Shown here piece after piece: positions 1 through 64,000 of a DNA stretch of 64,000 nt. The notes beneath the pieces were generated by a model that was not told the origin of the DNA, made no database searches, and was given only the letters and a program-made list of their open reading frames with translations. Position 1 is the stretch's first letter; each line of letters opens with the position of its first letter. Position numbers and translations under genes: made by a program. The stretch lies in assembly GCF_000226565.1 (NCBI RefSeq), contig NC_016041.1, positions 1,736,001 through 1,800,000 of the forward strand, given 5' to 3'. The stretch is from Glaciecola nitratireducens FR1064. GTDB taxonomy: Bacteria > Pseudomonadota > Gammaproteobacteria > Enterobacterales > Alteromonadaceae.

Positions 1-2
1 CA

Positions 3-2228
3 AAAGCTGCCGCCGAAGAAAAAGTTGCGAAAGCAGCTGAAGCACGCAAAGCACAAGAAATTGAGCGCGCTGCCCGAGCTGAAAAAGCGAAGAAAGAAGC
101 TGAAGAACGTAAGAAAAATGAGCCAACTATGTCCCCAGAGGAAAAGAAAGCTCAAGAAGAAACACGGTCAGAAGCAGAGCGTATTAAGAAGCAGCAAGAA
201 GAAGAAATTCAACGCAAGCTTGAAGAAGATGCGAAGAAAGCTTCAGAAGAAGCGCGCAAGTTAGCTGAAGAAAACGACAAGCGTTGGAAGGAAGAAGAAG
301 TACGTCGTAAGAAGCAAGAGGCTGAAGACGTTCATCTACATTCTAACCGCTACGCTCAAGAAGCCGAAGACGAGCAAGATATGCAAGTTGAACGCTCTTC
401 ACGTCGTCGTAAAAAGTCAAAGAAAAATGCGGGTGAAGATCTTAAGCATGGCTTTAACAAGCCTGCACAGCCAGTTGAACGAATTGTGAAGATTGGCGCT
501 ACCATTACCGTTGGTGAACTAGCTAGCCGTATGGCGAAGAAAGGCACTGAAGTCATCAAAGCGATGATGAAAATGGGTGAAATGGCGACAATTAACCAGG
601 TACTTGACCAAGACACAGCAGTCTTAATCATTGAAGAAATGGGTCATAAGTACGAGCTGGTTAACGACAACGCACTTGAAGACGAGCTTATTGCTGATTC
701 TTCAGCACAGGGCGATAAAGTTGCTCGTGCACCAGTTGTTACAATCATGGGTCACGTTGATCACGGTAAAACATCTTTGCTCGATTACATTCGACGTGCA
801 AAGGTTGCTGACGGTGAAGCCGGCGGTATTACTCAGCACATTGGTGCATATAGCGTTGAGACTGACAATGGCCGTATCGCTTTCCTTGATACACCTGGGC
901 ATGCTGCGTTTACTGCAATGCGAGCTCGTGGTGCGACGGCAACAGATATTGTTATCTTAGTTGTTGCTGCCGATGACGGTGTAATGCCGCAAACAAAAGA
1001 AGCGGTTCAGCATGCTAAAGCAGCAGGCGTACCGTTAATTGTTGCGGTGAACAAGATGGATAAAGAAAGCGCGGATCCTGACAGAGTTAGAAATGAGCTG
1101 TCACAACTCGACGTTATTTCTGAAGAATGGGGTGGTGATCACCAATTCGTTCCGGTTTCAGCGAAAACAGGTTTAGGTATAGATGCTTTACTTGAAGCCA
1201 TTTCTCTTCAAGCTGAACTGCTTGATTTGAAAGCGGTTGCATCGGGTCCTGCTCGCGGCGTTGTTATTGAATCTCGTTTGGATAAAGGAAGAGGCCCAGT
1301 TGCTTCAGTCTTAATTCAAGAAGGCGAATTGAAAGCCGGCGATATTCTATTATGTGGCGAAGAATACGGTCGTGTACGAGCTATGCGCGATGAGCACGGT
1401 CAAGAAATTAAGGTTGCGGGTCCATCAACTCCAGTTGAAGTTCTTGGTCTATCTGGTGTACCAATTGCAGGTGAAGACGCGCTTGTCGTTCAAGATGAGC
1501 GTAAAGCAAGAGAAGTTGCTGCAAAACGTCACACCAAACAACGCGAAGTTAAATTAGCGAAGCAACAAAAAGCAAAACTAGAAAACATGTTTGCGAACAT
1601 GGAGTCTGGTGATGTGAGCGACTTGAACGTAGTCCTTAAGGCCGATGTTCAAGGCTCAATTGAAGCGATTGCTGAAAGCTTGATCAAACTATCTACCGAT
1701 GAAGTGAAAGTCAACATTGTTGGTAGTGGCGTAGGTGGTATCACTGAAACCGACGCAAGTTTAGCTGCGGCTTCAAACGCTATCGTGGTTGGTTTCAACG
1801 TGCGTGCTGATGCTAGTGCACGCCGCATTATTGAAGCTGAAGAAATTGACTTGCGTTACTACAGCATTATCTATGAACTGATTGATGAAGTGAAACAAGC
1901 CATGAGCGGTATGCTTGCGCCTGAGTTCAAACAACAGATCATGGGTCTTGCAGAAGTTCGCGATGTATTTAAATCACCGAAGATTGGTGCAATCGCTGGT
2001 TGTATGGTTACCGAAGGTGTCATTAAACGTAGCAATCCAATCAGAGTACTTCGTGAGAACGTGGTAATTTACGAAGGTGAGCTTGAATCATTACGTCGCT
2101 TTAAAGACGATGTTCAAGACGTTAAGAAAGGTATCGAATGTGGTATTGGAGTTAAAAACTATAACGATGTTAAAGTTGGCGACCAGATAGAAGTATTCGA
2201 AATCGTTGAAGTCAAAAGAGAAATCTAA
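3..2228 (+). CDS. infB: Translation initiation factor IF-2 (3' part)
   Basis: IF-2 is the GTPase that brings initiator fMet-tRNA to the 30S subunit and promotes 50S joining. The frame is open from base 3, so the gene starts upstream of the window; about 741 codons are visible against roughly 870-890 for full-length gammaproteobacterial IF-2. The first ~130 codons are the charged, Lys/Glu/Ala-rich linker typical of the family. The G domain shows G1 GHVDHGKT (from 750), G3 DTPGH (from 888) and G4 NKMD (from 1050), followed by the beta-barrel and C-terminal tRNA-binding domains. An internal ATG at 129 lies inside the linker and should not be taken as the main start. A terminator follows at 2260, then rbfA, truB and rpsO in the usual order. 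Confidence 0.97.
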
Positions 2229-2259
2229 AAGACAACTTAACACAATAGAGAAACCAAAG

Positions 2260-2286
2260 ACGGGGGCTATTAGCCTCCGTTTTTTT
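2260..2286 (+). terminator. Hairpin terminator after infB
   Basis: A 9-bp stem (ACGGGGGCT with AGCCTCCGT, one G-U pair) has a 3-base loop and is followed by six T. It sits between infB and rbfA. Because rbfA-truB-rpsO usually belong to the same operon, it may attenuate rather than fully stop transcription (inference). Confidence 0.75.
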
Positions 2287-2325
2287 CATTATACAAATGA
2301 TGTGTAATTGAATCAGGAGAAGAAC

Positions 2326-2721
2326 ATGGCGAGAGAATTTTCTCGAACAGATAGAGTAAGCCAGCAAGTTCATAAAGAAATTGCGAGTATCTTACAAAAT
2401 GAATTTAAGCATCGTGAACCTCAAGTTGGCATGATCACGATATCGAGTGTAGAAGTTTCCCGAGATTTAGCACACGCTAAAATCTATGTGACTTTCTACA
2501 ACAGCGATGAAGAAAAAATTAAAGACGATCTAATTAAGTTACAAGACGCGAAAGGATTTATTCGTAGTTTACTTGCGAAACGTATCCGCATGCGTGCTGT
2601 TCCTGCGGTGCACTTTTTTAGAGATGAATCCATTACTGAAGGTATTCGTATTTCTACGCTAGTAAATCAGGCTAGAGCTAAAGACGAGGCTAAAGCAAAA
2701 GACGCACCTGAAGACGATTAG
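2326..2721 (+). CDS. rbfA: 30S ribosome-binding factor A
   Basis: RbfA is a small KH-fold protein that binds immature 30S particles and helps 16S rRNA 5'-end maturation, especially in the cold. The product is 131 residues (MAREFSRTDRV...), a normal length for the family, with an acidic, Lys/Ala-rich tail. The start is taken at ATG 2326 because an AGGAG motif at 2315-2319 is correctly spaced for it. A TTG at 2308 would extend the frame by six codons but would place that ribosome-binding site inside the gene. The gene lies between infB and truB, the conserved gammaproteobacterial arrangement. Confidence 0.95.
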   Translation: MAREFSRTDRVSQQVHKEIASILQNEFKHREPQVGMITISSVEVSRDLAHAKIYVTFYNSDEEKIKDDLIKLQDAKGFIRSLLAKRIRMRAVPAVHFFRDESITEGIRISTLVNQARAKDEAKAKDAPEDD

Positions 2722-2736
2722 AGACTAAACTTAAGC

Positions 2737-3699
2737 ATGGCAAGAAGAAAAAAAGGCAGAGCGATTAATGGCGTCGTTCTTGTTGATAAATATACAGGCG
2801 AGTCATCAAATTTCATCTTACAGCAAGTAAAACGCTTATATGGCGCAGCAAAAGCAGGTCACACAGGCGCGCTCGACCCACTTGCAACTGGCATGCTGCC
2901 CATTTGCTTGGGAGAGGCGACAAAGTTTTCACAGTTTCTTTTAGACGCCGATAAAACTTACATCGTAACCGCAAAGCTAGGTGAACGAACCGACACTTCC
3001 GATTCTGATGGTGAGATTGTTGAAACAAAGCCAGTAAGCGCAACACTATCTGACATTGAAAGCGCTGTGAAGGCTTTTCGTGGCCCTATCAAACAGATCC
3101 CCTCTATGTTTTCTGCGCTTAAACATCAAGGTAAACCCTTGTATTTTTATGCTCGGCAGGGGATGGTCATTGAGCGGGAAGCTCGCGATATTACTATTCA
3201 TTCTTTAGAGATATTGCGATTTGAAAATAACGAATTGGATATGCAAATAAGCTGTTCAAAAGGAACTTATATTCGCTCTCTCGTAGACGACCTTGGTCAG
3301 TCTTTAGGCTGCGGCGCACATGTCACAATGCTTCGCCGAACTAAAGTCGCAGATTATCCAACGGAAAATATGATTACGGTTGATGAGCTACAATCTCTGT
3401 CAGAGGATTTGACAATTGATAGAGAGTTTCGCGGGTTCGATAAATTGGATGAATTACTGTTACCAATGGATACAGCGGTCTCAAATCTTCCGAGTTTCGA
3501 TGCCAAGGACGCGAGCATTGATCGATTTTTGCATGGGCAAGAGATACTAGAAGAAAATATATTTTCTAAAAGCGACCTAGTCAGGATTTATCGAGCCTCA
3601 GACAAGCGTTTTTATGGTATGGCAGAGGTTGACTCTGCTGGAAATTTACAACCCAAACGAGTGGTTGTTTATAAAGAAAGCTATTTTGGCGAAATCTGA
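2737..3699 (+). CDS. truB: tRNA pseudouridine(55) synthase
   Basis: TruB isomerises U55 in the T-loop of elongator tRNAs. The 320-residue product opens with the family N-terminus ([18 protein letters not shown]) and carries the catalytic-loop motif [10 protein letters not shown] near residue 48, whose Asp is the nucleophile in the family. A second conserved block, [15 protein letters not shown], is near residue 180. It starts 15 bases after rbfA, so it is co-transcribed and probably translationally close-coupled. No strong Shine-Dalgarno sequence is visible. The C-terminal part is consistent with a PUA-like RNA-binding extension. Confidence 0.96.
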
Positions 3700-3709
3700 G
3701 TCAAAGCAC

Positions 3710-3737
3710 TTGTGTATTATTACTTCGCGGGTATAAT
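3710..3737 (+). promoter_or_regulatory. Candidate sigma-70 promoter for rpsO
   Basis: A perfect TATAAT lies at 3732-3737 with TTGTGT at 3710-3715, spaced 16 bases. The -35 element matches only half of the consensus. It would start transcription about 70 bases before rpsO, leaving a leader long enough for the S15 autoregulatory structure known in E. coli. The position fits an independent rpsO promoter inside the infB operon. Confidence 0.55.
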
Positions 3738-3814
3738 ACGCGCTCTTTTTGGCATGACTGAATTAGTGATCGGCGTGCTGTTGTTTAAACCATCTATCTA
3801 TATTGGAGATAATC

Positions 3815-4084
3815 ATGTCACTAACCACAGAAGAAATCGGTACTATCGTATCTGAATACGGAATTAAAGAAGGTGATACAGGTTCACCAGAAGTTCAAGT
3901 TGCATTGTTAACGCATAACATCAATAAGCTTCAGGGTCACTTTAAAGACCATAAGAAAGACCACCATTCACGTCGTGGTTTATTACGTATGGTTAGTCAG
4001 CGCAGAAAATTGCTTGATTATTTGAAAAGCAAGAACGTTGAGCGTTACCAAGATCTTATCAAGCGTTTAGGCCTACGTCGTTAA
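3815..4084 (+). CDS. rpsO: 30S ribosomal protein S15
   Basis: S15 is a primary 16S rRNA binding protein that nucleates the platform of the 30S subunit. The product is 89 residues ([12 protein letters not shown]...), the standard length, with the conserved [19 protein letters not shown] segment. ATG 3815 is preceded by GGAG at 3805-3808. A TTG further upstream in frame is less likely because it overlaps this ribosome-binding site. A strong terminator follows directly. Unusually for gammaproteobacteria, pnp is not the next gene; an unrelated gene on the other strand follows. Confidence 0.97.
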
Positions 4085-4106
4085 TTCGACAGCCTAACGT
4101 TAGGTA

Positions 4107-4136
4107 TAAAAAAAGCACCTTCGGGTGCTTTTTTTT
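4107..4136 (+). terminator. rpsO terminator, probably bidirectional
   Basis: The hairpin GCACC-TTCG-GGTGC has a UUCG tetraloop, is flanked by seven A on the left and eight T on the right, and lies 23 bases after the rpsO stop. The A and T runs on both sides also suit the convergent gene on the minus strand. Confidence 0.9.
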
Positions 4137-4229
4137 ATGCTTATAAAACGATTTTAGTGCCGGTAATCGCGACTAAGCTGAGGTGCTTGCTAGGTCGCAA
4201 CATTAATGTCTGTTAAAAAGAGGTCGACT

Positions 4230-4961
4230 TCACACCGTTTTCTTTGCTATTTCTTGCAACAACGATTCTAAATCAGATATCTTTTCAAGCAGTGTTGAAT
4301 TTTTTGCCTCCAAGCTTTTCACCTTATCGCTTAGCGATTTTATTTGCCCAGTTTGATTATTTACCTTTTCACCCGCTTGTTCAGCATTAACATTTGCTGT
4401 GAGGATATCGTTTGCCTGAGTCGACAGTTTTTCGTTTAGGCCATTTATGCGATTCAACATTTGCTGAACATCGGTTGCATTCTCTGAGAGCGACGCCTGC
4501 ATGGTCTTTATATCAGATGCAAGATTACCTTTTGTACTTGCTAAGTCATTATTCAATGTCTTAATTTCTTCTTGATTACGTCTCCAAGCTGAAGCCCACA
4601 GCTTATCCATCTGACCCCATAACTCTTCAGTCTTTTGAGTCAACTCGGTAACCTTAACACTGAGTGCTACCGTTGAGTTGCCCATTTCTTCGTCAGTGGC
4701 GGAAAGTCGCTGCTCAAGAGATTTGAGTCTATTTTCAGTATTCTCAGCCAGTGCATTAGCCTGCTCTAATTTTGTGTATAGGAAAGCACAACCGACACAG
4801 GCGGCAATGGCGACAGCCAAAGCAATCGACGTGAATATATTCAAGCCTTTTGATGCGGCAGCAGGGGGTTGTGGCTCCGGAACTCTATTACCTAAAGGGC
4901 GACGTTCATCAACTTCGATGTTAATGGGGGCAAAATCTTTATCGTTTTGTGACATATACAT
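4230..4961 (-). CDS. Membrane-anchored coiled-coil protein, unknown function
   Basis: The family is not recognised. The product is 243 residues (241 if the second ATG at 4955 is used). It has a soluble N-terminus of ~40 residues, one hydrophobic segment at about residues 43-64 (from NIFTSIALAVAIA to CAFLY), then a long heptad-rich region with alternating Leu/Ala and charged residues to the C-terminus, predicted as a coiled coil. The topology suggests an inner-membrane protein with a periplasmic coiled coil, but the orientation is not certain. It faces the rpsO terminator and is divergent from the GGDEF-EAL gene that follows. No function is assigned. Confidence 0.75.
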   Translation of the reverse strand: MYMSQNDKDFAPINIEVDERRPLGNRVPEPQPPAAASKGLNIFTSIALAVAIAACVGCAFLYTKLEQANALAENTENRLKSLEQRLSATDEEMGNSTVALSVKVTELTQKTEELWGQMDKLWASAWRRNQEEIKTLNNDLASTKGNLASDIKTMQASLSENATDVQQMLNRINGLNEKLSTQANDILTANVNAEQAGEKVNNQTGQIKSLSDKVKSLEAKNSTLLEKISDLESLLQEIAKKTV

Positions 4962-5170
4962 GGTTTCTTATAGTGTTTAGCATCGGGTGATATGGTAAAT
5001 CAAAATTTCAAACTAATCATGTTTAAATTCACTTCTAGCCCATAGTTTTAAAATAGATTCAAGGATTTATAGGTATACATTTAACGTGACATTAATGATT
5101 GAAAGGTATAGACAGCTATACTGCAATAACATATATTGCATTTTGAGCTCCTAAATTGTCGAATTATCAT

Positions 5171-7597
5171 ATGAAGTTGACCAGCAAAATATCGTTTACC
5201 CTAGGTGTTCGAACGCTTATTTTGGTACTACTGTTAGGTTTTGCTATGTCTTTTTTGCAAACCTACATCGATTTTAAAAATAGACGTGCAGAAGTTAATG
5301 CGTCAATCGAATCAATTATTGATGCGTCAAAAGATTCGGCAAATAATGCTGTTTGGAAGTTGGATAACGACTTAGCTGCATTAGTTATCAAAGGCTTAAC
5401 CTATTTCAATCATTTTTCGTATGTTGCGATCCTAGACGAATGTGACAACGTGTTAGCTGAGTCAAACGAGAAAGAGCTTGAGCAAACGAATAAAGTCCTT
5501 TCATTCTTTCTTATTCCTGATTTTAGGGAAGTGACAGTACCTTTAATCCAAACTGATTCGTCACAAAATAGCTTCGCTGCCTCGGCCAATGAATCTGGCA
5601 AGATGGTTGTGAGGATAAATATCCATTCCTCGCTTAGTGACGTATATGACCGAGCGGTTAGAACGTTTATCATTTCACTCACCGGCTATATTGTCATTTC
5701 GTTCGCATTGGTTCTACTTTATCACTTTATGCTCGCCGCTCCTCTTATGCGCCTAGCCAGTCGCTTCGAAAGAGTCAATACTTCTTCGATAACGGAACAG
5801 TCTATTAGCAAACTCAAAGGCCACGAATCAGACGAATTCAGCAAAATTATTGATTCTGCTAATGCCTTACTTGGTCGAATAGCGTCAGGTCAAATTCTGC
5901 TTACTCAACGCAGTCAACGCTTTAGATTGATACTTGATACTGCACCAGCGGTTATTTACTCACTGGACAATAAAGGTAAATTTGTATTTGCGAATAAGGC
6001 GACTGCTTCTTTCTATGGCTATTCTATATTTGATCTAAAAGGGAAGTTAGCATCCGAAATCATCGAGCCAGTTGACTCATCTTTGATGAAAGTATTAAAC
6101 AAGTTTTTAAGCGACAATGCGCGACAGATGAGTAAAGTCGTTGATGCTTACGATTCGCATAAAATGAAATGCGTGATGGAAATGTCATTTGTTAAGTTTC
6201 ATACCTATGATGGGCAGAGTATTTTAGTCGTGGGTAATGACGTAACCAAACGCGTCGAAGCGGAAGAAAAAATTGAAAATTTAGCATATTGCGATTCACT
6301 TACTAATCTACCAAACCGTAACAAAGTGTATGAAAGGTTAAATGCTCAAGATGTAGCTGTCTCAAACAGTCAGTATCAGGTGGCTATACTCGCTGATTTA
6401 GATCAGTTTAAACGGATCAACGATACTTTGAGTCATAGTGTTGGCGATCAACTCATAGTGAAGCTATCAGAGCGACTTTCGACTGAATTCAAAGATATCG
6501 GTTTTGTCGCGCGCTTGGGTGCAGACGAATTTTTGCTTCTCAGTGAGCAGGTATCCAGCAACCGTGCAATAGCCAGCACGACAGCGTTTGAACTGGCGGA
6601 AAAGTTACGTAAGTGTGTAAATCGAGAAATCGATATTGGCTTGCATCGTTATAACTTGTCTGCAAGTTTAGGTGTGGTTGTCTTTAAACCTGGGTTTGAA
6701 ACGGCTGATGAAATTCTGCAATATGCTGATACCGCTATGTATGAATCTAAAAAATCAGGCCGCAATTGTTCAACATTGTTCCAAGATGAGATGGCTACTG
6801 AAGCCGCTGAGTTGCTAAAATTAGAGCGCGACATTAGCTCCGCTATTTTTAAAGATGAATTCTTTTTTGTCTTACAACCACTTGTCTCTTCAGTGACAAT
6901 GGAAGTGACATCCGCCGAGGCGCTGATTCGCTGGCAGCGCGATGACACAGTAGTGCCACCAAACCAATTCATTCCATTTCTTGAAGAAAGCGCACTGATT
7001 ATTGATGTTGGCGAGAAAATGTTGTCTAAGGTCTGTGAGTTTTTGGCACAAATGAAATCCGAAAAGCGTTTGCCCAACTCGTTTAAAATTGCGGTTAATA
7101 TAAGCGGAAAACAACTTTCTGAAGTTAATTTTATAGAGAAAGTTACTAATGTATTAAGAAAGTACCAGATTGCAGGGCACTATCTTGAATTTGAAATTAC
7201 TGAAAGTGTCGCGTTAGATAATTTGAAAGACACGATTAAAAAGATAAATGAGTTAAAGCAAATTGGTATTAGCTTTAGTTTGGACGATTTTGGCACCGGA
7301 TATAGTTCTTTGAGCCATTTAAAGGATCTACCGGTAGATAAACTCAAAATCGATCGCTCGTTTATTAACGACATTAACGTTGATAAACAAGACGAGAACC
7401 TTGTTAAATCAATCATTCAACTCGCTGTTAATTTGGGCATAGTTACGGTTGCCGAAGGTGTTGAAACTGTACAACAAGTTAACTGGTTGAAAGAAAATGG
7501 CAATATGTTGTTGCAGGGCTATTATTTTAGTCGCCCAATTTTACCCAACGATTTTATTGAAAAGTACCTAGCGCCAAGCACTGAGCCCTTAGAATAG
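5171..7597 (+). CDS. PAS-GGDEF-EAL c-di-GMP signalling protein
   Basis: This is a membrane sensor predicted to control cyclic-di-GMP. It has TM helix ~8-30, an extracytoplasmic sensor region to ~165, TM helix ~166-188, a linker with HAMP-like features, PAS ~250-365, GGDEF ~375-540 and EAL ~552-800. In the GGDEF domain the signature reads GADEF, so the second Gly is Ala, and cyclase activity is uncertain. The EAL domain keeps the phosphodiesterase set: EAL in AEALIRW, Asn in NISGKQL, Glu in EITES, DDFGTGYS, the Lys of LKIDRS and Glu in AEGVE. Net phosphodiesterase activity is therefore the better guess. Start: ATG 5171, or TTG 5156 five codons upstream; neither has a clear ribosome-binding site. 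It is monocistronic. Confidence 0.9.
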   Translation: MKLTSKISFTLGVRTLILVLLLGFAMSFLQTYIDFKNRRAEVNASIESIIDASKDSANNAVWKLDNDLAALVIKGLTYFNHFSYVAILDECDNVLAESNEKELEQTNKVLSFFLIPDFREVTVPLIQTDSSQNSFAASANESGKMVVRINIHSSLSDVYDRAVRTFIISLTGYIVISFALVLLYHFMLAAPLMRLASRFERVNTSSITEQSISKLKGHESDEFSKIIDSANALLGRIASGQILLTQRSQRFRLILDTAPAVIYSLDNKGKFVFANKATASFYGYSIFDLKGKLASEIIEPVDSSLMKVLNKFLSDNARQMSKVVDAYDSHKMKCVMEMSFVKFHTYDGQSILVVGNDVTKRVEAEEKIENLAYCDSLTNLPNRNKVYERLNAQDVAVSNSQYQVAILADLDQFKRINDTLSHSVGDQLIVKLSERLSTEFKDIGFVARLGADEFLLLSEQVSSNRAIASTTAFELAEKLRKCVNREIDIGLHRYNLSASLGVVVFKPGFETADEILQYADTAMYESKKSGRNCSTLFQDEMATEAAELLKLERDISSAIFKDEFFFVLQPLVSSVTMEVTSAEALIRWQRDDTVVPPNQFIPFLEESALIIDVGEKMLSKVCEFLAQMKSEKRLPNSFKIAVNISGKQLSEVNFIEKVTNVLRKYQIAGHYLEFEITESVALDNLKDTIKKINELKQIGISFSLDDFGTGYSSLSHLKDLPVDKLKIDRSFINDINVDKQDENLVKSIIQLAVNLGIVTVAEGVETVQQVNWLKENGNMLLQGYYFSRPILPNDFIEKYLAPSTEPLE

Positions 7598-7830
7598 ATA
7601 AGTGTAGGCTTGTTAGATACGTCCACACTTGCCTTTGGTATATGCGCACGTAGGTGTCTAAATATTTTTATGAAGTATTAAAGTGTTATCACTACTTTCA
7701 AGGCGAGCACGCTTATTGTATTTCGATGGCACTCTGATAAGTTATGCTATTCCACAACAATCCCAAAACAACAATTTCAATGCTGCTATAGCCGTAAATA
7801 GCGCATTCAACATTTTAAATTGATTAATCT

Positions 7831-8844
7831 ATGAAAACTATCGACTTACGCAGTGATACAGTCACTAAACCAACAGCAGCAATGAAACAAACAATGTTCG
7901 AAGCTGATGTTGGGGATGATGTATATGGTGAAGATCCCACCGTTAATTTCCTTGAAAACAAGGCCGCAGATTTACTGGGTAAAGAGGCTGCTCTTTTTTG
8001 TGCGAGTGGCACACAGAGTAACCTGATTGCTCTCATGGCGCACTGTGAACGCGGTGATGAATATATTGTTGGTCAAGATGCCCATACCTATAAATATGAG
8101 GCTGGCGGTGCGGCAGTGCTTGGCAGCATACAACCACAGCCAGTTTCACTTGAAGCTGATGGCACGCTCGACTTAGAAGCCGTCAGAAACGTCATTAAAC
8201 CTGATGACTTTCATTTTGCTCAAACTAAATTACTTTGTTTGGAGAATACGATAGGCGGTAAAGTGCTGCCGCTTGCGTATATTGCCCAAGCAAAAAAATT
8301 AGTCGATGAACATCATTTAGCTTTTCACCTTGATGGAGCTCGCCTATTTAACGCAATGATATCGCAGGGAGTTGATGTAAAAGAAATTACGATGCCCTTC
8401 GACTCTATTTCAATTTGCTTATCGAAAGGTCTAGGTGCGCCTATTGGTTCAGTATTAGTTGCAAATTCAGCGATTATTGCTAAGGCCCGACGTATAAGAA
8501 AGATTTTGGGAGGTGGTATGCGCCAAGCGGGTATGCTCGCTGCGGCGGGTATTTATGCTTTAGATAACAACCTACAACGCCTCAATGACGACCACGCCAA
8601 TGCAAAATTACTGGAGCAAGGTTTTTCTGCTATTGAGGGTATTACCCTGCATGGGCGCGCGCAGACCAATATGGTGTTTTTTAGTGCAGAAAAACAAAAA
8701 CAGCTTGTCGATTTTCTTGCTGAAAAAAATATCATTATTAGTAATCGGAAGGTGATACGACTAGTATTCCACCTAGATGTCACGGCAGATGATGTCCAAA
8801 AAGTCATTGCTGCGGTTAACGAGTTTTATAGGACTAAGGTATGA
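7831..8844 (+). CDS. ltaE: Low-specificity L-threonine aldolase
   Basis: This PLP enzyme cleaves L-threonine and L-allo-threonine to glycine and acetaldehyde. The 337-residue product has the family N-terminus (DLRSDTVTKPT), the HLDGARLFNA block that contacts the cofactor, and the PLP-binding Lys199 in CLSKGLGAPIG. Length and spacing match the E. coli enzyme closely. No strong Shine-Dalgarno precedes ATG 7831. An EamA-type exporter gene follows 66 bases later on the same strand, so the two may be co-transcribed; a shared amino-acid role would be speculation. Confidence 0.94.
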   Translation: MKTIDLRSDTVTKPTAAMKQTMFEADVGDDVYGEDPTVNFLENKAADLLGKEAALFCASGTQSNLIALMAHCERGDEYIVGQDAHTYKYEAGGAAVLGSIQPQPVSLEADGTLDLEAVRNVIKPDDFHFAQTKLLCLENTIGGKVLPLAYIAQAKKLVDEHHLAFHLDGARLFNAMISQGVDVKEITMPFDSISICLSKGLGAPIGSVLVANSAIIAKARRIRKILGGGMRQAGMLAAAGIYALDNNLQRLNDDHANAKLLEQGFSAIEGITLHGRAQTNMVFFSAEKQKQLVDFLAEKNIIISNRKVIRLVFHLDVTADDVQKVIAAVNEFYRTKV

Positions 8845-8910
8845 ACGCGTTGCTCCTAGTCCTTGCAAAATACCTGACATACCGCTTCAATTGATAAAAA
8901 GAGAACAACG

Positions 8911-9774
8911 ATGAGTTTGGCTATTCAAGCAGCTTTATGGATGCTGGGAGCTATCTTCAGTTTTACGACGATGGCGATTGCTGGGCGCGAACTCAGTGCT
9001 GGCTTTGATACCTTTGAGATCATGCTATACCGGTCAGCCATTGCCTTGCTGATTGTATTGGTATTAATATATACGACCGAAACCTACCGCAAGATAGGTA
9101 CAAGTGCATGGCGCACGCATTTGATCCGAAATATCTTCCACTTCACCGGCCAGAATCTGTGGTTTTATGCCTTGGCCGTTATTCCATTGGCACAGGTCTT
9201 TGCGTTTGAATTTACTACACCACTTTGGGTTATTTTGTTATCGCCATTGTTATTGGGGGAGCGTTTTACAACGATAAGACTTGTCTCTGCACTTATGGGC
9301 TTTATCGGTATTCTAATTGTTGCGCGACCGGATATCGAAAGTCTGCATCCAGGGGTTTTGGCTGCGGCAGCTTGCGCAATTTTCTTCGCGCTTACCTATG
9401 TGTCTACAAAACGCCTGACTCGGACTGAGAGTATTTCAGCGATCATGCTTTACCTTTGTGCTTTGCAACTCATCTTTGGTCTAGTTTCAGCGGGATTCGA
9501 TGGCGTGATTGCTCTCCCTGATATTGTTGATTTACCTCTGCTCGCATTACTCGCTGTCTGCGGCTTATTAGCGCACTTTTGTATCACAAAGGCACTGACG
9601 TTAGCACCTGCAACGGTTGTTGCCCCGTTTGATTTTGTGCGTCTGCCGATAATTGCAGTCGCGGGCATGTTGATCTATGACGAGTCGATTGATATTTATG
9701 TTTTTGTTGGTGCCAGCATCATTTTTGCGGGAAACTATCTCAATATCTGGTTTGAAATGCGCAAAAAAGATTGA
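8911..9774 (+). CDS. EamA/DMT-family transporter
   Basis: This is an inner-membrane transporter of the drug/metabolite superfamily; the substrate is unknown. The 287-residue product has about ten hydrophobic segments arranged as two EamA repeats, the first ending with the GFIGILIVARP block at about residues 131-141. ATG 8911 is preceded by AAAGAGAA. It follows ltaE on the same strand and is the last chromosomal gene before the accessory block. The hairpin at 9922-9952 lies downstream, but its strong T-run is on the other strand. Confidence 0.88.
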   Translation: MSLAIQAALWMLGAIFSFTTMAIAGRELSAGFDTFEIMLYRSAIALLIVLVLIYTTETYRKIGTSAWRTHLIRNIFHFTGQNLWFYALAVIPLAQVFAFEFTTPLWVILLSPLLLGERFTTIRLVSALMGFIGILIVARPDIESLHPGVLAAAACAIFFALTYVSTKRLTRTESISAIMLYLCALQLIFGLVSAGFDGVIALPDIVDLPLLALLAVCGLLAHFCITKALTLAPATVVAPFDFVRLPIIAVAGMLIYDESIDIYVFVGASIIFAGNYLNIWFEMRKKD

Positions 9775-9921
9775 ATTAGCCACTTACGTAATGAGCACAA
9801 GCTACTGTTCATTAGCTGTATTGCAATGCCTGCTAGCAAATTAAATAATGCCCTATGTGGTCTTACATTAATTAACACTGATCCCTTTATTTTTTTGAGG
9901 AAATCTGTAGGGATTTCAAGA

Positions 9922-9952
9922 TGAAAAAAAAGCCCTTAAAAATAGGGGCTTT
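9922..9952 (-). terminator. Rho-independent terminator, probable ancestral ssrA terminator
   Basis: Read on the minus strand, the stem AAAGCCC/GGGCTTT (9929-9935 with 9946-9952) is followed by eight T. It lies 9 bases downstream (minus strand) of the ssrA 3'-end copy at 9961. The natural reading is that this was the terminator of ssrA before islands were inserted, now about 27 kb away. The plus-strand T-run is weak, so it is a poor terminator for the EamA gene. Confidence 0.7.
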
Positions 9953-9960
9953 AATCGAAT

Positions 9961-9974
9961 TGGTGGAGCTGGCG
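9961..9974 (-). repeat. Distal ssrA 3'-end copy (att relic)
   Basis: TGGTGGAGCTGGCG is identical to the last 14 bases of ssrA (36889-36902). It then continues GTCC rather than GGGAA. Since GCGTCC occurs further inside ssrA (…CCCGCGTCCAG…), the site may have lost about 15 bases between two GCG triplets (inference). Confidence 0.65.
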
Positions 9975-10026
9975 TCCACGTTATAAGTGGTTTAAGTGTT
10001 TGTTTTATATGATTAATATTTTCCCG

Positions 10027-10248
10027 TTAAAAGGCTGGGGCCGCAAATAGGGTCACATCAATTATTTTCGGCTTTGTTCTGATTTCTCTATTAATTGGTT
10101 GATTATTAAACAGATTGCTTAAGATACTAATTATTCCTTGGTTCTCATATACATTTCGTTCTTGCACTTTCATCATATAAACATGAAAAGCATTTATCAA
10201 TCCAATATCAGGAACAATCTTATTAGGTGACTTTGCTGTGTTCGGCTT
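10027..10248 (-). pseudogene. Coding-like fragment, unknown protein C-terminus
   Basis: On the minus strand a 73-codon open frame runs from just after a TGA to a TAA at 10027-10029 without a convincing start codon. The translation (…GLINAFHVYMMKVQERNVYENQG…DVTLFAAPAF) has protein-like composition, so it may be the tail of a truncated gene in the old island. No family is recognised, and in AT-rich DNA a frame of this length could be chance. The rest of 9975-10514 shows only AT-rich sequence, with a poorly defined promoter region before the gene at 10515. Confidence 0.3.
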
Positions 10249-10514
10249 TCAATCTTTGTTGATGATATTAGCGGGGTGGTTTTATATCTGAAATTATATT
10301 GCGGCTATAGCATTATAGATTCATAGCTGTATGAAAATTAAACGTTTTAATGTCAGTTTCTTTTACATATTTTGTTGCTTGAGATTTAACTTGCACTTAT
10401 GTTATTGATATTTATAGATAAAAATTATTGGCATAATTAGTGCTAAGTAAATTTTAAGTAATTTAAATAACAACAAGCCTGACAATACAGGTCTATTAGA
10501 GAAAAGAGAAATTT

Positions 10515-11057
10515 ATGAAATTTAAAATGTTAAAAGCGACTTTTGCTGCGATGATATTAATGGCTAGTGGGTTCGCCAATGCGGCATTGATTTATTCTGA
10601 TGAGACGTCAATCACAGCGAGTGGTCAGTCTTTTAGTGATTCTGTTACCTTGTCAGAATTGTATGAGAACGTAGTTTTAAACTTTGTCGCAAAGGGTGAT
10701 TTTGGAAGTAACCGTTTAGTTGAAACCATATCCTTTTCTATTGATGGGGTGAATCTTTTGGTTTGGACTTGGGACACTCCAGGCATAACCGTGGTATCGA
10801 ATTTCGATAATTACGACGTCACAATGAGCGGAACGATTAGCATTTCACAGCTGCTATGGAGCACTTTAGCATCAGATGATGTCTTGAATTTCGTATGGCA
10901 AAATAGTCAAGCGGTTAATCCGTATCCAACGCAAGGTGGTTCTGATTTTGTTAGTTTTAGTTTAACGGGTGATATTGTTGAAACTCCAGAACCTTCAACA
11001 CTAGCTATCTTAGCGTTGGGCTTGATTGGTTTAGGCGCACGTCGTTTCAAAAAGTAA
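10515..11057 (+). CDS. PEP-CTERM sorting-domain protein, exported
   Basis: The 180-residue product starts with a typical signal peptide (residues 1-23, cleavage after NANA or nearby) and ends with a PEP-CTERM anchor: Pro-Glu-Pro at about 157-159, a hydrophobic helix, then a basic ARRFKK tail. In the known system, an exosortase recognises this tail during export of surface or extracellular proteins. The body is beta-strand-like and Ser/Thr-rich, with no recognised domain. AGAGAAA precedes ATG 10515. No exosortase gene is in the window, so processing would need a gene elsewhere. A terminator follows at once. The gene is intact although it lies within the remnant outer island. Confidence 0.85.
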   Translation: MKFKMLKATFAAMILMASGFANAALIYSDETSITASGQSFSDSVTLSELYENVVLNFVAKGDFGSNRLVETISFSIDGVNLLVWTWDTPGITVVSNFDNYDVTMSGTISISQLLWSTLASDDVLNFVWQNSQAVNPYPTQGGSDFVSFSLTGDIVETPEPSTLAILALGLIGLGARRFKK

Positions 11058-11074
11058 GCTTAATAAAATTTCTG

Positions 11075-11106
11075 AAAGCATCTTCCATTCGGTAGGTGCT
11101 TTTTTT
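11075..11106 (+). terminator. Terminator of the PEP-CTERM gene
   Basis: The stem AAAGCATCT/AGGTGCTTT (one G-U pair) with an 11-base loop is followed by a T-run, 18 bases after the stop codon. Confidence 0.8.
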
Positions 11107-11194
11107 ATGTCTGTTTCCAATAGGTCACCATACATATTACATTTAAGCGTAGTTAGTTATTCTATTAAGCCTTTTAAACATAAAACGTGATTAA

Positions 11195-11511
11195 CTAATT
11201 TTCTTCGTAATACTCATTCGACAACTCTGTTAATACTTGGTCGACTTCTTCACCAATGATCAGCTTTATTTTATCTTCGTTAGTTTCACCAACAATAATA
11301 GGCGCGAGTCTTTGTGCTAACTGTCTCATTTGTTGTCTTATGGTTATGTAGTCATTAGCGATAACTTTCATCACAGCTTCAACTTTGACAACTTCACTTC
11401 GCGCTTTTGCCGCTTCAATTTCGGCTATTGCTGTTTCTGCAGCTAGCTTACGTTGCTTTAGTTCGTTTGAGTCAACTTATTAGGCCTAGTAGTTTTTTTC
11501 GTTATGTCCAT
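11195..11511 (-). pseudogene. Frameshifted Nu1-like terminase small-subunit relic
   Basis: From ATG 11511 the frame reads a short basic N-terminus and stops after 17 codons. A second frame, offset by the loss of one base in the AAA run near 11460, continues to TAG at 11195 and encodes …NELKQRKLAAETAIAEIEAAK…, then a region with RQQMRQLAQRLAPIIVG and an acidic tail. This layout (Lys/Ala/Glu helix, then a Leu/Arg/Pro block) is that of the C-terminal part of Nu1-type phage small terminases or packaging proteins. The N-terminal winged-helix part is absent. Family assignment is by recalled pattern and is moderate. It suggests that the older island was also phage- or satellite-derived. Confidence 0.55.
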
Positions 11512-11540
11512 TTCATTCTAAAAAATAGTGGATTATTTCA

Positions 11541-11573
11541 GGCAAAAAAAGGCTGATAAATCAGCCTTTTTTA
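11541..11573 (-). terminator. Terminator displaced from ssrA by the second island
   Basis: AAAGGCTGA-TAAA-TCAGCCTTT (11548-11569) has A-runs on the left and T-runs on the right, so it can work in both directions. On the minus strand it follows the ssrA 3'-end copy at 11581 by 11 bases, as a tmRNA terminator would. Confidence 0.75.
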
Positions 11574-11580
11574 TTTCGAT

Positions 11581-11598
11581 TGGTGGAGCTGGCGGGAA
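11581..11598 (-). repeat. attL of the island (18-bp ssrA 3'-end copy)
   Basis: TGGTGGAGCTGGCGGGAA is identical to 36889-36906 and diverges at the next base. It is the left core attachment site left after integration at the tmRNA 3' end. Confidence 0.85.
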
Positions 11599-12178
11599 CC
11601 TATTTAAATAATTAAATTTCTGATTTAAAAGATAATTAATAAAATAAAAGTATTTTTGTACCACTACCTGTGCCACTAAAAATAAAAGTAATCCTTAAAT
11701 CTCAGAGCTGCTAATTTTTGAAATTAACGTTCAAAAAAAATTTGTTCTAAAAAAGTAACTAGGTCTAAATAAGATGCAAGCTAACTCTTAGAGAGTTCTA
11801 TAAAAACATTAGAATTTGCGGTGACAGTGGGGCGAGTTAACCAAATTGTGAGATTTACCGATTAAATTCACAGTTAGAAGTGACCGTTAAATATTAATTC
11901 AACAAATGATATTCCAGTTCTTGAGTGAAACTGTCTCCCGTATTTAAGAAAATAAGCACTGACCGCATTTTTAGTTAGCCTATTTTTCGCATATGGTATG
12001 AAAAACACATAGTTAGCAATTTCTTAAGTAATTTGATAAAACTATATAAATTATCAGTTTGAGCGTGTCTGCATCAGCATCGTTTGCTATTTAGGCACTA
12101 TTAAATTGTTATACCTAATTTGGATTGTTTTCCCGTTTCAGGCTTATCAATAATTTGAAAATTTAAAAGGACTAAATA
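11599..12178. other. AT-rich island left end without genes
   Basis: No gene is seen in these 580 bases. They contain candidate integrase arm sites TGTACCACT (11657-11665) and TGTGCCACT (11669-11677), in the same motif family as the repeats at 36727-36778. The remaining sequence is AT-rich with no clear ORF or hairpin. Confidence 0.6.
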
Positions 12179-12322
12179 ATGCGCAGTGAGTTTGATCATT
12201 TATATAAGGAAATAATGGATTCATATGAAAATACTAGGAAATCACCTCCAGATCAGCGATTTGCATATATCAAGACAAGAAAAACTATTTCAGTAATCGT
12301 CCACGAGCATGTTGAAATATAG
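12179..12322 (+). CDS. Small hypothetical protein, 47 residues
   Basis: No family is recognised. ATG 12179 is preceded by AAAAGGA at a good distance, which is the main support for translation. The product begins MRSEFDHLYKEIMDSYEN, is charged, has no signal or membrane segment, and ends at TAG 12320-12322. It is the first gene of the left cargo and lies 33 bases before the next frame, so it may be a leader gene of a small operon. Confidence 0.45.
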   Translation: MRSEFDHLYKEIMDSYENTRKSPPDQRFAYIKTRKTISVIVHEHVEI

Positions 12323-12355
12323 AACGAATCTAGAGTTTTCGTTCGTAATGATGCC

Positions 12356-12643
12356 ATGCACTTTTTAATAATCAATTTACATCAATTAGTCGCACTCCCA
12401 TTGAGCATGGCAGGAATGTTAAATACAGAAGTCGTTCACCAACTTCGTGCCGATAGTGAATCTATATTTAGTGAAGCGATTCGTATATCTAAAAAGAAGC
12501 ACGAAGTTAGAGAAAAACCTCAAACTTACGGGCTCGACCATCAAGAAGTCTCTCTGACTCTTACCGGGGGAGATATGATCAAAGCGGTTGCCAATATTTA
12601 TGACGATCTTAAACTGAGTCAAATAAAACTTTGGGGGGGGTAA
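12356..12643 (+). CDS. Hypothetical protein, 95 residues
   Basis: No family is recognised. The start is uncertain: ATG 12356 lacks a ribosome-binding site and the first ~20 residues are hydrophobic (FLIINLHQLVALPLSMAG). The rest is soluble, with a conserved-looking EVSLTLTGGDMIKAVANIYDDL segment (residues ~66-87). The gene ends in a run of eight G (12633-12640) that also acts as ribosome-binding site for the next gene, three bases away, so the two are translationally linked. A slip in the G-run would change its last residues. Confidence 0.5.
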   Translation: MHFLIINLHQLVALPLSMAGMLNTEVVHQLRADSESIFSEAIRISKKKHEVREKPQTYGLDHQEVSLTLTGGDMIKAVANIYDDLKLSQIKLWGG

Positions 12644-12646
12644 GTA

Positions 12647-13321
12647 ATGGCATTGAATGAAGATAACAGAGCCGCTTCAGGGTTAATGACAAATTTGAGC
12701 GGTTTTATTATCACAGCTAACTTATCCATGTTGGCTGTTCAAGGTGCATCATATGCTTTTGTTGCGAATGAAAGCGAACAAACGTCCTTAGGATACAATG
12801 TTCTTTCCGTTTTAGCATTCTGTTGTTTTGTTGTCAGCATAATTGTCGGTGGTAAGGGGATCACGGAGACAGCTGTAGCTTTGGCTAAAAGCTCATGGAC
12901 AATCAAAACTGCAACTAAAAAATTTAACTTTCAAGCTATTGTGAGTTTTTTTGGGGTTGTACTTTTTCTGGTAGCATCAATTTTTTTTACAGAAAAGCAT
13001 GATGATAACGAAAACATTAACAGAGACCTTCTAATTGAGGTGTCTACTATAAACAGGAACCTAAATGAGCTGACTGAGGCTATTAAAAACGATCCAAAAG
13101 ACCTTATTAAAAATGTTAAAGGTCAAATCGAATTGCTTCAAAAAGATTTAAGCGGTTTAGAATATAAACTTTTTAATAATATGCCTAGTCAAATCTGTAA
13201 AGTAATAGACGCAAAGGTCGATGGTGGGAAGCTATTTTGTCCAGATGGTTTTGCATTGAAAGGCGCAGAGAAACATTCGAGTAAAAACGGTACTCTTGAC
13301 AAAATAATATGCTGTAAATAA
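12647..13321 (+). CDS. Three-TM membrane protein with Cys-containing tail
   Basis: No family is recognised. The 224-residue product has three hydrophobic segments (about residues 15-39, 49-70 and 94-115), a helical region with coiled-coil character (~120-175), and a C-terminal domain with Cys at 183, 194 and the final CC pair. The G8 run ending 6 bases before ATG 12647 serves as the Shine-Dalgarno. It sits beside a DUF262 nuclease and a type I restriction system, so a membrane effector in a defence operon is possible, but this is an inference from position only. Confidence 0.6.
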   Translation: MALNEDNRAASGLMTNLSGFIITANLSMLAVQGASYAFVANESEQTSLGYNVLSVLAFCCFVVSIIVGGKGITETAVALAKSSWTIKTATKKFNFQAIVSFFGVVLFLVASIFFTEKHDDNENINRDLLIEVSTINRNLNELTEAIKNDPKDLIKNVKGQIELLQKDLSGLEYKLFNNMPSQICKVIDAKVDGGKLFCPDGFALKGAEKHSSKNGTLDKIICCK

Positions 13322-13522
13322 ATGTTGTCAATATAGCAAGTTACTAAACACTACAACGAGTTACAATTGAATTATCATGGCATCAAGGTATAGCCCCAAG
13401 GGTCAATTTTTGTGTTTGTGCTATACACTTGTGACCCTTTTAAAACTGTTGCTGTTGCCAAAGAAGTTAGCATCAATTTGGATGGAAGATTGGTAACATC
13501 GAGATAGAGCGTTTTCATCATA

Positions 13523-13579
13523 GTTAGTATTCTTAAAGGTTGAGAAGTTAGCGTTGATATTCTTTTAATAGAGAAGTTA
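13523..13579 (+). repeat. Two imperfect ~28-bp tandem units upstream of the DUF262 gene
   Basis: Unit 1 (13523-13550) and unit 2 (13553-13579) share GTTNNTATTCTT and GAGAAGTTA at the same spacing, about 80 percent identical by eye. They lie 40 bases before the start of the DUF262 gene and could be operator sites. The rest of 13322-13618 has an interrupted inverted repeat, GGGTCA…TGACCC (about 13399-13440), which may be a weak terminator of the preceding gene. Confidence 0.4.
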
Positions 13580-13618
13580 TTGTAGTTAGAAACTATTAGT
13601 TTAAACGGGAAGTAATTA

Positions 13619-15316
13619 ATGTCAGGGAATTTATTAGCGACAAATACAGTAAGCCTTTCAGACTTGTTAAGCGGTGAGAAACGATTTGAAGTTCCGTTAT
13701 ATCAGCGGGATTATTCTTGGACTCAGGAGCACTGGGAAGACCTCTGGAACGATATACTAGATATATCACAAGATTTTGATACCAAACATTATATGGGTTC
13801 TTTGGTATTGCAACAGGATCAAGAACGAAAATATAAGATAATTGACGGGCAGCAGCGGATTACAACTCTAAGTATTTTTGTAGTCGCGGTACTTTCGATA
13901 CTTAATGACCTAATAGACCAAGATAACGAAGCAAATGACAACAAACGCAGAGCAAAAATTATTAGAGAAAGATTTATCGGAGATGAAGACCCCACAAGCC
14001 TCAGATACTCTAGTAAACTAAGCCTAAATAACAACAATAAAGATATTTACGAAAGGTTTTTGATTCAACTAGACACTCCTCGAAATCTTCGAGGGATTAA
14101 TGCTTCTTCCAAACTCATTTTAAAATGCAAAGATTATTTCAAAGAAAAGATAGTTACCTATGCCCAGTCAGAATTGACGGGCGAGTACGTGGTAGATTTT
14201 TTGACTAATCAAGTTGCAAGAAAACTAATATTTATTCAAATCGAAGTAGAAGATGAGTTGTCAGCATATACTGTTTTCGAAACTCTCAATGCTAGAGGCG
14301 TTGAACTTAGTTCTTCGGATCTGTTAAAAAACTATTTATTTTCACTTCTTGTCTCAAGCACCGATCAAGACATAATTCAGAGGCAATGGGACAAAATTTG
14401 TTTCAATGTGAAAAGTGAAGATCTTCCGGACTTCCTAAGATACTACATCAACTCAACTGAAAGGTTTGTCAGGTCACATCAACTTTTCAAAAGAATTAAG
14501 GTGAACATCCAAACAGCTGCGAATGCTCAGAAATTCTTGAATGATTTGGAACAAGAATCTGAAGTGTTCAATGCGCTTAAAGATCCTTCTAGCGATTACT
14601 GGAGTGGGTATCCGGAAATTTCAAAATACCTGAAATCTATAAAAGTTTTTGGTGCTAAACAAATATATCCCTTGCTAATGGCGTGTGTAAGAAAATTTGC
14701 TAATAGTGAGGTTATTAGAGTCCTTAAACTCATTGAAGCGATACTTTTCAGATATAGCGTTATTGGAAAACTAAACCCAAATAGTCTTGAAAGCATTCTA
14801 AGCAAAGCAGCTGTTGGTGTTCATTCTGGTCAATTAACTACTCCAAGAGCTATATTTAACGAACTTAAAGACGTTTATGTAAATGATGGTGATTTCCTCC
14901 AATCGTTTAAGAAAGCAAGAATCGTAACAAAAAATAGAAAGAAAGTAGTGAGGTACATACTGTTTAAAATTGAAAACTCACTGCGTCAAACTGAACTGGA
15001 TTGGGAGACCAACAGTGGAACTATTGAGCATATTTTACCTGAAAATCCGTCTGACAAATGGACAGAAGTTATCGCAACTAGAGACCATGAGGAATATATA
15101 TATAGGTTAGGTAACTATTGTTTACTTTCACCTTCTGACAACAAAAGGGTTGGTAATGATTCGCTGTCTACTAAACAAAGTATATATCAGATGTCAGACT
15201 ATCAACTCTCAAATGAGATTATTGACGAAATCTGGAATAAAGAATCAATTGAATGTCGCCAACAGATGTTGGCTGAAAGAGCTGTCGTTTTATGGAAGAG
15301 TGATTATTTGATTTAA
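13619..15316 (+). CDS. DUF262-DUF1524 protein, GmrSD-like defence nuclease
   Basis: DUF262 is a ParB/sulfiredoxin-like NTPase domain and DUF1524 an HNH nuclease domain. Together they form GmrSD-type (type IV) modification-dependent restriction enzymes and related proteins such as SspE. The 565-residue product shows LSGEKRFEVPLYQRDYSW (residues 17-34), the DUF262 signature DGQQR at 76-80, and near residue 471 an HNH-like IEHILPE followed by GNYCLLS and Asn residues. GGGAAG precedes ATG 13619. It lies just upstream of hsdMSR on the same strand, fitting a defence island. Which DNA modification it senses cannot be told from sequence. Confidence 0.85.
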   Translation: MSGNLLATNTVSLSDLLSGEKRFEVPLYQRDYSWTQEHWEDLWNDILDISQDFDTKHYMGSLVLQQDQERKYKIIDGQQRITTLSIFVVAVLSILNDLIDQDNEANDNKRRAKIIRERFIGDEDPTSLRYSSKLSLNNNNKDIYERFLIQLDTPRNLRGINASSKLILKCKDYFKEKIVTYAQSELTGEYVVDFLTNQVARKLIFIQIEVEDELSAYTVFETLNARGVELSSSDLLKNYLFSLLVSSTDQDIIQRQWDKICFNVKSEDLPDFLRYYINSTERFVRSHQLFKRIKVNIQTAANAQKFLNDLEQESEVFNALKDPSSDYWSGYPEISKYLKSIKVFGAKQIYPLLMACVRKFANSEVIRVLKLIEAILFRYSVIGKLNPNSLESILSKAAVGVHSGQLTTPRAIFNELKDVYVNDGDFLQSFKKARIVTKNRKKVVRYILFKIENSLRQTELDWETNSGTIEHILPENPSDKWTEVIATRDHEEYIYRLGNYCLLSPSDNKRVGNDSLSTKQSIYQMSDYQLSNEIIDEIWNKESIECRQQMLAERAVVLWKSDYLI

Positions 15317-15733
15317 GTCAAAGACGCCTATTAGTTAGCGACAGCAAAAAGTTTACTACTTCAGTAGAGATTCTGTTGAAAGGGTAACTCTAAACTATCG
15401 CCAACAGTAAGCTATTAACCCGAAGATGACTAATACTTGGAAAGAAGCGAATTGCCGAAAGAACAATTCATTTTTTAAACTCAATTAGCGAGAGGCTGTA
15501 ATATTCAACTGAAAAAAATATCTTTCAACAATTAGCGTTAATAGCTCCAATTCTCCACAACAATATTTGACGCATGATCACTAAACCGCTAATTTAGATA
15601 GTACACGGATATAACAAGTAGAACAGGAAGTTCAAATCCTTCCTAGTAATCCACAATTATAATCAATAAGTACACATCATCAGTTATCTGAGCCGGTGCG
15701 GGATGTACCTTTGTTGTTCAAGGAAAGCATTAC
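15317..15733. other. Gene-free gap with tRNA 3'-end-like fragment
   Basis: No gene is seen. Bases 15626-15653 look like the 3' end of a tRNA: GGAAG, TTCAAAT, CCTTC, then seven bases, one discriminator and CCA. The T-stem has one mismatch and one G-U pair, and no matching 5' acceptor, D-arm or anticodon arm is present, so it is not a functional tRNA. The 60 bases before hsdM should hold its promoter, but no consensus stands out. Confidence 0.4.
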
Positions 15734-18097
15734 ATGAGTGAAAACGGCAGTTCTCAAACCCCTAATAATTTGGCCGCATTTTGCTGGTCTATCGCAGATC
15801 TTCTCCGGGGTGATTTCAGGCAGAGCCAATATGGACGTATCATCCTTCCCTTTACCCTATTGCGTCGCCTCGAAGGCGTGTTAGAAAGCACTAAATTGCA
15901 AGTGCTTACTGAACTCGACAGAATTCAGACCATGAACCTACCTGAAGAAGCGCAGGAAAAACTCTTATTACGGGCCACTGATGGCTTGTCATTTTTTAAT
16001 ACCTCTAAGATGGATCTGTCTAAGCTGGGCGAGTCGGGCATCAAGGCTAACTTGCAAAGTTACATACAGTGCTTCTCTAAAGATGCTCGAGAAATCTTTG
16101 AGTACTTCAATTTCGCTGAATTTATAGGTCAGCTCAATGACGCTAACCTATTATATAAGGTAGTGCAGCGCGTCAGGCAAACTGACTTAAGCCCTAAAGC
16201 TATTTCTAATCACGATATGGGGCTTACTTTTGAAGAATTAATCCGCCGCTTTGCAGAAAGCTCAAACGATACGGCCGGTGAACACTTTACGCCGCGAGAC
16301 ATAGTGCGACTCACTACCTCATTGGTATTTATGGAAGATGACGAAGCCCTGACCAAACCTGGCATAATTCGCACTATATATGACCCCACCGCGGGTACAG
16401 GGGGCTTTTTGTCCTCTGGTATGGAGTATGTGCATGAACTGAACCCCAATGCAAAAATGGTGGCTTATGGGCAAGAGTTAAACCCTGAGAGTTACGCCAT
16501 TTGTAAGGCCGACATGCTGATCAAGGGCCAGGAAGTGAATAACATAAAACTGGGTAACACTCTCTCGAACGATCAACTGTATAGCGACAAATTTGACTAT
16601 ATGTTAGCTAATCCGCCTTTTGGGGTAGACTGGAAAAAGATTGAACAAAGCATTAAAGACGAAAACAGCCTCAAAGGTTTTGATGGTCGTTTTGGTCCTG
16701 GTTTACCCCGAGTGTCTGATGGCTCGTTGTTGTTCCTATTGCACCTTATAAGTAAGTTACGTGACAGTGGCGCTGGTGATAGTGCTAGCGGCGGTGCTCG
16801 TATTGGAATTATCCTGAATGGCTCACCTTTGTTTACGGGTGGCGCTGGCTCTGGTGAGTCTGAAATTCGTCGTTATATACTCGAAGCTGATTTACTAGAA
16901 GCCATCGTCGCACTGCCCACGGACATGTTCTACAACACTGGCATTGCTACATATGTATGGGTTCTGTCGAATAAAAAAGCGACTGAACGAAAGGGTAAAG
17001 TACAGCTAATAAACGGCGTTAATTTGTGTGGTAAAATGCGCAAATCATTAGGCTCTAAGCGCAATGAAATGAGCGACGGTGATATTGCGACTATTACACG
17101 TACTTTTGGTGAGTTTGAAGTGGTTGACGCTAGAGAGCTAGACAAACCTGTAGAGCAAAAAAGTAAAAGAGGTCGTCAGTCAGCCAATACTAAAGCCGCA
17201 GTTGCTAAAACCTTCGCCAGTAAAATCTTTGCGACCCATGAATTTGGTTATCGCCGCATTACTATTGAACGCCCTTTGAGGGAGTCATATCAATTCAGCA
17301 ACGAACGGATTGCCGAACTACGCTTTGCCGCTAAACCTTTCAACGCGCCGATGAAATGGATATATGAGCATTATGGGGCTTCATGGTCAGATGAACTTGA
17401 TAACCACCACTATGGTCTGCTGCAAGAGGATGCCGTTGAAATTCGTGCTTACATCAAATCCTACTTCGTCGACTTGAAAGAAAAACAAATTAAAGACCTA
17501 CTTGATAGCAAACTTTGGCTTCAGCAAAAGCACATCATGCTTAAAGCCAAACAACTGCAGAGTGCGATAGGTGATGCTCAGTGTGATGATATGAATACCT
17601 ATGATGCGTTGATAAAAGCTACCTGTCAAAGTCAGGGCGCTGTTCTTGATACTAAGGAGAAGAAGCAGATTACTGACGCTGTTAGTTGGAAGAATCCAAC
17701 TGCAGAAAAGGTTATTAAAAAGATCCATACAACCCAACCTAACCCTTTATATGGTTTGTTTGAAGTGCAATATAACGGCAGAACACAAGTGCTGGAATAC
17801 AAAACAGATGGGGACCTGAGGGACAATGAAAACGTCGCATTAGACCCAAGCCAAGCAGTGAATGACTTGAACGAAGCCTACTTCCTAAAAGAAGTGCAGC
17901 CTCATGTGCCTGATGCCTGGATTGATGCGAGTAAGAAAGACACAAAAGATCAAGAGGTTGGCATTGTAGGCTACGAGATCCCGTTTAATCGCCATTTCTA
18001 TCAATATCAGCCACCACGAGATTTAGCTAAGATAGATGCTGATTTGGATGCAGTCAGTACGGAGATCATGTCACTATTGCAAGAGGTGCATTCGTAA
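15734..18097 (+). CDS. hsdM: Type I restriction-modification system, methyltransferase subunit
   Basis: HsdM is the N6-adenine methyltransferase of a type I system, modifying the site chosen by HsdS. The 787-residue product has an N-terminal helical domain, the SAM-binding motif [11 protein letters not shown] (~residues 218-227) and the catalytic motif IV NPPFG (~residues 296-300). A long C-terminal extension after ~residue 500 makes it larger than classical HsdM (~500-530 residues) but similar to large variants. AAGGAAAG precedes ATG 15734. Its TAA overlaps the hsdS ATG by one base, so they are coupled. Confidence 0.93.
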
Positions 18098-19473
18098 TGC
18101 CATTTGAAAATAGGTATAGCGCTTATAAATACAGTGAATACTTTAATACAGATTTACCAGAATATTGGGAGGAGAAACGATTAGGTTATTTAGCAGATCA
18201 AGGACGCACAGCGTTCGTTGATGGCCCTTTCGGTTCTGACTTAAAAACAAATGACTACAAAGATAGTGGTGTTCCTTTAATACAGCTGAATAATATACGC
18301 GGTAGCAAACATCTCATGCAAAACATGAAGTTTGTTACTGAAGAAAAGAAACAGCAGCTAATTAGGCATTTGGCAATACCTGGCGAAATAGTTATTGCCA
18401 AAATGGCTGAGCCAGTTGCTCGATGCGCAATCGTTAATGATGAATATCCAGAGTATCTGATCGTAGCAGACTGTGTGAAACTTACTCCAAATATAGGACT
18501 GGTTGATTTGAGTTATTTGGTTTGGGCTATTAATAGTGAATGTGTCAAAGTCAATGCAGAGTTGGTTTCTACTGGTACAACAAGAATTCGTATAAATCTA
18601 GGTGAGCTTAAAAAGTTAAAGATACCTTATCCGTCTTTCGCCGAACAAAAAACTATCGCCAACTTCCTCGACCATGAAACTGCTAAAATCGACACCCTGA
18701 TCGCCAAGCAACAACAACTAATTGCACTACTCAAAGAGAAGCGTCAGGCTGTTATCAGTCATGCCGTTACCAAAGGCCTTAATCCTAACGCCGCCATGCG
18801 CGAATCAGGCGTTGAGTGGTTAGGTGAAGTACCGAAGCATTGGGAATTACCAAAGTTGATTCATCATACATCCAGAATTGGTGATGGATTGCATTCAACA
18901 CCAAAATATCAAGACAATACTGGGTATTATTTTGTAAATGGAAACAATTTAGTAAACGGCCATATTTGGGTGGGAGCGACTGCGAAAGAAGTACCTGAAG
19001 AAGAATATAAAAATCACTATGTTCATTTAGATGCAACCAGTGTATTGCTCTCGATTAACGGCACGATTGGTAATGTTGCTAGATATAATGATGAAAAAAT
19101 AATATTGGGTAAGAGTGCCGCTTATATGAATTGTTCTGGTGATTTATTGCCTGAATATTTAATGCTTTACTTACAGAGTAGTCAGGCGCTTCGTTATTTT
19201 GATTTGGAAGTGACAGGAACTACGATCTTCAACTTGTCTCTGAACTCTATTCGACAAATGAAGGTTTGTATTCCACCTGAAGCGGAACAGCTGGAAATAG
19301 ATGAGTATTGCCACCTTCAAAGGAACAAATACGGTACTCTTATAGAGAAAGCGAGCACTGCAATTACTCTAATGAAAGAGCGCCGCACAGCCCTCATCTC
19401 CGCTGCCGTTACCGGCAAGATTGATGTCAGAAATTGGCAACCTCCGCACAACACAAGTGACGCAAGGAAGTAA
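18097..19473 (+). CDS. hsdS: Type I restriction-modification specificity subunit
   Basis: HsdS sets the DNA target of both methylation and cleavage. The 458-residue product has two target-recognition domains, each followed by a conserved helical spacer; the first spacer reads FLDHETAKIDTLIAKQQQLI (~residues 189-208) and ends in GVEWLGEVPKHW, the usual start of the second half. The second spacer near the C-terminus has LMKERRTALISAAVTGKID. It overlaps hsdM by one base and is followed 4 bases later by hsdR. Both recognition domains look intact, but the target cannot be read. Confidence 0.93.
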   Translation: MPFENRYSAYKYSEYFNTDLPEYWEEKRLGYLADQGRTAFVDGPFGSDLKTNDYKDSGVPLIQLNNIRGSKHLMQNMKFVTEEKKQQLIRHLAIPGEIVIAKMAEPVARCAIVNDEYPEYLIVADCVKLTPNIGLVDLSYLVWAINSECVKVNAELVSTGTTRIRINLGELKKLKIPYPSFAEQKTIANFLDHETAKIDTLIAKQQQLIALLKEKRQAVISHAVTKGLNPNAAMRESGVEWLGEVPKHWELPKLIHHTSRIGDGLHSTPKYQDNTGYYFVNGNNLVNGHIWVGATAKEVPEEEYKNHYVHLDATSVLLSINGTIGNVARYNDEKIILGKSAAYMNCSGDLLPEYLMLYLQSSQALRYFDLEVTGTTIFNLSLNSIRQMKVCIPPEAEQLEIDEYCHLQRNKYGTLIEKASTAITLMKERRTALISAAVTGKIDVRNWQPPHNTSDARK

Positions 19474-19477
19474 CTTT

Positions 19478-22400
19478 ATGAGTGTGTTATCAGGCAACGG
19501 TAAAGCCAACGAGTTTACCTTCCAAAACGATATGGTCAGGCAGTTGCTTACTAATGGTTGGCTGTTAGGTAAACCTGAGAAGTACAATCGCGAGTTGGCT
19601 TTATACCCTGAAGACCTATTAGGTTTTGTCAAAGAAACGCAAGACGAGCAATGGCAGAAGTTTAAGACGATATATCCCAATAACGCAGACCAGACATTCT
19701 TAGAGCGTGTTACCGCGCAGTTAAACAAAGCTGATCCTAATGCAGCAAATAAAGAGATGCGTACCTTTGGTACTCTGGGTGTGTTACGCCATGACCTGCG
19801 TGACCGCGGCACACGTTTTAGCCTCTGTCAGTTCAAACCAGAACATGACCTTAACCCAGATACACTAGCCGCTTATAAAGCCAACCGTTTACGGGTAGTC
19901 CCTGAATTGGTTTACAGTCCTTGGGCGACAGAAGAACATTTAGTAGAGACAGGTAAAAAGGCTAAGGCCTGGCGTATTGATCTGGTGTTGTTTGTTAATG
20001 GACTGCCGGTAGTCACACTAGAGTTGAAGTCTGAGTTTAAACAAGCTGTGCAAAATGCGATTAAGCAATATAAAACAACTCGCTTTGCAGTTGACCCAAT
20101 AACTAGAAAACCTGAACCATTGTTAACTTTTAAACGTGGTGCATTAGTTCATTTTGCTGTAAGTCAATATGAAGTGTATATGGCTACGCGCCTAGAAGGC
20201 GATAACACCTATTTTTTACCGTTTAACAAAGGCACATCTGACGGCGCAGCCGGTAATGATGTGCCAGAAGATATAAACCAATACGCTACCGACTATCTCT
20301 GGAACGAAGTTTTATGTCCTGAAAACCTTTTGAATATATTGTCTCGCTTCGTCCACCTTCAGATTGAAGAGAAGGAAGATTGGGAAGGTCGCAAATATAA
20401 AAAAGAAACGATGATATTCCCTCGATACCATCAGTGGGATGTCGTAACCAAGTTAGTTGATGCTGCTTGCACCGAGGGTGCTGGTCATAAGTATTTAATT
20501 CAACATAGTGCTGGCTCAGGTAAATCTAATTCAATTGCATGGGTAGCCCATCAGTTATCAGCGTTAAGAGATGAAGAGGGTAATAAGAACTTTGATTCGG
20601 TCATCATTGTCACGGATAGGACGGTGTTAGATGATCAACTACAAGACACCATCTATCAGTTTGAACATACAGAAGGTGTAGTAGGGCGCATCAACAATAA
20701 AGAAGGTGACGGTTCTAAATCTGAGAAGCTAGCCAGTGCGCTAGAGAATTCACAACCTATTATCATTGTGACAATCCAGACATTTCCCCATGTATTAAAA
20801 GCGATTGAAAACAGTATTACCTTAAAAGAAAGAAAGTACGTTGTAATTGCTGATGAAGCCCACAGCTCTCAAACTGGCTCAACTGCAAGACAATTAAAAG
20901 AAGTCTTGATGGTTGATTCAACTGACCCAGATGGTGAATTAGGTACAGAAGACATCTTAGAGGCCGCTGTAGCCTCAAGGAGAGCCTCAACTAACCTAAG
21001 TTACTTGGCGTTTACTGCAACGCCCAAGACCAAGACTCTGGAACTATTTGGACGATTACCAAAGCCAGACGAAGCACCCTCAAAAACCAACCGGCCAGAA
21101 GCCTACCATGTCTATAGTATGCGCCAGGCGATAGAGGAGGGCTTTATACTCGATGTACTGAAGAACTATACCAACTATAAAGTTGCTTATAACTTAGCAA
21201 TGAAAATAGAAGCTAGTGATGAAGAAGTTGAGAGCAAAAAGGCTAAAGTAAAGTTAAACCAATGGGTGCGGCTGCATGACTACAACATCAGTCAGAAAGT
21301 ACAGGTTATCGTTGAGCACTTTAAAGACAATGTAATGGGTCTACTCGGTGGTCAAGCCAAGGCTATGGTCGTTACTGGTTCACGAAAAGAAGCCGTTCGT
21401 TACAAACTTGGATTTGACAAGTACATCATTGAGAAAGGTTATGACAAGTTATTTGCGATGGTAGCCTTTTCAGGTGAAGTTGAGTTTAGCGATAAAGATC
21501 CAAGCTCTGCTGGACTGTTAGGCGAGAAGTTTACTGAAACCAACATGAATCCATTTCTAAAAGGTCGTGATATGCGCAAGGCCTTTGATAGTGATGATTA
21601 TCAAGTCATGATAGTTGCGAACAAGTTTCAAACCGGATTTGACCAAGCGAAGCTTTGTGCCATGTATGTTGATAAAAAGTTAGGCGGGGTAGAGTGTGTA
21701 CAAACCTTATCAAGACTTAATAGAGTTTATCCTGGTAAGGCGCAAACGGGTACCTTTGTGCTGGATTTCTTCAATGACTCTGAAGACATCCTTGCTGCAT
21801 TTCAGCCATACTTTCAGACGGCTGAATTAGATGATGTATCCGATCCTAATCTAATCTTTGAGTTGTTTGACAAGTTACGCATGGCATCTATTTTCACTTG
21901 GTCAGAGGTGGAGCAGTTCTGTGCAGCTTACTTTATTAAGAACAAAAGTAATGCAGCGATAGCGAATATTTGTAAGCCAGCTATAGAGCGTTGGTCGCAA
22001 CGCTATAAGTCAGCTGTAGAGGCTTATAAACAAGCTAGAGACATGTTTGAGCGCACTAAGAAGACCAATGATGCTGTACTGATTGCAAACGCAGAGAATA
22101 GCTTTAAAGACTGCAAGAAAGAGAAGGATGCGCTAGAAATATTTAAGAAGGACCTAGGCACTTTCGTCAGATTCTATGAGTTCATGTCACAGATCGTTGA
22201 CTACGACGATAAAGACTTAGAGAAACTCAGTTTATATGCTCGTAATCTAAGGCCAATGTTAAAAGAATCAGTGGTAGAAGAAGACGAGATTGATTTAAGT
22301 AACGTTGAGCTTAGCCACTACCGCTTATCTAAAATTAAACAACAGCATATCAAACTTCAGATAAATGAGCCTGAAGCTAAATTAGTCCCAGGTGAAGGCT

Positions 22401-22741
22401 TAGGCACAGCTAAACCAACTGATAAAAAATCAGAGTTTCTATCACAGCTTATAGGCCGCCTGAATGAACTGTTTATTGTGGACCAGTTAACTGAGCAGGA
22501 TATGGTGAACTACGTCAATACCATCACTGACAAAGTGCGTGAAAATACTGCGGTAATGCAACAGATCAACAATAATAGTGAAGAACAAGCCATCCTTGGT
22601 GACTTTGCTAAGGCAGTCGATGATGCAGTTTTGGATAGCAGTGAGGCGCATCAAAATCAAATGATGCAGTTACTTTCAGACCCTGTCAGAGCGGCTGGAT
22701 TTTCTAAGCTGGTGTTTGAGATGTTGAAGCTTGCAAAGTGA
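19478..22741 (+). CDS. hsdR: Type I restriction endonuclease subunit
   Basis: HsdR is the ATP-dependent translocase and nuclease of the type I system. The 1087-residue product has a PD-(D/E)xK-type nuclease region with DLVLFVNGLPVVTLELK (~residues 168-184), Walker A HSAGSGKSNSIAW (~346-358), the DEAH box in ADEAHSSQ, and motif III TATPKT. Start ATG 19478 is chosen because AAGGAAG lies 6 bases upstream, at the end of hsdS; an in-frame ATG at 19421 lies within hsdS and is less likely. The gene is uninterrupted, so the system is predicted to be functional. Confidence 0.94.
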   Translation: MSVLSGNGKANEFTFQNDMVRQLLTNGWLLGKPEKYNRELALYPEDLLGFVKETQDEQWQKFKTIYPNNADQTFLERVTAQLNKADPNAANKEMRTFGTLGVLRHDLRDRGTRFSLCQFKPEHDLNPDTLAAYKANRLRVVPELVYSPWATEEHLVETGKKAKAWRIDLVLFVNGLPVVTLELKSEFKQAVQNAIKQYKTTRFAVDPITRKPEPLLTFKRGALVHFAVSQYEVYMATRLEGDNTYFLPFNKGTSDGAAGNDVPEDINQYATDYLWNEVLCPENLLNILSRFVHLQIEEKEDWEGRKYKKETMIFPRYHQWDVVTKLVDAACTEGAGHKYLIQHSAGSGKSNSIAWVAHQLSALRDEEGNKNFDSVIIVTDRTVLDDQLQDTIYQFEHTEGVVGRINNKEGDGSKSEKLASALENSQPIIIVTIQTFPHVLKAIENSITLKERKYVVIADEAHSSQTGSTARQLKEVLMVDSTDPDGELGTEDILEAAVASRRASTNLSYLAFTATPKTKTLELFGRLPKPDEAPSKTNRPEAYHVYSMRQAIEEGFILDVLKNYTNYKVAYNLAMKIEASDEEVESKKAKVKLNQWVRLHDYNISQKVQVIVEHFKDNVMGLLGGQAKAMVVTGSRKEAVRYKLGFDKYIIEKGYDKLFAMVAFSGEVEFSDKDPSSAGLLGEKFTETNMNPFLKGRDMRKAFDSDDYQVMIVANKFQTGFDQAKLCAMYVDKKLGGVECVQTLSRLNRVYPGKAQTGTFVLDFFNDSEDILAAFQPYFQTAELDDVSDPNLIFELFDKLRMASIFTWSEVEQFCAAYFIKNKSNAAIANICKPAIERWSQRYKSAVEAYKQARDMFERTKKTNDAVLIANAENSFKDCKKEKDALEIFKKDLGTFVRFYEFMSQIVDYDDKDLEKLSLYARNLRPMLKESVVEEDEIDLSNVELSHYRLSKIKQQHIKLQINEPEAKLVPGEGLGTAKPTDKKSEFLSQLIGRLNELFIVDQLTEQDMVNYVNTITDKVRENTAVMQQINNNSEEQAILGDFAKAVDDAVLDSSEAHQNQMMQLLSDPVRAAGFSKLVFEMLKLAK

Positions 22742-23101
22742 ACTATAGTTTTTCGGTGCTGTTACGGGAACGCTCATTATTCAGCCAAAACACCTGATTA
22801 ATCTGGATAATTTAAAATATCATAGAAAGATTTATGGGTATATTTAGGTTAAAATGCTGTCGGAAACTCATCGTTGCCGCTTGCTTATAGTGTTACCAAT
22901 GTCGGTAGTCTGATTAATCAAGCAACAGCTAATACCGAGAACAACTCAAAGTGTTTGGGTTCATGATGGCCGTTCAGCTTCGTGTTAAAAAGTATTTATA
23001 TAAAATACAAATGTACAAAATTTAATACCCTACAATTAATGTATTACTTTAAATTAAAGCCCGAATTTATTTCGTTGTGAAAAAAATAAGGACATTTAAT
23101 T
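22742..23101. other. Gene-free gap between hsdR and the protease gene
   Basis: No gene is seen in these 360 bases. The last ~100 bases are very AT-rich and probably hold the promoter of the protease gene, whose AAGGA ribosome-binding site is at 23089-23093. No terminator for hsdR stands out. Confidence 0.5.
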
Positions 23102-26100
23102 TTGAAAACCACTTACTTTCGTTATACCTTCGCCCAATATGCGGCCTGCTTTTTATCATCTACTTTACAAAGAAAAATAGCACCATATTTTTTGTGCTTG
23201 TCTATTTTGTTATTGAGTGCATGTGGAGGCGGCGGTGGCGGTAGCGAACCTGCAACATTTAGTCCACCACCGCCAAATTCTGCGCCGAATGCAGTTATTT
23301 CGGCATCCAGTTTGTCTGTGCTTTTTAGTGACTCAGTGACACTTGATAGTGGTGATTCGTCTGATAGCGACGGCTCTATTACGAGTTATGCGTGGGATGT
23401 TAATGGCCAAGCCTTTTCTGGAGCAACAATAACTATACAACCCACGAATGGTCAAGACCTCAATGTCACATTAACCGTGACCGATAATGATGGAAGTGCA
23501 GCCACTGACACTGTCACTATTGAAGTACAGCCTAATCAGGTCGCAGCAGTCACGTTTGAGATCAACAATGGCTTTCGTGTAGGTAAGGAATTACCGTTTT
23601 CAATTATTGCAAATGCCGAAGACCCCGATAGCACTATAGTTTCTTATCAGTGGGATATGGGCGATGACACGGAGTATTCAGGTAGCAATGAGGTAATACA
23701 CACTTACAGTTCGGTCGAAGAGCGCGTAGTAACGTTGGTATTAAAAGATGATTTTGGTGTTACTTCTAGCCATACCATCACAATTAATGTTGATTTTAAT
23801 CAACCAGCTTCACCACGTATAACAGGTAACAGTCTGTTAAGAGTGAGTGAAGAAGTAAGGTTTAGTGCATCTCAATCAACCTCTTTGACGGGCGAAATTG
23901 TATCTTATAACTGGGATTTTGGTGATGCTAGCGTTGGTCAAGGTGAGAATGTTACCCATACCTACACAACACCTGGTGAATATACCGTGACATTAACTGT
24001 AGTAGATGATTTCAATGTCGCGCAAGAGGCCACGCTAAATGCAGTGGTAGCCAATGCAAATCAAACTCCCTTTAGAATCAACGTCGATGCTGACAGGGCA
24101 TTAGTTACTACAGATCAGGTAGTAACATTTTTTGCACAAGTGCGTGCTAATGAAAGCGTAACTATTAGCAATTACCTCTGGCAGATTAGTGGAGGCATAC
24201 CATCGGCTTCGACAGCAACAAATGAATATTCTTATCAGTTTGAGGAAGCAGGTGAATATATTGTGGAAGTTAAAGCTTTTGGCGAGGACGGGTTTGAAGC
24301 GATTTCTAGCGAAACCATTACGATTGCTGATGCAGCAAATACTCAATCTTTGAGCCTGGATCTTAAACTACGTAACGGTGTCTATATCGATACTGACACT
24401 AATTCACCAGATGCAATATATACTGAAAACAACAATTTCCCAACGGCCCAAATTATTCCACCCACATCAAATGTTGTGGGGTTTGTCACGCAAACAAGCA
24501 CAGGCACTCCGGGCGATGTTTTTGAAGCCTTCCCTGATGAATTTGATGTCTTTGCTACAGAGTTAAGAGCAGGGCAACGTGTTTTCTTATCGCGTGACCA
24601 AGAAGAGGACTCCACATCGGATCTCGATTTAGGTCTCTTCAACTCTGACGGTGAATTAGTAGAAATTTCAGCTTCAGCAACAAATAGCGAAGTGGTAATC
24701 GCACCAGTTGACGGAATCTATTTTATTGCTGTTCAAGCTTTCTCTGGAATGAGTACATATGAACTGGTAATCAATTTTCAAGGAGTGCAATCATCGACGG
24801 CCTCGACCACCATGGATTTCGTCCCAGGGGATATTATTGTCTCATCCCCCATTGAGTCAGGAAAGTCGATTAAAGACGCTTCACGCAAGCGTGCTGAAGC
24901 CTTGTCATCGATAGGCGTTGAAGGCAGCAACAATGATGACTCAACATTTATGCAGCTACTTAAGTCGCCAGCTGCAATGTCACTTAATAAATCTGCAAGC
25001 CGTATTTCGTCAAATGAAACGAGTACTACCAGCTTTAATGGCCTAAAAGGTATGACGATGTCACCGGAGCAAGCCGCAAAATTGCGTACCCTGATAGATA
25101 TAAAAGCAATACAAGCGAAGGGCCTTTACAAGTTCGTTGAGCCTAACTTTATTTTAAAAAAAACAGCAGTAACCAATGATCCTCGTAACGAACTTACTTG
25201 GCATTACAAAAATATTAGATTGAATGAAGCATGGGATATAACGACAGGCAACATTGATAATCCAGTTATCGTTGCTGTTGCAGATACGGGCGTGCTCAGT
25301 GACCACCCGGACCTATCGCCTAATCTAGTATCTGGTTATGATTTTATAAGTGACCCTTTAAGATCTAACGATGGCGATGGTATCGATCCCGACCCATATG
25401 ATTCTGGTGATGCAGTAGAACAGCGTCCAAATTCTTATCACGGTAGTCATGTTGGGAGCACTATTGCTGCTGCAACTAATAATGGAATTGGTCTTGCAGG
25501 TGCAGGATATAACGTTAAACATATGCCAATTCGTGTCCTTGGAAAAAATGGCGGTACCATCTTCGACATATATAGTGGTATTCGTTATGCGGCAGGACTG
25601 CCTAATCCTTCAGGCAGCGTACCTAGTAGACCCGCTGATGTAATTAACATGTCATTGAGCGGTGTTAATTACAGTCTCGTAGCACAGTTGACCATAAATG
25701 AGGTTACTTCAAGGGGAGTTATTATCATTGCTGCAGCCGGCAATTCGAGCACGTCACAGCCGGCATATCCTGCTAGTTACGATAATGTCATTTCTGTGAG
25801 TGCAACAGACATTAACAACGAAATTGCGTATTATTCGAACTTTGGTGCATTCATTGATATTGCCGCGCCTGGCGGAGACAATAGAGTGGATCAAAATAAT
25901 GATGGTTTTCCAGATGGCGTTTTAGGAGCAACAAAAGACGATAATACAGGTACGTTTACATATAAATTCGAACAAGGGACTAGTATGGCCGCGCCACACG
26001 TTGCTGGTGTGGCGGCATTAATGAAATCGGTGCGCCCTCAGCTCACAAGTGCCGAATTTGAACTGCTACTCGAAGCAGGGTTTTTGACCCGAGACATTGG

Positions 26101-26848
26101 TGATTTAGATCGCGACAGCCTTTACGGCTATGGTCTGCTTGATGCGGAAAAAGCGGTTATTGCAGCGCGCGACTTTGATAATCTGAGGTTTGCGAATTCG
26201 ACTGTAGATATTTCGGTAAATCGCTTGGTATTATCATCTAGTCAATCTGCGGGCCAGTTCAGTGTCAACATAACAGGTTTCACACCACTGTCGATTACAG
26301 ACATAACCTTTAGTGGAAACTTTTTTACGGTTAATGCGATTAATACTCGAGAAGATGGCTCTGGTATTTTTGAAGTTAGATTAAATAGTGATGTTGTTGC
26401 AGGTTCGTATACAGGTTCGATAATGCTTACAGATTCAAATGGTGAAACATATGATATTGCTGTAACGGCAGAAGTTGTAGAAATCACTGTCGAGCAAAAC
26501 GGCTACGTATATGCCCTGATTATTGATGCATTTACGCAAGATGTAATTAAACAGTTGGATGGAGAATTCAACCCAGACGGCACGTTAACACTTAGCGCAT
26601 TAGATGTGCCAGTCGGTGAATATTATATCCTTGTTGGAAGTGATATTGATAATGACTTTTTCATATGTGATGGTGGTGAAGTCTGTGGTGGTTATCCCAC
26701 ATTGAATGACCTAGAGCCAATTGTAATTAACGAAGAGGCCTTAGATGGCTTACCAATTTTGATTGATGCACAAGCATTGCTATCTGTAGAAAGCAGCGCA
26801 AGTTTCGTAAATAAAAGTAAAGGTCAGTTTTTCTTAATGAGGAAATAA
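23102..26848 (+). CDS. Surface subtilisin-like (S8) protease lipoprotein with PKD repeats
   Basis: The product is 1248 residues with a lipoprotein signal: hydrophobic segment 29-40 and lipobox LSAC with Cys41, followed by a Gly-run linker. Three or four PKD-like beta-sandwich repeats (~55-435) contain YxWDFGD-type blocks. A PPC-like domain (~440-560), a short propeptide-like region beginning VPGDIIV (~575) and the S8 catalytic domain follow, with Asp728 (VADTGV), His780 (HGSHVG) and Ser961 (GTSMAAPHVAG). The ~250-residue C-terminal region is beta-rich. It is therefore an outer-membrane or surface-anchored protease. The start is TTG 23102 with AAGGA upstream. A terminator follows. It is an unexpected cargo for a satellite-type island. 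Confidence 0.92.
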   Translation: MKTTYFRYTFAQYAACFLSSTLQRKIAPYFLCLSILLLSACGGGGGGSEPATFSPPPPNSAPNAVISASSLSVLFSDSVTLDSGDSSDSDGSITSYAWDVNGQAFSGATITIQPTNGQDLNVTLTVTDNDGSAATDTVTIEVQPNQVAAVTFEINNGFRVGKELPFSIIANAEDPDSTIVSYQWDMGDDTEYSGSNEVIHTYSSVEERVVTLVLKDDFGVTSSHTITINVDFNQPASPRITGNSLLRVSEEVRFSASQSTSLTGEIVSYNWDFGDASVGQGENVTHTYTTPGEYTVTLTVVDDFNVAQEATLNAVVANANQTPFRINVDADRALVTTDQVVTFFAQVRANESVTISNYLWQISGGIPSASTATNEYSYQFEEAGEYIVEVKAFGEDGFEAISSETITIADAANTQSLSLDLKLRNGVYIDTDTNSPDAIYTENNNFPTAQIIPPTSNVVGFVTQTSTGTPGDVFEAFPDEFDVFATELRAGQRVFLSRDQEEDSTSDLDLGLFNSDGELVEISASATNSEVVIAPVDGIYFIAVQAFSGMSTYELVINFQGVQSSTASTTMDFVPGDIIVSSPIESGKSIKDASRKRAEALSSIGVEGSNNDDSTFMQLLKSPAAMSLNKSASRISSNETSTTSFNGLKGMTMSPEQAAKLRTLIDIKAIQAKGLYKFVEPNFILKKTAVTNDPRNELTWHYKNIRLNEAWDITTGNIDNPVIVAVADTGVLSDHPDLSPNLVSGYDFISDPLRSNDGDGIDPDPYDSGDAVEQRPNSYHGSHVGSTIAAATNNGIGLAGAGYNVKHMPIRVLGKNGGTIFDIYSGIRYAAGLPNPSGSVPSRPADVINMSLSGVNYSLVAQLTINEVTSRGVIIIAAAGNSSTSQPAYPASYDNVISVSATDINNEIAYYSNFGAFIDIAAPGGDNRVDQNNDGFPDGVLGATKDDNTGTFTYKFEQGTSMAAPHVAGVAALMKSVRPQLTSAEFELLLEAGFLTRDIGDLDRDSLYGYGLLDAEKAVIAARDFDNLRFANSTVDISVNRLVLSSSQSAGQFSVNITGFTPLSITDITFSGNFFTVNAINTREDGSGIFEVRLNSDVVAGSYTGSIMLTDSNGETYDIAVTAEVVEITVEQNGYVYALIIDAFTQDVIKQLDGEFNPDGTLTLSALDVPVGEYYILVGSDIDNDFFICDGGEVCGGYPTLNDLEPIVINEEALDGLPILIDAQALLSVESSASFVNKSKGQFFLMRK

Positions 26849-26860
26849 TGGACTCGAATG

Positions 26861-26888
26861 AAAGCCAGCCGCACAGACTGGCTTTTAA
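26861..26888 (+). terminator. Protease gene terminator
   Basis: AAAGCCAG/CTGGCTTT with a 9-base loop and a short T-run lies 13 bases after the protease stop codon. Confidence 0.65.
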
Positions 26889-27070
26889 ATTATGGTAAAG
26901 TTTAGTATCGCTAGGCAAAACACTATGAGTTTAGCCTGATTATAGTGTTACCATGCTTCACTTGGCTGGTGTCAGATATTTCTCATTGGCATTGGCTAGC
27001 AGAGGCTGTAACTAATTTTAGGATGTGTTTCGATGCTTTCTTTAATCTAATTCTATCAATAATTAGACAG

Positions 27071-27403
27071 CTATCCTTCGGTCGGTTCTCGTGTATTTAT
27101 TACATATGGTAGCTTACCAGTTGCATCAGGCTCGGCTTCTGCCCACCTTGGATCACGATTAGCCCAGGCAGCATCCCTAGCTTTTCTGAAAGCTTCCGCT
27201 CTCTCCATCGCGTCTTCATTGGTTGGCACAAGTCTTGTTGGTTTACACTTGTGCAGTGCTGTTATCCCGAGTCTGCCTGTATATTCAGACGTTGCAGACT
27301 GACCTCCTCGGAAATACCTTATGGACATATTATTCGCAGACATAGCACTTTTTAACAACGAAACGTGATGATCAAAGCTACTTGATTTGCAATTAAGAAA
27401 CAA
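27071..27403 (-). CDS. Hypothetical protein, possibly truncated
   Basis: No family is recognised. The minus-strand frame gives up to 110 residues from TTG 27403; ATG 27346 (MSANNMSIRYFRGG…) is a plausible alternative start. Neither has a ribosome-binding site. The C-terminal half has protein-like composition, with RAEAFRKARDAAWANRDPRW and a hydrophilic end. It lies just left of the IS3 element on the opposite strand. It may be a real small gene or the remains of one cut by rearrangement. Confidence 0.35.
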   Translation of the reverse strand: MFLNCKSSSFDHHVSLLKSAMSANNMSIRYFRGGQSATSEYTGRLGITALHKCKPTRLVPTNEDAMERAEAFRKARDAAWANRDPRWAEAEPDATGKLPYVINTREPTEG

Positions 27404-27505
27404 TACTCTTAAATAATTTATTAAGAATAGTCCTTTTTATCAGCGTAAATGGATGTTTAAAACTACAACGAGCTCGATCATCATCAGGTTTTATTTTTAG
27501 GTTTG

Positions 27506-28661
27506 GACTTCTCAGATTTTGCTAGATACTTTTAACAGTTACAATTTAACTTTAAATTTAGGTGTTTATGAGCAAAGGCAAACAGTATACCGAAGAGTTT
27601 AAGATTGAAGCAGTAAAGCAAGTTACCGAACGAGGATATTCTGTTCAAGACGTTGCTGAACGTTTATGGGTAACAACAAAATCGCTCTATTATTGGAAAA
27701 GCAAATTTAGCGATAATAAGACGACGCGACATATTAAAAAAGGCGCAAGGTAGTTTACAAGCCATCCAGAGTGAAGTACGCCTTTATCCGGGAACACCAA
27801 GACGAGTTTTCTGTGTTAGCAATGTGCAGAGTGCTCAAATCAATCGCAGTGGCTTTTATGCGTGGCTCAAACAACCGTTGAGTAACCAAGCTATCGAAGG
27901 CAGTCGTTTGCTGATGCGGATAAAAGAGTGTTACGTTGCCAGTGGCGGAATGTATGGCAGTCCTTGGAACCACCGTGACCTTCGTGAAGTGGGTGAATCT
28001 TGTAGTGTTAATCGCATGGCTAAAATCATGCGGCAGAACAGCCGATAGAGCGCAAATTGGTTACAAGCGCAGGTACATAAAAGGCAGCAAGCTATCTCGA
28101 ATTGCAGATAACATATTGGAGCGCGACTTTGCTCCAAATAGGCCTAATACAGCGTGGGTGAGCGATATTACCTACGTTCGCACCTATGAAGGTTTTTTGT
28201 ACTTGGCGACCGTTATCGATTTATTTTCTCGCAGAGTTGTCGGTTGGTCTATGGACAAAAACATGGATAAGCACCTTGTCGTTGGGGCTTTATTGATGGC
28301 CGTTTATCAACGACGACCTACAGGCCCTGTGTCAGTGCAAAGCGATCAGTGAAGCCAATACGGCAGTAATGATTACCTTACTTTCATGAAAGAGCATAAC
28401 CTAGAGCCTTCCATGAGCCGCCGCGGAAATTGCCATGATAATGCGGTTGCTGAAAGCTTCTTTGCGACATTTAAAAAACGCGTAATAAGACAAAAGATAT
28501 ATTCGACAAGGGACGAAGCGAAGACAGGGATATTTAACTTTATAGAAATGTTTTACAATCCTAAAAAACGCCATTCGCGTACAGGCAGTGTATCACCTGT
28601 TAAATTCGAGGAAACGTATTTTTTGGAACAACAGACTGTCTAGTGAAAGCTGGGAAGTCCA
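27506..28661 (+). mobile_element. Degenerate IS3-family insertion sequence
   Basis: An 1156-bp element is bounded by imperfect ~26-bp inverted repeats beginning TGGACTTC (27506-27531 and, inverted, 28636-28661); 19 or more of 26 positions match by eye. It encodes IS3-type OrfA and OrfB, but both are broken. No clear target-site duplication is seen, suggesting age or later rearrangement. It lies between the protease and the amidohydrolase operon. Confidence 0.8.
27568..28643 (+). pseudogene. IS3-family transposase, multiply disrupted
   Basis: OrfA starts at ATG 27568 with the HTH region EEFKIEAVKQVTERGYSV and ends early at about residue 61, lacking the leucine-zipper part. OrfB follows in pieces: an HTH_21-like segment (27824-28048, QINRSGFYAWLKQ), then after a frame change the integrase core with its first Asp in WVSDITYV (~28155). 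The second Asp is in SVQSDQ and is followed by an in-frame TGA at 28350 where SDxGSQY is expected. The catalytic Glu is in DNAVAESFF. At least two frameshifts or deletions and one nonsense change make transposition in cis impossible. Confidence 0.85.
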
Positions 28662-28731
28662 CCTGTTGAAATCAGATAGATTAGTTGGCAGACACTTTAT
28701 CGAAAAGCTGATAAAGAGAAATGAAAATATC

Positions 28732-28935
28732 ATGGGAAGCAATCACCCTTGGAAAGCTCAGATTGCTAATGCCATAGGTACAACTGCAAGAAGGAGAGCA
28801 ATGTCATTGCAAACACACTACGACAATGTAAAAACCGTACTTGGAACTTATTATTGGGGCGGTGCTGAATCATACAATCCAGCAAGTGACCCATTCTATC
28901 GAAGACTTATTACAGTATTGAATAATAATCCTTGA
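28732..28935 (+). CDS. Hypothetical 67-residue protein or gene remnant
   Basis: No family is recognised. The open frame in fact continues upstream through the IS right end, so this could be the 3' end of a gene cut by the IS3 element. From ATG 28732 it reads MGSNHPWKAQIANAIG and includes an aromatic YYWGGAESYNPASDPFYRR block, which looks like real protein. No good ribosome-binding site precedes the ATG. No matching 5' half is recognised on the other side of the IS. Confidence 0.35.
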   Translation: MGSNHPWKAQIANAIGTTARRRAMSLQTHYDNVKTVLGTYYWGGAESYNPASDPFYRRLITVLNNNP

Positions 28936-29085
28936 TGCTCTGATAAATGCACCAGTCTGATTACCAATGGTTGATACCGGTCTAACTATCGAGCGATTCA
29001 AGCAAAGTTAGGAAGTCTTAATTTAAGACGCTCAATAGTATGTCGCCATTTATGAGCATTATGAATCTCGATGGGCATTTTGTTC

Positions 29086-29574
29086 TCAAGTGAATTTAAT
29101 TTCTATTGCAATTCCCTCGTTGGCGAATGCCTGCTGAAGCCATTTAGCTGCTGTTTCATTTTCAATATAGACTGATTTCGCTGAGCCATTCGCTGTCGAC
29201 TGAGAAGTGGTCACACCATGCATGCTTCCGTTGCCCATTTCGTCAGTAATAAACAATGATAATCTTGTGACCAAATTAAATGCCTTGGCGTTTCCGCCAA
29301 CCTCGTTATCAACCCAAAAATAAATGCGGTCTTGATATTTCTGAAATGTGCTGCTGTCTATTTCAACGTTTAAATCAGACTTTTCTATGCCATAGCAGTC
29401 AAGTAGTTCCTCGTCGTCGTAAGATTCTAAGTTGTCACCCATTATAGCCTCAATAAAAGTGGCCCAATCTATAATGACGTCCAGGTCTATGATGCCATTA
29501 ATGCCACTATCAAGTGTTACTTCATTGTAATACTCAGTATTGACGAACAGTGTTTGAATCATACTGGCTTTCAT
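29086..29574 (-). CDS. Hypothetical acidic protein, 162 residues
   Basis: No family is recognised. The product is acidic and soluble without signal or membrane segments; the N-terminal half is rich in Asp/Glu and the end carries a helix (AAKWLQQAFANEGIAIEIKF). ATG 29574 has an AGGACA ribosome-binding site. It lies 60 bases downstream of the DUF3293 gene on the same strand and probably closes a three-gene operon with it and the amidohydrolase. Confidence 0.6.
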   Translation of the reverse strand: MKASMIQTLFVNTEYYNEVTLDSGINGIIDLDVIIDWATFIEAIMGDNLESYDDEELLDCYGIEKSDLNVEIDSSTFQKYQDRIYFWVDNEVGGNAKAFNLVTRLSLFITDEMGNGSMHGVTTSQSTANGSAKSVYIENETAAKWLQQAFANEGIAIEIKFT

Positions 29575-29634
29575 TGTCCTGATACCTTTTAATAGATGAG
29601 CGAGAATGATGCCACAAATAGTTTTTACGGCGTG

Positions 29635-30078
29635 TCACTTTATTACCGGTAAATACTCGAAATTAGCTAATATTAAAAGCATGACTGGGGAATTTCTTTC
29701 TATTTTTAAAATTCCCAACTGACCAAAGTGTGCAGCGAGTTGATGCATATCGTTTCCATTATTGCAGAAGATTAGGTAACTTTTCTCTCGTTGCCAGCTT
29801 TCATCCTCATCTGTTCCATACCCCTCCAAGTAGGTAAGGTCTTTCTGGCTCAGTGACAGGGTAAAGCGTTTGTGTCTCAGGTCGTTTTCTTCATTAGTTA
29901 AGTTCTGACTGAATGGGTTTTCTGGTGTTATAAAATAAGCAAACCGTGCATCGTGGTCACTTAGCATCTTCTCGATGACAAAATCATGTTCACCAACCCG
30001 TATTCGGTGATCAATGTTTTGGTCAACAACCACGTATTTAGCTGTCTTATAAGCGTTTATGAGCTCTTCTTTAAGCAT
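29635..30078 (-). CDS. DUF3293-family protein
   Basis: The 147-residue product has the pattern recalled for DUF3293: a central AYFITPENPFSQ (~residues 46-57), a following ENDLRH segment, GYGTDEDESW (~85-94) and an aromatic/Gly C-terminal part. The family has no established function. It starts 3 bases after the stop of the amidohydrolase gene, so the pair is translationally close. No membrane or signal segment is present. Confidence 0.65.
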   Translation of the reverse strand: MLKEELINAYKTAKYVVVDQNIDHRIRVGEHDFVIEKMLSDHDARFAYFITPENPFSQNLTNEENDLRHKRFTLSLSQKDLTYLEGYGTDEDESWQREKSYLIFCNNGNDMHQLAAHFGQLGILKIERNSPVMLLILANFEYLPVIK

Positions 30079-30081
30079 GTT

Positions 30082-30846
30082 TCAAAAAACCTTTGTTTTA
30101 AATTTATCCACACCACTGTAGATTGCATTACATATTTTGCTTCTCTGCCTATCGCTGTATTGATTCAAGCAAAAATGGCCCTCATCCATATAAACATCAC
30201 GTCGAATTTCTATCATAAACCCCATTACATTTTTACTCGTTCGCCAAAATTTAGAGGGTACTAATGTACCAGAAAAGGGGGTGTTTACAGCTACATCAAA
30301 GCCTTCCTGCTCGAAAGCTGAGACTATACCGGATTCGAGCCTTTTTGGCGTATGAAAGTCGCAACAACCAATACAAACTTCTGGACGAGGTAAGGTTTGG
30401 TCTAATTCGTATGGTAATGCAGTACTTGGGTATGAGTGCACATCAATAATGATTATCTTGCCATATTTTTTTACAAGTGACTCAGCTCGAGACTCAAGTA
30501 GTTTATGATGTGAATAGTAATATTTTTTAAGAAGTTCGCTTCTTTCCAGTTGAGTCAAATCTCGTCGGATAGTTTGTCGTTGACTACCTTTTTCATAAAT
30601 AACACCCATACCCACTTGTGACATCGTTTCTAATGAATCATCATCAAATCGCTCCATATCTACCAAAAGCCTTGAAACGGGGGCAATTATTCGATTTTCA
30701 TTGCATACTTCGAGCGGTTTAACCAGCCAGTCCGTGAAATGGTCTGTTATTGCATTAATTTCATTTTTAAGCTCTACCTCTGAACAAATGAATTGGTCTA
30801 TATCGTCAGTCGGTATATGCGTGCTGGCATGGGGAATATGCAACAA
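30082..30846 (-). CDS. N-formylglutamate amidohydrolase-family protein
   Basis: The family contains HutG-type zinc amidohydrolases that release glutamate from N-formylglutamate, and relatives of unknown substrate. The product shows LLHIPHASTHIP at the N-terminus, VDMERF (~residues 65-70), a metal-site-like IIIDVHSYPS (~131-140) and a C-terminal MIEIRRDVYMDE. The start is unclear: no ATG or GTG exists upstream in frame. TTG 30846 is used here, but the best ribosome-binding site (GAGGGT at about 30875-30880) would instead serve an ATA at 30867, giving seven more residues that fit the family N-terminus. No hut genes are nearby, so histidine catabolism is unlikely; the true substrate is unknown. 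Confidence 0.85.
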   Translation of the reverse strand: MLHIPHASTHIPTDDIDQFICSEVELKNEINAITDHFTDWLVKPLEVCNENRIIAPVSRLLVDMERFDDDSLETMSQVGMGVIYEKGSQRQTIRRDLTQLERSELLKKYYYSHHKLLESRAESLVKKYGKIIIIDVHSYPSTALPYELDQTLPRPEVCIGCCDFHTPKRLESGIVSAFEQEGFDVAVNTPFSGTLVPSKFWRTSKNVMGFMIEIRRDVYMDEGHFCLNQYSDRQRSKICNAIYSGVDKFKTKVF

Positions 30847-31089
30847 AATATCTTGGAAAGTATCTATTGACTTACCCTCTATTTATACTTTTAAAAAGCT
30901 GAAGCAGCGCTGGAATTGTATCTTATTGCACACTCAAAAACATGAACATCCATTGTGCTAAATTCAAATTATCCTACCTTGACGGGCCGCGTTTTAAAAG
31001 GGCAAATGGGTAGTGCTTTATTTTGCGCGAGGCTCATATACTTACCTTACTATGCTCACAGTGATTCTGTTAATTTTATATTACGCTGT

Positions 31090-31467
31090 TTATTCACTTG
31101 GGAAATCGGCGTTTACAAATTTGACTGTCCAGTGATTGTCACTTAAACCTTCTGAGACATTGTGATGTAGTGCTTTTTTCTCGGAGTAACCGTGGTTAGC
31201 TAAAAGCAGCTTTACGATAGCACTATTCATTTCACCTTTGAGTCCACCAGATAAGCTAAGTCGTTCCTGAACGACACTGATCAGGTCTAACGTGTCTAAA
31301 AACTTTGGGTGCTGCTCTTTCCAATTAACTAACGTTTGGCGAGTTACACTTAATTCACAGGCGAGCCCAGCTTGACTCGGTACAGCATCACCACAATCTA
31401 AATACCCTCCCTCGGCATACCAGTCTGCCTTTGCCTGAACTTTTTTACAATACTTGGTAGGTCTCAT
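31090..31467 (-). CDS. Orphan terminase small subunit, P22 gp3-like
   Basis: Small terminases recognise pac/cos sites and start DNA packaging together with the large terminase. The 125-residue product begins RPTKYCKKV, has a helix-turn-helix-like region (AGLACELSVTRQTLVNWKEQHP, residues ~33-54) and the block NSAIVKLLLANHGYSEK (~81-97), recalled as characteristic of the gp3-like DNA-packaging family. There is no large terminase or structural gene in the island. Phage-inducible chromosomal islands use such an orphan TerS to redirect helper-phage packaging. Its ATG overlaps the stop of the phosphoesterase gene (ATGA), with GAGGTG as ribosome-binding site inside the upstream gene. Confidence 0.75.
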   Translation of the reverse strand: MRPTKYCKKVQAKADWYAEGGYLDCGDAVPSQAGLACELSVTRQTLVNWKEQHPKFLDTLDLISVVQERLSLSGGLKGEMNSAIVKLLLANHGYSEKKALHHNVSEGLSDNHWTVKFVNADFPSE

Positions 31468-32405
31468 TTCTTCACCTCACTTATTAACTGTGTCGATACA
31501 AGCTTTGACTCTAATAGGGTGCTTTCACCATCAAATCGGTAAGCAACCAAGTGGCCATTGTCTTTCACGACTGACCAGTCGAGGCATGCAATCTTATCTG
31601 ATAGTAATTGTGGCTTGCCTGTCATCCAGTAGTGACCGAAAAATACAGGCTTCAATATTCTGGCATTACTGAGAACTTCTGCTGGTAACGGCTCATCTGG
31701 CAATTGCGAAGGATGTGGCACTGACACTGCAGTAGTTCTATAAGTTGATGATGAATTTAAATCCCACCATTTCAAACGCATCTTAGAACGAGTATGGCCA
31801 CCACCATCTTTAAATGAGTGCCCTGAAGGCAAATCTAGCTCAGGGCCTTTTAGGCAATACTCAATCGCTTCATAAAGCGGGTGGCTTTTTGTGGTTGCTG
31901 GCACCCACTGTTGTTGCTGTAACCTGAAGTCAGTCGTTAAGTGCGCTTTGAGATACGCAATGTTCTTATCATCCCAGGCTGCATGTGCACAGCAAAATTG
32001 TCCAGTTTCAAAAAGCAGGGGTAATGACATAAACCATTCAATGGTTTCAATGTACCAAGAAGAATTAACATCAGCCTGTTCTAGAAATTCACAATGTTGA
32101 TCATAATTCTTTGTTGTATGGGGACGGAGGTTGTTGCCTGATTTATCCTTCAAGTACCATGACACCGCATTAAATTCGTGGTTGCCCATTAGCACCTTGG
32201 CGTGACCAGCTTGTTCCATGGCTTTCAGTATATTGACCACTTCGCGTTGTTTAGGTCCGCGATCAACTAGATCGCCTATGGAGATTAGTGTTCGATTAGG
32301 ATGCGACCAAATACCGTCAACTTCTTTGTAGCAAAGCTTCTTGAGCAGTTGTACTAATTTATCTGCATGACCATGAACGTCACCAATAATATCAAATGCA
32401 CCCAT
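31464..32405 (-). CDS. Calcineurin-like metallophosphoesterase (Ser/Thr phosphatase or ApaH-like)
   Basis: The 313-residue product has the three N-terminal metal-binding blocks of the family: GDVHGH (8-13), GDLVDRG (44-50) and GNHE (74-77), with later His residues in the HAAWDDKN and GHYWMTG regions. It could dephosphorylate proteins or hydrolyse ApnA or other nucleotides; sequence alone cannot decide. The gene overlaps the downstream TerS gene by 4 bp, so the two are made together. That coupling is unusual and suggests a role in satellite control or helper-phage interference (inference). Confidence 0.85.
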   Translation of the reverse strand: MGAFDIIGDVHGHADKLVQLLKKLCYKEVDGIWSHPNRTLISIGDLVDRGPKQREVVNILKAMEQAGHAKVLMGNHEFNAVSWYLKDKSGNNLRPHTTKNYDQHCEFLEQADVNSSWYIETIEWFMSLPLLFETGQFCCAHAAWDDKNIAYLKAHLTTDFRLQQQQWVPATTKSHPLYEAIEYCLKGPELDLPSGHSFKDGGGHTRSKMRLKWWDLNSSSTYRTTAVSVPHPSQLPDEPLPAEVLSNARILKPVFFGHYWMTGKPQLLSDKIACLDWSVVKDNGHLVAYRFDGESTLLESKLVSTQLISEVKK

Positions 32406-32442
32406 TTTTATGCCTCTGCAAAGCTATTACCTGAGTTAAATC

Positions 32443-32571
32443 TTACCACATATCAGGTGCAGCATCATAATCAGCCCACCATTTATTATCTATCTGTTCT
32501 TGTGGGTACTTGTCTTTAAAAGCAAAGTTGTGTTTTAGACACGCATGACCAGACCTAACATCAGAATACAA
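32443..32571 (-). CDS. Possible 42-residue protein
   Basis: A minus-strand frame from TTG 32571 to TAA 32443 encodes MYSDVRSGHACLKHNFAFK, then KDKYPQEQIDNKWWADYDAAP. The aromatic- and acid-rich composition is unlike random AT-rich translation, and GAGGA lies about 11 bases before the TTG. It sits between the polymerase-like gene and the phosphoesterase. It may be a real small gene or the tail of a lost one. The 126 bases from 32572 to the polymerase-like gene show nothing else. Confidence 0.35.
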   Translation of the reverse strand: MYSDVRSGHACLKHNFAFKDKYPQEQIDNKWWADYDAAPDMW

Positions 32572-32697
32572 ACAGCTATTTTTTCCTCATTCACGCTAAC
32601 ATTTACTTAATTCTTTGTTCACATATTTAATTGAGCTCATAGTATTTTAGAATATGGATTCCATAGCAACCCCCTATTATTGAACAAACCCTCAGTA

Positions 32698-34149
32698 TTA
32701 ATAAGCCTGTAGAGTAAGCGTGGTGTGGCTTTCATTAATTAACAGACTGAGGTTTTTTTGCGCTTGTGGAAATGAGCATTCATACATAACTTTGATACCT
32801 GTTTTATTGAAGATTTCAGCCTCAAGTTTTTTTAGGTCGATATTGCAATCGGTAGATGTAAATCCGTCGTGTTGAAGTAGTGTGATTGAAGGGCCATGCA
32901 GCTCAATCACTACTTGCTGAATCGCTGCCTCTTGTCCCTGTAAAATATGGGCAAGCTGCTTTGTTTCTGACGCATTTTTGCTGATCCTCTTTCCAATCGC
33001 ATTACAAATGCCTGTTCGCTGCGTATGAGACTTAATAAGCACTTTGCGAGTCTCCCTCAGCTCTTTTCGCAAGCTTTTGAATGTCAGGTCATCTCGGACC
33101 TGTTTTGCCTTATTAACGCTGCCTACAGTCTTCACAAGTGTTTCATCCCTCTTGATTGATAGGGCCATGCCGAATATGAGACTGAGGAGTAATTCTTTAA
33201 TTGTGCTTTGGTGGAGATTGAGTTTTTTGGCAAGCCTTGTGCGTTCTTGTCTTTTGTGTCTGAGATAATATTCGACGGTTGGTAGCTTAAGCCCTTCGCG
33301 CGCTGCAAGTTGCACTAGAATGGTGTATTGACAATTCGAAATATCATATTCTGGCTGACCGAATAGTGCTGCTTGTCTAACCTCTTTTGGCATGTATTGG
33401 AGATGGATATTCACACCATATAAACGGCCAGTTGATTTTTCTTGGTATTGTTGAATTATTTCGCCACTTACAGTCTGAGTATCTTTTGCTGCAAGCAGTA
33501 ATAACTCTGCCTTGTGGATTCGTTCTACTTTCCACTGTTCAAGCTCATTTACTGGTAGACCAGTTACCGCTTCCCGCAAGCCGATGGGTAAAAGATTGTC
33601 AGGGCCATCAAGTATCTCTATCAGCCTATGTAGCGAAGTTGTCGAAATGGGCACGCTAGGTTTTATGAATGCTTGCGTCTTAGCTTTGTTGCCTTCAATG
33701 TTCCTTGAGAGTATTGCACTTGTTGGACCGTGCTTTGTTCTCAACTGGATTGGTTTATTGTTTTTCGAAATCAGATTGATTTGCTCAGGCGAAGTCTTAA
33801 GAAATATTTGTGTTAGTTCTTTCGCTTGATTAGTCAGGTTGTACTTTCTAGTTTCTTTGTTTTTCGCTTGATAGTAATTGCCTTGTTGAATAAGGGGTAA
33901 ATCACGCAAGAGCCTGTTATAGGTAGGCCCTAAAAGTTCTCTAAGCGTTTTGCAACTTACAAAAAAATGATTAGATGAGGATGCATGTTGAAACCGTTTA
34001 GGATTTATCACGTTGGCCCAGATAAGTGAGACATATACTAAGGCAACTGGCCAAGACAATGCACTTAATTCTGGCACCTGTGAGCGCATAAAATCTACAT
34101 ACTCTTTCGGTGTGCTAACGAATGGATGAGAGCTCATTGATATATTCAC
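32698..34149 (-). CDS. Replication-type protein with Pol I/T7 RNAP-like (family A) palm motifs
   Basis: The product is 483 residues (479 from ATG 34137; GTG 34149 is the longer start). The N-terminal ~230 residues have no recognised domain. The rest follows the order of family-A polymerases. Motif A is YDISNCQYTIL with Asp269. Motif B has Lys318, then seven residues, then FGM (326-328), the same spacing as Lys/Tyr-Gly-Met in E. coli Pol I. A LQGQEAAI block (403-410) corresponds to QGTAAD, and motif C LLQHDGF has His427-Asp428. The ribose-gate Glu of Pol I motif A aligns with Gln274. There is no exonuclease domain. Its location beside alpA and the integrase suggests that it is the satellite's replication protein. 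The polymerase call is inference from motifs. Confidence 0.7.
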   Translation of the reverse strand: MNISMSSHPFVSTPKEYVDFMRSQVPELSALSWPVALVYVSLIWANVINPKRFQHASSSNHFFVSCKTLRELLGPTYNRLLRDLPLIQQGNYYQAKNKETRKYNLTNQAKELTQIFLKTSPEQINLISKNNKPIQLRTKHGPTSAILSRNIEGNKAKTQAFIKPSVPISTTSLHRLIEILDGPDNLLPIGLREAVTGLPVNELEQWKVERIHKAELLLLAAKDTQTVSGEIIQQYQEKSTGRLYGVNIHLQYMPKEVRQAALFGQPEYDISNCQYTILVQLAAREGLKLPTVEYYLRHKRQERTRLAKKLNLHQSTIKELLLSLIFGMALSIKRDETLVKTVGSVNKAKQVRDDLTFKSLRKELRETRKVLIKSHTQRTGICNAIGKRISKNASETKQLAHILQGQEAAIQQVVIELHGPSITLLQHDGFTSTDCNIDLKKLEAEIFNKTGIKVMYECSFPQAQKNLSLLINESHTTLTLQAY

Positions 34150-34211
34150 GCAAAGAGGTGCTGACCACCTGTCTAGGCAGGCAGTTAGCAGCCATTAGTT
34201 TGCAAGTTCTC

Positions 34212-34445
34212 TTAATCGCCGTTGACAGCAGAGTTAACGTCCTCGAGTTTAATTAACTCGTGCATCAATTCATCAATAGTAACGGCCAACTCATAATCAA
34301 GGTTCGAGCAGTTTATCTGACAGGCTTGTGATTCTGAGCTTCTGAACTTGCTGTTTGCATCCCGCATAGCAGCGCGCAATGCTATTAGGACATCTTGTTT
34401 TTCTTTAATATCTAACGCTATCGCAAATACATCGCAGATTTTCAT
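34212..34445 (-). CDS. Small hypothetical protein, 77 residues
   Basis: No family is recognised. The product is acidic, helical and has three Cys residues. Its ATG overlaps the stop of the alpA gene (ATGA), so it is translated with it. It precedes the polymerase-like gene by about 60 bases on the same strand. Small genes in this position of P4-like elements are often regulatory, but no evidence beyond location exists here. Confidence 0.6.
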   Translation of the reverse strand: MKICDVFAIALDIKEKQDVLIALRAAMRDANSKFRSSESQACQINCSNLDYELAVTIDELMHELIKLEDVNSAVNGD

Positions 34446-34756
34446 GCTGCAAATTCCTTTTTTTCAGTTAGAGAGTATTGAACAACTGATTTGAGAAAGG
34501 CGTTCGCAGAATGTGTACGAGTCTCTTCTAGCTTTTCTACAAGAAAGCGTATTTCACTATCAGATTGATTAGCTGCACGAGCCGCGATGATTGCCTGAAC
34601 TTCGTGCTCAAGATAGCCTACAGCGCGTTGACCAATGTTGATAGGTTTTACGAATAAGCGCTGTTTTTGTAAGTAGTGCAGCGTTGTTTTAGAACAGCCG
34701 ATAAGGCTGAGTGTTTCTGGTCTACGAATCACTCTGTGGCTAAATGTAATAGTCAT
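34442..34756 (-). CDS. AlpA-family MerR-like transcriptional regulator
   Basis: AlpA proteins are small excisionase-like DNA-binding regulators found in P4-type satellites and PICIs. The 104-residue product shows the winged-helix pattern RRPETLSLIGCSKTTLHYLQ (~residues 9-28), a basic/hydrophobic wing with PINIGQRAVGYLEHEV, and a helical C-terminus. Start ATG 34756 is chosen because AGGAGA is well spaced before it; an upstream ATG at 34798 would add 14 residues without such a site. It probably controls the island's replication/packaging genes and integrase excision (inference). Confidence 0.85.
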   Translation of the reverse strand: MTITFSHRVIRRPETLSLIGCSKTTLHYLQKQRLFVKPINIGQRAVGYLEHEVQAIIAARAANQSDSEIRFLVEKLEETRTHSANAFLKSVVQYSLTEKKEFAA

Positions 34757-34843
34757 TGTCGGTATCTCCTCTGTTGTTACCGACATCCTATTATTCACAT
34801 ATAAAGGTAGTTGTACCGGATCAATAATGCGTTTATTCGTCCG

Positions 34844-35380
34844 CTATGTTTTTTTGAATTTTCTATACGCCCTCAAAAAAGACTCAACATCCTTAGCGAC
34901 TTTTGTCCCAGTCTGTTCGTGAAATTCTATTTTCCATTTTTTAAAAAATTCTTTCTGCGTTAGTGGTTTGATTCCATCGGAAGCGGCGCATTGCAACTCA
35001 GCATCATACTTCCAACTAAAATCGCGAACAGGATGTTGACTTTGTACTTGCGCAGCAAAATTTCCAGCTTTTGGTTTGATCTTTCCAAAGATTCTTTCAA
35101 GTTCAACATCGCCACCTTTCATGAAATAGAAGCCGAAAGTCTGTTTTAACCATTCCAACAGATACGCAGGCGGGTAAGCATCACTATTCAAATAAAAAAG
35201 GAGGGCTTCTAATGGTGTTTCAAACATATCTTCATCTGAACGATCAGCAATAAAAGCAATGTCCTTTTTATGAATTTGACCCAACCGCACAGCCTTGAAG
35301 GGGGGGGAAGAATCGGAAAACTGTAACTTTAGATACTTAGCATTTTCCCATGTGTTTTTTAAATGTATTGGTGATGACAT
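34844..35380 (-). CDS. Hypothetical protein with C8 tract near its start
   Basis: No family is recognised. The 178-residue product is soluble and basic at the C-terminus (SFLRAYRKFKKT). ATG 35380 has a GAGGG ribosome-binding site. Codons ~24-27 contain eight C in a row on the coding strand (35300-35307), which could slip and switch the gene off. It lies between alpA and the integrase, the usual place for accessory regulators in P4-like islands. Confidence 0.6.
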   Translation of the reverse strand: MSSPIHLKNTWENAKYLKLQFSDSSPPFKAVRLGQIHKKDIAFIADRSDEDMFETPLEALLFYLNSDAYPPAYLLEWLKQTFGFYFMKGGDVELERIFGKIKPKAGNFAAQVQSQHPVRDFSWKYDAELQCAASDGIKPLTQKEFFKKWKIEFHEQTGTKVAKDVESFLRAYRKFKKT

Positions 35381-35471
35381 ACTACCCTCAAGTATTCCTT
35401 ATTTTATTTACCAATTCAGGCCGATAGGGTTGCAGCTGTTTGGGAGCCAACCTAGACTTTCTGAAAGTGTA

Positions 35472-36725
35472 TTAATTATTAATCAATCTCAATGTTTTAT
35501 TGGTATTCGCTAAACTCATATTGCCAGTAGCAGCCTGTTCAACGTGAGCCGACCACCAGTTCATAACTTTTCTGCGTCTCTCCAAATAATCAGTGCGATT
35601 GTAAGCGCGTCTGACGCTATTACTGTCTATGTGTGCCAAGCATGCCTCGATGACGTCAGGTGCGAACGCTCGCTCATTCAGCGTCGTGCTAGCCAGGGAC
35701 CGCAACCCATGCGCTACTAATGTTTTGTGATAACCCATTCGCTTTAAGGCCATATTTGCCGTCTGAGTGTTTGTATGCGTTTTAGGGTTTCGATCAGCAG
35801 GAAAGATAAACTCTCTGTGACCACTAATCGGTTTTATAAAATCGAGTAGGGCGAGTGTCTGTGGCGTTAGTGGTACAACGTGATCGCCATTGTTCTTTTT
35901 TTTCATCTTATCAGCGGGGATTGTCCATGTTTGGTTATCAAGGTCGATCTCACTCCATTTAGCAGTTGCTGCTTCGCTCGGTCTAACCATTGTGTGTAAT
36001 TGCCATTCGATCAGCGTACGTGTGACAAGTTTAATGCTAGCAGTGCTCAAGCTTTGCATTAGTTGAGGTAGTTCTTCAGGTTTTATTGTTGGCAAGTGCT
36101 TTGGATTGGGTGAAAGAAATGCCTTGTGGATCTTAGACAACGGGTTAATGTCGATCAGCCCTGTATTGACAGCATAGTCCATGACTTCGTTAATGCGCTG
36201 ACAAAGTCGTTTGATTGTTTCTTTACTTCCTTTGGCTTCGATAGGCCGCAAAAACTCAATCACTTCAGAAGGTGTTAGTTCTTTAACAGGGCGTTTTCCG
36301 ATATGAGGAAATACATGGTTCCTGAGCGATGCTTCAATTTGAACCGCGTATTTAGCCGTTACTTTTGTTGATTTGACTCTCAGCCAATCAAGGGTGATGC
36401 AAGTAAAACTGTTAGCTTTATCTTGAGTTGCCGTGCGCTTAACTTCTGCTTTATGTGATTTTGGGTCGATGTCCTTTGATAATAGCTTGTGTGCATTTTT
36501 TCGTTTTTCTCTAGCATCAGCTAATCCTACGGTTGGATAAATACCAAAACTCATATCTTTGCGTGTGCCACTAAAAGGCACTTGGTACCTAAATATCCAA
36601 TCCTTTGTGCCACCTGCTCGAACGCGCAAATGTAATCCTCTGCCATCACTGAGCTTATAATCTTTCTCACGTGGCTTGGCACTCTGTATCTTTGAATCTG
36701 TTAATGGTGTTGCTACTCTGGGCAT
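35472..36725 (-). CDS. int: P4-type tyrosine integrase
   Basis: This site-specific recombinase is responsible for integration at ssrA. The 417-residue product has the N-terminal arm-binding DUF4102-type domain (LSDGRGLHLRVRAGG, ~residues 25-39), a core-binding domain, and the catalytic domain with Arg248 (MVRPSEA), His339-x-x-Arg342 (HGLRS), His365 and the Tyr nucleophile in AYNRTDYL (Tyr375 most likely). All catalytic residues are present. It begins 164 bases from the ssrA 3' end and reads away from it. A 12-bp inverted repeat lies immediately before its ATG. Confidence 0.95.
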   Translation of the reverse strand: MPRVATPLTDSKIQSAKPREKDYKLSDGRGLHLRVRAGGTKDWIFRYQVPFSGTRKDMSFGIYPTVGLADAREKRKNAHKLLSKDIDPKSHKAEVKRTATQDKANSFTCITLDWLRVKSTKVTAKYAVQIEASLRNHVFPHIGKRPVKELTPSEVIEFLRPIEAKGSKETIKRLCQRINEVMDYAVNTGLIDINPLSKIHKAFLSPNPKHLPTIKPEELPQLMQSLSTASIKLVTRTLIEWQLHTMVRPSEAATAKWSEIDLDNQTWTIPADKMKKKNNGDHVVPLTPQTLALLDFIKPISGHREFIFPADRNPKTHTNTQTANMALKRMGYHKTLVAHGLRSLASTTLNERAFAPDVIEACLAHIDSNSVRRAYNRTDYLERRRKVMNWWSAHVEQAATGNMSLANTNKTLRLINN

Positions 36726-36726
36726 T

Positions 36727-36778
36727 TTAGGGGTACAAATCGTTTGTTTAGTGAGGTTGTACCCCTAAATGTACCACT
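36727..36778. promoter_or_regulatory. Inverted repeats upstream of int: arm sites or operator
   Basis: TTAGGGGTACAA (36727-36738) and TTGTACCCCTAA (36757-36768) are a perfect 12-bp inverted repeat, followed by a third copy TGTACCACT (36770-36778). Two further copies are at the island's left end (11657-11677). This distribution fits integrase arm-type sites that may also autoregulate int. Confidence 0.65.
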
Positions 36779-36820
36779 TAGATTCTGACTGTCAACGAAC
36801 GTCTTTGAACTTTAACGCAA

Positions 36821-36866
36821 TAAAAAACCCGCTAAAGCCAATAAAATAAGCCTTGCGGGTCTTTTT
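36821..36866 (-). terminator. Current ssrA terminator, supplied by the island
   Basis: The stem ACCCGC/GCGGGT (36827-36832 with 36855-36860) has a ~22-base loop and T-runs on either side. On the minus strand it follows the ssrA 3' end by about 29 bases. It lies inside the island, so the island brought its own terminator for the interrupted gene. Confidence 0.6.
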
Positions 36867-36888
36867 TGGTTCTCCATGAACCTCAATG

Positions 36889-36906
36889 TGGTGGAGCTGG
36901 CGGGAA
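36889..36906 (-). repeat. attR of the island within the ssrA 3' end
   Basis: This is the 18-bp core shared with attL at 11581-11598. It forms the CCA end and part of the acceptor/T-arm of the tRNA-like domain, so integration leaves ssrA intact. Confidence 0.85.
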
Positions 36907-37246
36907 TTGAACCCGCGTCCAGAAAGCGTCAACCTTTGGTACTACATGCTTAGTTTGTCATTTGTTTAATCCTATGGACCCCGACAAACAGGGTTCCTTC
37001 GGACTGGCCTAATACTATTTCGCGGTTCAACCTTAGACAAGTTTCCCTCGCTATTTCACTAGTATGACCTTCCGTACCTCAGTTAGTGAAAAGAACTTGA
37101 GTGGAAGGGCCTATGCAGGGTATTAAGCTGCTAGTGCGTAGTTTTCGTCGTTTGCGACTATTTTTTTGCGGCTTTTTAAAGAGGCCAGCCGCACCTCTGC
37201 ATGCACCTCCAGCATCATTGAATCCTGTCGAATCCAGAGCAGCCCC
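36889..37246 (-). ncRNA. ssrA: Transfer-messenger RNA (tmRNA)
   Basis: tmRNA rescues stalled ribosomes with SmpB. The 358-base gene on the minus strand starts GGGGCTGCTCTGG and ends GCCAGCTCCACCA, the tRNA-Ala-like ends of one-piece tmRNA. The tag frame at 37155-37123 reads ANDENYALAA followed by TAA, the same as in E. coli. The TTCGAC and TTCAAT(T) T-arm-like elements are present. smpB lies 1.5 kb away, separated by an OYE-family gene. The 3' end is the island attachment site. Confidence 0.97.
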
Positions 37247-37259
37247 GAGATAGGGGAAG

Positions 37260-37265
37260 ATTATA
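37260..37265 (-). promoter_or_regulatory. -10 element of ssrA
   Basis: A perfect TATAAT on the minus strand lies 14 bases before the mature tmRNA 5' end, which fits a short processed leader. No convincing -35 hexamer is seen. Confidence 0.5.
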
Positions 37266-37433
37266 ACACGCTTAACTGCTGAAAACAGCGATATTTATCG
37301 CCATTTCATATCTTAGTGGTACGAGCAAACATCTATTCAACAGTTTATAAGAAACTATTCATCGACGTGACTTGAAATATAAATCGATGATGCCATTGTA
37401 CGACAATAGATTATCAACACAGAGTTAAGCGCT

Positions 37434-38657
37434 ATGAAAGCATTTTCACCACTCACACTGCCCAATGGAACAGAAATAAAAAATAGGTTTGTAAAAGCGG
37501 CAATGGAAGAAAATATGGCTGAAGACAATCAGCTACCCGGTACTGCATTAAAAAACCTGTACGCTGCTTGGGCTAAAGGCGGTGTAGGTATGATCATTAC
37601 AGGCAATGTGATGGTTGATAAAATGGCAATGACAGGGCCAGGTGGTGTTGCACTTGAAGCTGATACGCCAATTCAACCGTTTAAAGAGTGGGCTGAAATA
37701 GCAAAGCAAAACAACACAACGGTAATAATGCAAATTAACCATCCTGGTCGTCAAGTGTTTAAAAAAATGGGCGGTAAAGTTCTCTCTCCATCTAACATCG
37801 CCCTAAATATGGGTAAGCACAGCGGCTTGTTTACGCAACCAAAGGCCATGTCTGAAGCAGAAATTGAAGACGTTATTGCGCGCTTTGTCACGACGGCAAA
37901 GCGTGCTGAAGAAGCGGGGTTTCATGGCGTAGAGATCCACGCTGCTCATGGTTACCTTGTCAGTCAGTTCCTATCGCCATTAACCAACGTAAGGAAAGAC
38001 GAGTGGGGTGGTGAACTGCAGGCGCGAGCTAAAATACTGTTTGATATAGTTCGTCAGGTTAAAAGTAGTTGTGGCAAGGATTTTATTGTTTCGGTAAAAC
38101 TCAACTCGGCTGACTTTCAACGCGGTGGTTTTGATGTTGAAGATGCGATTGAGGTAGTAAAGTCACTTAATGACATGGGTTTAGATTTTATTGAGCTATC
38201 AGGTGGTTCGTATGAAGCACCTGCCATGCAGGGTAAAAGTGGAGACCAAAGAACGCTTGCTAGAGAAGCCTATTTCTTAACATTCGCGAAACAGATTGCC
38301 GAACACACCAGTATTCCAGTAATGACAACAGGAGGCATCAAGCGCTTATCAGTTGCCAACGAAGTTTTGGACAGTAATATGGAGCTGGTTGGTATTGCAT
38401 CCGCCTTGGCTTACAATCCCGCGTTAATTAACCAATGGCATGTTGACCAAGATACAATGGGCTATATTCCAGCAACAGCTTGGAAAGATAAAACCTTGAG
38501 TGGTTTAGCTAATATGGCTTTGGTGAAGCGACAATTGCGTCGATTAGGTAAAGGAGATAAACCAAAGGTAAATTCGTCACCGTTGATGACGCTTATCATC
38601 GATCAGGTTCGCACTGCAAAATTGACAAAGAGATACCGCAAACAATATGTGGAATAG
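37434..38657 (+). CDS. Old yellow enzyme-family NADH:flavin oxidoreductase
   Basis: This is an FMN-dependent ene-reductase of unknown substrate. The 407-residue product has the TIM-barrel family pattern: NRFVKAAM near the N-terminus, QINHPGRQ (~residues 101-108), the catalytic HAAHGYLVSQFLSP (~179-192), an NxR-type block (LTNVRKDEWGG), LSGGSYE, and TTGGIKR for phosphate binding near residue 300. It lacks the Fe-S cluster domain of 2,4-dienoyl-CoA reductases. It is a stand-alone gene divergent from ssrA. Confidence 0.9.
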   Translation: MKAFSPLTLPNGTEIKNRFVKAAMEENMAEDNQLPGTALKNLYAAWAKGGVGMIITGNVMVDKMAMTGPGGVALEADTPIQPFKEWAEIAKQNNTTVIMQINHPGRQVFKKMGGKVLSPSNIALNMGKHSGLFTQPKAMSEAEIEDVIARFVTTAKRAEEAGFHGVEIHAAHGYLVSQFLSPLTNVRKDEWGGELQARAKILFDIVRQVKSSCGKDFIVSVKLNSADFQRGGFDVEDAIEVVKSLNDMGLDFIELSGGSYEAPAMQGKSGDQRTLAREAYFLTFAKQIAEHTSIPVMTTGGIKRLSVANEVLDSNMELVGIASALAYNPALINQWHVDQDTMGYIPATAWKDKTLSGLANMALVKRQLRRLGKGDKPKVNSSPLMTLIIDQVRTAKLTKRYRKQYVE

Positions 38658-38670
38658 TATTACAGAGAAA

Positions 38671-38703
38671 ACAGCACTGGTATTTGCTTTTTACCCGTGC
38701 TGT
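38671..38703 (+). terminator. Hairpin between the OYE gene and smpB
   Basis: ACAGCAC/GTGCTGT with an inner GGTA/TACC pairing lies 13 bases after the OYE stop. The following T-run is weak (ATTGTTT). It sits between two convergent genes. Confidence 0.45.
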
Positions 38704-38746
38704 ATTGTTTAAGAAATACGCATATGTGTTCAATTACAAACAGTAA

Positions 38747-39217
38747 TTATGCACTATGTTTCATCATCCGTTCTTTCTGACGAGCCCAGTCTTTGTCTTT
38801 CACAGCGTCGCGCTTGTCATGTTCTTGCTTACCTTTGGCTAACTGAATTTCCAGCTTTATCCAACAGGCTTTCCAGTACATCGCCGTGGCGACAATTGTG
38901 AGTCCTTGTCTATCTAAACCACCCATCAATTCTTCAATTTCGCGTTTCTGTAACAATAATTTACGGACACGAGTAGGGTCACTTATAACGTGCGTAGATG
39001 CCTGATTTAACGGCATGATATTAATATTACTCACGTACGCTTCACCGTCTTTAATGAAAACGTAGCTGTCGGTAATATTCGCCTTACCGGCTCTTATTGC
39101 TTTTACTTCCCAGCCCTGTAATTGCAAACCCGCTTCGAACTTACTCATAAAGTGATATTCGTGGCGAGCTCGTTTATTTAGAGCAATGGTGTCATTTGTG
39201 TTTTTTGATTTTTTCAT
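38747..39217 (-). CDS. smpB: SsrA-binding protein SmpB
   Basis: SmpB binds the tRNA-like domain of tmRNA and brings it to stalled ribosomes. The product is 156 residues with the family signature IALNKRARHEY (~residues 11-21), GWEVKAIRAGKANI and a basic C-terminal tail ending RQKERMMKHSA. ATG 39217 is chosen; ATG 39226 would add three residues and neither has a clear ribosome-binding site. The frame stays open further upstream, to about 39436, but that part overlaps ratA on the other strand. Its nearness to ssrA is common in gammaproteobacteria. Confidence 0.95.
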   Translation of the reverse strand: MKKSKNTNDTIALNKRARHEYHFMSKFEAGLQLQGWEVKAIRAGKANITDSYVFIKDGEAYVSNINIMPLNQASTHVISDPTRVRKLLLQKREIEELMGGLDRQGLTIVATAMYWKACWIKLEIQLAKGKQEHDKRDAVKDKDWARQKERMMKHSA

Positions 39218-39393
39218 GGCGCTCATTATACGTAGAGTTGTTTGCTTTGTCTTTATAGATTTTAATGTGGATGTTTTGGAGATCGGCGTAAAGCTAAGTT
39301 GATAGGTAATTTGCGTCCTTGATTTTTCGTCATGAAAATTACAAATATCGTGATAAACTACGAACAATTGAAATTTGAGGTTGTATTTTAGTA

Positions 39394-39825
39394 ATGCCCA
39401 GTATTCAAAGAAATGCACTCGTCGCATATAGTGCAAGCCAAATGTACGAGTTAGTCAATGATGTTGAAAAGTATGAAAATTTTTTGCCGGGATGTGTAAA
39501 AAGTGAAGTGTTAGAAAGCAGTGATAATCATATGCTTGCGTCAATGATTCTATCTAAGGCGGGAGTAAAGCAAACACTTACCACGTCGAACACGCTAATA
39601 AAAGACTCATCAATTCAAATGGATTTATCTGACGGGCCCTTCAAGTCGCTTTCCGGTGGCTGGAGTTTTACGCCTCTGTCAGATGATGCGTGTAAAATTG
39701 AACTTCAACTCGATTTTGTTTTTTCAAGTAAGCTAATGGAAATTGCTTTTGGAAAAATATTTAACTCATTGGCAAGCAATATGGTCAGCGCATTTAGTCA
39801 GCGAGCAAAACAGGTATATGGATAA
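39394..39825 (+). CDS. ratA: RatA-family START-like protein
   Basis: RatA/PasT-type proteins have a START/coenzyme-Q-binding fold. In E. coli RatA was reported to block 70S formation, and relatives are linked to ubiquinone function. The 143-residue product begins MPSIQRNALVAYSASQMYELVNDVEKY, the family's typical opening, and has FLPGC and SGGWSFTPL blocks. It is divergent from smpB and overlaps rnfH by one base (TAATG), the conserved pairing. Confidence 0.93.
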   Translation: MPSIQRNALVAYSASQMYELVNDVEKYENFLPGCVKSEVLESSDNHMLASMILSKAGVKQTLTTSNTLIKDSSIQMDLSDGPFKSLSGGWSFTPLSDDACKIELQLDFVFSSKLMEIAFGKIFNSLASNMVSAFSQRAKQVYG

Positions 39826-40187
39826 TGTCGAGTGCAATTAATATTGAAGTTGTTTACGGTTTGCCTGAAAAGCAAAGCCTACTGAGTTTAAAGGTACCCG
39901 TGAATAGCACTGTTTTACAGGCAATAGAAGCATCAGGAATACAAAAAATATATACCGATATTGATTTGAATGAAAATAAAGTGGGTGTATGGAATAGAAC
40001 ATGCAAATTGAACGACACTTTATTTGAAGGCGATCGCGTGGAAATTTATCGCCCGATGATTGCCGATCCTAAAGAAGTTCGCAAGCGCCGCGCTGAGAAA
40101 GCCAAGGATGAAGGGCGAGCTGACAAAGTAACTGGCGGTCGACCAAACCCGATGAAAAACAACAAAACAGAACAAAACGATCAGTAA
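39825..40187 (+). CDS. rnfH: RnfH-family beta-grasp protein
   Basis: This is a small ubiquitin-like fold protein of the RnfH/PasI family that pairs with RatA genetically; its biochemical role is unsettled. The 120-residue product has the beta-grasp core (INIEVVYGLPEKQSLLSL…) and the conserved GDRVEIYRPMIADPKEVRKRRA (~residues 68-89), then a Lys/Asn-rich tail. The start overlaps the ratA stop by one base. Confidence 0.92.
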   Translation: MSSAINIEVVYGLPEKQSLLSLKVPVNSTVLQAIEASGIQKIYTDIDLNENKVGVWNRTCKLNDTLFEGDRVEIYRPMIADPKEVRKRRAEKAKDEGRADKVTGGRPNPMKNNKTEQNDQ

Positions 40188-40285
40188 TCGAATTGCACTG
40201 TTTGCTATTTGTGGAGATGCGGGAAGCAACAGCGGCTTGAATGTAAAAAATCCCAGCAGTGCCGCCATAAATGAAAAAATGCGAA

Positions 40286-41098
40286 CTAATACTTTTTTCT
40301 TTGCAATCCAGTTGTTGCTAATATTTTAGCGGAAATTTCTTCAATGGAAAATTTAGTACTGTTTAAGAAAGGGATTTTTTCTTTTCGGTACAAGTTTTCT
40401 ACTTCACGTAATTCCATCCTACACTGCTGCATAGATGCATAACGACTGTTGGCTTTTCGTTCAGAGCGGATCTGATGCAGTCGGTTTGCGTCAATGGTGA
40501 GTCCAAATAATTTCTTTTGAAACCCTCTTAACGATGCCGGCATTTTCAAAATATCGCCCATATCATCTTCAGTGAAAGGATAGTTTGCTGCCTTAATGCC
40601 GTATTGCAAGGCTAAGTATAGGCTCGTTGGTGTTTTTCCAGAACGTGAAACACCAACTAAAATAATATCGGCCTCATGATAGTCCTTTAAATTTGAGCCA
40701 TCATCGTTAGCTAAGGCATAATTTACCGCTTCAATTCGAATGTCATAGGTTTTTTCATGAATACTGTGCGTGCGATGTTTTTCAGGTTTAGACGGCACCC
40801 CAATAACTTTTTCTAGTGGAGCAACAAATTGATCAAGAAAATTATAGTTTATGCCGACCGACTCACTCATTAGTTGTCGAACTTCACTGTTGACCATCGT
40901 ATAAAACACTAATGGGCGCTGTCCGCTTTCTTCAAAGTGCGCTTTAATTTGTTCAAGCACTGTTTCAGCATGTTGTTCTGTTTCAACAAATGGGATTGTA
41001 ATATGTTGAAACTCTACGGGAAATAAAGACAGCAAAGCATGCCCAAAAACCTCTGCAGTAATGGCTGTACCATCGGATATATAAAAAGCAGCTCGCAC
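40286..41098 (-). CDS. ppsR: PEP synthase regulatory kinase/phosphorylase
   Basis: PpsR (DUF299) inactivates PEP synthase by ADP-dependent Thr phosphorylation and reactivates it by phosphorolysis. The 270-residue product has the P-loop-like GVSRSGKTPTSLYLA (~residues 148-162) and the C-terminal RLHQIRSERKANSRYAS block. It is divergent from ppsA across a 200-bp intergenic region, so the enzyme and its regulator can be co-controlled. Confidence 0.94.
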   Translation of the reverse strand: MRAAFYISDGTAITAEVFGHALLSLFPVEFQHITIPFVETEQHAETVLEQIKAHFEESGQRPLVFYTMVNSEVRQLMSESVGINYNFLDQFVAPLEKVIGVPSKPEKHRTHSIHEKTYDIRIEAVNYALANDDGSNLKDYHEADIILVGVSRSGKTPTSLYLALQYGIKAANYPFTEDDMGDILKMPASLRGFQKKLFGLTIDANRLHQIRSERKANSRYASMQQCRMELREVENLYRKEKIPFLNSTKFSIEEISAKILATTGLQRKKY

Positions 41099-41298
41099 AA
41101 CATCTCCTTAACATTGTTGTAAATTAATTACGAAATAAAATTAAATTTTACTTTAGTATTGAGGTCAATTTAGAATCCCCCGTGAGCATTGTATACATGT
41201 ATTTACTACCATGTATTAATGCACGAAATTAATCATACCTTGTTACAACAAATCGTGACAAAACTTATCGGCAAATAAATTAGCTGGAGGCTGTAGCA

Positions 41299-43674
41299 GT
41301 GCAAGAATTCATACTTTGGTATCAAGAGTTGGGCATGGACGATGTTAGCCGTGTTGGTGGTAAAAACGCGTCATTGGGTGAAATGATATCAAATCTGTCT
41401 AATGCAGGTGTTCAGGTTCCTGGCGGTTTCGCGACTACATCGCACGCTTTTAATCAGTTTCTAGAGCAGAGTGGTGTAGAAACAAAAATCCACGAAATTC
41501 TGGATGCACTTGATGTGGATGACGTGAACGCATTGGCTGAAGCGGGTAAAACCATTCGTCAGTGGATATTAGACACCCCATTTCAAACTGAACTAGAAGA
41601 AGAAATTAGAACTGCATTTGTTAAGCTGCAAGGCGAAATGGGTGACGAGGCCTCTTTTGCAGTGCGTTCTTCCGCCACCGCTGAAGATATGCCAGATGCT
41701 TCTTTTGCAGGACAACAAGAGACCTTCCTTAACGTAAAAGGTTACGATTCTGTATTAGTTGCAATTAAACACGTATTTGCGTCGTTGTTTAATGACAGAG
41801 CGATCTCATATCGCGTTCACCAAGGATATGATCACAAAGGCGTTGCATTGTCTGCTGGTATTCAGCGCATGGTGCGCAGTGATTTATCTGCTTCCGGCGT
41901 GATGTTTACCATAGATACAGAATCAGGGTTTGAAGATGTTGTTTTCATTACTAGTTCGTTTGGTTTAGGTGAAATGGTCGTTCAAGGTGCTGTTAACCCT
42001 GATGAATTTTATGTACACAAGCCAACGCTAAACAAAGGAAATCCTGCGATAGTGCGCCGTAATCTAGGTAGTAAATTAATTAAAATGATTTACTCAGATG
42101 ATTTAGAACACGGCAAGCAGGTTGATATTGTTGATATAGATAAAGCCGACAGCATGCGATTCTCTCTCACTGATGATGAAGTGATGGAATTAGCTAAGCA
42201 AGCTCAAGTTATTGAAAAACACTATAAGCGCCCGATGGATATCGAATGGGCTAAAGATGGAATCGATGGCAAGTTATACATAGTCCAGGCACGTCCTGAA
42301 ACTGTGCGCAGCCGCGAAGATATGCAGGTTATTGAGCGCTACCAGCTGAAAAGCGATGCAACAAAAGTGGTTTGTGAAGGCCGTGCAATTGGTCACAAAA
42401 TTGGTGCTGGCAAGGCAAAAGTACTGGGCTCGATTGCTGAAATGGATATGATTGAAGCGGGCGACGTGCTCGTTACCGACATGACTGATCCTGATTGGGA
42501 GCCTATCATGAAAAAAGCCTCTGCGATTGTAACCAATCGTGGTGGACGAACTTGTCACGCAGCTATCATTGCTCGTGAAATGGGTATTCCAGCTGTTGTT
42601 GGTTGCGGTAATGCCACTGATACTATTGCTACCGGTGACGCGATTACGGTTAGCTGTGCAGAGGGTGACACTGGCTTTATTTATAATCAAGAACTCGATT
42701 TTGAAGTCATTACATCTCGCATCGATTCAATGCCTGACCTTCCTCTTAATATTATGATGAATGTGGGTAACCCAGACCGAGCTTTTGATTTTGCCCGTTT
42801 GCCGCATGAAGGCGTTGGATTGGCTCGTTTAGAATTCATTATCAACCGCATGATCGGAGTACACCCAAAAGCCTTACTCAACTTTGATGCTCAACCTGCA
42901 GAACTTAAGCAAGAAATCACTGAAATGATTGCTGGCTATGAATCGCCGGTTGAATTTTATATCGCAAAACTAGTTGAAGGTATTGCGACTATCGGGGCAG
43001 CTTTCTCTCCGAAGAAAGTCATTGTGCGGATGTCTGACTTTAAATCTAATGAATATTATAACTTAGTGGGCGGCTATCAATACGAGCCTCACGAAGAGAA
43101 TCCTATGTTAGGTTTCCGTGGTGCGAGTCGCTACATTTCTGAAGATTTCAGAGATTGTTTTGCTTTGGAATGTGAAGCCATAAAGCGCGTTCGCAATACT
43201 ATGGGCTTAACTAACGTTGAGATCATGATCCCGTTCGTAAGAACGTTGGAGGAAGGTGAGCAGGTTATTGAGCTTCTTGCAGAGCAAGGACTAGTGAAGG
43301 GTGAAAATGGTTTACGTGTCATTATGATGTGCGAATTACCATCTAATGCATTGCTAGCCGATCAATTCCTAGATATCTTTGATGGCTTCTCTATTGGTTC
43401 TAACGATTTAACACAGCTAACTTTAGGACTTGATCGTGACTCAGGTCTTATTGCACACTTGTTTGATGAAAGAAATCCGGCGGTAAAAGCACTGCTAGCG
43501 ATGGCTATAAAAGCGGCTAAGGCAAGAGGCAAATATGTCGGTATTTGTGGGCAAGGTCCTTCTGATCATGAAGACTTTGCTGCTTGGTTGGTTGAACAAG
43601 GAATCGACTCTGTCTCGTTGAATCCTGATACGGTCGTTGAAACTTGGTTATATCTTGCTGAAAAACACGGATAA
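41299..43674 (+). CDS. ppsA: Phosphoenolpyruvate synthase
   Basis: PpsA converts pyruvate, ATP and water to PEP, AMP and phosphate for gluconeogenesis. The 791-residue product has the ATP-grasp N-terminus ([11 protein letters not shown], ~residues 15-25; [20 protein letters not shown]), the swivelling phospho-His motif [13 protein letters not shown] (~415-427), and the PEP-binding barrel with the C-terminal GICGQGPSD. The start is GTG 41299, supported by GGAGG at 41285-41289. The regulatory Thr next to the catalytic His is present (RTCH). A strong terminator follows. Confidence 0.96.
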
Positions 43675-43690
43675 ATCAATTTGATACAGA

Positions 43691-43728
43691 AAAGGCTACA
43701 AGCTAATGAGCTTGTAGCCTTTTTTTTT
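43691..43728 (+). terminator. ppsA terminator
   Basis: A near-perfect 13-bp stem (AAGGCTACAAGCT with AGCTTGTAGCCTT), AATG loop and nine T lie 17 bases after the ppsA stop. Confidence 0.95.
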
Positions 43729-43810
43729 AAGGTCGCTTTGTCAAAAGTTAGATAATTTTCTGTAGATTACCGCCGCAGTGAAAATTTTCTTTTGCTCAAA
43801 GTACGTAGTC

Positions 43811-44026
43811 TTATCTGTACTTTCGTTTCAATAAAAACAGATCTACCTTGCGGGCAGTGCGTGAAGTCGCTCGCTGCGTTTTACTCAGGAATTTTTTGGC
43901 GTGCGGAAAGTCTACGCTAAGCAAAACGAGACCACCTAATACTAGTAGTATCGAACCTGGCAGGATCGTAAAGATGATACCCAAAATAATTAGCGTAATT
44001 GCTGCAGCTGATCTAAGTAGTTTCAT
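43811..44026 (-). CDS. PGPGW-type small membrane protein
   Basis: The 71-residue product has two hydrophobic segments (~5-22 and 24-40) separated by LPGS, then a basic cytoplasmic tail (HAKKFLSKTQRATSRTARK). The pattern ILPGSILLVLGGLVLLS resembles the small transmembrane PGPGW family of unknown function. It stands alone and converges with ppsA. Confidence 0.7.
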   Translation of the reverse strand: MKLLRSAAAITLIILGIIFTILPGSILLVLGGLVLLSVDFPHAKKFLSKTQRATSRTARKVDLFLLKRKYR

Positions 44027-44191
44027 ATAATAACCTTAAACACTTCCATAAATGGTTTTGTAGAGCTTAGCTCAAACAAGTGCGTTTAGGTGTTTCAACA
44101 TGTTACAAGTTGTGAAGTACTCGATGCGATTCAAAGCGATTAGAAAAAAAATGACACTTAATTATCTTTTCTGTACTGCTTTTGGCATTGA

Positions 44192-44347
44192 TTAGCCGTC
44201 GGCGCGTTCAGCCTGTATCATCTTGTATAACTTTTTGGTTTTAACGACTTTACAGCCCATTGAGCCTTCAACCGCTTTCTTACCGAGGAATGCAACAGGT
44301 GCATATGGATGACGTTTCTTAAATATTTTCTTTAATAAATTTTTCAT
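44192..44347 (-). CDS. Small basic protein, 51 residues
   Basis: ATG 44347 is preceded by TTGGAG at good spacing. The product begins MKNLLKKIFKKRHPYAPVAF, is strongly basic and ends QAERADG. No family is recognised; it is short enough to be easily missed. It lies between the PGPGW gene and the ydiJ-like gene in a region that otherwise lacks coding signal. Confidence 0.6.
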   Translation of the reverse strand: MKNLLKKIFKKRHPYAPVAFLGKKAVEGSMGCKVVKTKKLYKMIQAERADG

Positions 44348-44702
44348 ATTTTAACTCCAAGTATTTTGTTGCACGCATGTTTTCTCATTTGTCGTAAGGC
44401 GGCAACTAGGTCTTATATCCTCTTATTAATCGTTATCGACCGATGGAGTATAACCTAAATAGGTATGAATAGCTATATGTAATTTAGTGTGTTTTTTTAG
44501 TCATAGCTGATTCTATTGGCTTATAAGCATAATTAGCTTGATTTAGGTGTCTTTATTACCGTCAATTATCTGTCGTTAAACAGCTGAAATAGCTTGCATT
44601 GAAAAAAATGACTTGGGTATAAGAGATATTTAAATCATACATAAACCGACTAGAGCATTTGCTCCGTACTCTATATACTAGCGTTGCTAATTAAGGAGAG
44701 CC
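44348..44702. other. Non-coding region upstream of the ydiJ-like gene
   Basis: No gene is seen. The last part carries AAGGAGAG just before TTG 44703, the ribosome-binding site of the next gene. An ATA-rich stretch near 44625-44690 probably holds its promoter, but no clear consensus pair is identified. Confidence 0.5.
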
Positions 44703-47700
44703 TTGTTGACTGAATTAACAGCTGTTGTAGATAACAAATTGACGAAAACTTTACCTCTACTCGCGCCTGAAAGTGCGCTGAACCAGAATGTTCGAGAATA
44801 TATTATCGAATTAGAAAGATCTGCATACGCAGGTGACATTGAGGTTAGTTATTCAAGTCGACTCGCTGTGGCAACAGACAACAGTATTTATCAGCAACTT
44901 CCGCAGGCAGTACTGCATCCAAAGTCAACCGAAGACCTCGGTATTATCGCTACAATTGCCAATGCGTGGCCCGAGGTTACCTTTAGTGCAAGAGGCGGGG
45001 GCACTGGCACCAACGGTCAGTCTCTCACTCCTGGTATTGTGGTAGACACCTCGCGGCACATGAATAAAATTCTTGAGCACAACATAGACGAGGGGTGGGT
45101 TAGAGTGCAATCAGGTGTCATAAAAGATGCCCTCAATGATTTTTTAAGACCGTTTGGCTACTTTTTCTCTCCCGATTTATCAACAAGTAATCGGGCGACA
45201 GTTGGAGGCATGATTAGCACCGATGCGTCAGGACAAGGTTCACTAGTATATGGTAAGACAAGCGATCATGTACTTGCATTAACCTCGGTGCTTGCGAATG
45301 GCGATGTTATTAATACTGAACCTATGGCCTTGAGTGATGCAAGGAGCCGTGCTGAAGTAAATGACAGTCTTGGCGTTATTCTTCAACAAATCTTGCAAAC
45401 TTGCGTGCAAAAGCGCGAGCAAATTATCGCAAAGTTTCCTCGTTTAAACCGTTTTCTGACGGGCTATGACTTAGAGCATGCATATAATGAAGACGAACAA
45501 CTTATAGATATAAGCAGATTAATTGCGGGCGCAGAAGGTTCATTGGCTTTTGTTTCAGAAGCAAAGCTAAATATCACTAAAATTCCAAAATATACAGCGC
45601 TAGTTAATGTTAAATATGACTTGTTTGAATCTGCGTTACGTCATGCACCTAGTATGATTGCCGCAAATGCGACATCTGTTGAAACGGTTGACAGTACTGT
45701 TTTAAATATGGCTCGCGCCGACATTATTTGGCACAGCGTTTCTGAATTAATTACCGACGTTGAGAATAAAACAATGCTTGGCCTTAATATGGTCGAGTAT
45801 AACAGTGACGATAAAGAAGAAATCGAAGCAAAAATAGCGATGCTTTCCAATCGACTGCAAACTGCAGCCGAGGAAGAAACCGACGGTGTCATAGGTTTTC
45901 AAGTGACTTATGATAGGACCGAAATTAATAAAATATACGCGATGCGGAAAAAATCAGTCGGTTTGCTAGGAAAAGTCAAAGGCATTAAAAAGCCGATAGC
46001 ATTCGCAGAAGATACAGCGGTTCCGCCTGAAAACTTGGCCGATTTTATTATGGAGTTCAGAGATCTACTGGATAGCCATGGCCTAAAGTACGGTATGTTC
46101 GGCCATGTTGATGCCGGCGTCTTGCATGTACGTCCAGCCTTAGACCTTTGTGATATTGAACAAGAAAAACTAGTAAATCAGATTTCTGATCAGGTTGTGG
46201 CATTAGTCGCTAAATACGGCGGCCTTATGTGGGGTGAGCACGGCAAAGGGTATCGGAGCGAGTATGCTCCTGAGTTTTTTGGTGAAGAACTTTACGCAGA
46301 GTTGCGCAAGGTCAAGTCTGCCTTTGATCCTTTAAACAAAATGAATCCAGGCAAAATTTGTACGCCATTTGATTCATCAGCCATTATGGTAAAGGTTGCA
46401 GATACCAAAAGAGCAACGTTTGACCGCACAATCCCAATTGCATTTAAGAACGAATTTGAACCGGCTATGAGCTGCAACGGGAATGGATTGTGTTTCAATT
46501 ATGATGTTACCTCGCCCATGTGCCCGTCGAGTAAAATCACACACGACCGAAGGCATAGTCCAAAAGGCAGGGCTGGTCTGATCCGCGAATGGTTGCGATT
46601 ACTGAGCAAGGAAGATGTGGATACGTCTTCTCTCAGCTATCATCAATTCAAAAGCAATTGGTTACAAAAGCTAGGTAATGCAAAAACCAAAAAAGACGAT
46701 TTTTCACAAGAGGTTTTTGAGTCAATGAATGGTTGCTTGGCCTGTAAGTCTTGCTCGAGCCAATGCCCTGTAGGAGTCGATGTCCCCGATTTTAGAGCAA
46801 AGTTTTTGTCAATCTACTATCAGCGTTATTCGAGACCGTTAAAAGATTACTTTGTAGCGAATGTTGAAATCTTATCGCCTGCTATGGCCAAATTTCCGCG
46901 CTTTTTTAACTTTTTCCTTGATTCAGCAATTGTTAAAGCGGGCATTAAAAAAGTGATCGGATACGTCGATGCGCCGCTGTTATCTTATCCAACGCTAGCG
47001 AGCAGAGTTAGCAGTATCGAATGCACGCATGACATTGCAGCACTGCAGAGGCTTAGCGAGGCTGACAGGGCGAACTATGTTGTTATCGTTCAAGACCCTT
47101 TTACCAGCTTCTATGATGCGCAATGCGTTGAAAAAATGATAATTGTTGTAAAGAAGTTAGGTTACCAGCCCGTGTTGCTTCCGTTCTCTCCTAACGGCAA
47201 AGCACAGCATGTTAAAGGCTTTTTAGAGCGTTTTGAAAAGACGGCTCAGACAACATCTACGTTATTAAATAGAATTTCGGCGCTGAATATGACAATGATC
47301 GGCGCAGATGCGTCTCTAGTGCTGTGTTACCGCGATGAATACGCTAAAATATTAGGTAAGGCGCGAGGCCAGTTTTTAGTGAATACTCTTACTGAATGGT
47401 TATCTGAAGTGCCAAATGAGCGTATTACACCGTTGGTGAAAAGTATCAAAACGCAAGAGAGCACAGACGTGCTTGACGCGAAAACGACTTATAAATTGCT
47501 TGCACACTGCACTGAAAAAACCGCGTTGCCAAAAACAGAGTCACAGTGGAAGGACCTTTTCACTTTGTTTGGTTTAGAGCTTGATATTGTGCCAGTCGGT
47601 TGTTGCGGTATGGCAGGAACCTATGGGCATGAAGTTGAACAACTAGAAAACTCTAAAGGGATTTACGACTTGAGTTGGTCAAAACCAGTGCAGAATGCTG

Positions 47701-47825
47701 CAAAGAATAAAAATAAGATTTTAGCAACGGGCTATTCATGTCGTAGCCAAGTGAAACGGTTCGATAATGAAAGACCACAACACCCTATTGAAGCTATTTG
47801 CGATATTTTGATGGAGGTAAATTAG
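44703..47825 (+). CDS. ydiJ: FAD/Fe-S D-2-hydroxyacid dehydrogenase, YdiJ-like
   Basis: The 1040-residue product fuses a FAD-linked oxidase domain to a 4Fe-4S/CCG reductase-like domain, the YdiJ layout (E. coli YdiJ acts on D-2-hydroxyglutarate). It shows the FAD-binding SARGGGTGTNGQSLTPG (~residues 95-111), TVGGMISTDASGQGS, the flavin-domain HVDAGVLHVRP (~464-474), Fe-S Cys motifs in CLACKSCSSQCPVG (~678-691), and a C-terminal VGCCGMAGTYGHE. The start is TTG 44703 with a strong AAGGAGAG. The electron acceptor is probably a quinone or flavoprotein (family knowledge). Confidence 0.9.
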   Translation: MLTELTAVVDNKLTKTLPLLAPESALNQNVREYIIELERSAYAGDIEVSYSSRLAVATDNSIYQQLPQAVLHPKSTEDLGIIATIANAWPEVTFSARGGGTGTNGQSLTPGIVVDTSRHMNKILEHNIDEGWVRVQSGVIKDALNDFLRPFGYFFSPDLSTSNRATVGGMISTDASGQGSLVYGKTSDHVLALTSVLANGDVINTEPMALSDARSRAEVNDSLGVILQQILQTCVQKREQIIAKFPRLNRFLTGYDLEHAYNEDEQLIDISRLIAGAEGSLAFVSEAKLNITKIPKYTALVNVKYDLFESALRHAPSMIAANATSVETVDSTVLNMARADIIWHSVSELITDVENKTMLGLNMVEYNSDDKEEIEAKIAMLSNRLQTAAEEETDGVIGFQVTYDRTEINKIYAMRKKSVGLLGKVKGIKKPIAFAEDTAVPPENLADFIMEFRDLLDSHGLKYGMFGHVDAGVLHVRPALDLCDIEQEKLVNQISDQVVALVAKYGGLMWGEHGKGYRSEYAPEFFGEELYAELRKVKSAFDPLNKMNPGKICTPFDSSAIMVKVADTKRATFDRTIPIAFKNEFEPAMSCNGNGLCFNYDVTSPMCPSSKITHDRRHSPKGRAGLIREWLRLLSKEDVDTSSLSYHQFKSNWLQKLGNAKTKKDDFSQEVFESMNGCLACKSCSSQCPVGVDVPDFRAKFLSIYYQRYSRPLKDYFVANVEILSPAMAKFPRFFNFFLDSAIVKAGIKKVIGYVDAPLLSYPTLASRVSSIECTHDIAALQRLSEADRANYVVIVQDPFTSFYDAQCVEKMIIVVKKLGYQPVLLPFSPNGKAQHVKGFLERFEKTAQTTSTLLNRISALNMTMIGADASLVLCYRDEYAKILGKARGQFLVNTLTEWLSEVPNERITPLVKSIKTQESTDVLDAKTTYKLLAHCTEKTALPKTESQWKDLFTLFGLELDIVPVGCCGMAGTYGHEVEQLENSKGIYDLSWSKPVQNAAKNKNKILATGYSCRSQVKRFDNERPQHPIEAICDILMEVN

Positions 47826-47883
47826 CGGAGAATGTTTAATAACACGGGAAGTCAAGCAAGTTAACTTCCCGCATTATCAAATA

Positions 47884-48168
47884 TTATTCTTCAGATTCAA
47901 GCGCGGTCGCTGAACGAATGTCACTGCTACGGGCGAAGAAGCGTGGTTTTGGCATATAAGGTTTTTGAGCCAAAAGGATTTTTACACCGTCTTCGAAATC
48001 AGCTTTATCTATCACTAAGCTGTCGTGGCTGAATGATTCTTTGATAAGCTGCATAGTAATAGCTTTATCGGTAACTAGATCCGTTGTCGCATTTGTTGTT
48101 GCATTTACTGTCCCTGTAAATACGGTGAGTGCCAATATAAATAATATTGATTTGTTCATGAGTTTCAT
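47884..48168 (-). CDS. Small exported protein, unknown function
   Basis: The product is 94 residues with a signal peptide (MNKSILFILALTVFTGTVNA; start ATG 48168, or ATG 48159 three codons later) followed by a Thr/Asn-rich stretch and a short soluble domain. No family is recognised. Convergent with ydiJ and divergent from gcvA. Confidence 0.7.
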   Translation of the reverse strand: MKLMNKSILFILALTVFTGTVNATTNATTDLVTDKAITMQLIKESFSHDSLVIDKADFEDGVKILLAQKPYMPKPRFFARSSDIRSATALESEE

Positions 48169-48387
48169 TTCTTTGCCTTAATTTTATTTGTGACTTATTG
48201 GTTGTTTCTGTTATTAAATTATTAACAGGTTGTAAAAACTTTATTCCTTTAAATTACAACGTGTTATTTATAATTTCAGGTCGTCATATTAGGCTAATAA
48301 ATGCAAATAATATAATGATAAAAACTTTGCTTATTAATTAGAAAAACTAATGTATAATTACTGTAATTAAATGAGCGGAAATTATCG

Positions 48388-49284
48388 ATGGCAAAAAGAT
48401 TACCACCACTAAACGCCCTGAAAGCCTTTGAAACTGCAGCAAGGCATTTGAGTTTTACTAAGGCGGCAGACGAACTCTTTGTCACTCAAGCAGCCGTAAG
48501 CCATCAAATTAAATCATTAGAAAGCTATTTGTCGACAAAGCTATTTCTACGACGCAATCGAAAATTGCTGTTAACGGAGGAAGGCCAGTCATATTTCATG
48601 GAACTCAGGGATATATTTTCAAACTTGCAGGACGCAACGGAGCGATTGCTTGCTTTAGGCTCTAAAGGAGCGATTACAGTTGCTGCACCTCCGAGCTTTG
48701 CTAGTCAATGGCTCGTTTCTAAGATTAGTCAGTTTTCTATTAGTCACCCTGACATTGATGTTCGTATAAAAGCGGTCGACCTTGATGATGGCTTTTTGGA
48801 TGAAACAGTTGATGTTGCCATTTATTATGGAAAAGGAAACTGGCCAAGAGTTGCAGCGGTTAAGCTGCATACAGAATATTTGACGCCCATGTGCTCACCT
48901 TTATTGTTTCAACAAGCTAAACCGCTTGATAGCCTCAGCGACTTAAAAAAACATGTGTTATTGCACGACAGTTCAAGATCGGCGTGGAAAAATTGGCTGA
49001 AGCATTTTGGCGTTAAACAAGTTAACGTGAACCAAGGTCCTATGTTCAGTCACACAATGTTGGTTTTGCAAGCTGCGGCGCTTGGGCAGGGCATTGCATT
49101 GTCTAACACTCTTTTGGCTAAACCTGAGATTGATTCTGGTCGACTTATTTGCCCCTTTGAGGAGAGTATAGAAAGCAAAGATGCTTTTTATTTAGTTTGC
49201 CATCCAGGACAGGCAGAAGTCAGTAAGATACAAGTATTTACCGACTGGATGCTAGAGCAAGTAGAAGATGAACAAGGGCACTAA
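48388..49284 (+). CDS. gcvA: LysR-family regulator, GcvA-like
   Basis: GcvA activates the glycine-cleavage operon in enterics. The 298-residue product has the N-terminal winged HTH (LSFTKAADELFVTQAAVSHQIKSLE, residues ~20-44) and a GcvA-type co-inducer domain with PPSFASQWLV (~95-104). The order gcvA-ygdD-rlmM is the same as in E. coli, which supports the name. The upstream region (48169-48387) is AT-rich and shared with the divergent exported-protein gene. Confidence 0.88.
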   Translation: MAKRLPPLNALKAFETAARHLSFTKAADELFVTQAAVSHQIKSLESYLSTKLFLRRNRKLLLTEEGQSYFMELRDIFSNLQDATERLLALGSKGAITVAAPPSFASQWLVSKISQFSISHPDIDVRIKAVDLDDGFLDETVDVAIYYGKGNWPRVAAVKLHTEYLTPMCSPLLFQQAKPLDSLSDLKKHVLLHDSSRSAWKNWLKHFGVKQVNVNQGPMFSHTMLVLQAAALGQGIALSNTLLAKPEIDSGRLICPFEESIESKDAFYLVCHPGQAEVSKIQVFTDWMLEQVEDEQGH

Positions 49285-49376
49285 CGCAGTTTAGCCTTAT
49301 GACCTGGTTTTCAAATGGGTATTAAAGTGAGTATCAAAGAATGAACGAAGAAAAGCAGCCAATTGGCTTATTAACA

Positions 49377-49757
49377 ATGACGAAAGAAACTAAGGTAGGT
49401 GTTTTTTTTGGCGCGTTCTACCTGGGTTTAGGAATTATGCTAGGTGCATTTGCAGCACATGGCCTAAAAGACACATTGAGTGTATATCAGATGGGTATTT
49501 TGCAAACGGGAGTAAAGTATCAACTCATTCACGGTGTTGCGCTGCTGATACTCGGGTTGTTTTGTTCTTTATATCAGCAAAGATTATTTTATATTGCGCT
49601 AATTTGCATAGCCGTTGGAGTAGGCTTGTTCTCATTTTCACTATATGCAATTGCGCTCCTCGGAATTTCCTTTTTAGGGATCATCACACCGATTGGTGGT
49701 GTTTTTATGATATTGGGTTGGTTTATCACGATGTACGCCGTCTTTAGGAATAAATAG
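49377..49757 (+). CDS. ygdD: DUF423 membrane protein (YgdD-like)
   Basis: The 126-residue product has four hydrophobic segments and the DUF423 opening GAFYLGLGIMLGAFAAHGL. ATG 49377 gives a family-like length; ATG 49341 would add 12 hydrophilic residues and has a weak upstream AAAGA. It sits between gcvA and rlmM, one base before the rlmM start, so both are co-translated. The function is unknown. Confidence 0.85.
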   Translation: MTKETKVGVFFGAFYLGLGIMLGAFAAHGLKDTLSVYQMGILQTGVKYQLIHGVALLILGLFCSLYQQRLFYIALICIAVGVGLFSFSLYAIALLGISFLGIITPIGGVFMILGWFITMYAVFRNK

Positions 49758-49758
49758 T

Positions 49759-50937
49759 ATGATCTCTAACAGTTTTAATCAGGAGACTAGTAACAAGGAC
49801 TCTGTTTGCCAAGGCTCTTCATCCAAACGCATTGCGCTCGAAAGTAAATCTATGCTTTTCTATTGTCGTGAAGGCTATGAAGCTGATCTTGCGGCGGAGC
49901 TTGAACAAGTTTCGGCCAATCAACACCTTTATGGCTACAGTAAATTTGTGCCACACAATGCTATGGTGCAATTCCACTTTTACGAATCACTGAGCACGAA
50001 GCAGCAATTTGAGAGCTTTGCCTTGGATGATTGTATTTTTGCGAGGCAGCGTTTATGCGTTATTGGTAGCGTTGAATTGACTGACGCCGCAGACCGCATA
50101 AGTTCTATAGTCGATTACCTAAAAAACAATACAGAACTCAGTCAGCATAGCTTAGGAGACATTTTCGCTGAGCATGCTGATCATGAGAAAGGCAAAGAGG
50201 TGGCGAAATTTTGCAAGAAGTTCACTGTGCCACTTCGCCAAGCCCTTAGAAAGGAAGGGTGGTTAAGCAGTAAACCAAACTCGGGCTTGCCGTTTATACA
50301 CTTTGTTTTTTCGGACAGTAGCGAGTGCACGATTGCATTTTCATATCCCAAAAACCGTCACTCACAACCCTTGGGAATTTCTCGATTAAAGTTCCCTAAC
50401 GATGCACCAAGTCGTTCAACTCTGAAACTCGAAGAAGCTATTCAATTATTTATGAGTCCAGCTCAGCAAAGTTTGTGTTTGCAAAAGGGGATGACTGCAG
50501 TGGATCTGGGGGCATGTCCTGGCGGATGGACATATCAACTTGTTTCCAGAGGTATTCATGTGGAAGCTGTCGATAACGGTGCTATGGCTGAAACATTAAT
50601 GGCAACAGGGTTAGTTAGCTATCAAGCTGCTGATGGTTTTAAATATCAGCCTGTAGACGGTCATGTTGACTGGCTAGTGTGCGATATGATTGAAAAACCG
50701 GAGCGTGTTGCCGAACTAATGACTCATTGGTTGTGTGATCGTAAAGCCACTAGCACGATTTTTAATTTGAAATTACCAATGAAGCAACGATTTCAGATAG
50801 TGGCTGGTTTAATAGCAAATATTACAAACACATTAAATGAACGTCAGATAAAACATCAACTGCGTGCAAAGCATCTCTATCATGACAGAGATGAAATTAC
50901 CGTAATGATACTTACAGGCGCCCATTTACTTGAGTAG
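49759..50937 (+). CDS. rlmM: 23S rRNA C2498 2'-O-methyltransferase
   Basis: RlmM methylates C2498 of 23S rRNA using SAM. The 392-residue product has an N-terminal THUMP-like RNA-binding region and a C-terminal Rossmann methyltransferase domain with motif I DLGACPGGWTYQL (~residues 249-261) and the conserved CDMIEKP (~310-316). The first ~30 residues before FYCREGYEADL are longer and more hydrophilic than usual, so an internal start (for example the ATG at residue 31) is possible. It follows ygdD by one base. Confidence 0.93.
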   Translation: MISNSFNQETSNKDSVCQGSSSKRIALESKSMLFYCREGYEADLAAELEQVSANQHLYGYSKFVPHNAMVQFHFYESLSTKQQFESFALDDCIFARQRLCVIGSVELTDAADRISSIVDYLKNNTELSQHSLGDIFAEHADHEKGKEVAKFCKKFTVPLRQALRKEGWLSSKPNSGLPFIHFVFSDSSECTIAFSYPKNRHSQPLGISRLKFPNDAPSRSTLKLEEAIQLFMSPAQQSLCLQKGMTAVDLGACPGGWTYQLVSRGIHVEAVDNGAMAETLMATGLVSYQAADGFKYQPVDGHVDWLVCDMIEKPERVAELMTHWLCDRKATSTIFNLKLPMKQRFQIVAGLIANITNTLNERQIKHQLRAKHLYHDRDEITVMILTGAHLLE

Positions 50938-51093
50938 CGCATCAATTTAATACAGCCGTTTGTAAGCTGAATCTAGGTTTTATTGCGTTACTTTCTTCTA
51001 ATATGTGCCGAATAGTTGCCTCTTATTTATGCGTTCGCTGAATTCTTTTTAAAGAATATGGTGAAAAGAGTGTAAATTGTTTGCAATTATCTA

Positions 51094-51099
51094 TATAAT
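51094..51099 (+). promoter_or_regulatory. -10 element of the second EF-G gene
   Basis: TATAAT lies 35 bases before the fusA start. The upstream TGTAAA (51071-51076) is a poor -35 at 17-base spacing, so the promoter call is moderate. Confidence 0.4.
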
Positions 51100-51134
51100 T
51101 CGGCACGATTTTTTAGAACCTATAAAGTGGAAAC

Positions 51135-53222
51135 ATGTCTGATTTAGCACATTACAGAAACATAGGTATTTTTGCTCACGTTGACGCGGGCAAAACGACC
51201 ACAACAGAACGAATTTTGAAACTTACCGGTAAAATCCATAAAACCGGTGAAGTTCACGATGGTGAATCAACCACGGACTTCATGGAACAAGAAGCAGAGC
51301 GCGGTATTACTATTCAGTCTGCTGCGACTACGTGTTTCTGGAAAGACCACCGCATGAACATTATCGATACTCCTGGACACGTTGACTTCACAGTTGAAGT
51401 TTACCGTTCATTGAAAGTACTCGATGGTGGTGTGGGCGTTTTCTGTGGATCAGGTGGTGTTGAGCCACAATCTGAAACAAACTGGCGCTATGCGAATGAC
51501 TCAGAAGTTGCGCGTATAATCTTCGTCAATAAGTTAGACCGTATGGGTGCTGATTTTTACCGCGTAGTTAAGCAAGTTAAACACGTATTGGGTGCAAACC
51601 CACTTGTTATGACCTTGCCTATCGGTATCGAAGATGACTTCGTGGGTATCGTAGATGTACTTGAGAAAAAGTCTTACATCTGGGATGACACTGGTCTTCC
51701 AGAGAATTTCGTCATTGGCGAAGTTCCTGCCGATATGGTTGATAAAGTAAACGAATACCATGAAATGCTTGTTGAAACTGCGTTAGAGCAGGACGATGAG
51801 TTGTTGATGGCGTACATGGAAGGTGAGACTCCTTCTATCGCTGACGTTAAGCGCTGTATCCGTACTGGTACTCGTAAACTTGATTTCTTCCCAACTTACT
51901 GCGGTTCTGCATTTAAGAACAAAGGTGTTCAAAACATCCTAGACGCAGTTGTTGATTATTTGCCAGCACCTGCTGAAGTTGATCCACAAGATTTGACTGA
52001 TGAATATGGTGAGCCAAACGGCGAAAAAGCGATTGTTTCTGCTTCAGAACCTTTCCGCGCTCTAGCATTTAAAATAATGGATGACCGTTTTGGTGCACTT
52101 ACCTTTATCCGTATCTACTCTGGTACGTTGAAGAAAGGCGATAGCATCCTTAACTCATTCACTGGAAAGTCAGAACGTGTTGGCCGCATGGTTGAAATGC
52201 ACGCGAATGACCGTACTGAAATCAGCTCTGCGCAAGCAGGTGATATCATTGCGATAGTAGGTATGAAGAATGTGCAAACTGGTCACACACTTTGTGATCC
52301 GAAGCATCCTTGTACATTAGAGCCAATGGTCTTCCCAGATCCAGTTATCTCTATTGCCGTAGCTCCTGCGGACAAGGGTTCAACTGAGAAGATGGGTATT
52401 GCTATCGGTAAAATGGTTGCAGAAGATCCTACTTTCCAAGTTGAAACTGATGAAGATTCTGGCGAAACCATCCTACGCGGAATGGGCGAACTTCACTTAG
52501 ACATTAAAGTTGATATCCTTAAGCGTACTTACGGTGTTGACTTGACTGTTGGTAAGCCTCAAGTTGCTTATCGTGAGACGATCACTAAAGAAGTTGACGA
52601 TTCGTACACGCACAAGAAACAGTCTGGTGGTTCTGGTCAGTTTGGTAAAATCGACTATAAAATCCGTCCTGGTGAGCCAAATTCAGGCTTCACATTTGTG
52701 TCTAAAGTTGTAGGTGGTAACGTTCCTAAGGAATTCTTCCCAGCTATCGAGAAAGGCTTTAAGGGCATGATGGGCGAAGGCGTGATGGCTGGCTTCCCAG
52801 TACTAGACGTTGAAGTTGAGTTATATGATGGTGGCTTCCACGCCGTGGATTCATCTGCTATTGCATTTGAAATCGCAGCTAAAGGCGCTTTCCGTCAATC
52901 AATCCCGAAAGCGGGTCCTCAGCTAATTGAACCAATCATGAAAGTTGACGTTTATACGCCAGACGATCATGTTGGTGATGTTATTGGTGACTTAAACCGT
53001 CGTCGTGGCATGATTAAAGATCAAGAAGCAGGTGTAACTGGTGTTCGTATTAAAGCGGACGTACCACTTTCAGAAATGTTTGGTTACATCGGTTCACTTC
53101 GCACAATGACTTCAGGTCGTGGTCAGTTCTCTATGGAGTTCTCACACTACAACCCTTGTCCAGCAAACGTTGCTGAGTCAGTTATTGAAGAAGTTAAAGC
53201 AAGAAAAGCAGCTAAGAAATAA
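51135..53222 (+). CDS. fusA2: Elongation factor G, second copy type
   Basis: EF-G is the translocation GTPase; some duplicates act mainly in ribosome recycling. The 695-residue product has G1 AHVDAGKTT (residues 15-23), G2 with [11 protein letters not shown]3 DTPGH, G4 NKLD, and domains II-V ending in [14 protein letters not shown]. It is not next to rpsL/rpsG/tufA, so it is not the str-operon copy; many gammaproteobacteria carry this second, divergent EF-G. GTGGA precedes ATG 51135. A strong terminator follows. Confidence 0.9.
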
Positions 53223-53249
53223 CTATTTGTTAGCTAACAAGTAATGCAA

Positions 53250-53277
53250 AAAACCCAGCCTTCGCTGGGTTTTTTTA
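53250..53277 (+). terminator. fusA2 terminator
   Basis: AACCCAGC/GCTGGGTT with a short CTTC-type loop and seven T lies 27 bases after the stop. Confidence 0.9.
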
Positions 53278-53408
53278 TGGCTGTTATAAAGCTAATCTAA
53301 GAAGCGCTGAATTTATACTAGCTTATTTTCGCAGTGCGAAAACTAAATTATTATTAAGGAGCCAAAGCAAGCTTTGTATTTGAATATAGTCGGTGGCTTA
53401 CGAGTTAT

Positions 53409-55412
53409 TTATTTTTCTGCAAATTGTGTTTGTATTGTCATTACATGTTTATGCAGACGAACTTTAAGGTAATCGAAGGGCGTTTTTTGTTCAACACTTG
53501 CATATTTCCATTCATAATATTCTTTGACTATATAAGCAAGTGCATTGGCCGCTTGCGCGCTTAATTGCGGTTGAATTCGCTGATTAAATTGTTGCAGGGT
53601 TTCATAGTCGGCGCGGTGCATTTCCTGTTTTTCGAATATTAGAAATAGCTTGTTTACCCATTTTATTTCGTTGGAAACCTTTGCTTTTCGTTTAGGCAAA
53701 AACAGCAAGCCGATAAATATTCCAATGATGACGAAGCTTCCTATGAGGGCATAACTAAAACTTTCGGCCTTCATATTGCCAAAGATCTTTTTTAACAATG
53801 ACTTTTGGCTATCTTGGTTGTAACTCAATATTGATTGATCCCAAGTATGATCAATTTTCGCCATCAGCAAGCGCAATTGATTAAATACTGCATATTCCTT
53901 CAAGTTCGTTAGAGAGTAGGGAGACTGCTCTCTAAATTCTTGTCTATTTTCAATTGAGCTGAGCAGGCCTGATAAAACACGGTTTGGTGCAACAATCGCT
54001 GTCGGATCAATTCGAACCCAGCCTTTGTCATTATGCCAAGCTTCGACCCACGCATGAGCATCATATTGATGTACGCTAATGACGTTGCCAGACTGAACTT
54101 CTCCACCTTGGTATCCAGTGACTATTCGTGCCGGTACATTGGCCAAACGCAGCATGTAGGTAAGTGCAGATGCATAGTGCGAACAAAATCCGGCTTTATT
54201 TTCAAACAAAAATTCATCAATAGGTGCCGCCTGCATTAAGGGCGGTGATAAGGTGTAGCGAAATTCATCACCTGAGAACACTGCGCTTAATTTATTCACT
54301 ATTTCTGTGGTGGTCATTGATTGGTTTATGCTTTTCTTCACAAACTCAACAGTTTCCGGATTACCCGTGGAGGGCTTTTGCAAATATTGAGACAGGTCTT
54401 CATAACCGTTATAAATGTTTAGAGGTTGTTCCACAAAAGATTTCAGTGCGTATAACCCCTGCGTATGCAATGGTGAACTGCCAGTCAGCTGAAATTGATG
54501 GTTGGTTGAAATTGTTTGCGTAGCAAGTCCTTGAATGACAATAGGTATATCTAACGAATATAGCCATTGAGTTGATGTTGGTTGTGCTATTACTACATAG
54601 TCCAATGACTCTCCGCGAAATTCTAAAGTTTTCGGCCCCTCAAATTGTTTGTTAATTTTTGAAATTGACCAAGTTTTTCCATCGAAATCATCTAAAACAA
54701 TTGCTCGCCAATAACGTTCTCGCGCAGTAGGTATGCGACCACTAAATTCAGCTCTAAAAACCAGTTCGTCAGATTTTGCCAAGCTTGCAATATCACCCGG
54801 CGTCATTTTTTCTGACAAACCTGTTTTACTCGATTGATTGACCGGCATCTGCCATAGCGGAGATAACTTGGGAGTAACAAAAAACAAGAGGCCTGCGATT
54901 GGTACTGCCTGCAATAAAAGAATAAGAGTATGCTTAGCGTATGTCCTGATCCCCGTTTCTTTAATTTTTATAGCGTGCAGGACACAAAAAATCAAAATCA
55001 CCAGAAATGCATAAAACAGGCTGTTTAATAAACTTTGGTGAAATATAAGCCCACACGCGACTAAAAATAATTGAATGGATGCAACCATTTGATAGTCACC
55101 AGTATGGTGTAAATTAATAATTTTTAAACAGCATGCAACCACAAGCAAATTAATCATGGTTTTTAGCAGACCGTAATCTGCCGCTAACCAGATCAAGATT
55201 GAGATACATAAGATAGCCAGTAAATTAAGAACTGAATTCTTCAGAGGCGTACTTTGTTTAACAGATTTGTAAAGACTGATGCAGAATGAACAGGCACACA
55301 ATACCAAAACCCAACCCATTAATGGTTCTAACAATGAGAATATGAGTGCTGTAAAGGTTGCTAGCGTGGTAAATGCGGCAATTTTTCGATTGTGGACTTT
55401 GATTTTTTGCAT
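53409..55412 (-). CDS. TgpA-like membrane transglutaminase
   Basis: The 667-residue inner-membrane protein has about six N-terminal TM segments, a periplasmic transglutaminase-like domain and one TM segment before a cytoplasmic C-terminal domain (DUF4129-like). The catalytic triad is visible: Cys in AGFCSHYASAL, His in AHAWVEAW, Asp in RIDPTA. TgpA of Pseudomonas aeruginosa is essential; the substrate is unknown. Start ATG 55412 lies directly after the stop of the DUF58 gene, so a longer frame reaching 55487 that overlaps DUF58 is rejected. Last gene of the moxR-DUF58-tgpA operon. Confidence 0.9.
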   Translation of the reverse strand: MQKIKVHNRKIAAFTTLATFTALIFSLLEPLMGWVLVLCACSFCISLYKSVKQSTPLKNSVLNLLAILCISILIWLAADYGLLKTMINLLVVACCLKIINLHHTGDYQMVASIQLFLVACGLIFHQSLLNSLFYAFLVILIFCVLHAIKIKETGIRTYAKHTLILLLQAVPIAGLLFFVTPKLSPLWQMPVNQSSKTGLSEKMTPGDIASLAKSDELVFRAEFSGRIPTARERYWRAIVLDDFDGKTWSISKINKQFEGPKTLEFRGESLDYVVIAQPTSTQWLYSLDIPIVIQGLATQTISTNHQFQLTGSSPLHTQGLYALKSFVEQPLNIYNGYEDLSQYLQKPSTGNPETVEFVKKSINQSMTTTEIVNKLSAVFSGDEFRYTLSPPLMQAAPIDEFLFENKAGFCSHYASALTYMLRLANVPARIVTGYQGGEVQSGNVISVHQYDAHAWVEAWHNDKGWVRIDPTAIVAPNRVLSGLLSSIENRQEFREQSPYSLTNLKEYAVFNQLRLLMAKIDHTWDQSILSYNQDSQKSLLKKIFGNMKAESFSYALIGSFVIIGIFIGLLFLPKRKAKVSNEIKWVNKLFLIFEKQEMHRADYETLQQFNQRIQPQLSAQAANALAYIVKEYYEWKYASVEQKTPFDYLKVRLHKHVMTIQTQFAEK

Positions 55413-55413
55413 A

Positions 55414-56421
55414 TTATTGATCGCCTGTTTTAGCGCTATCAAACTTATTGATACTTTGCAGTGCTTGCTTATGACGGTATAAAGCAACCGCTTCTAAACA
55501 TCGCTGCTGATGCTGCATGCCTGAGCCTGGCATTATCTGTTGATTTCCAATTGAGAAACCGAAGTTGGCATCTTGGTTGCTCAACTCAAGTATTTGAAAG
55601 GTTATTTCCCCTAAAGCGTGCTCTACGTTCTCAGTAAAGTAGTCAATGAAATGCAGCCAGCCGGATATTGCTGAGCGTTCACTAAAGTCTTTGCTTAGTA
55701 ATCCTTGCCCTTTGGCAAAGTGCTTCCATGAAACATGGTGTATAGGGTCTGAATCACGATAGTCTCTAATACCTTGTAAGTCCTCTGACGTCACCAATAC
55801 GCTTGTTTGATGACCTGTCTTACCCTGAGATTGCTGCTGCCTTAGCTTTAAGCGACAGGGCACAGGACTTGGGAAAACAAAAAACTGACCTGGTACTGTT
55901 AGATGTGACCAACATCGAAACAAACCAAAAGGAAAAATACTCTCAATTGAGATCCTGTTCAACTGATGACGTCCTCTTGCTAAAGAGCAAACAGCGATAG
56001 TGTTTGAACCATTTTCTAAGTACTCATATAAAGGGTAATGGTTGCTATAAATTGCGATATTCGACAGCGAATGAAGCGATGACCTGTTTGGCTTATGTGA
56101 TAATTGAAGGCTTAATTGAACGTGTTGATTTGCGAAGCAATTGTCTATGGGGCGAAAACTAATATTATATTGCACAAAATTTGTGTAGCTATGAAATAAG
56201 GCGAGTAGTAAAAGTGCGAACACAAAGTAACAGAACATTAAAATCACATTGTTCTGGTAGTTTGTCCCGAGAATAAATAAACAAGTCATTAAACCTGTAA
56301 CGGCCCAGCCGAAACGAGTCGGCAAAATGAACGTGTTATTGACATCCATTTGGTAGGAGTTGTTAGAAGGAATACGTTTGTCTAACCATTTATCAATACG
56401 AGATTGAGTCCAAGATTTCAT
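55414..56421 (-). CDS. DUF58 protein
   Basis: The 335-residue product has two hydrophobic segments near the N-terminus (~30-75) and the DUF58 core, including the hallmark RDYRDSDPIHHVSWKHFAKG. Start ATG 56421 is preceded by AAGGTG. It lies between moxR and tgpA, with only 10 bases to moxR and 1 base to tgpA. The three-gene set is widespread; it is thought to act in envelope-associated metal or substrate insertion (family knowledge, uncertain). Confidence 0.9.
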   Translation of the reverse strand: MKSWTQSRIDKWLDKRIPSNNSYQMDVNNTFILPTRFGWAVTGLMTCLFILGTNYQNNVILMFCYFVFALLLLALFHSYTNFVQYNISFRPIDNCFANQHVQLSLQLSHKPNRSSLHSLSNIAIYSNHYPLYEYLENGSNTIAVCSLARGRHQLNRISIESIFPFGLFRCWSHLTVPGQFFVFPSPVPCRLKLRQQQSQGKTGHQTSVLVTSEDLQGIRDYRDSDPIHHVSWKHFAKGQGLLSKDFSERSAISGWLHFIDYFTENVEHALGEITFQILELSNQDANFGFSIGNQQIMPGSGMQHQQRCLEAVALYRHKQALQSINKFDSAKTGDQ

Positions 56422-56431
56422 CAAAGCACCT

Positions 56432-57343
56432 TTACGCAGCAATAGGATCGACTTTCTTTAATAGCTGCGCGCTCAGTAAGTTGGCGGTTTGAGCGTATTG
56501 ATCTTGACCGCGTAAACGATGCTCAGTGACTGAAGGGAAGATCATTTGTACATCTTCTGGGATAACGTAATTTCTGTCGTGAATAAACGCAAAAGCTTGT
56601 GCACAATGATAGATTGCTTTTGATGCTCTGGGAGATAAAGCATTAGGAAACTCTTGATTGTTTCTGGTTGCATTTACGAGTGCTAAAATATAGTCAACAA
56701 CCGCTTCGCTAACGACAACGGCACTCACCTGTTTTTGTAAGTCTAATAGTTGCGCAGTATCTATGACTGATTTAGTAATGAGTTTGTCATCGTCGTTCAA
56801 TAACATCGATTTTTCTGCTGCGAAATCAGGGAAACCGAGTGATAGCTTCATGGTGAATCGATCTATCTGTGACTCTGGAAGTGGATATGTACCCGATTGA
56901 AATAGTGGGTTTTGCGTTGCAATAACAAAAAATGGCGTTGGCAGCTCATAGCTGTTGCCATCAATAGTCACCTGACTTTCTGCCATGGCTTCAAGCAGGG
57001 CACTCTGGGTTTTCGGGCTTGCTCTATTAATTTCGTCTGCTAACAATACTTGATGAAATATTGGGCCTGGGTGAAAGCTGAATTGATGTGTATCTGGCTC
57101 GTAAATGTTGACGCCTAGCATGTCTGCAGGAAGTAAATCTGATGTAAATTGAACTCTTGCATAATCCATGCTGAGCACTGAAGCCAAACACTGGCTTAGC
57201 GTTGTTTTTCCCATACCCGGGAGGTCTTCAAGTAACAAATGTCCCTTTGCAAGTAGGCAAACTAGTGCAAGCTGAATTTGCTCGTCTTTACCTTTTATTT
57301 TTTGTCTTATTGCTGCAACACAGCTTTCTATATCTTTTCGCAT
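56432..57343 (-). CDS. MoxR-family AAA+ ATPase
   Basis: This chaperone-like ATPase of the MoxR subfamily has 303 residues: Walker A LEDLPGMGKTTLSQ (~residues 38-51), Walker B LLADEINRA (~101-109), sensor 1 IATQNP (~141-146), Arg finger region in LPESQIDRF, and the lid domain with LSPRASKAI. First gene of the moxR-DUF58-tgpA operon. No good ribosome-binding site is seen before ATG 57343. Confidence 0.92.
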   Translation of the reverse strand: MRKDIESCVAAIRQKIKGKDEQIQLALVCLLAKGHLLLEDLPGMGKTTLSQCLASVLSMDYARVQFTSDLLPADMLGVNIYEPDTHQFSFHPGPIFHQVLLADEINRASPKTQSALLEAMAESQVTIDGNSYELPTPFFVIATQNPLFQSGTYPLPESQIDRFTMKLSLGFPDFAAEKSMLLNDDDKLITKSVIDTAQLLDLQKQVSAVVVSEAVVDYILALVNATRNNQEFPNALSPRASKAIYHCAQAFAFIHDRNYVIPEDVQMIFPSVTEHRLRGQDQYAQTANLLSAQLLKKVDPIAA

Positions 57344-57508
57344 CTGATTATTATTTACGCCGTTTACTTTTAAAAATATGCATTGATAGCATGCAGTGTA
57401 GTTGAATTAGTCTATAACTACCTTCGTCAGATTAATACCTATGTATGTATGTTTTTCAAGCAATTAAAGGTAATATATTAGGGTGATAAATCTCTCAAAA
57501 GGAATAAT

Positions 57509-59155
57509 ATGAGTCTTCATCCAATGGCAGGAAAGCTTGCCACGCCCGATATGTTAATAAATGTGGCTCGTCTAATATCAGATTATTATGCGTTTAAGCC
57601 ATCAGTTGAAATAGCTCAACAGAGAGTTAGTTTTGGCACTTCTGGACATCGCGGCTGTGCTTCATTGATTTCATTTAATGACATTCATATTGCTGCGATC
57701 TCGCAGGCGCTGGTTGAATACCGAGTAGCAAACGATATCACGGGTCCAATTTATATTGGAATGGACACTCATGCGCTTTCCGAAGCGGCAATTACGACAT
57801 GTATTGAAGTATTGGCTGCAAACAGTGTCAATATTATTATTCAAGAAAATAATGGTTACACTCCCACGCCGGTGATTTCTCACTGTATTCTATCTTACAA
57901 TAAAGGCCGTAAAAGCGCGTTTGCCGATGGCATTGTGATTACTCCATCACATAACCCTCCGTCCGATGGCGGTTTTAAGTACAATCCTCCTCACGGCGGA
58001 CCAGCTGACTCAAATGTCACTAATCGAATTCAAAAACGAGCGAACGAAATAATTGCTAATGGCTGCCAGCAAGTTAAGCGGATAACAATTAACAAAGCGA
58101 TGCAGTCAGACCATGTAACGCAGATTGATTTTGCGACTGCATACATTAATGAACTAGACCAAGTAATTAATATGTCCGCTATTGCCGATGCTAATTTGAA
58201 ACTTGGCACCGATCCCCTAGGCGGTTCAGGTATTTACTATTGGGACCGAATTGCGGAGCAATATAAATTAAACATTGAGGTGGTTAACAAAAAGGTCGAC
58301 CAGCAGTTTAGTTTTATGCACTGTGATAAAGATGGAAAGATCCGCATGGACTGTTCGTCCGCCAGCGCTATGGCTGGTCTTATAAACTTGAGGGATAAGT
58401 TTGACTTAGCTTTCGGTAACGACCCAGACTTTGATCGACATGGCATCGTCACGCCAAGCGCAGGATTAATGAATCCGAACAATTATCTTGCGGTGGCAAT
58501 AAACTACCTATATCAACATCGACCTCAATGGCCCAACAGTTTGCATGTAGGAAAAACCTTAGTATCGAGCAGTATGATTGATCGCGTCTGTTCAAGTTTG
58601 GGGCGTGAAGTGAAAGAAATGCCCGTGGGTTTTAAATGGTTTGTCGAAGGCTTAAATGCAGGCTCTATTGGTTTTGCGGGCGAAGAGTCAGCAGGCGGTA
58701 TTTTCTTGCGCCATGACGCAACACCTTGGGCTACCGATAAGGATGGTTTTATTATGTGCTTGCTAGCAGCAGAAATGACTGCTGTTGTTGGTGAGGATCC
58801 ATCACAACAATATGAAAAGCTAACACAAATTCACGGAACGCCTTGTTATACCAGAATTGACGTCGCAGCTACATTGGAGCAAAAAGATGTATTGTCTAGC
58901 ATGACAACGGATGTTGTAACTGCAAAACAGTTAGCGGGAGAAAATATCACTAATATACAAACTCACGCTCCAGGTAACAATGCAGCAATTGGCGGTGTAA
59001 AAGTGAGTACTGAAAATGGTTGGTTTGCGGCAAGACCGTCAGGAACTGAAAATGTTTATAAAATTTATGCAGAAAGCTTTTTGGGTGAACCTCATTTACA
59101 AAAACTAGTAAAAGAAGCTGAAGAGTTAGTTTCTTTAGTACTAAAAAAGCGCTAA
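57509..59155 (+). CDS. pgm: Phosphoglucomutase
   Basis: Pgm interconverts glucose-1-phosphate and glucose-6-phosphate. The 548-residue product has the catalytic phospho-Ser147 in TPSHNPP, the Mg-binding NDPDFDRHG block (~residues 310-318) and the sugar-binding GEESAGG (~392-398), with the phosphate-binding [15 protein letters not shown] at the end. AAAGGAA precedes ATG 57509. The glycogen phosphorylase gene follows on the same strand, so glycogen breakdown feeds directly into this reaction. Confidence 0.95.
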
Positions 59156-59348
59156 TTGTTATAGTTTTGAGTGAAATTTGTTTATAAAATGTAAATAAAT
59201 TACATATTTATTGCTTGGCGTTTTAAAAAATCTAATAATTTAACAGTATTTTAACAATATGCATACGTTTTCATGAGTTTATGATGGCTTTATGTCACTG
59301 CCTGTAATAAAGTTACAGGCTGGTATTTTCATAAAGAGAGATAAAATC

Positions 59349-61877
59349 ATGGCATCTTCCAATAAAGCCACAGGTTCTTCTAGTAAAGCTACACCGAGAA
59401 AGTCAGTGAAAGCACAGACGATAAATACGTCTGAAGCTTCCTATTCTAAAGCTGACATTAAACAGGCTATCGTTAGGCATTTGCATTCCACACTGGGAAC
59501 CGATGAAAATAAAGCTGATAATCACGCATGGTGGAAAGCTACTAGTGCCGCTATGCAAGAACTCGTTCTAGAACGTCTTCGTACAACCCAAAAAACACAC
59601 TATATGAATGATACGCGCGCTGTTCATTATTTCTCTGCTGAGTTTTTGATGGGCCGCCTGCTTTCTAACAATATGCATAACTTCAATTTATTCGAAACTG
59701 CAGACGCAGCATTGAAGGAGCTGGGAGTTGAACTAGCGGATGTACTTGAAGAAGAGCCAGATATGGCTTTGGGTAACGGTGGATTAGGTCGACTAGCTGC
59801 CTGCTTCATTGACTCGCTAGCCACAATGGAATTGCCTGCCATTGGATACGGTATTCACTATGAACACGGTTTATTTCGCCAAGAAATTAAAAACGGTGCG
59901 CAAATTGAAAGACCTGACAGCTGGAGAGACTACGGCAACCCATGGGAAATTTGCCGTCCTGAATCAATACAAGAGGTTCCACTGTTTGGTTACGTTGAAA
60001 CCAAGTACGGTGAAAACGGTCGTGTTCAAAAAGAGTGGCACCCGGGCAATATCGTCAAGGGCGTTCCTTGGGACATTCCTATTGTAGGTTACGGTGCAAA
60101 AACGGTGAATGTGCTGCGTTTGTGGCAAAGTGAATCGTCAGATTATTTTAACTGGGATGTTTTTAATTCAGGTGGTTACGTTGACGCACAGCGTGAAAAT
60201 ATTCAGGCTGAAACAATTTCGAAAGTGTTGTATCCAAATGATGAGACAGAAGCGGGTAAAGAGCTTCGTCTAATTCAGCAATACTTTTTTTGTGCGTGTT
60301 CACTTAAAGATATTATTCGTCGTTACAAGCGCGCTCACGGTGACGATTGGAGTCGTTTCTCTGAACAAGTAGTCATTCAACTTAATGACACTCACCCAGC
60401 AATTGCTATTCCCGAGTTAATGCGAATATTAGTCGATCGAGCTGAACTTGATTGGGATACCGCTTGGGGCATTTGTAGCAAAACATTCGCCTATACAAAT
60501 CATACCTTATTGCCAGAAGCACTAGAAAGATGGCCAGTGAGAATGATTGAAAAAATCTTGCCAAGACACATCGAAATTATCTACGAGATCAACCATCGTT
60601 TCTTAACCTTAGTTGAGAAAAAGTGGCCGGGCGATAATGTAATGAAGGCGAAGCTTTCTATTATCGAAGAAAGCACTGAGAAGATGGTGCGAATGGGTAA
60701 CCTGTCTGTTATAGGATCATTTGCCGTAAATGGTGTTGCAGAAATTCATTCAAAATTAGTTAAAGAAAACTTGTTCCCTGAATTTGAAGAACTATGGCCG
60801 GGTAAGTTGACCAACGTTACTAATGGCATAACTCCTCGTCGCTGGTTAAAGGCGTGTAATCCATTATTGTCTGAACTTATAGGCAAGAAAATTGGCGATG
60901 ATTGGCCATCTGATCTACCGCGTTTAGACAAGTTGTCCGAATTTGCTGACAATAAAACCTTTCAGAATCAGTTTATGAAGGTGAAGCAGAAAAATAAAGA
61001 GGCGTTAGCAGCTGAAATAAAACACCAAACAGGGATTAGTGTCGACACCAAAGCAATTTTCGATATTCAAATTAAACGTTTACACGAGTATAAGCGCCAG
61101 CATTTGAACTTATTGCACATCATGGCGTTGTATCGACGACTATTAGAAAATCCTGATTACGATATGCATCCTCGGGTTTTCATCTTCGGTGCTAAAGCTG
61201 CGCCCGGTTATACATTGGCGAAAGATATCATTTTTGCAATAAATAAAGTGGCGGATAAAATAAATAACGATCCTCGAGTGAACCATAAAATTAAGGTTGT
61301 GTTTTTACCCAATTATCGCGTCTCACTTGCGGAGAAAATGATACCCGCGGCGGACGTATCTCAGCAAATCTCAACTGCGGGAAAGGAAGCTTCCGGTACA
61401 GGCAATATGAAATTGGCACTTAACGGAGCTGTCACCATTGGTACACTAGACGGTGCTAATATAGAAATTGCCGAAGAAGTAGGGGATGACAATATATTTA
61501 TCTTTGGCATGACCGTGGACGAAGTGACTAAACTGTCAACTAAAGGTTACAACCCGTATGATATCTATTATCAAAATAAGGAATTAAAAGCGGTATTAGA
61601 TTGGTTAGACAGCGACTACTTTACGCCAGGTCAGCCCGGCGCGCTCTCATCATTAAAAAATAGTATGTTATCGGGTGGCGATCCCTATATGTGTTTAGCT
61701 GACTTTGAATCTTATAGTGAGGCCAACAAAGCACTAGATTCAGCGTATAGAGATAAACCAAGATGGGCTAAAATGGCTATTTTAAATACGGCTAAAATGG
61801 GTAAATTTACCTCAGATAGATCGATTGCCGATTACGTTGAACGGATCTGGAAATTAACGCCTTGTGAAGTTAATTAA
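59349..61877 (+). CDS. glgP: Glycogen/maltodextrin phosphorylase
   Basis: GlgP releases glucose-1-phosphate from glycogen using PLP. The 842-residue product has a Ser/Thr/Lys-rich N-terminal stretch (residues 1-35), the [18 protein letters not shown] block (~136-153), GITPRRWL (~500) and the PLP-lysine region [15 protein letters not shown]. Start ATG 59349 is chosen because AGAGAG precedes it; an upstream ATG at 59292 would add 19 residues. The 193 bases between pgm and glgP contain no clear terminator, so co-transcription is possible. Confidence 0.94.
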
Positions 61878-61903
61878 TCGGTAAAGTTCGCTTTTACCTT
61901 TTC

Positions 61904-61931
61904 AAAGCCAACCTTGTGTTGGCTTTTTTTA
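61904..61931 (+). terminator. glgP terminator
   Basis: AAAGCCAAC/GTTGGCTTT with a CTTGT loop and eight T lies 26 bases after the glgP stop. Confidence 0.92.
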
Positions 61932-61979
61932 TTAAAGATTTCATAAACACAGTCGATAACTGTATGATAAGCAACTTAT

Positions 61980-63344
61980 GTGATTACGTTAGCCTATTTC
62001 TTCAATTTTTTCGGCGCACCTTTTTATATGGCTCATAAGCACCAAAGTCTATCAACGCTTCCAAACCGGCACCTCTTCATCGATATGATCGAAGTTGTAG
62101 GATCGTCACACCCATATTTTTCCTTAATGTTAGTGGACGTTATGCGTTTTTCTGACGTTTCATCAGCTTTTGATTACAAGGCCGGCGACGATATTTTACT
62201 GCAGATAGTGAATCGTATTCACATTATATTCGGCGAGGACCTCATCCTCGGGCGGATCAGCGGAGATATTTTTGGCCTAGTATTTGAAGGTCGCTTAACA
62301 GAGTCGGAAATGCAGGCAAAGTTCCAGTGCCTCGTTGAACATTTTAAAACGCCACTTTATACAAATGACACCGCCTTTATAGCTGACTTCAATGTGGGTA
62401 TTGCGAGTCGAACACGAAGAAGTGTGACAGCGACAAAGATAATTTCTCTTGCCGAAGCCGCGCTAAAACAAGCTAAAAATAACCAGCATCAAAACTGCAG
62501 TTTCGTAAACGATAACGAAAACTCAGTAACAGGCAGAGGCCTAGCATTGAAGGCGGACTTAACGCGTGCAATGAAAAATGATGAGTTAGAACTGTACTTT
62601 CAACCAAAAGTGAACTTGGTCACCACAGAGATAATTGGCGCTGAATGCTTACTTAGATGGAATCACCCACTAGACGGTGTATTGTTTCCAGGTACGCTTA
62701 TTGAGGCGGCAGAATCATATAACATGATGAACGAGTTAGGGCATTGGACAATATTACATGCTTTTAAACGAGTAAGATGCCTAAATAAGAAAGGAATAAA
62801 TATAACCGTCTCGATAAATTTATCACCCAGTCAGTTGTATGACAGCGGGCTACCAAGACTTCTATCAGATTTACTTCAAGAATATGAAATTCAAGCAAAT
62901 ATGATAGAGCTTGAGTTAACCGAAGATGTCGTATTATCAAATTCGTTGATGGTGAAGCGACAGCTAGATGAAATTCGCGCCATGGGCGTTAAGATATCTA
63001 TGGATGATTTTGGTAAAGGTTATTCGAATTTATCGTTCATACGCGATTTACATTTAAGTGCAATAAAAATTGATAAAACCTTTGTTATGGACCTTGAAGA
63101 AAACCCTGTCAACAAAGCGATTGTTAAAGCGACTAAACTCATCTGTGATGCAAAAAATGCTGAAGTGGTTGCAGAAGGTATAGAGACGGTTCAGCAATTA
63201 AACATCTTAAAAGACATTAATATACTCAGTGGGCAGGGCTTTTTGTTTTCGCCAGCTGTAAAATTTGATTCTTTTGTAGCTCTTTGTGAAACCGGAAATT
63301 TTAAACAGTTATTGGCAGATAAGGTGCGAAGCGCGGCAAGTTAA
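61980..63344 (+). CDS. GGDEF-EAL protein with degenerate GGDEF
   Basis: The 454-residue cytoplasmic-type protein has a GGDEF-fold domain (~22-175) and an EAL domain (~185-445), without a sensor domain. The GGDEF signature at residues 94-98 is SGDIF, missing the catalytic Glu, so cyclase activity is unlikely. The EAL domain has ECL in place of EAL (222-224) but keeps NLSPSQL, ELTED, DDFGKGYS, KIDKTF and AEGIE, so phosphodiesterase activity remains plausible. The start GTG 61980 has no ribosome-binding site; ATG 62029 (MAHKHQ…) is an alternative. Confidence 0.85.
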   Translation: MITLAYFFNFFGAPFYMAHKHQSLSTLPNRHLFIDMIEVVGSSHPYFSLMLVDVMRFSDVSSAFDYKAGDDILLQIVNRIHIIFGEDLILGRISGDIFGLVFEGRLTESEMQAKFQCLVEHFKTPLYTNDTAFIADFNVGIASRTRRSVTATKIISLAEAALKQAKNNQHQNCSFVNDNENSVTGRGLALKADLTRAMKNDELELYFQPKVNLVTTEIIGAECLLRWNHPLDGVLFPGTLIEAAESYNMMNELGHWTILHAFKRVRCLNKKGINITVSINLSPSQLYDSGLPRLLSDLLQEYEIQANMIELELTEDVVLSNSLMVKRQLDEIRAMGVKISMDDFGKGYSNLSFIRDLHLSAIKIDKTFVMDLEENPVNKAIVKATKLICDAKNAEVVAEGIETVQQLNILKDINILSGQGFLFSPAVKFDSFVALCETGNFKQLLADKVRSAAS

Positions 63345-63385
63345 TGTTATGATTTAGTGGTCTTTACTAATTCGCAAAAGAAGTC

Positions 63386-64000
63386 ATGTCAACAAATCCA
63401 ATAAGCTTTTTAGCACAATCAAGATTCTCTCCTGAGACCATACAAGCTCAACAAAGATTTCAATTAAGCAATGGTACGACAGTGGAAACCTGCTGTCCCG
63501 GCGTCATTACGTTTGAGCCTGCGTCGTTGCATGCAGCAAAGTCTATCTTGCTCTCGTCAGGTGTTCACGGAAATGAAACTGCGCCCATAGAAATTTGCGA
63601 AGCCTTAGTTGAAGACTTGCTGCAAGAAAAAATTAAGACTCAACACCGTGTTATGTTCATTTTTGGTAACTTGCCGGCAATGAATATTGGTGAGCGCTTT
63701 GTTGAAGAAAATTTAAACAGATTATTTAACGCGTCGGTGTCTATCGATAACCAAGAGCAAGTGCGAGCGCAAGAACTAAAACGTGAAGTACATCGGTTTT
63801 TCGAGAGTGACTCTGCAGCACCGTCTTCACATTCTGACTCCAAGCGTATTCACTACGATTTGCACACAGCAATTAGAGAATCAAAAAACGAGAAATTCGT
63901 TGTTTACCCTTTTCTTCACGGACACGAATATAGCAAACAGCAGCTGCGTTTTTTGTCAGCGTGTGACGTGAACACGGTCCTGCTTTCACAATCGCCGACA
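63386..64000 (+). CDS. astE: Succinylglutamate desuccinylase (5' part)
   Basis: AstE carries out the last step of the arginine succinyltransferase pathway, hydrolysing N-succinylglutamate to succinate and glutamate. The gene runs off the window end; 205 codons are visible of about 320-350. Zinc-site motifs are present: GVHGNETAPIE (~residues 55-65) with His57 and Glu60, GNLPAMNIGERFVEENLNR, and HYDLHTAIR (~155-163). AAAAGAAG precedes ATG 63386. Confidence 0.93.
   Translation, partial: MSTNPISFLAQSRFSPETIQAQQRFQLSNGTTVETCCPGVITFEPASLHAAKSILLSSGVHGNETAPIEICEALVEDLLQEKIKTQHRVMFIFGNLPAMNIGERFVEENLNRLFNASVSIDNQEQVRAQELKREVHRFFESDSAAPSSHSDSKRIHYDLHTAIRESKNEKFVVYPFLHGHEYSKQQLRFLSACDVNTVLLSQSPT

Follow-up and report, generated by a model that had tools for sequence, protein, structure and literature searches.

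The gene studied here, which follows an integrase gene and alpA in Glaciecola nitratireducens FR1064, raised the question of what kind of enzyme its 483-residue product is and whether that enzyme copies the element carrying it. The gene lies in a window of 64,000 nucleotides (NC_016041.1, positions 1,736,001 to 1,800,000), and window positions are used throughout. Its open reading frame runs over 483 codons of the minus strand, and the plus-strand reading of the same interval holds 31 stops. An initial annotation, made from the sequence alone, had proposed a family-A (Pol I/T7-like) polymerase that serves an island for replication. Our results indicated that the product is very probably a working family-A polymerase of the TV-Pol kind serving the element, and we lean towards the view that it replicates the island. 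It belongs to a little-studied group of mobile-element enzymes distant from DNA polymerase I, and it hints that int-alpA islands possess a replication module which would be annotated as hypothetical. The features of the locus are collected in Table 1.

Table 1. Features of the tmRNA-linked island in the window, and SSB-like genes of three related loci (positions of the last three rows are those of the loci named).
Feature	Position	Strand	Evidence or remark
TV-Pol-like family-A polymerase, 483 aa	32698-34149	-	GTG start; next in-frame ATG is codon 5
p77, 77 aa, no function by families, between alpA and polymerase	34212-34445	-	no family match below E 0.03
AlpA-type excisionase/regulator, 118 aa	34442-34798	-	Pfam Phage_AlpA 28.1 bits (cut-off 21); phrog_66 E 3.8e-6
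p178, uncharacterised ORF	34844-35380	-	no family match
Tyrosine integrase, 417 aa	35472-36725	-	NF007246 491.3 bits (cut-off 434); PF00589 E 8e-27
tmRNA gene, tag ANDENYALAA	36889-37246	-	probable integration target
Repeat at tmRNA 3' end, TGGTGGAGCTGGCGGGAA, 18 bp	36889-36906	.	probable attachment site
Identical 18-bp copy	11581-11598	.	probable far island end, 25.3 kb away
Third, shorter repeat copy, 14 bp	9961-9974	.	perhaps end of older or tandem element; 1.6 kb further out
Type I restriction-modification cargo	15734-22741	+	HsdM 15734-18097, HsdS 18097-19473, HsdR 19421-22741; named by reading
Calcineurin-like phosphoesterase, downstream of polymerase	31464-32405	-	PF00149 E 4.7e-12
Small gp3 DNA-packaging family protein	31090-31467	-	PF16677 E 2.3e-29, 102.1 bits (cut-off 29.4)
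SSB-like gene, L003	5669-6049		upstream of polymerase
SSB-like gene, L004	6828-7205		upstream of polymerase
SSB-like gene, L019	1384-1755		upstream of polymerase

Using tblastn, the protein matched two Polaromonas plasmids, in both cases over 92% of its length, with 27% identity (E 1e-36) and 23% identity (E 1e-26). It also matched a phage of the Desulfovibrio group (142 kb; E 4e-5) represented by two records of equal length. Among 295 genomes of the family the protein query matched 2, and among 394 of the order it matched 6, its own genome being counted in each; the profile query matched 1 of 369 genomes of the class, namely its own. Profile-guided scans yielded 16 loci on genome contigs (Rhodoferax, Halomonas, Citrobacter, Pectobacterium, Zobellella, Roseateles, Pelomonas, and others) and eight on viral contigs, five of them near-copies; the window protein alone found no relative among the viral contigs. 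The confirmed stretches (17 of 176 and 8 of 36) gave 24 loci, 17 of which were aligned with the window protein (alignment A4, 18 rows). A4 omits L016, where the locus starts inside the gene, L027, where the frame ends early, L036, whose N-terminal part is out of register and which was kept in alignment A3, and four loci (L031, L032, L034, and L035) identical to L033 at 367-373 of 373 residues. Across the 19 rows of A3, no PHROG match was better than E 0.013 and no Pfam match better than E 0.001, each of these occurring in a single member. In the tree, the window protein stood apart from the Pelomonas and Roseateles proteins (L020 and L022), its placement being weakly supported (65/85), and it had a long branch (1.7 changes per column) and an unusual letter make-up. 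A label test with 21 ungrouped rows left out did not reject one origin.

The active-site motifs were examined against these alignments. DxSxxQ, K-x7-FGM, and HD, which the initial annotation had named, were found at the residues it gave (D269-I-S-N-C-Q274, K318-x7-F326-G327-M328, and H427-D428, numbered from the GTG). QGxEAA was also present, as Q404-G405-Q406-E407-A408-A409, with its end at residue 409 and not at 408 as had been written. The motifs were more than chance occurrences, as D269, K318, G327, G405, E407, D428, and G429 are invariant in the 18 rows of A4, and so are Y235, G241, R242, N272, Y295, K299, R303, and N383. H427 was kept in 17 of the 18 and is Tyr in L026; motif C reads HDG (YDG in L026) rather than HDE, the Glu of HDE being absent. 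Y235, G241, and R242 belong to a further motif, Y235-x5-G241-R242-L243, which on sequence grounds is the counterpart of the template-arginine hairpin 'TGRL' of Pol I. In a wider set of 27 sequences, D269, E407, D428, and G429 were present in all, K318 in 26, and R242 in all 26 that cover its position; L011 lacks K318 and is gapped at 326-327, and residue 299 of L003 is Arg.

Positions linked to sugar choice were compared in the same way. Glu710 of Pol I corresponds to position 274, where none of the 27 sequences has Glu: 23 have His, the window protein and L011 have Gln, L009 has Ala, and the phage has Val. At position 322, which corresponds to Phe762, Phe was likewise absent from all 27, and the residues found were Leu, Ile, Val, or Thr. 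Arg at position 314, the counterpart of the O-helix Arg, occurred in one row of A4, as expected from the earlier remark that this residue is not conserved. Position 326 was Phe in the window protein and Tyr in 16 of the 18 rows. A Tyr639-to-Phe change in T7 RNA polymerase relaxes sugar choice, and Phe326 occupies what we take to be the matching place. According to the available part of PMC7581432, Glu710 and Phe762 of Pol I act against ribonucleotides, and CcPol keeps both. Since equivalents of both were missing from all 27 sequences, a relaxed sugar choice is predicted for the polymerase.

With the polymerase as a single sequence, no significant match was obtained in Pfam, PHROGs, NCBIfam, or PDB sequences. 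In the Pfam scan no match to PF00476 (DNA_pol_A) was found up to E 10, and no exonuclease domain was detected, in line with the absence noted earlier; PF00476 finds one gene in the same genome, at C1:15360-16490. The relation to DNA_pol_A lies beneath what a single sequence can detect. When the A4 profile was compared with a profile of 26 Pol I sequences (those of 30 Pol I loci with the searched motif), HHalign gave a score of 43.1 (E 1.4e-4, probability 52%). The reversed alignment scored 13.3, none of 20 column shuffles exceeded 19.0, and two unrelated T7 proteins scored 14.9 each. The match was modest (probability range 52-60%), with 14-22% identity in the aligned stretches. As single sequences, T7 DNA polymerase scored 26.6 (2.4%) and T7 RNA polymerase 20.4 (0.4%), the latter in the N-terminal part outside the polymerase motifs; hence single distant sequences were hardly recognised.

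We take the Pol I residue numbers D705, Glu710, R754, Phe762, and D882 as reference positions. The local alignment placed GRL on TGRL and K318-x7-FGM on K-x7-YGM of Pol I, and the global and realigned outputs also placed Q404-G405 and H427-D428 on its QG and HD. D269 fell on the Asp of DYSQIE (D705), and Q274 on its Glu, in the realigned output only and with low stated confidence; the first local and global outputs set D269 about four residues off D705. Both Asp residues, D269 and D428, occur in 18 of 18 rows and are aligned with D705 and D882 in the realigned output, the motif A part being weak. Among the candidates rejected, an HTH_30 match (E 0.061) and similar single-sequence matches were taken as chance, and so was a neutrophil-activating protein, the sole match of the profile search of PDB sequences (E 0.023, N-terminal part).

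An AlphaFold2 model was built from A4 (pLDDT 81.8, pTM 0.82) and compared with the PDB using Foldseek. Of 53 matches at E <= 0.001, the best 50 were all family-A polymerases (E 1.5e-7 to 5.9e-4), 48 being family-A DNA polymerases by title, which ranked first, and two being mitochondrial RNA polymerases. Taq, Pol theta, Pol nu, T7 DNA polymerase/replisome, and the apicoplast polymerase were included. TM-scores among these best 50 of 53 were 0.35-0.43 and the rmsd was high (6.7-20.7 A), so the domains match and the overall arrangement does not superpose closely. Among viral models, matches were obtained to virophage replication proteins, from the Zamilon (E 1.0e-8) and the Qinghai Lake (E 4.9e-7) virophages, and to phage DNA polymerases I. 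In the model, D269 belongs to a strand formed by residues 267-270, and H427-D428 occupy the turn that joins strands 422-426 and 429-432; both are placed, as we take it, like their counterparts in the Pol I palm, and this modelled placement fits a family-A palm. A confident structure without a palm fold had been named beforehand as the outcome that would speak against a family-A polymerase; the model and the controlled match to the Pol I profile both bear the family-A reading out. The N-terminal part of the model has the order helix-strand-helix-helix-strand-strand. A winged helix was considered for it and dropped, as the comparison with plasmid RepA was unsupportive (E 0.054; reversed 0.67; T7 RNA polymerase 0.05).

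TV-Pols were described as minimal family-A enzymes that occur in transposons and viruses (Iyer, Abhiman and Aravind 2008, PMC2579912). They were predicted to be primase-polymerases and to stand near the ancestor of Pol I and T7-type RNA polymerases. A subset lies beside resolvase, integrase, or transposase genes; in other elements TV-Pols replace primase modules beside helicases (PMC2579912). One example was named in Microcystis phage Ma-LMM01, in a text that gives no gene number (PMC2579912). A quick genome search of Ma-LMM01 gave no candidate, and a full ORF scan (150 of 162 kb scanned) found MAP_030, the best of 278 ORFs by profile (HMMER E 0.0066). HHalign of the profile against MAP_030 scored 63.0 (E 1.2e-7, probability 94%). 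The reversed alignment scored 18.4, none of 50 shuffles exceeded 23.6, and none of the 60 other ORFs with 250 aa or more exceeded 28.7. Since MAP_030 adjoins two transposase genes, it is probably the published example. It has His where Pol I has Glu710.

The window protein shares with TV-Pols the minimal thumb-hairpin-palm-fingers layout, the hairpin Arg, the two palm Asp, the lack of a nuclease domain, a size within 400-600 residues, and a mobile-element setting with integrase or resolvase, and it comes closest to those TV-Pols that have an N-terminal domain and lie near a resolvase or integrase gene. It differs in that its island has no D5 helicase, and in that the fingers motif RxxxK was not seen at the expected place: K318 is kept in 18 of 18 rows of A4, whereas Arg four residues before it occurs in one. 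MAP_030 also lacks this Arg. Upstream of K318, the rows of A4 share an invariant Y295-x3-K299-x3-R303. A further difference is that linkage to alpA and to type I restriction genes is absent from the text of PMC2579912. We file the window protein as a new TV-Pol member, with reservation over RxxxK.

We further investigated the element that carries the gene. The integrase, p178, alpA, p77, and polymerase genes follow one another on the minus strand beside the tmRNA gene, the start of p77 overlapping the end of alpA by 4 bases. Between the 18-bp repeat copies lie the type I restriction system, a DUF262-like gene, a gene for a large subtilase-like protein, and other genes, named by reading. The whole is a probable mobile island of roughly 25 kb at the tmRNA gene. 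In a search for the empty site, 13 genomes of the genus were compared; eight of them, its own included, had matches to the left flank (7831-9960), and an empty site was not seen. In six of the seven other genomes the matches and the tmRNA gene were on different contigs, and in genome G088 a 28-base match lay about 196 kb from that gene. The island boundary was therefore drawn from the repeats and gene content only. The Pfam scan found no helicase among the ten ORFs at 29086-36725, the rest of the island being read by eye, and no D5_N match was found in the whole genome at E <= 1, which agrees with the earlier statement that a P4-type helicase is lacking. No origin-type repeats stood out, and neither promoter-like sites (4 versus a mean of 9.4) nor terminator-like sites (3 versus 4.2) near the genes exceeded chance. 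Small-terminase genes occur in phage satellites. Since a gene of the gp3 packaging family lies downstream of the polymerase, int-alpA islands are possibly phage satellites; no homologue of this gene was found in the related loci searched.

Other sequences in and around the island were recorded as well. A perfect 13-bp inverted repeat (TTTAGGGGTACAA / TTGTACCCCTAAA, 36726-36769) immediately precedes the integrase gene and touches a promoter-like site; it is a possible operator or integrase arm site. The 1.6 kb between the 14-bp and 18-bp copies (9961-11598) holds one ORF of secreted type (10515-11057) with a PEP-CTERM-like tail, and is perhaps what remains of an older insertion or of a tandem one. 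At 27562-28643, fragments of an apparently decayed IS3-like transposase were recognised by reading in several frames.

A survey of neighbourhoods for the row of integrase, alpA, and polymerase had been suggested, and the setting did recur. The Roseateles locus (L022) has an integrase, alpA, the polymerase, a DUF3293-like gene, and HsdR, and the Pelomonas locus (L020) has alpA, the polymerase, HsdM, and HsdR; both are Sphaerotilaceae. HsdM and/or HsdR homologues were found beside these two and L026. RepA, of the RepA_C family, and ParA were encoded on plasmids L003 and L004 and on contig L016, and resolvase-type recombinases were located near several other relatives. With 88 of 118 neighbouring ORFs scanned and the first 25 of 104 families listed, a helicase in single relative loci could be missed. 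On three enterobacterial contigs (L017, L018, and L028) and in genome L090, recombinase-like ORFs lay within a few kb of the polymerase (L018 and L090 by tblastn or Pfam, L017 and L028 by reading).

Directly upstream of the polymerase, an SSB-like gene of 123-126 aa was present in the Polaromonas plasmids pH8NP1 and pW9NP1 and in an Alcaligenaceae contig; in pW9NP1 the two genes are neighbours once the ends of the circular record are joined. Of the three SSB-like genes, those of L003 and L019 matched phrog_378, annotated as single strand DNA binding protein (E 3.2e-5 and 0.0057). The L004 protein gave no phrog_378 match but is homologous to the first (31.5% identity). In the plasmid collection, an SSB-like gene at E <= 0.01 was found in those two Polaromonas plasmids only. 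The three SSB-linked polymerases fall within a supported tree group of six (98/98); of the same group, L013 and L015 showed no SSB-like gene nearby and L016 is cut. The single-sequence model of the SSB-like protein had a pLDDT of 39.6, too low to establish an OB fold, and the protein had no relative among the viral contigs and no match among PDB sequences. No SSB gene was found beside the window polymerase among the window ORFs scanned.

These features were compared with known systems. CcPol-MP and PolA-SSB primases of SCCmec and other Bacillota elements, as far as the available parts of PMC7581432 and PMC10061031 describe them, likewise place a family-A catalytic domain on a mobile element, and the PolA-SSB arrangement is matched by the SSB-like gene upstream of the polymerase in three relatives. 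By contrast, CcPol keeps the equivalents of E710 and F762, which the window protein lacks (CcPol being likened by description only, from the available text), and neither an SSB gene nor a helicase was found next to the window polymerase. Bacterial Pol I shares the aligned GRL hairpin, K...YG, QG, and HD, and D705 under D269 in the realigned output. It differs in its exonuclease domain, none being found in the window protein, and in E710, F762, R754, and the Glu of HDE, all of which are replaced. The divPolA1 and divPolA2 enzymes of tailed phages are also highly divergent family-A polymerases, likened here by description only, but they come from phages that encode a regular polymerase as well (available part of PMC11348598). 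The 2020 CcPol paper, in its available part, states that to its authors' knowledge no other proposed TV-Pol member had been biochemically characterised (PMC7581432). In the literature searched, mostly without subscription papers, we found no description of an int-alpA island with such a polymerase or of a Pol-SSB pair in Pseudomonadota.

The alternatives to a TV-Pol that replicates its element, not all of which exclude it, were weighed against this evidence. An active family-A polymerase might serve repair, gap-filling, or second-strand synthesis after DNA transfer instead of element replication. The plasmid relatives encode a separate RepA initiator, and shuttle plasmids with cloned Polaromonas regions, pH8NP1 included, replicated, the polymerase gene being unmentioned in the available part of that report (PMC6015842). 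That no helicase was found next to the window gene would also suit a repair enzyme. However, core genes of an element are typically the ones linked to recombinases and alpA, and TV-Pols stand in for primase modules beside helicases in other elements (PMC2579912); a repair function is unlikely.

That the protein is an RNA polymerase-like enzyme of T7 or mitochondrial type, which transcribes the element or makes RNA primers only, we regard as improbable. The absence of Glu710 and Phe762 from all 27 sequences and the two mitochondrial RNA polymerases among the best 50 of 53 fold matches would fit such an enzyme, but the other 48, ranked first, are DNA polymerases, T7 RNA polymerase itself matched poorly and outside the polymerase motifs, and 483 aa is far below its 883 aa. 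A catalytically dead or decaying polymerase retained as a DNA-binding protein could account for the long branch, the unusual letter make-up, and Gln at position 274 where most relatives have His. Against this stand the open frame, the family-invariant residues, all intact, and the confidently modelled fold, and such decay is very improbable.

For a replicating TV-Pol, we propose the following scheme. The protein would consist of an N-terminal accessory domain (about residues 1-165), a thumb, a hairpin with R242, a palm with D269 and D428, and fingers with K318. AlpA and the integrase would excise the tmRNA-inserted element, the excised island would form an opened circle on which the polymerase synthesises both primers and DNA, and host enzymes, presumably with a host helicase among them, would unwind the island DNA and finish its synthesis. 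A minimal or self-priming replicase in place of the usual Pri-Rep, as the initial annotation had suggested, is plausible from the context. A fuller version is tentative and rather doubtful: a helicase-free single-protein primase-polymerase that starts with NTPs or mixed nucleotides, extends with dNTPs, and replaces the P4-type Pri-Rep in int-alpA islands, the plasmid branch in Pseudomonadota acting as a Pol-SSB pair and extending PolA-SSB primases beyond Bacillota. The subfamily is compact, has no convincing Pfam or PHROG match among 19 members, and lacks the two dNTP-favouring residues of Pol I and CcPol; the parting of DNA-making and RNA-making family-A enzymes is therefore directly testable with it.

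Two congeneric genomes carry short matches to the tmRNA region at a distance from the tmRNA gene itself. A 23-base match to the tmRNA 3' end lies about 40 kb from the tmRNA gene in G140 (C1:491152-491174), and a 23-base match to the tmRNA 5' end lies about 7 kb from it in G160 (C2:420683-420705). These perhaps mark other elements at the same gene.
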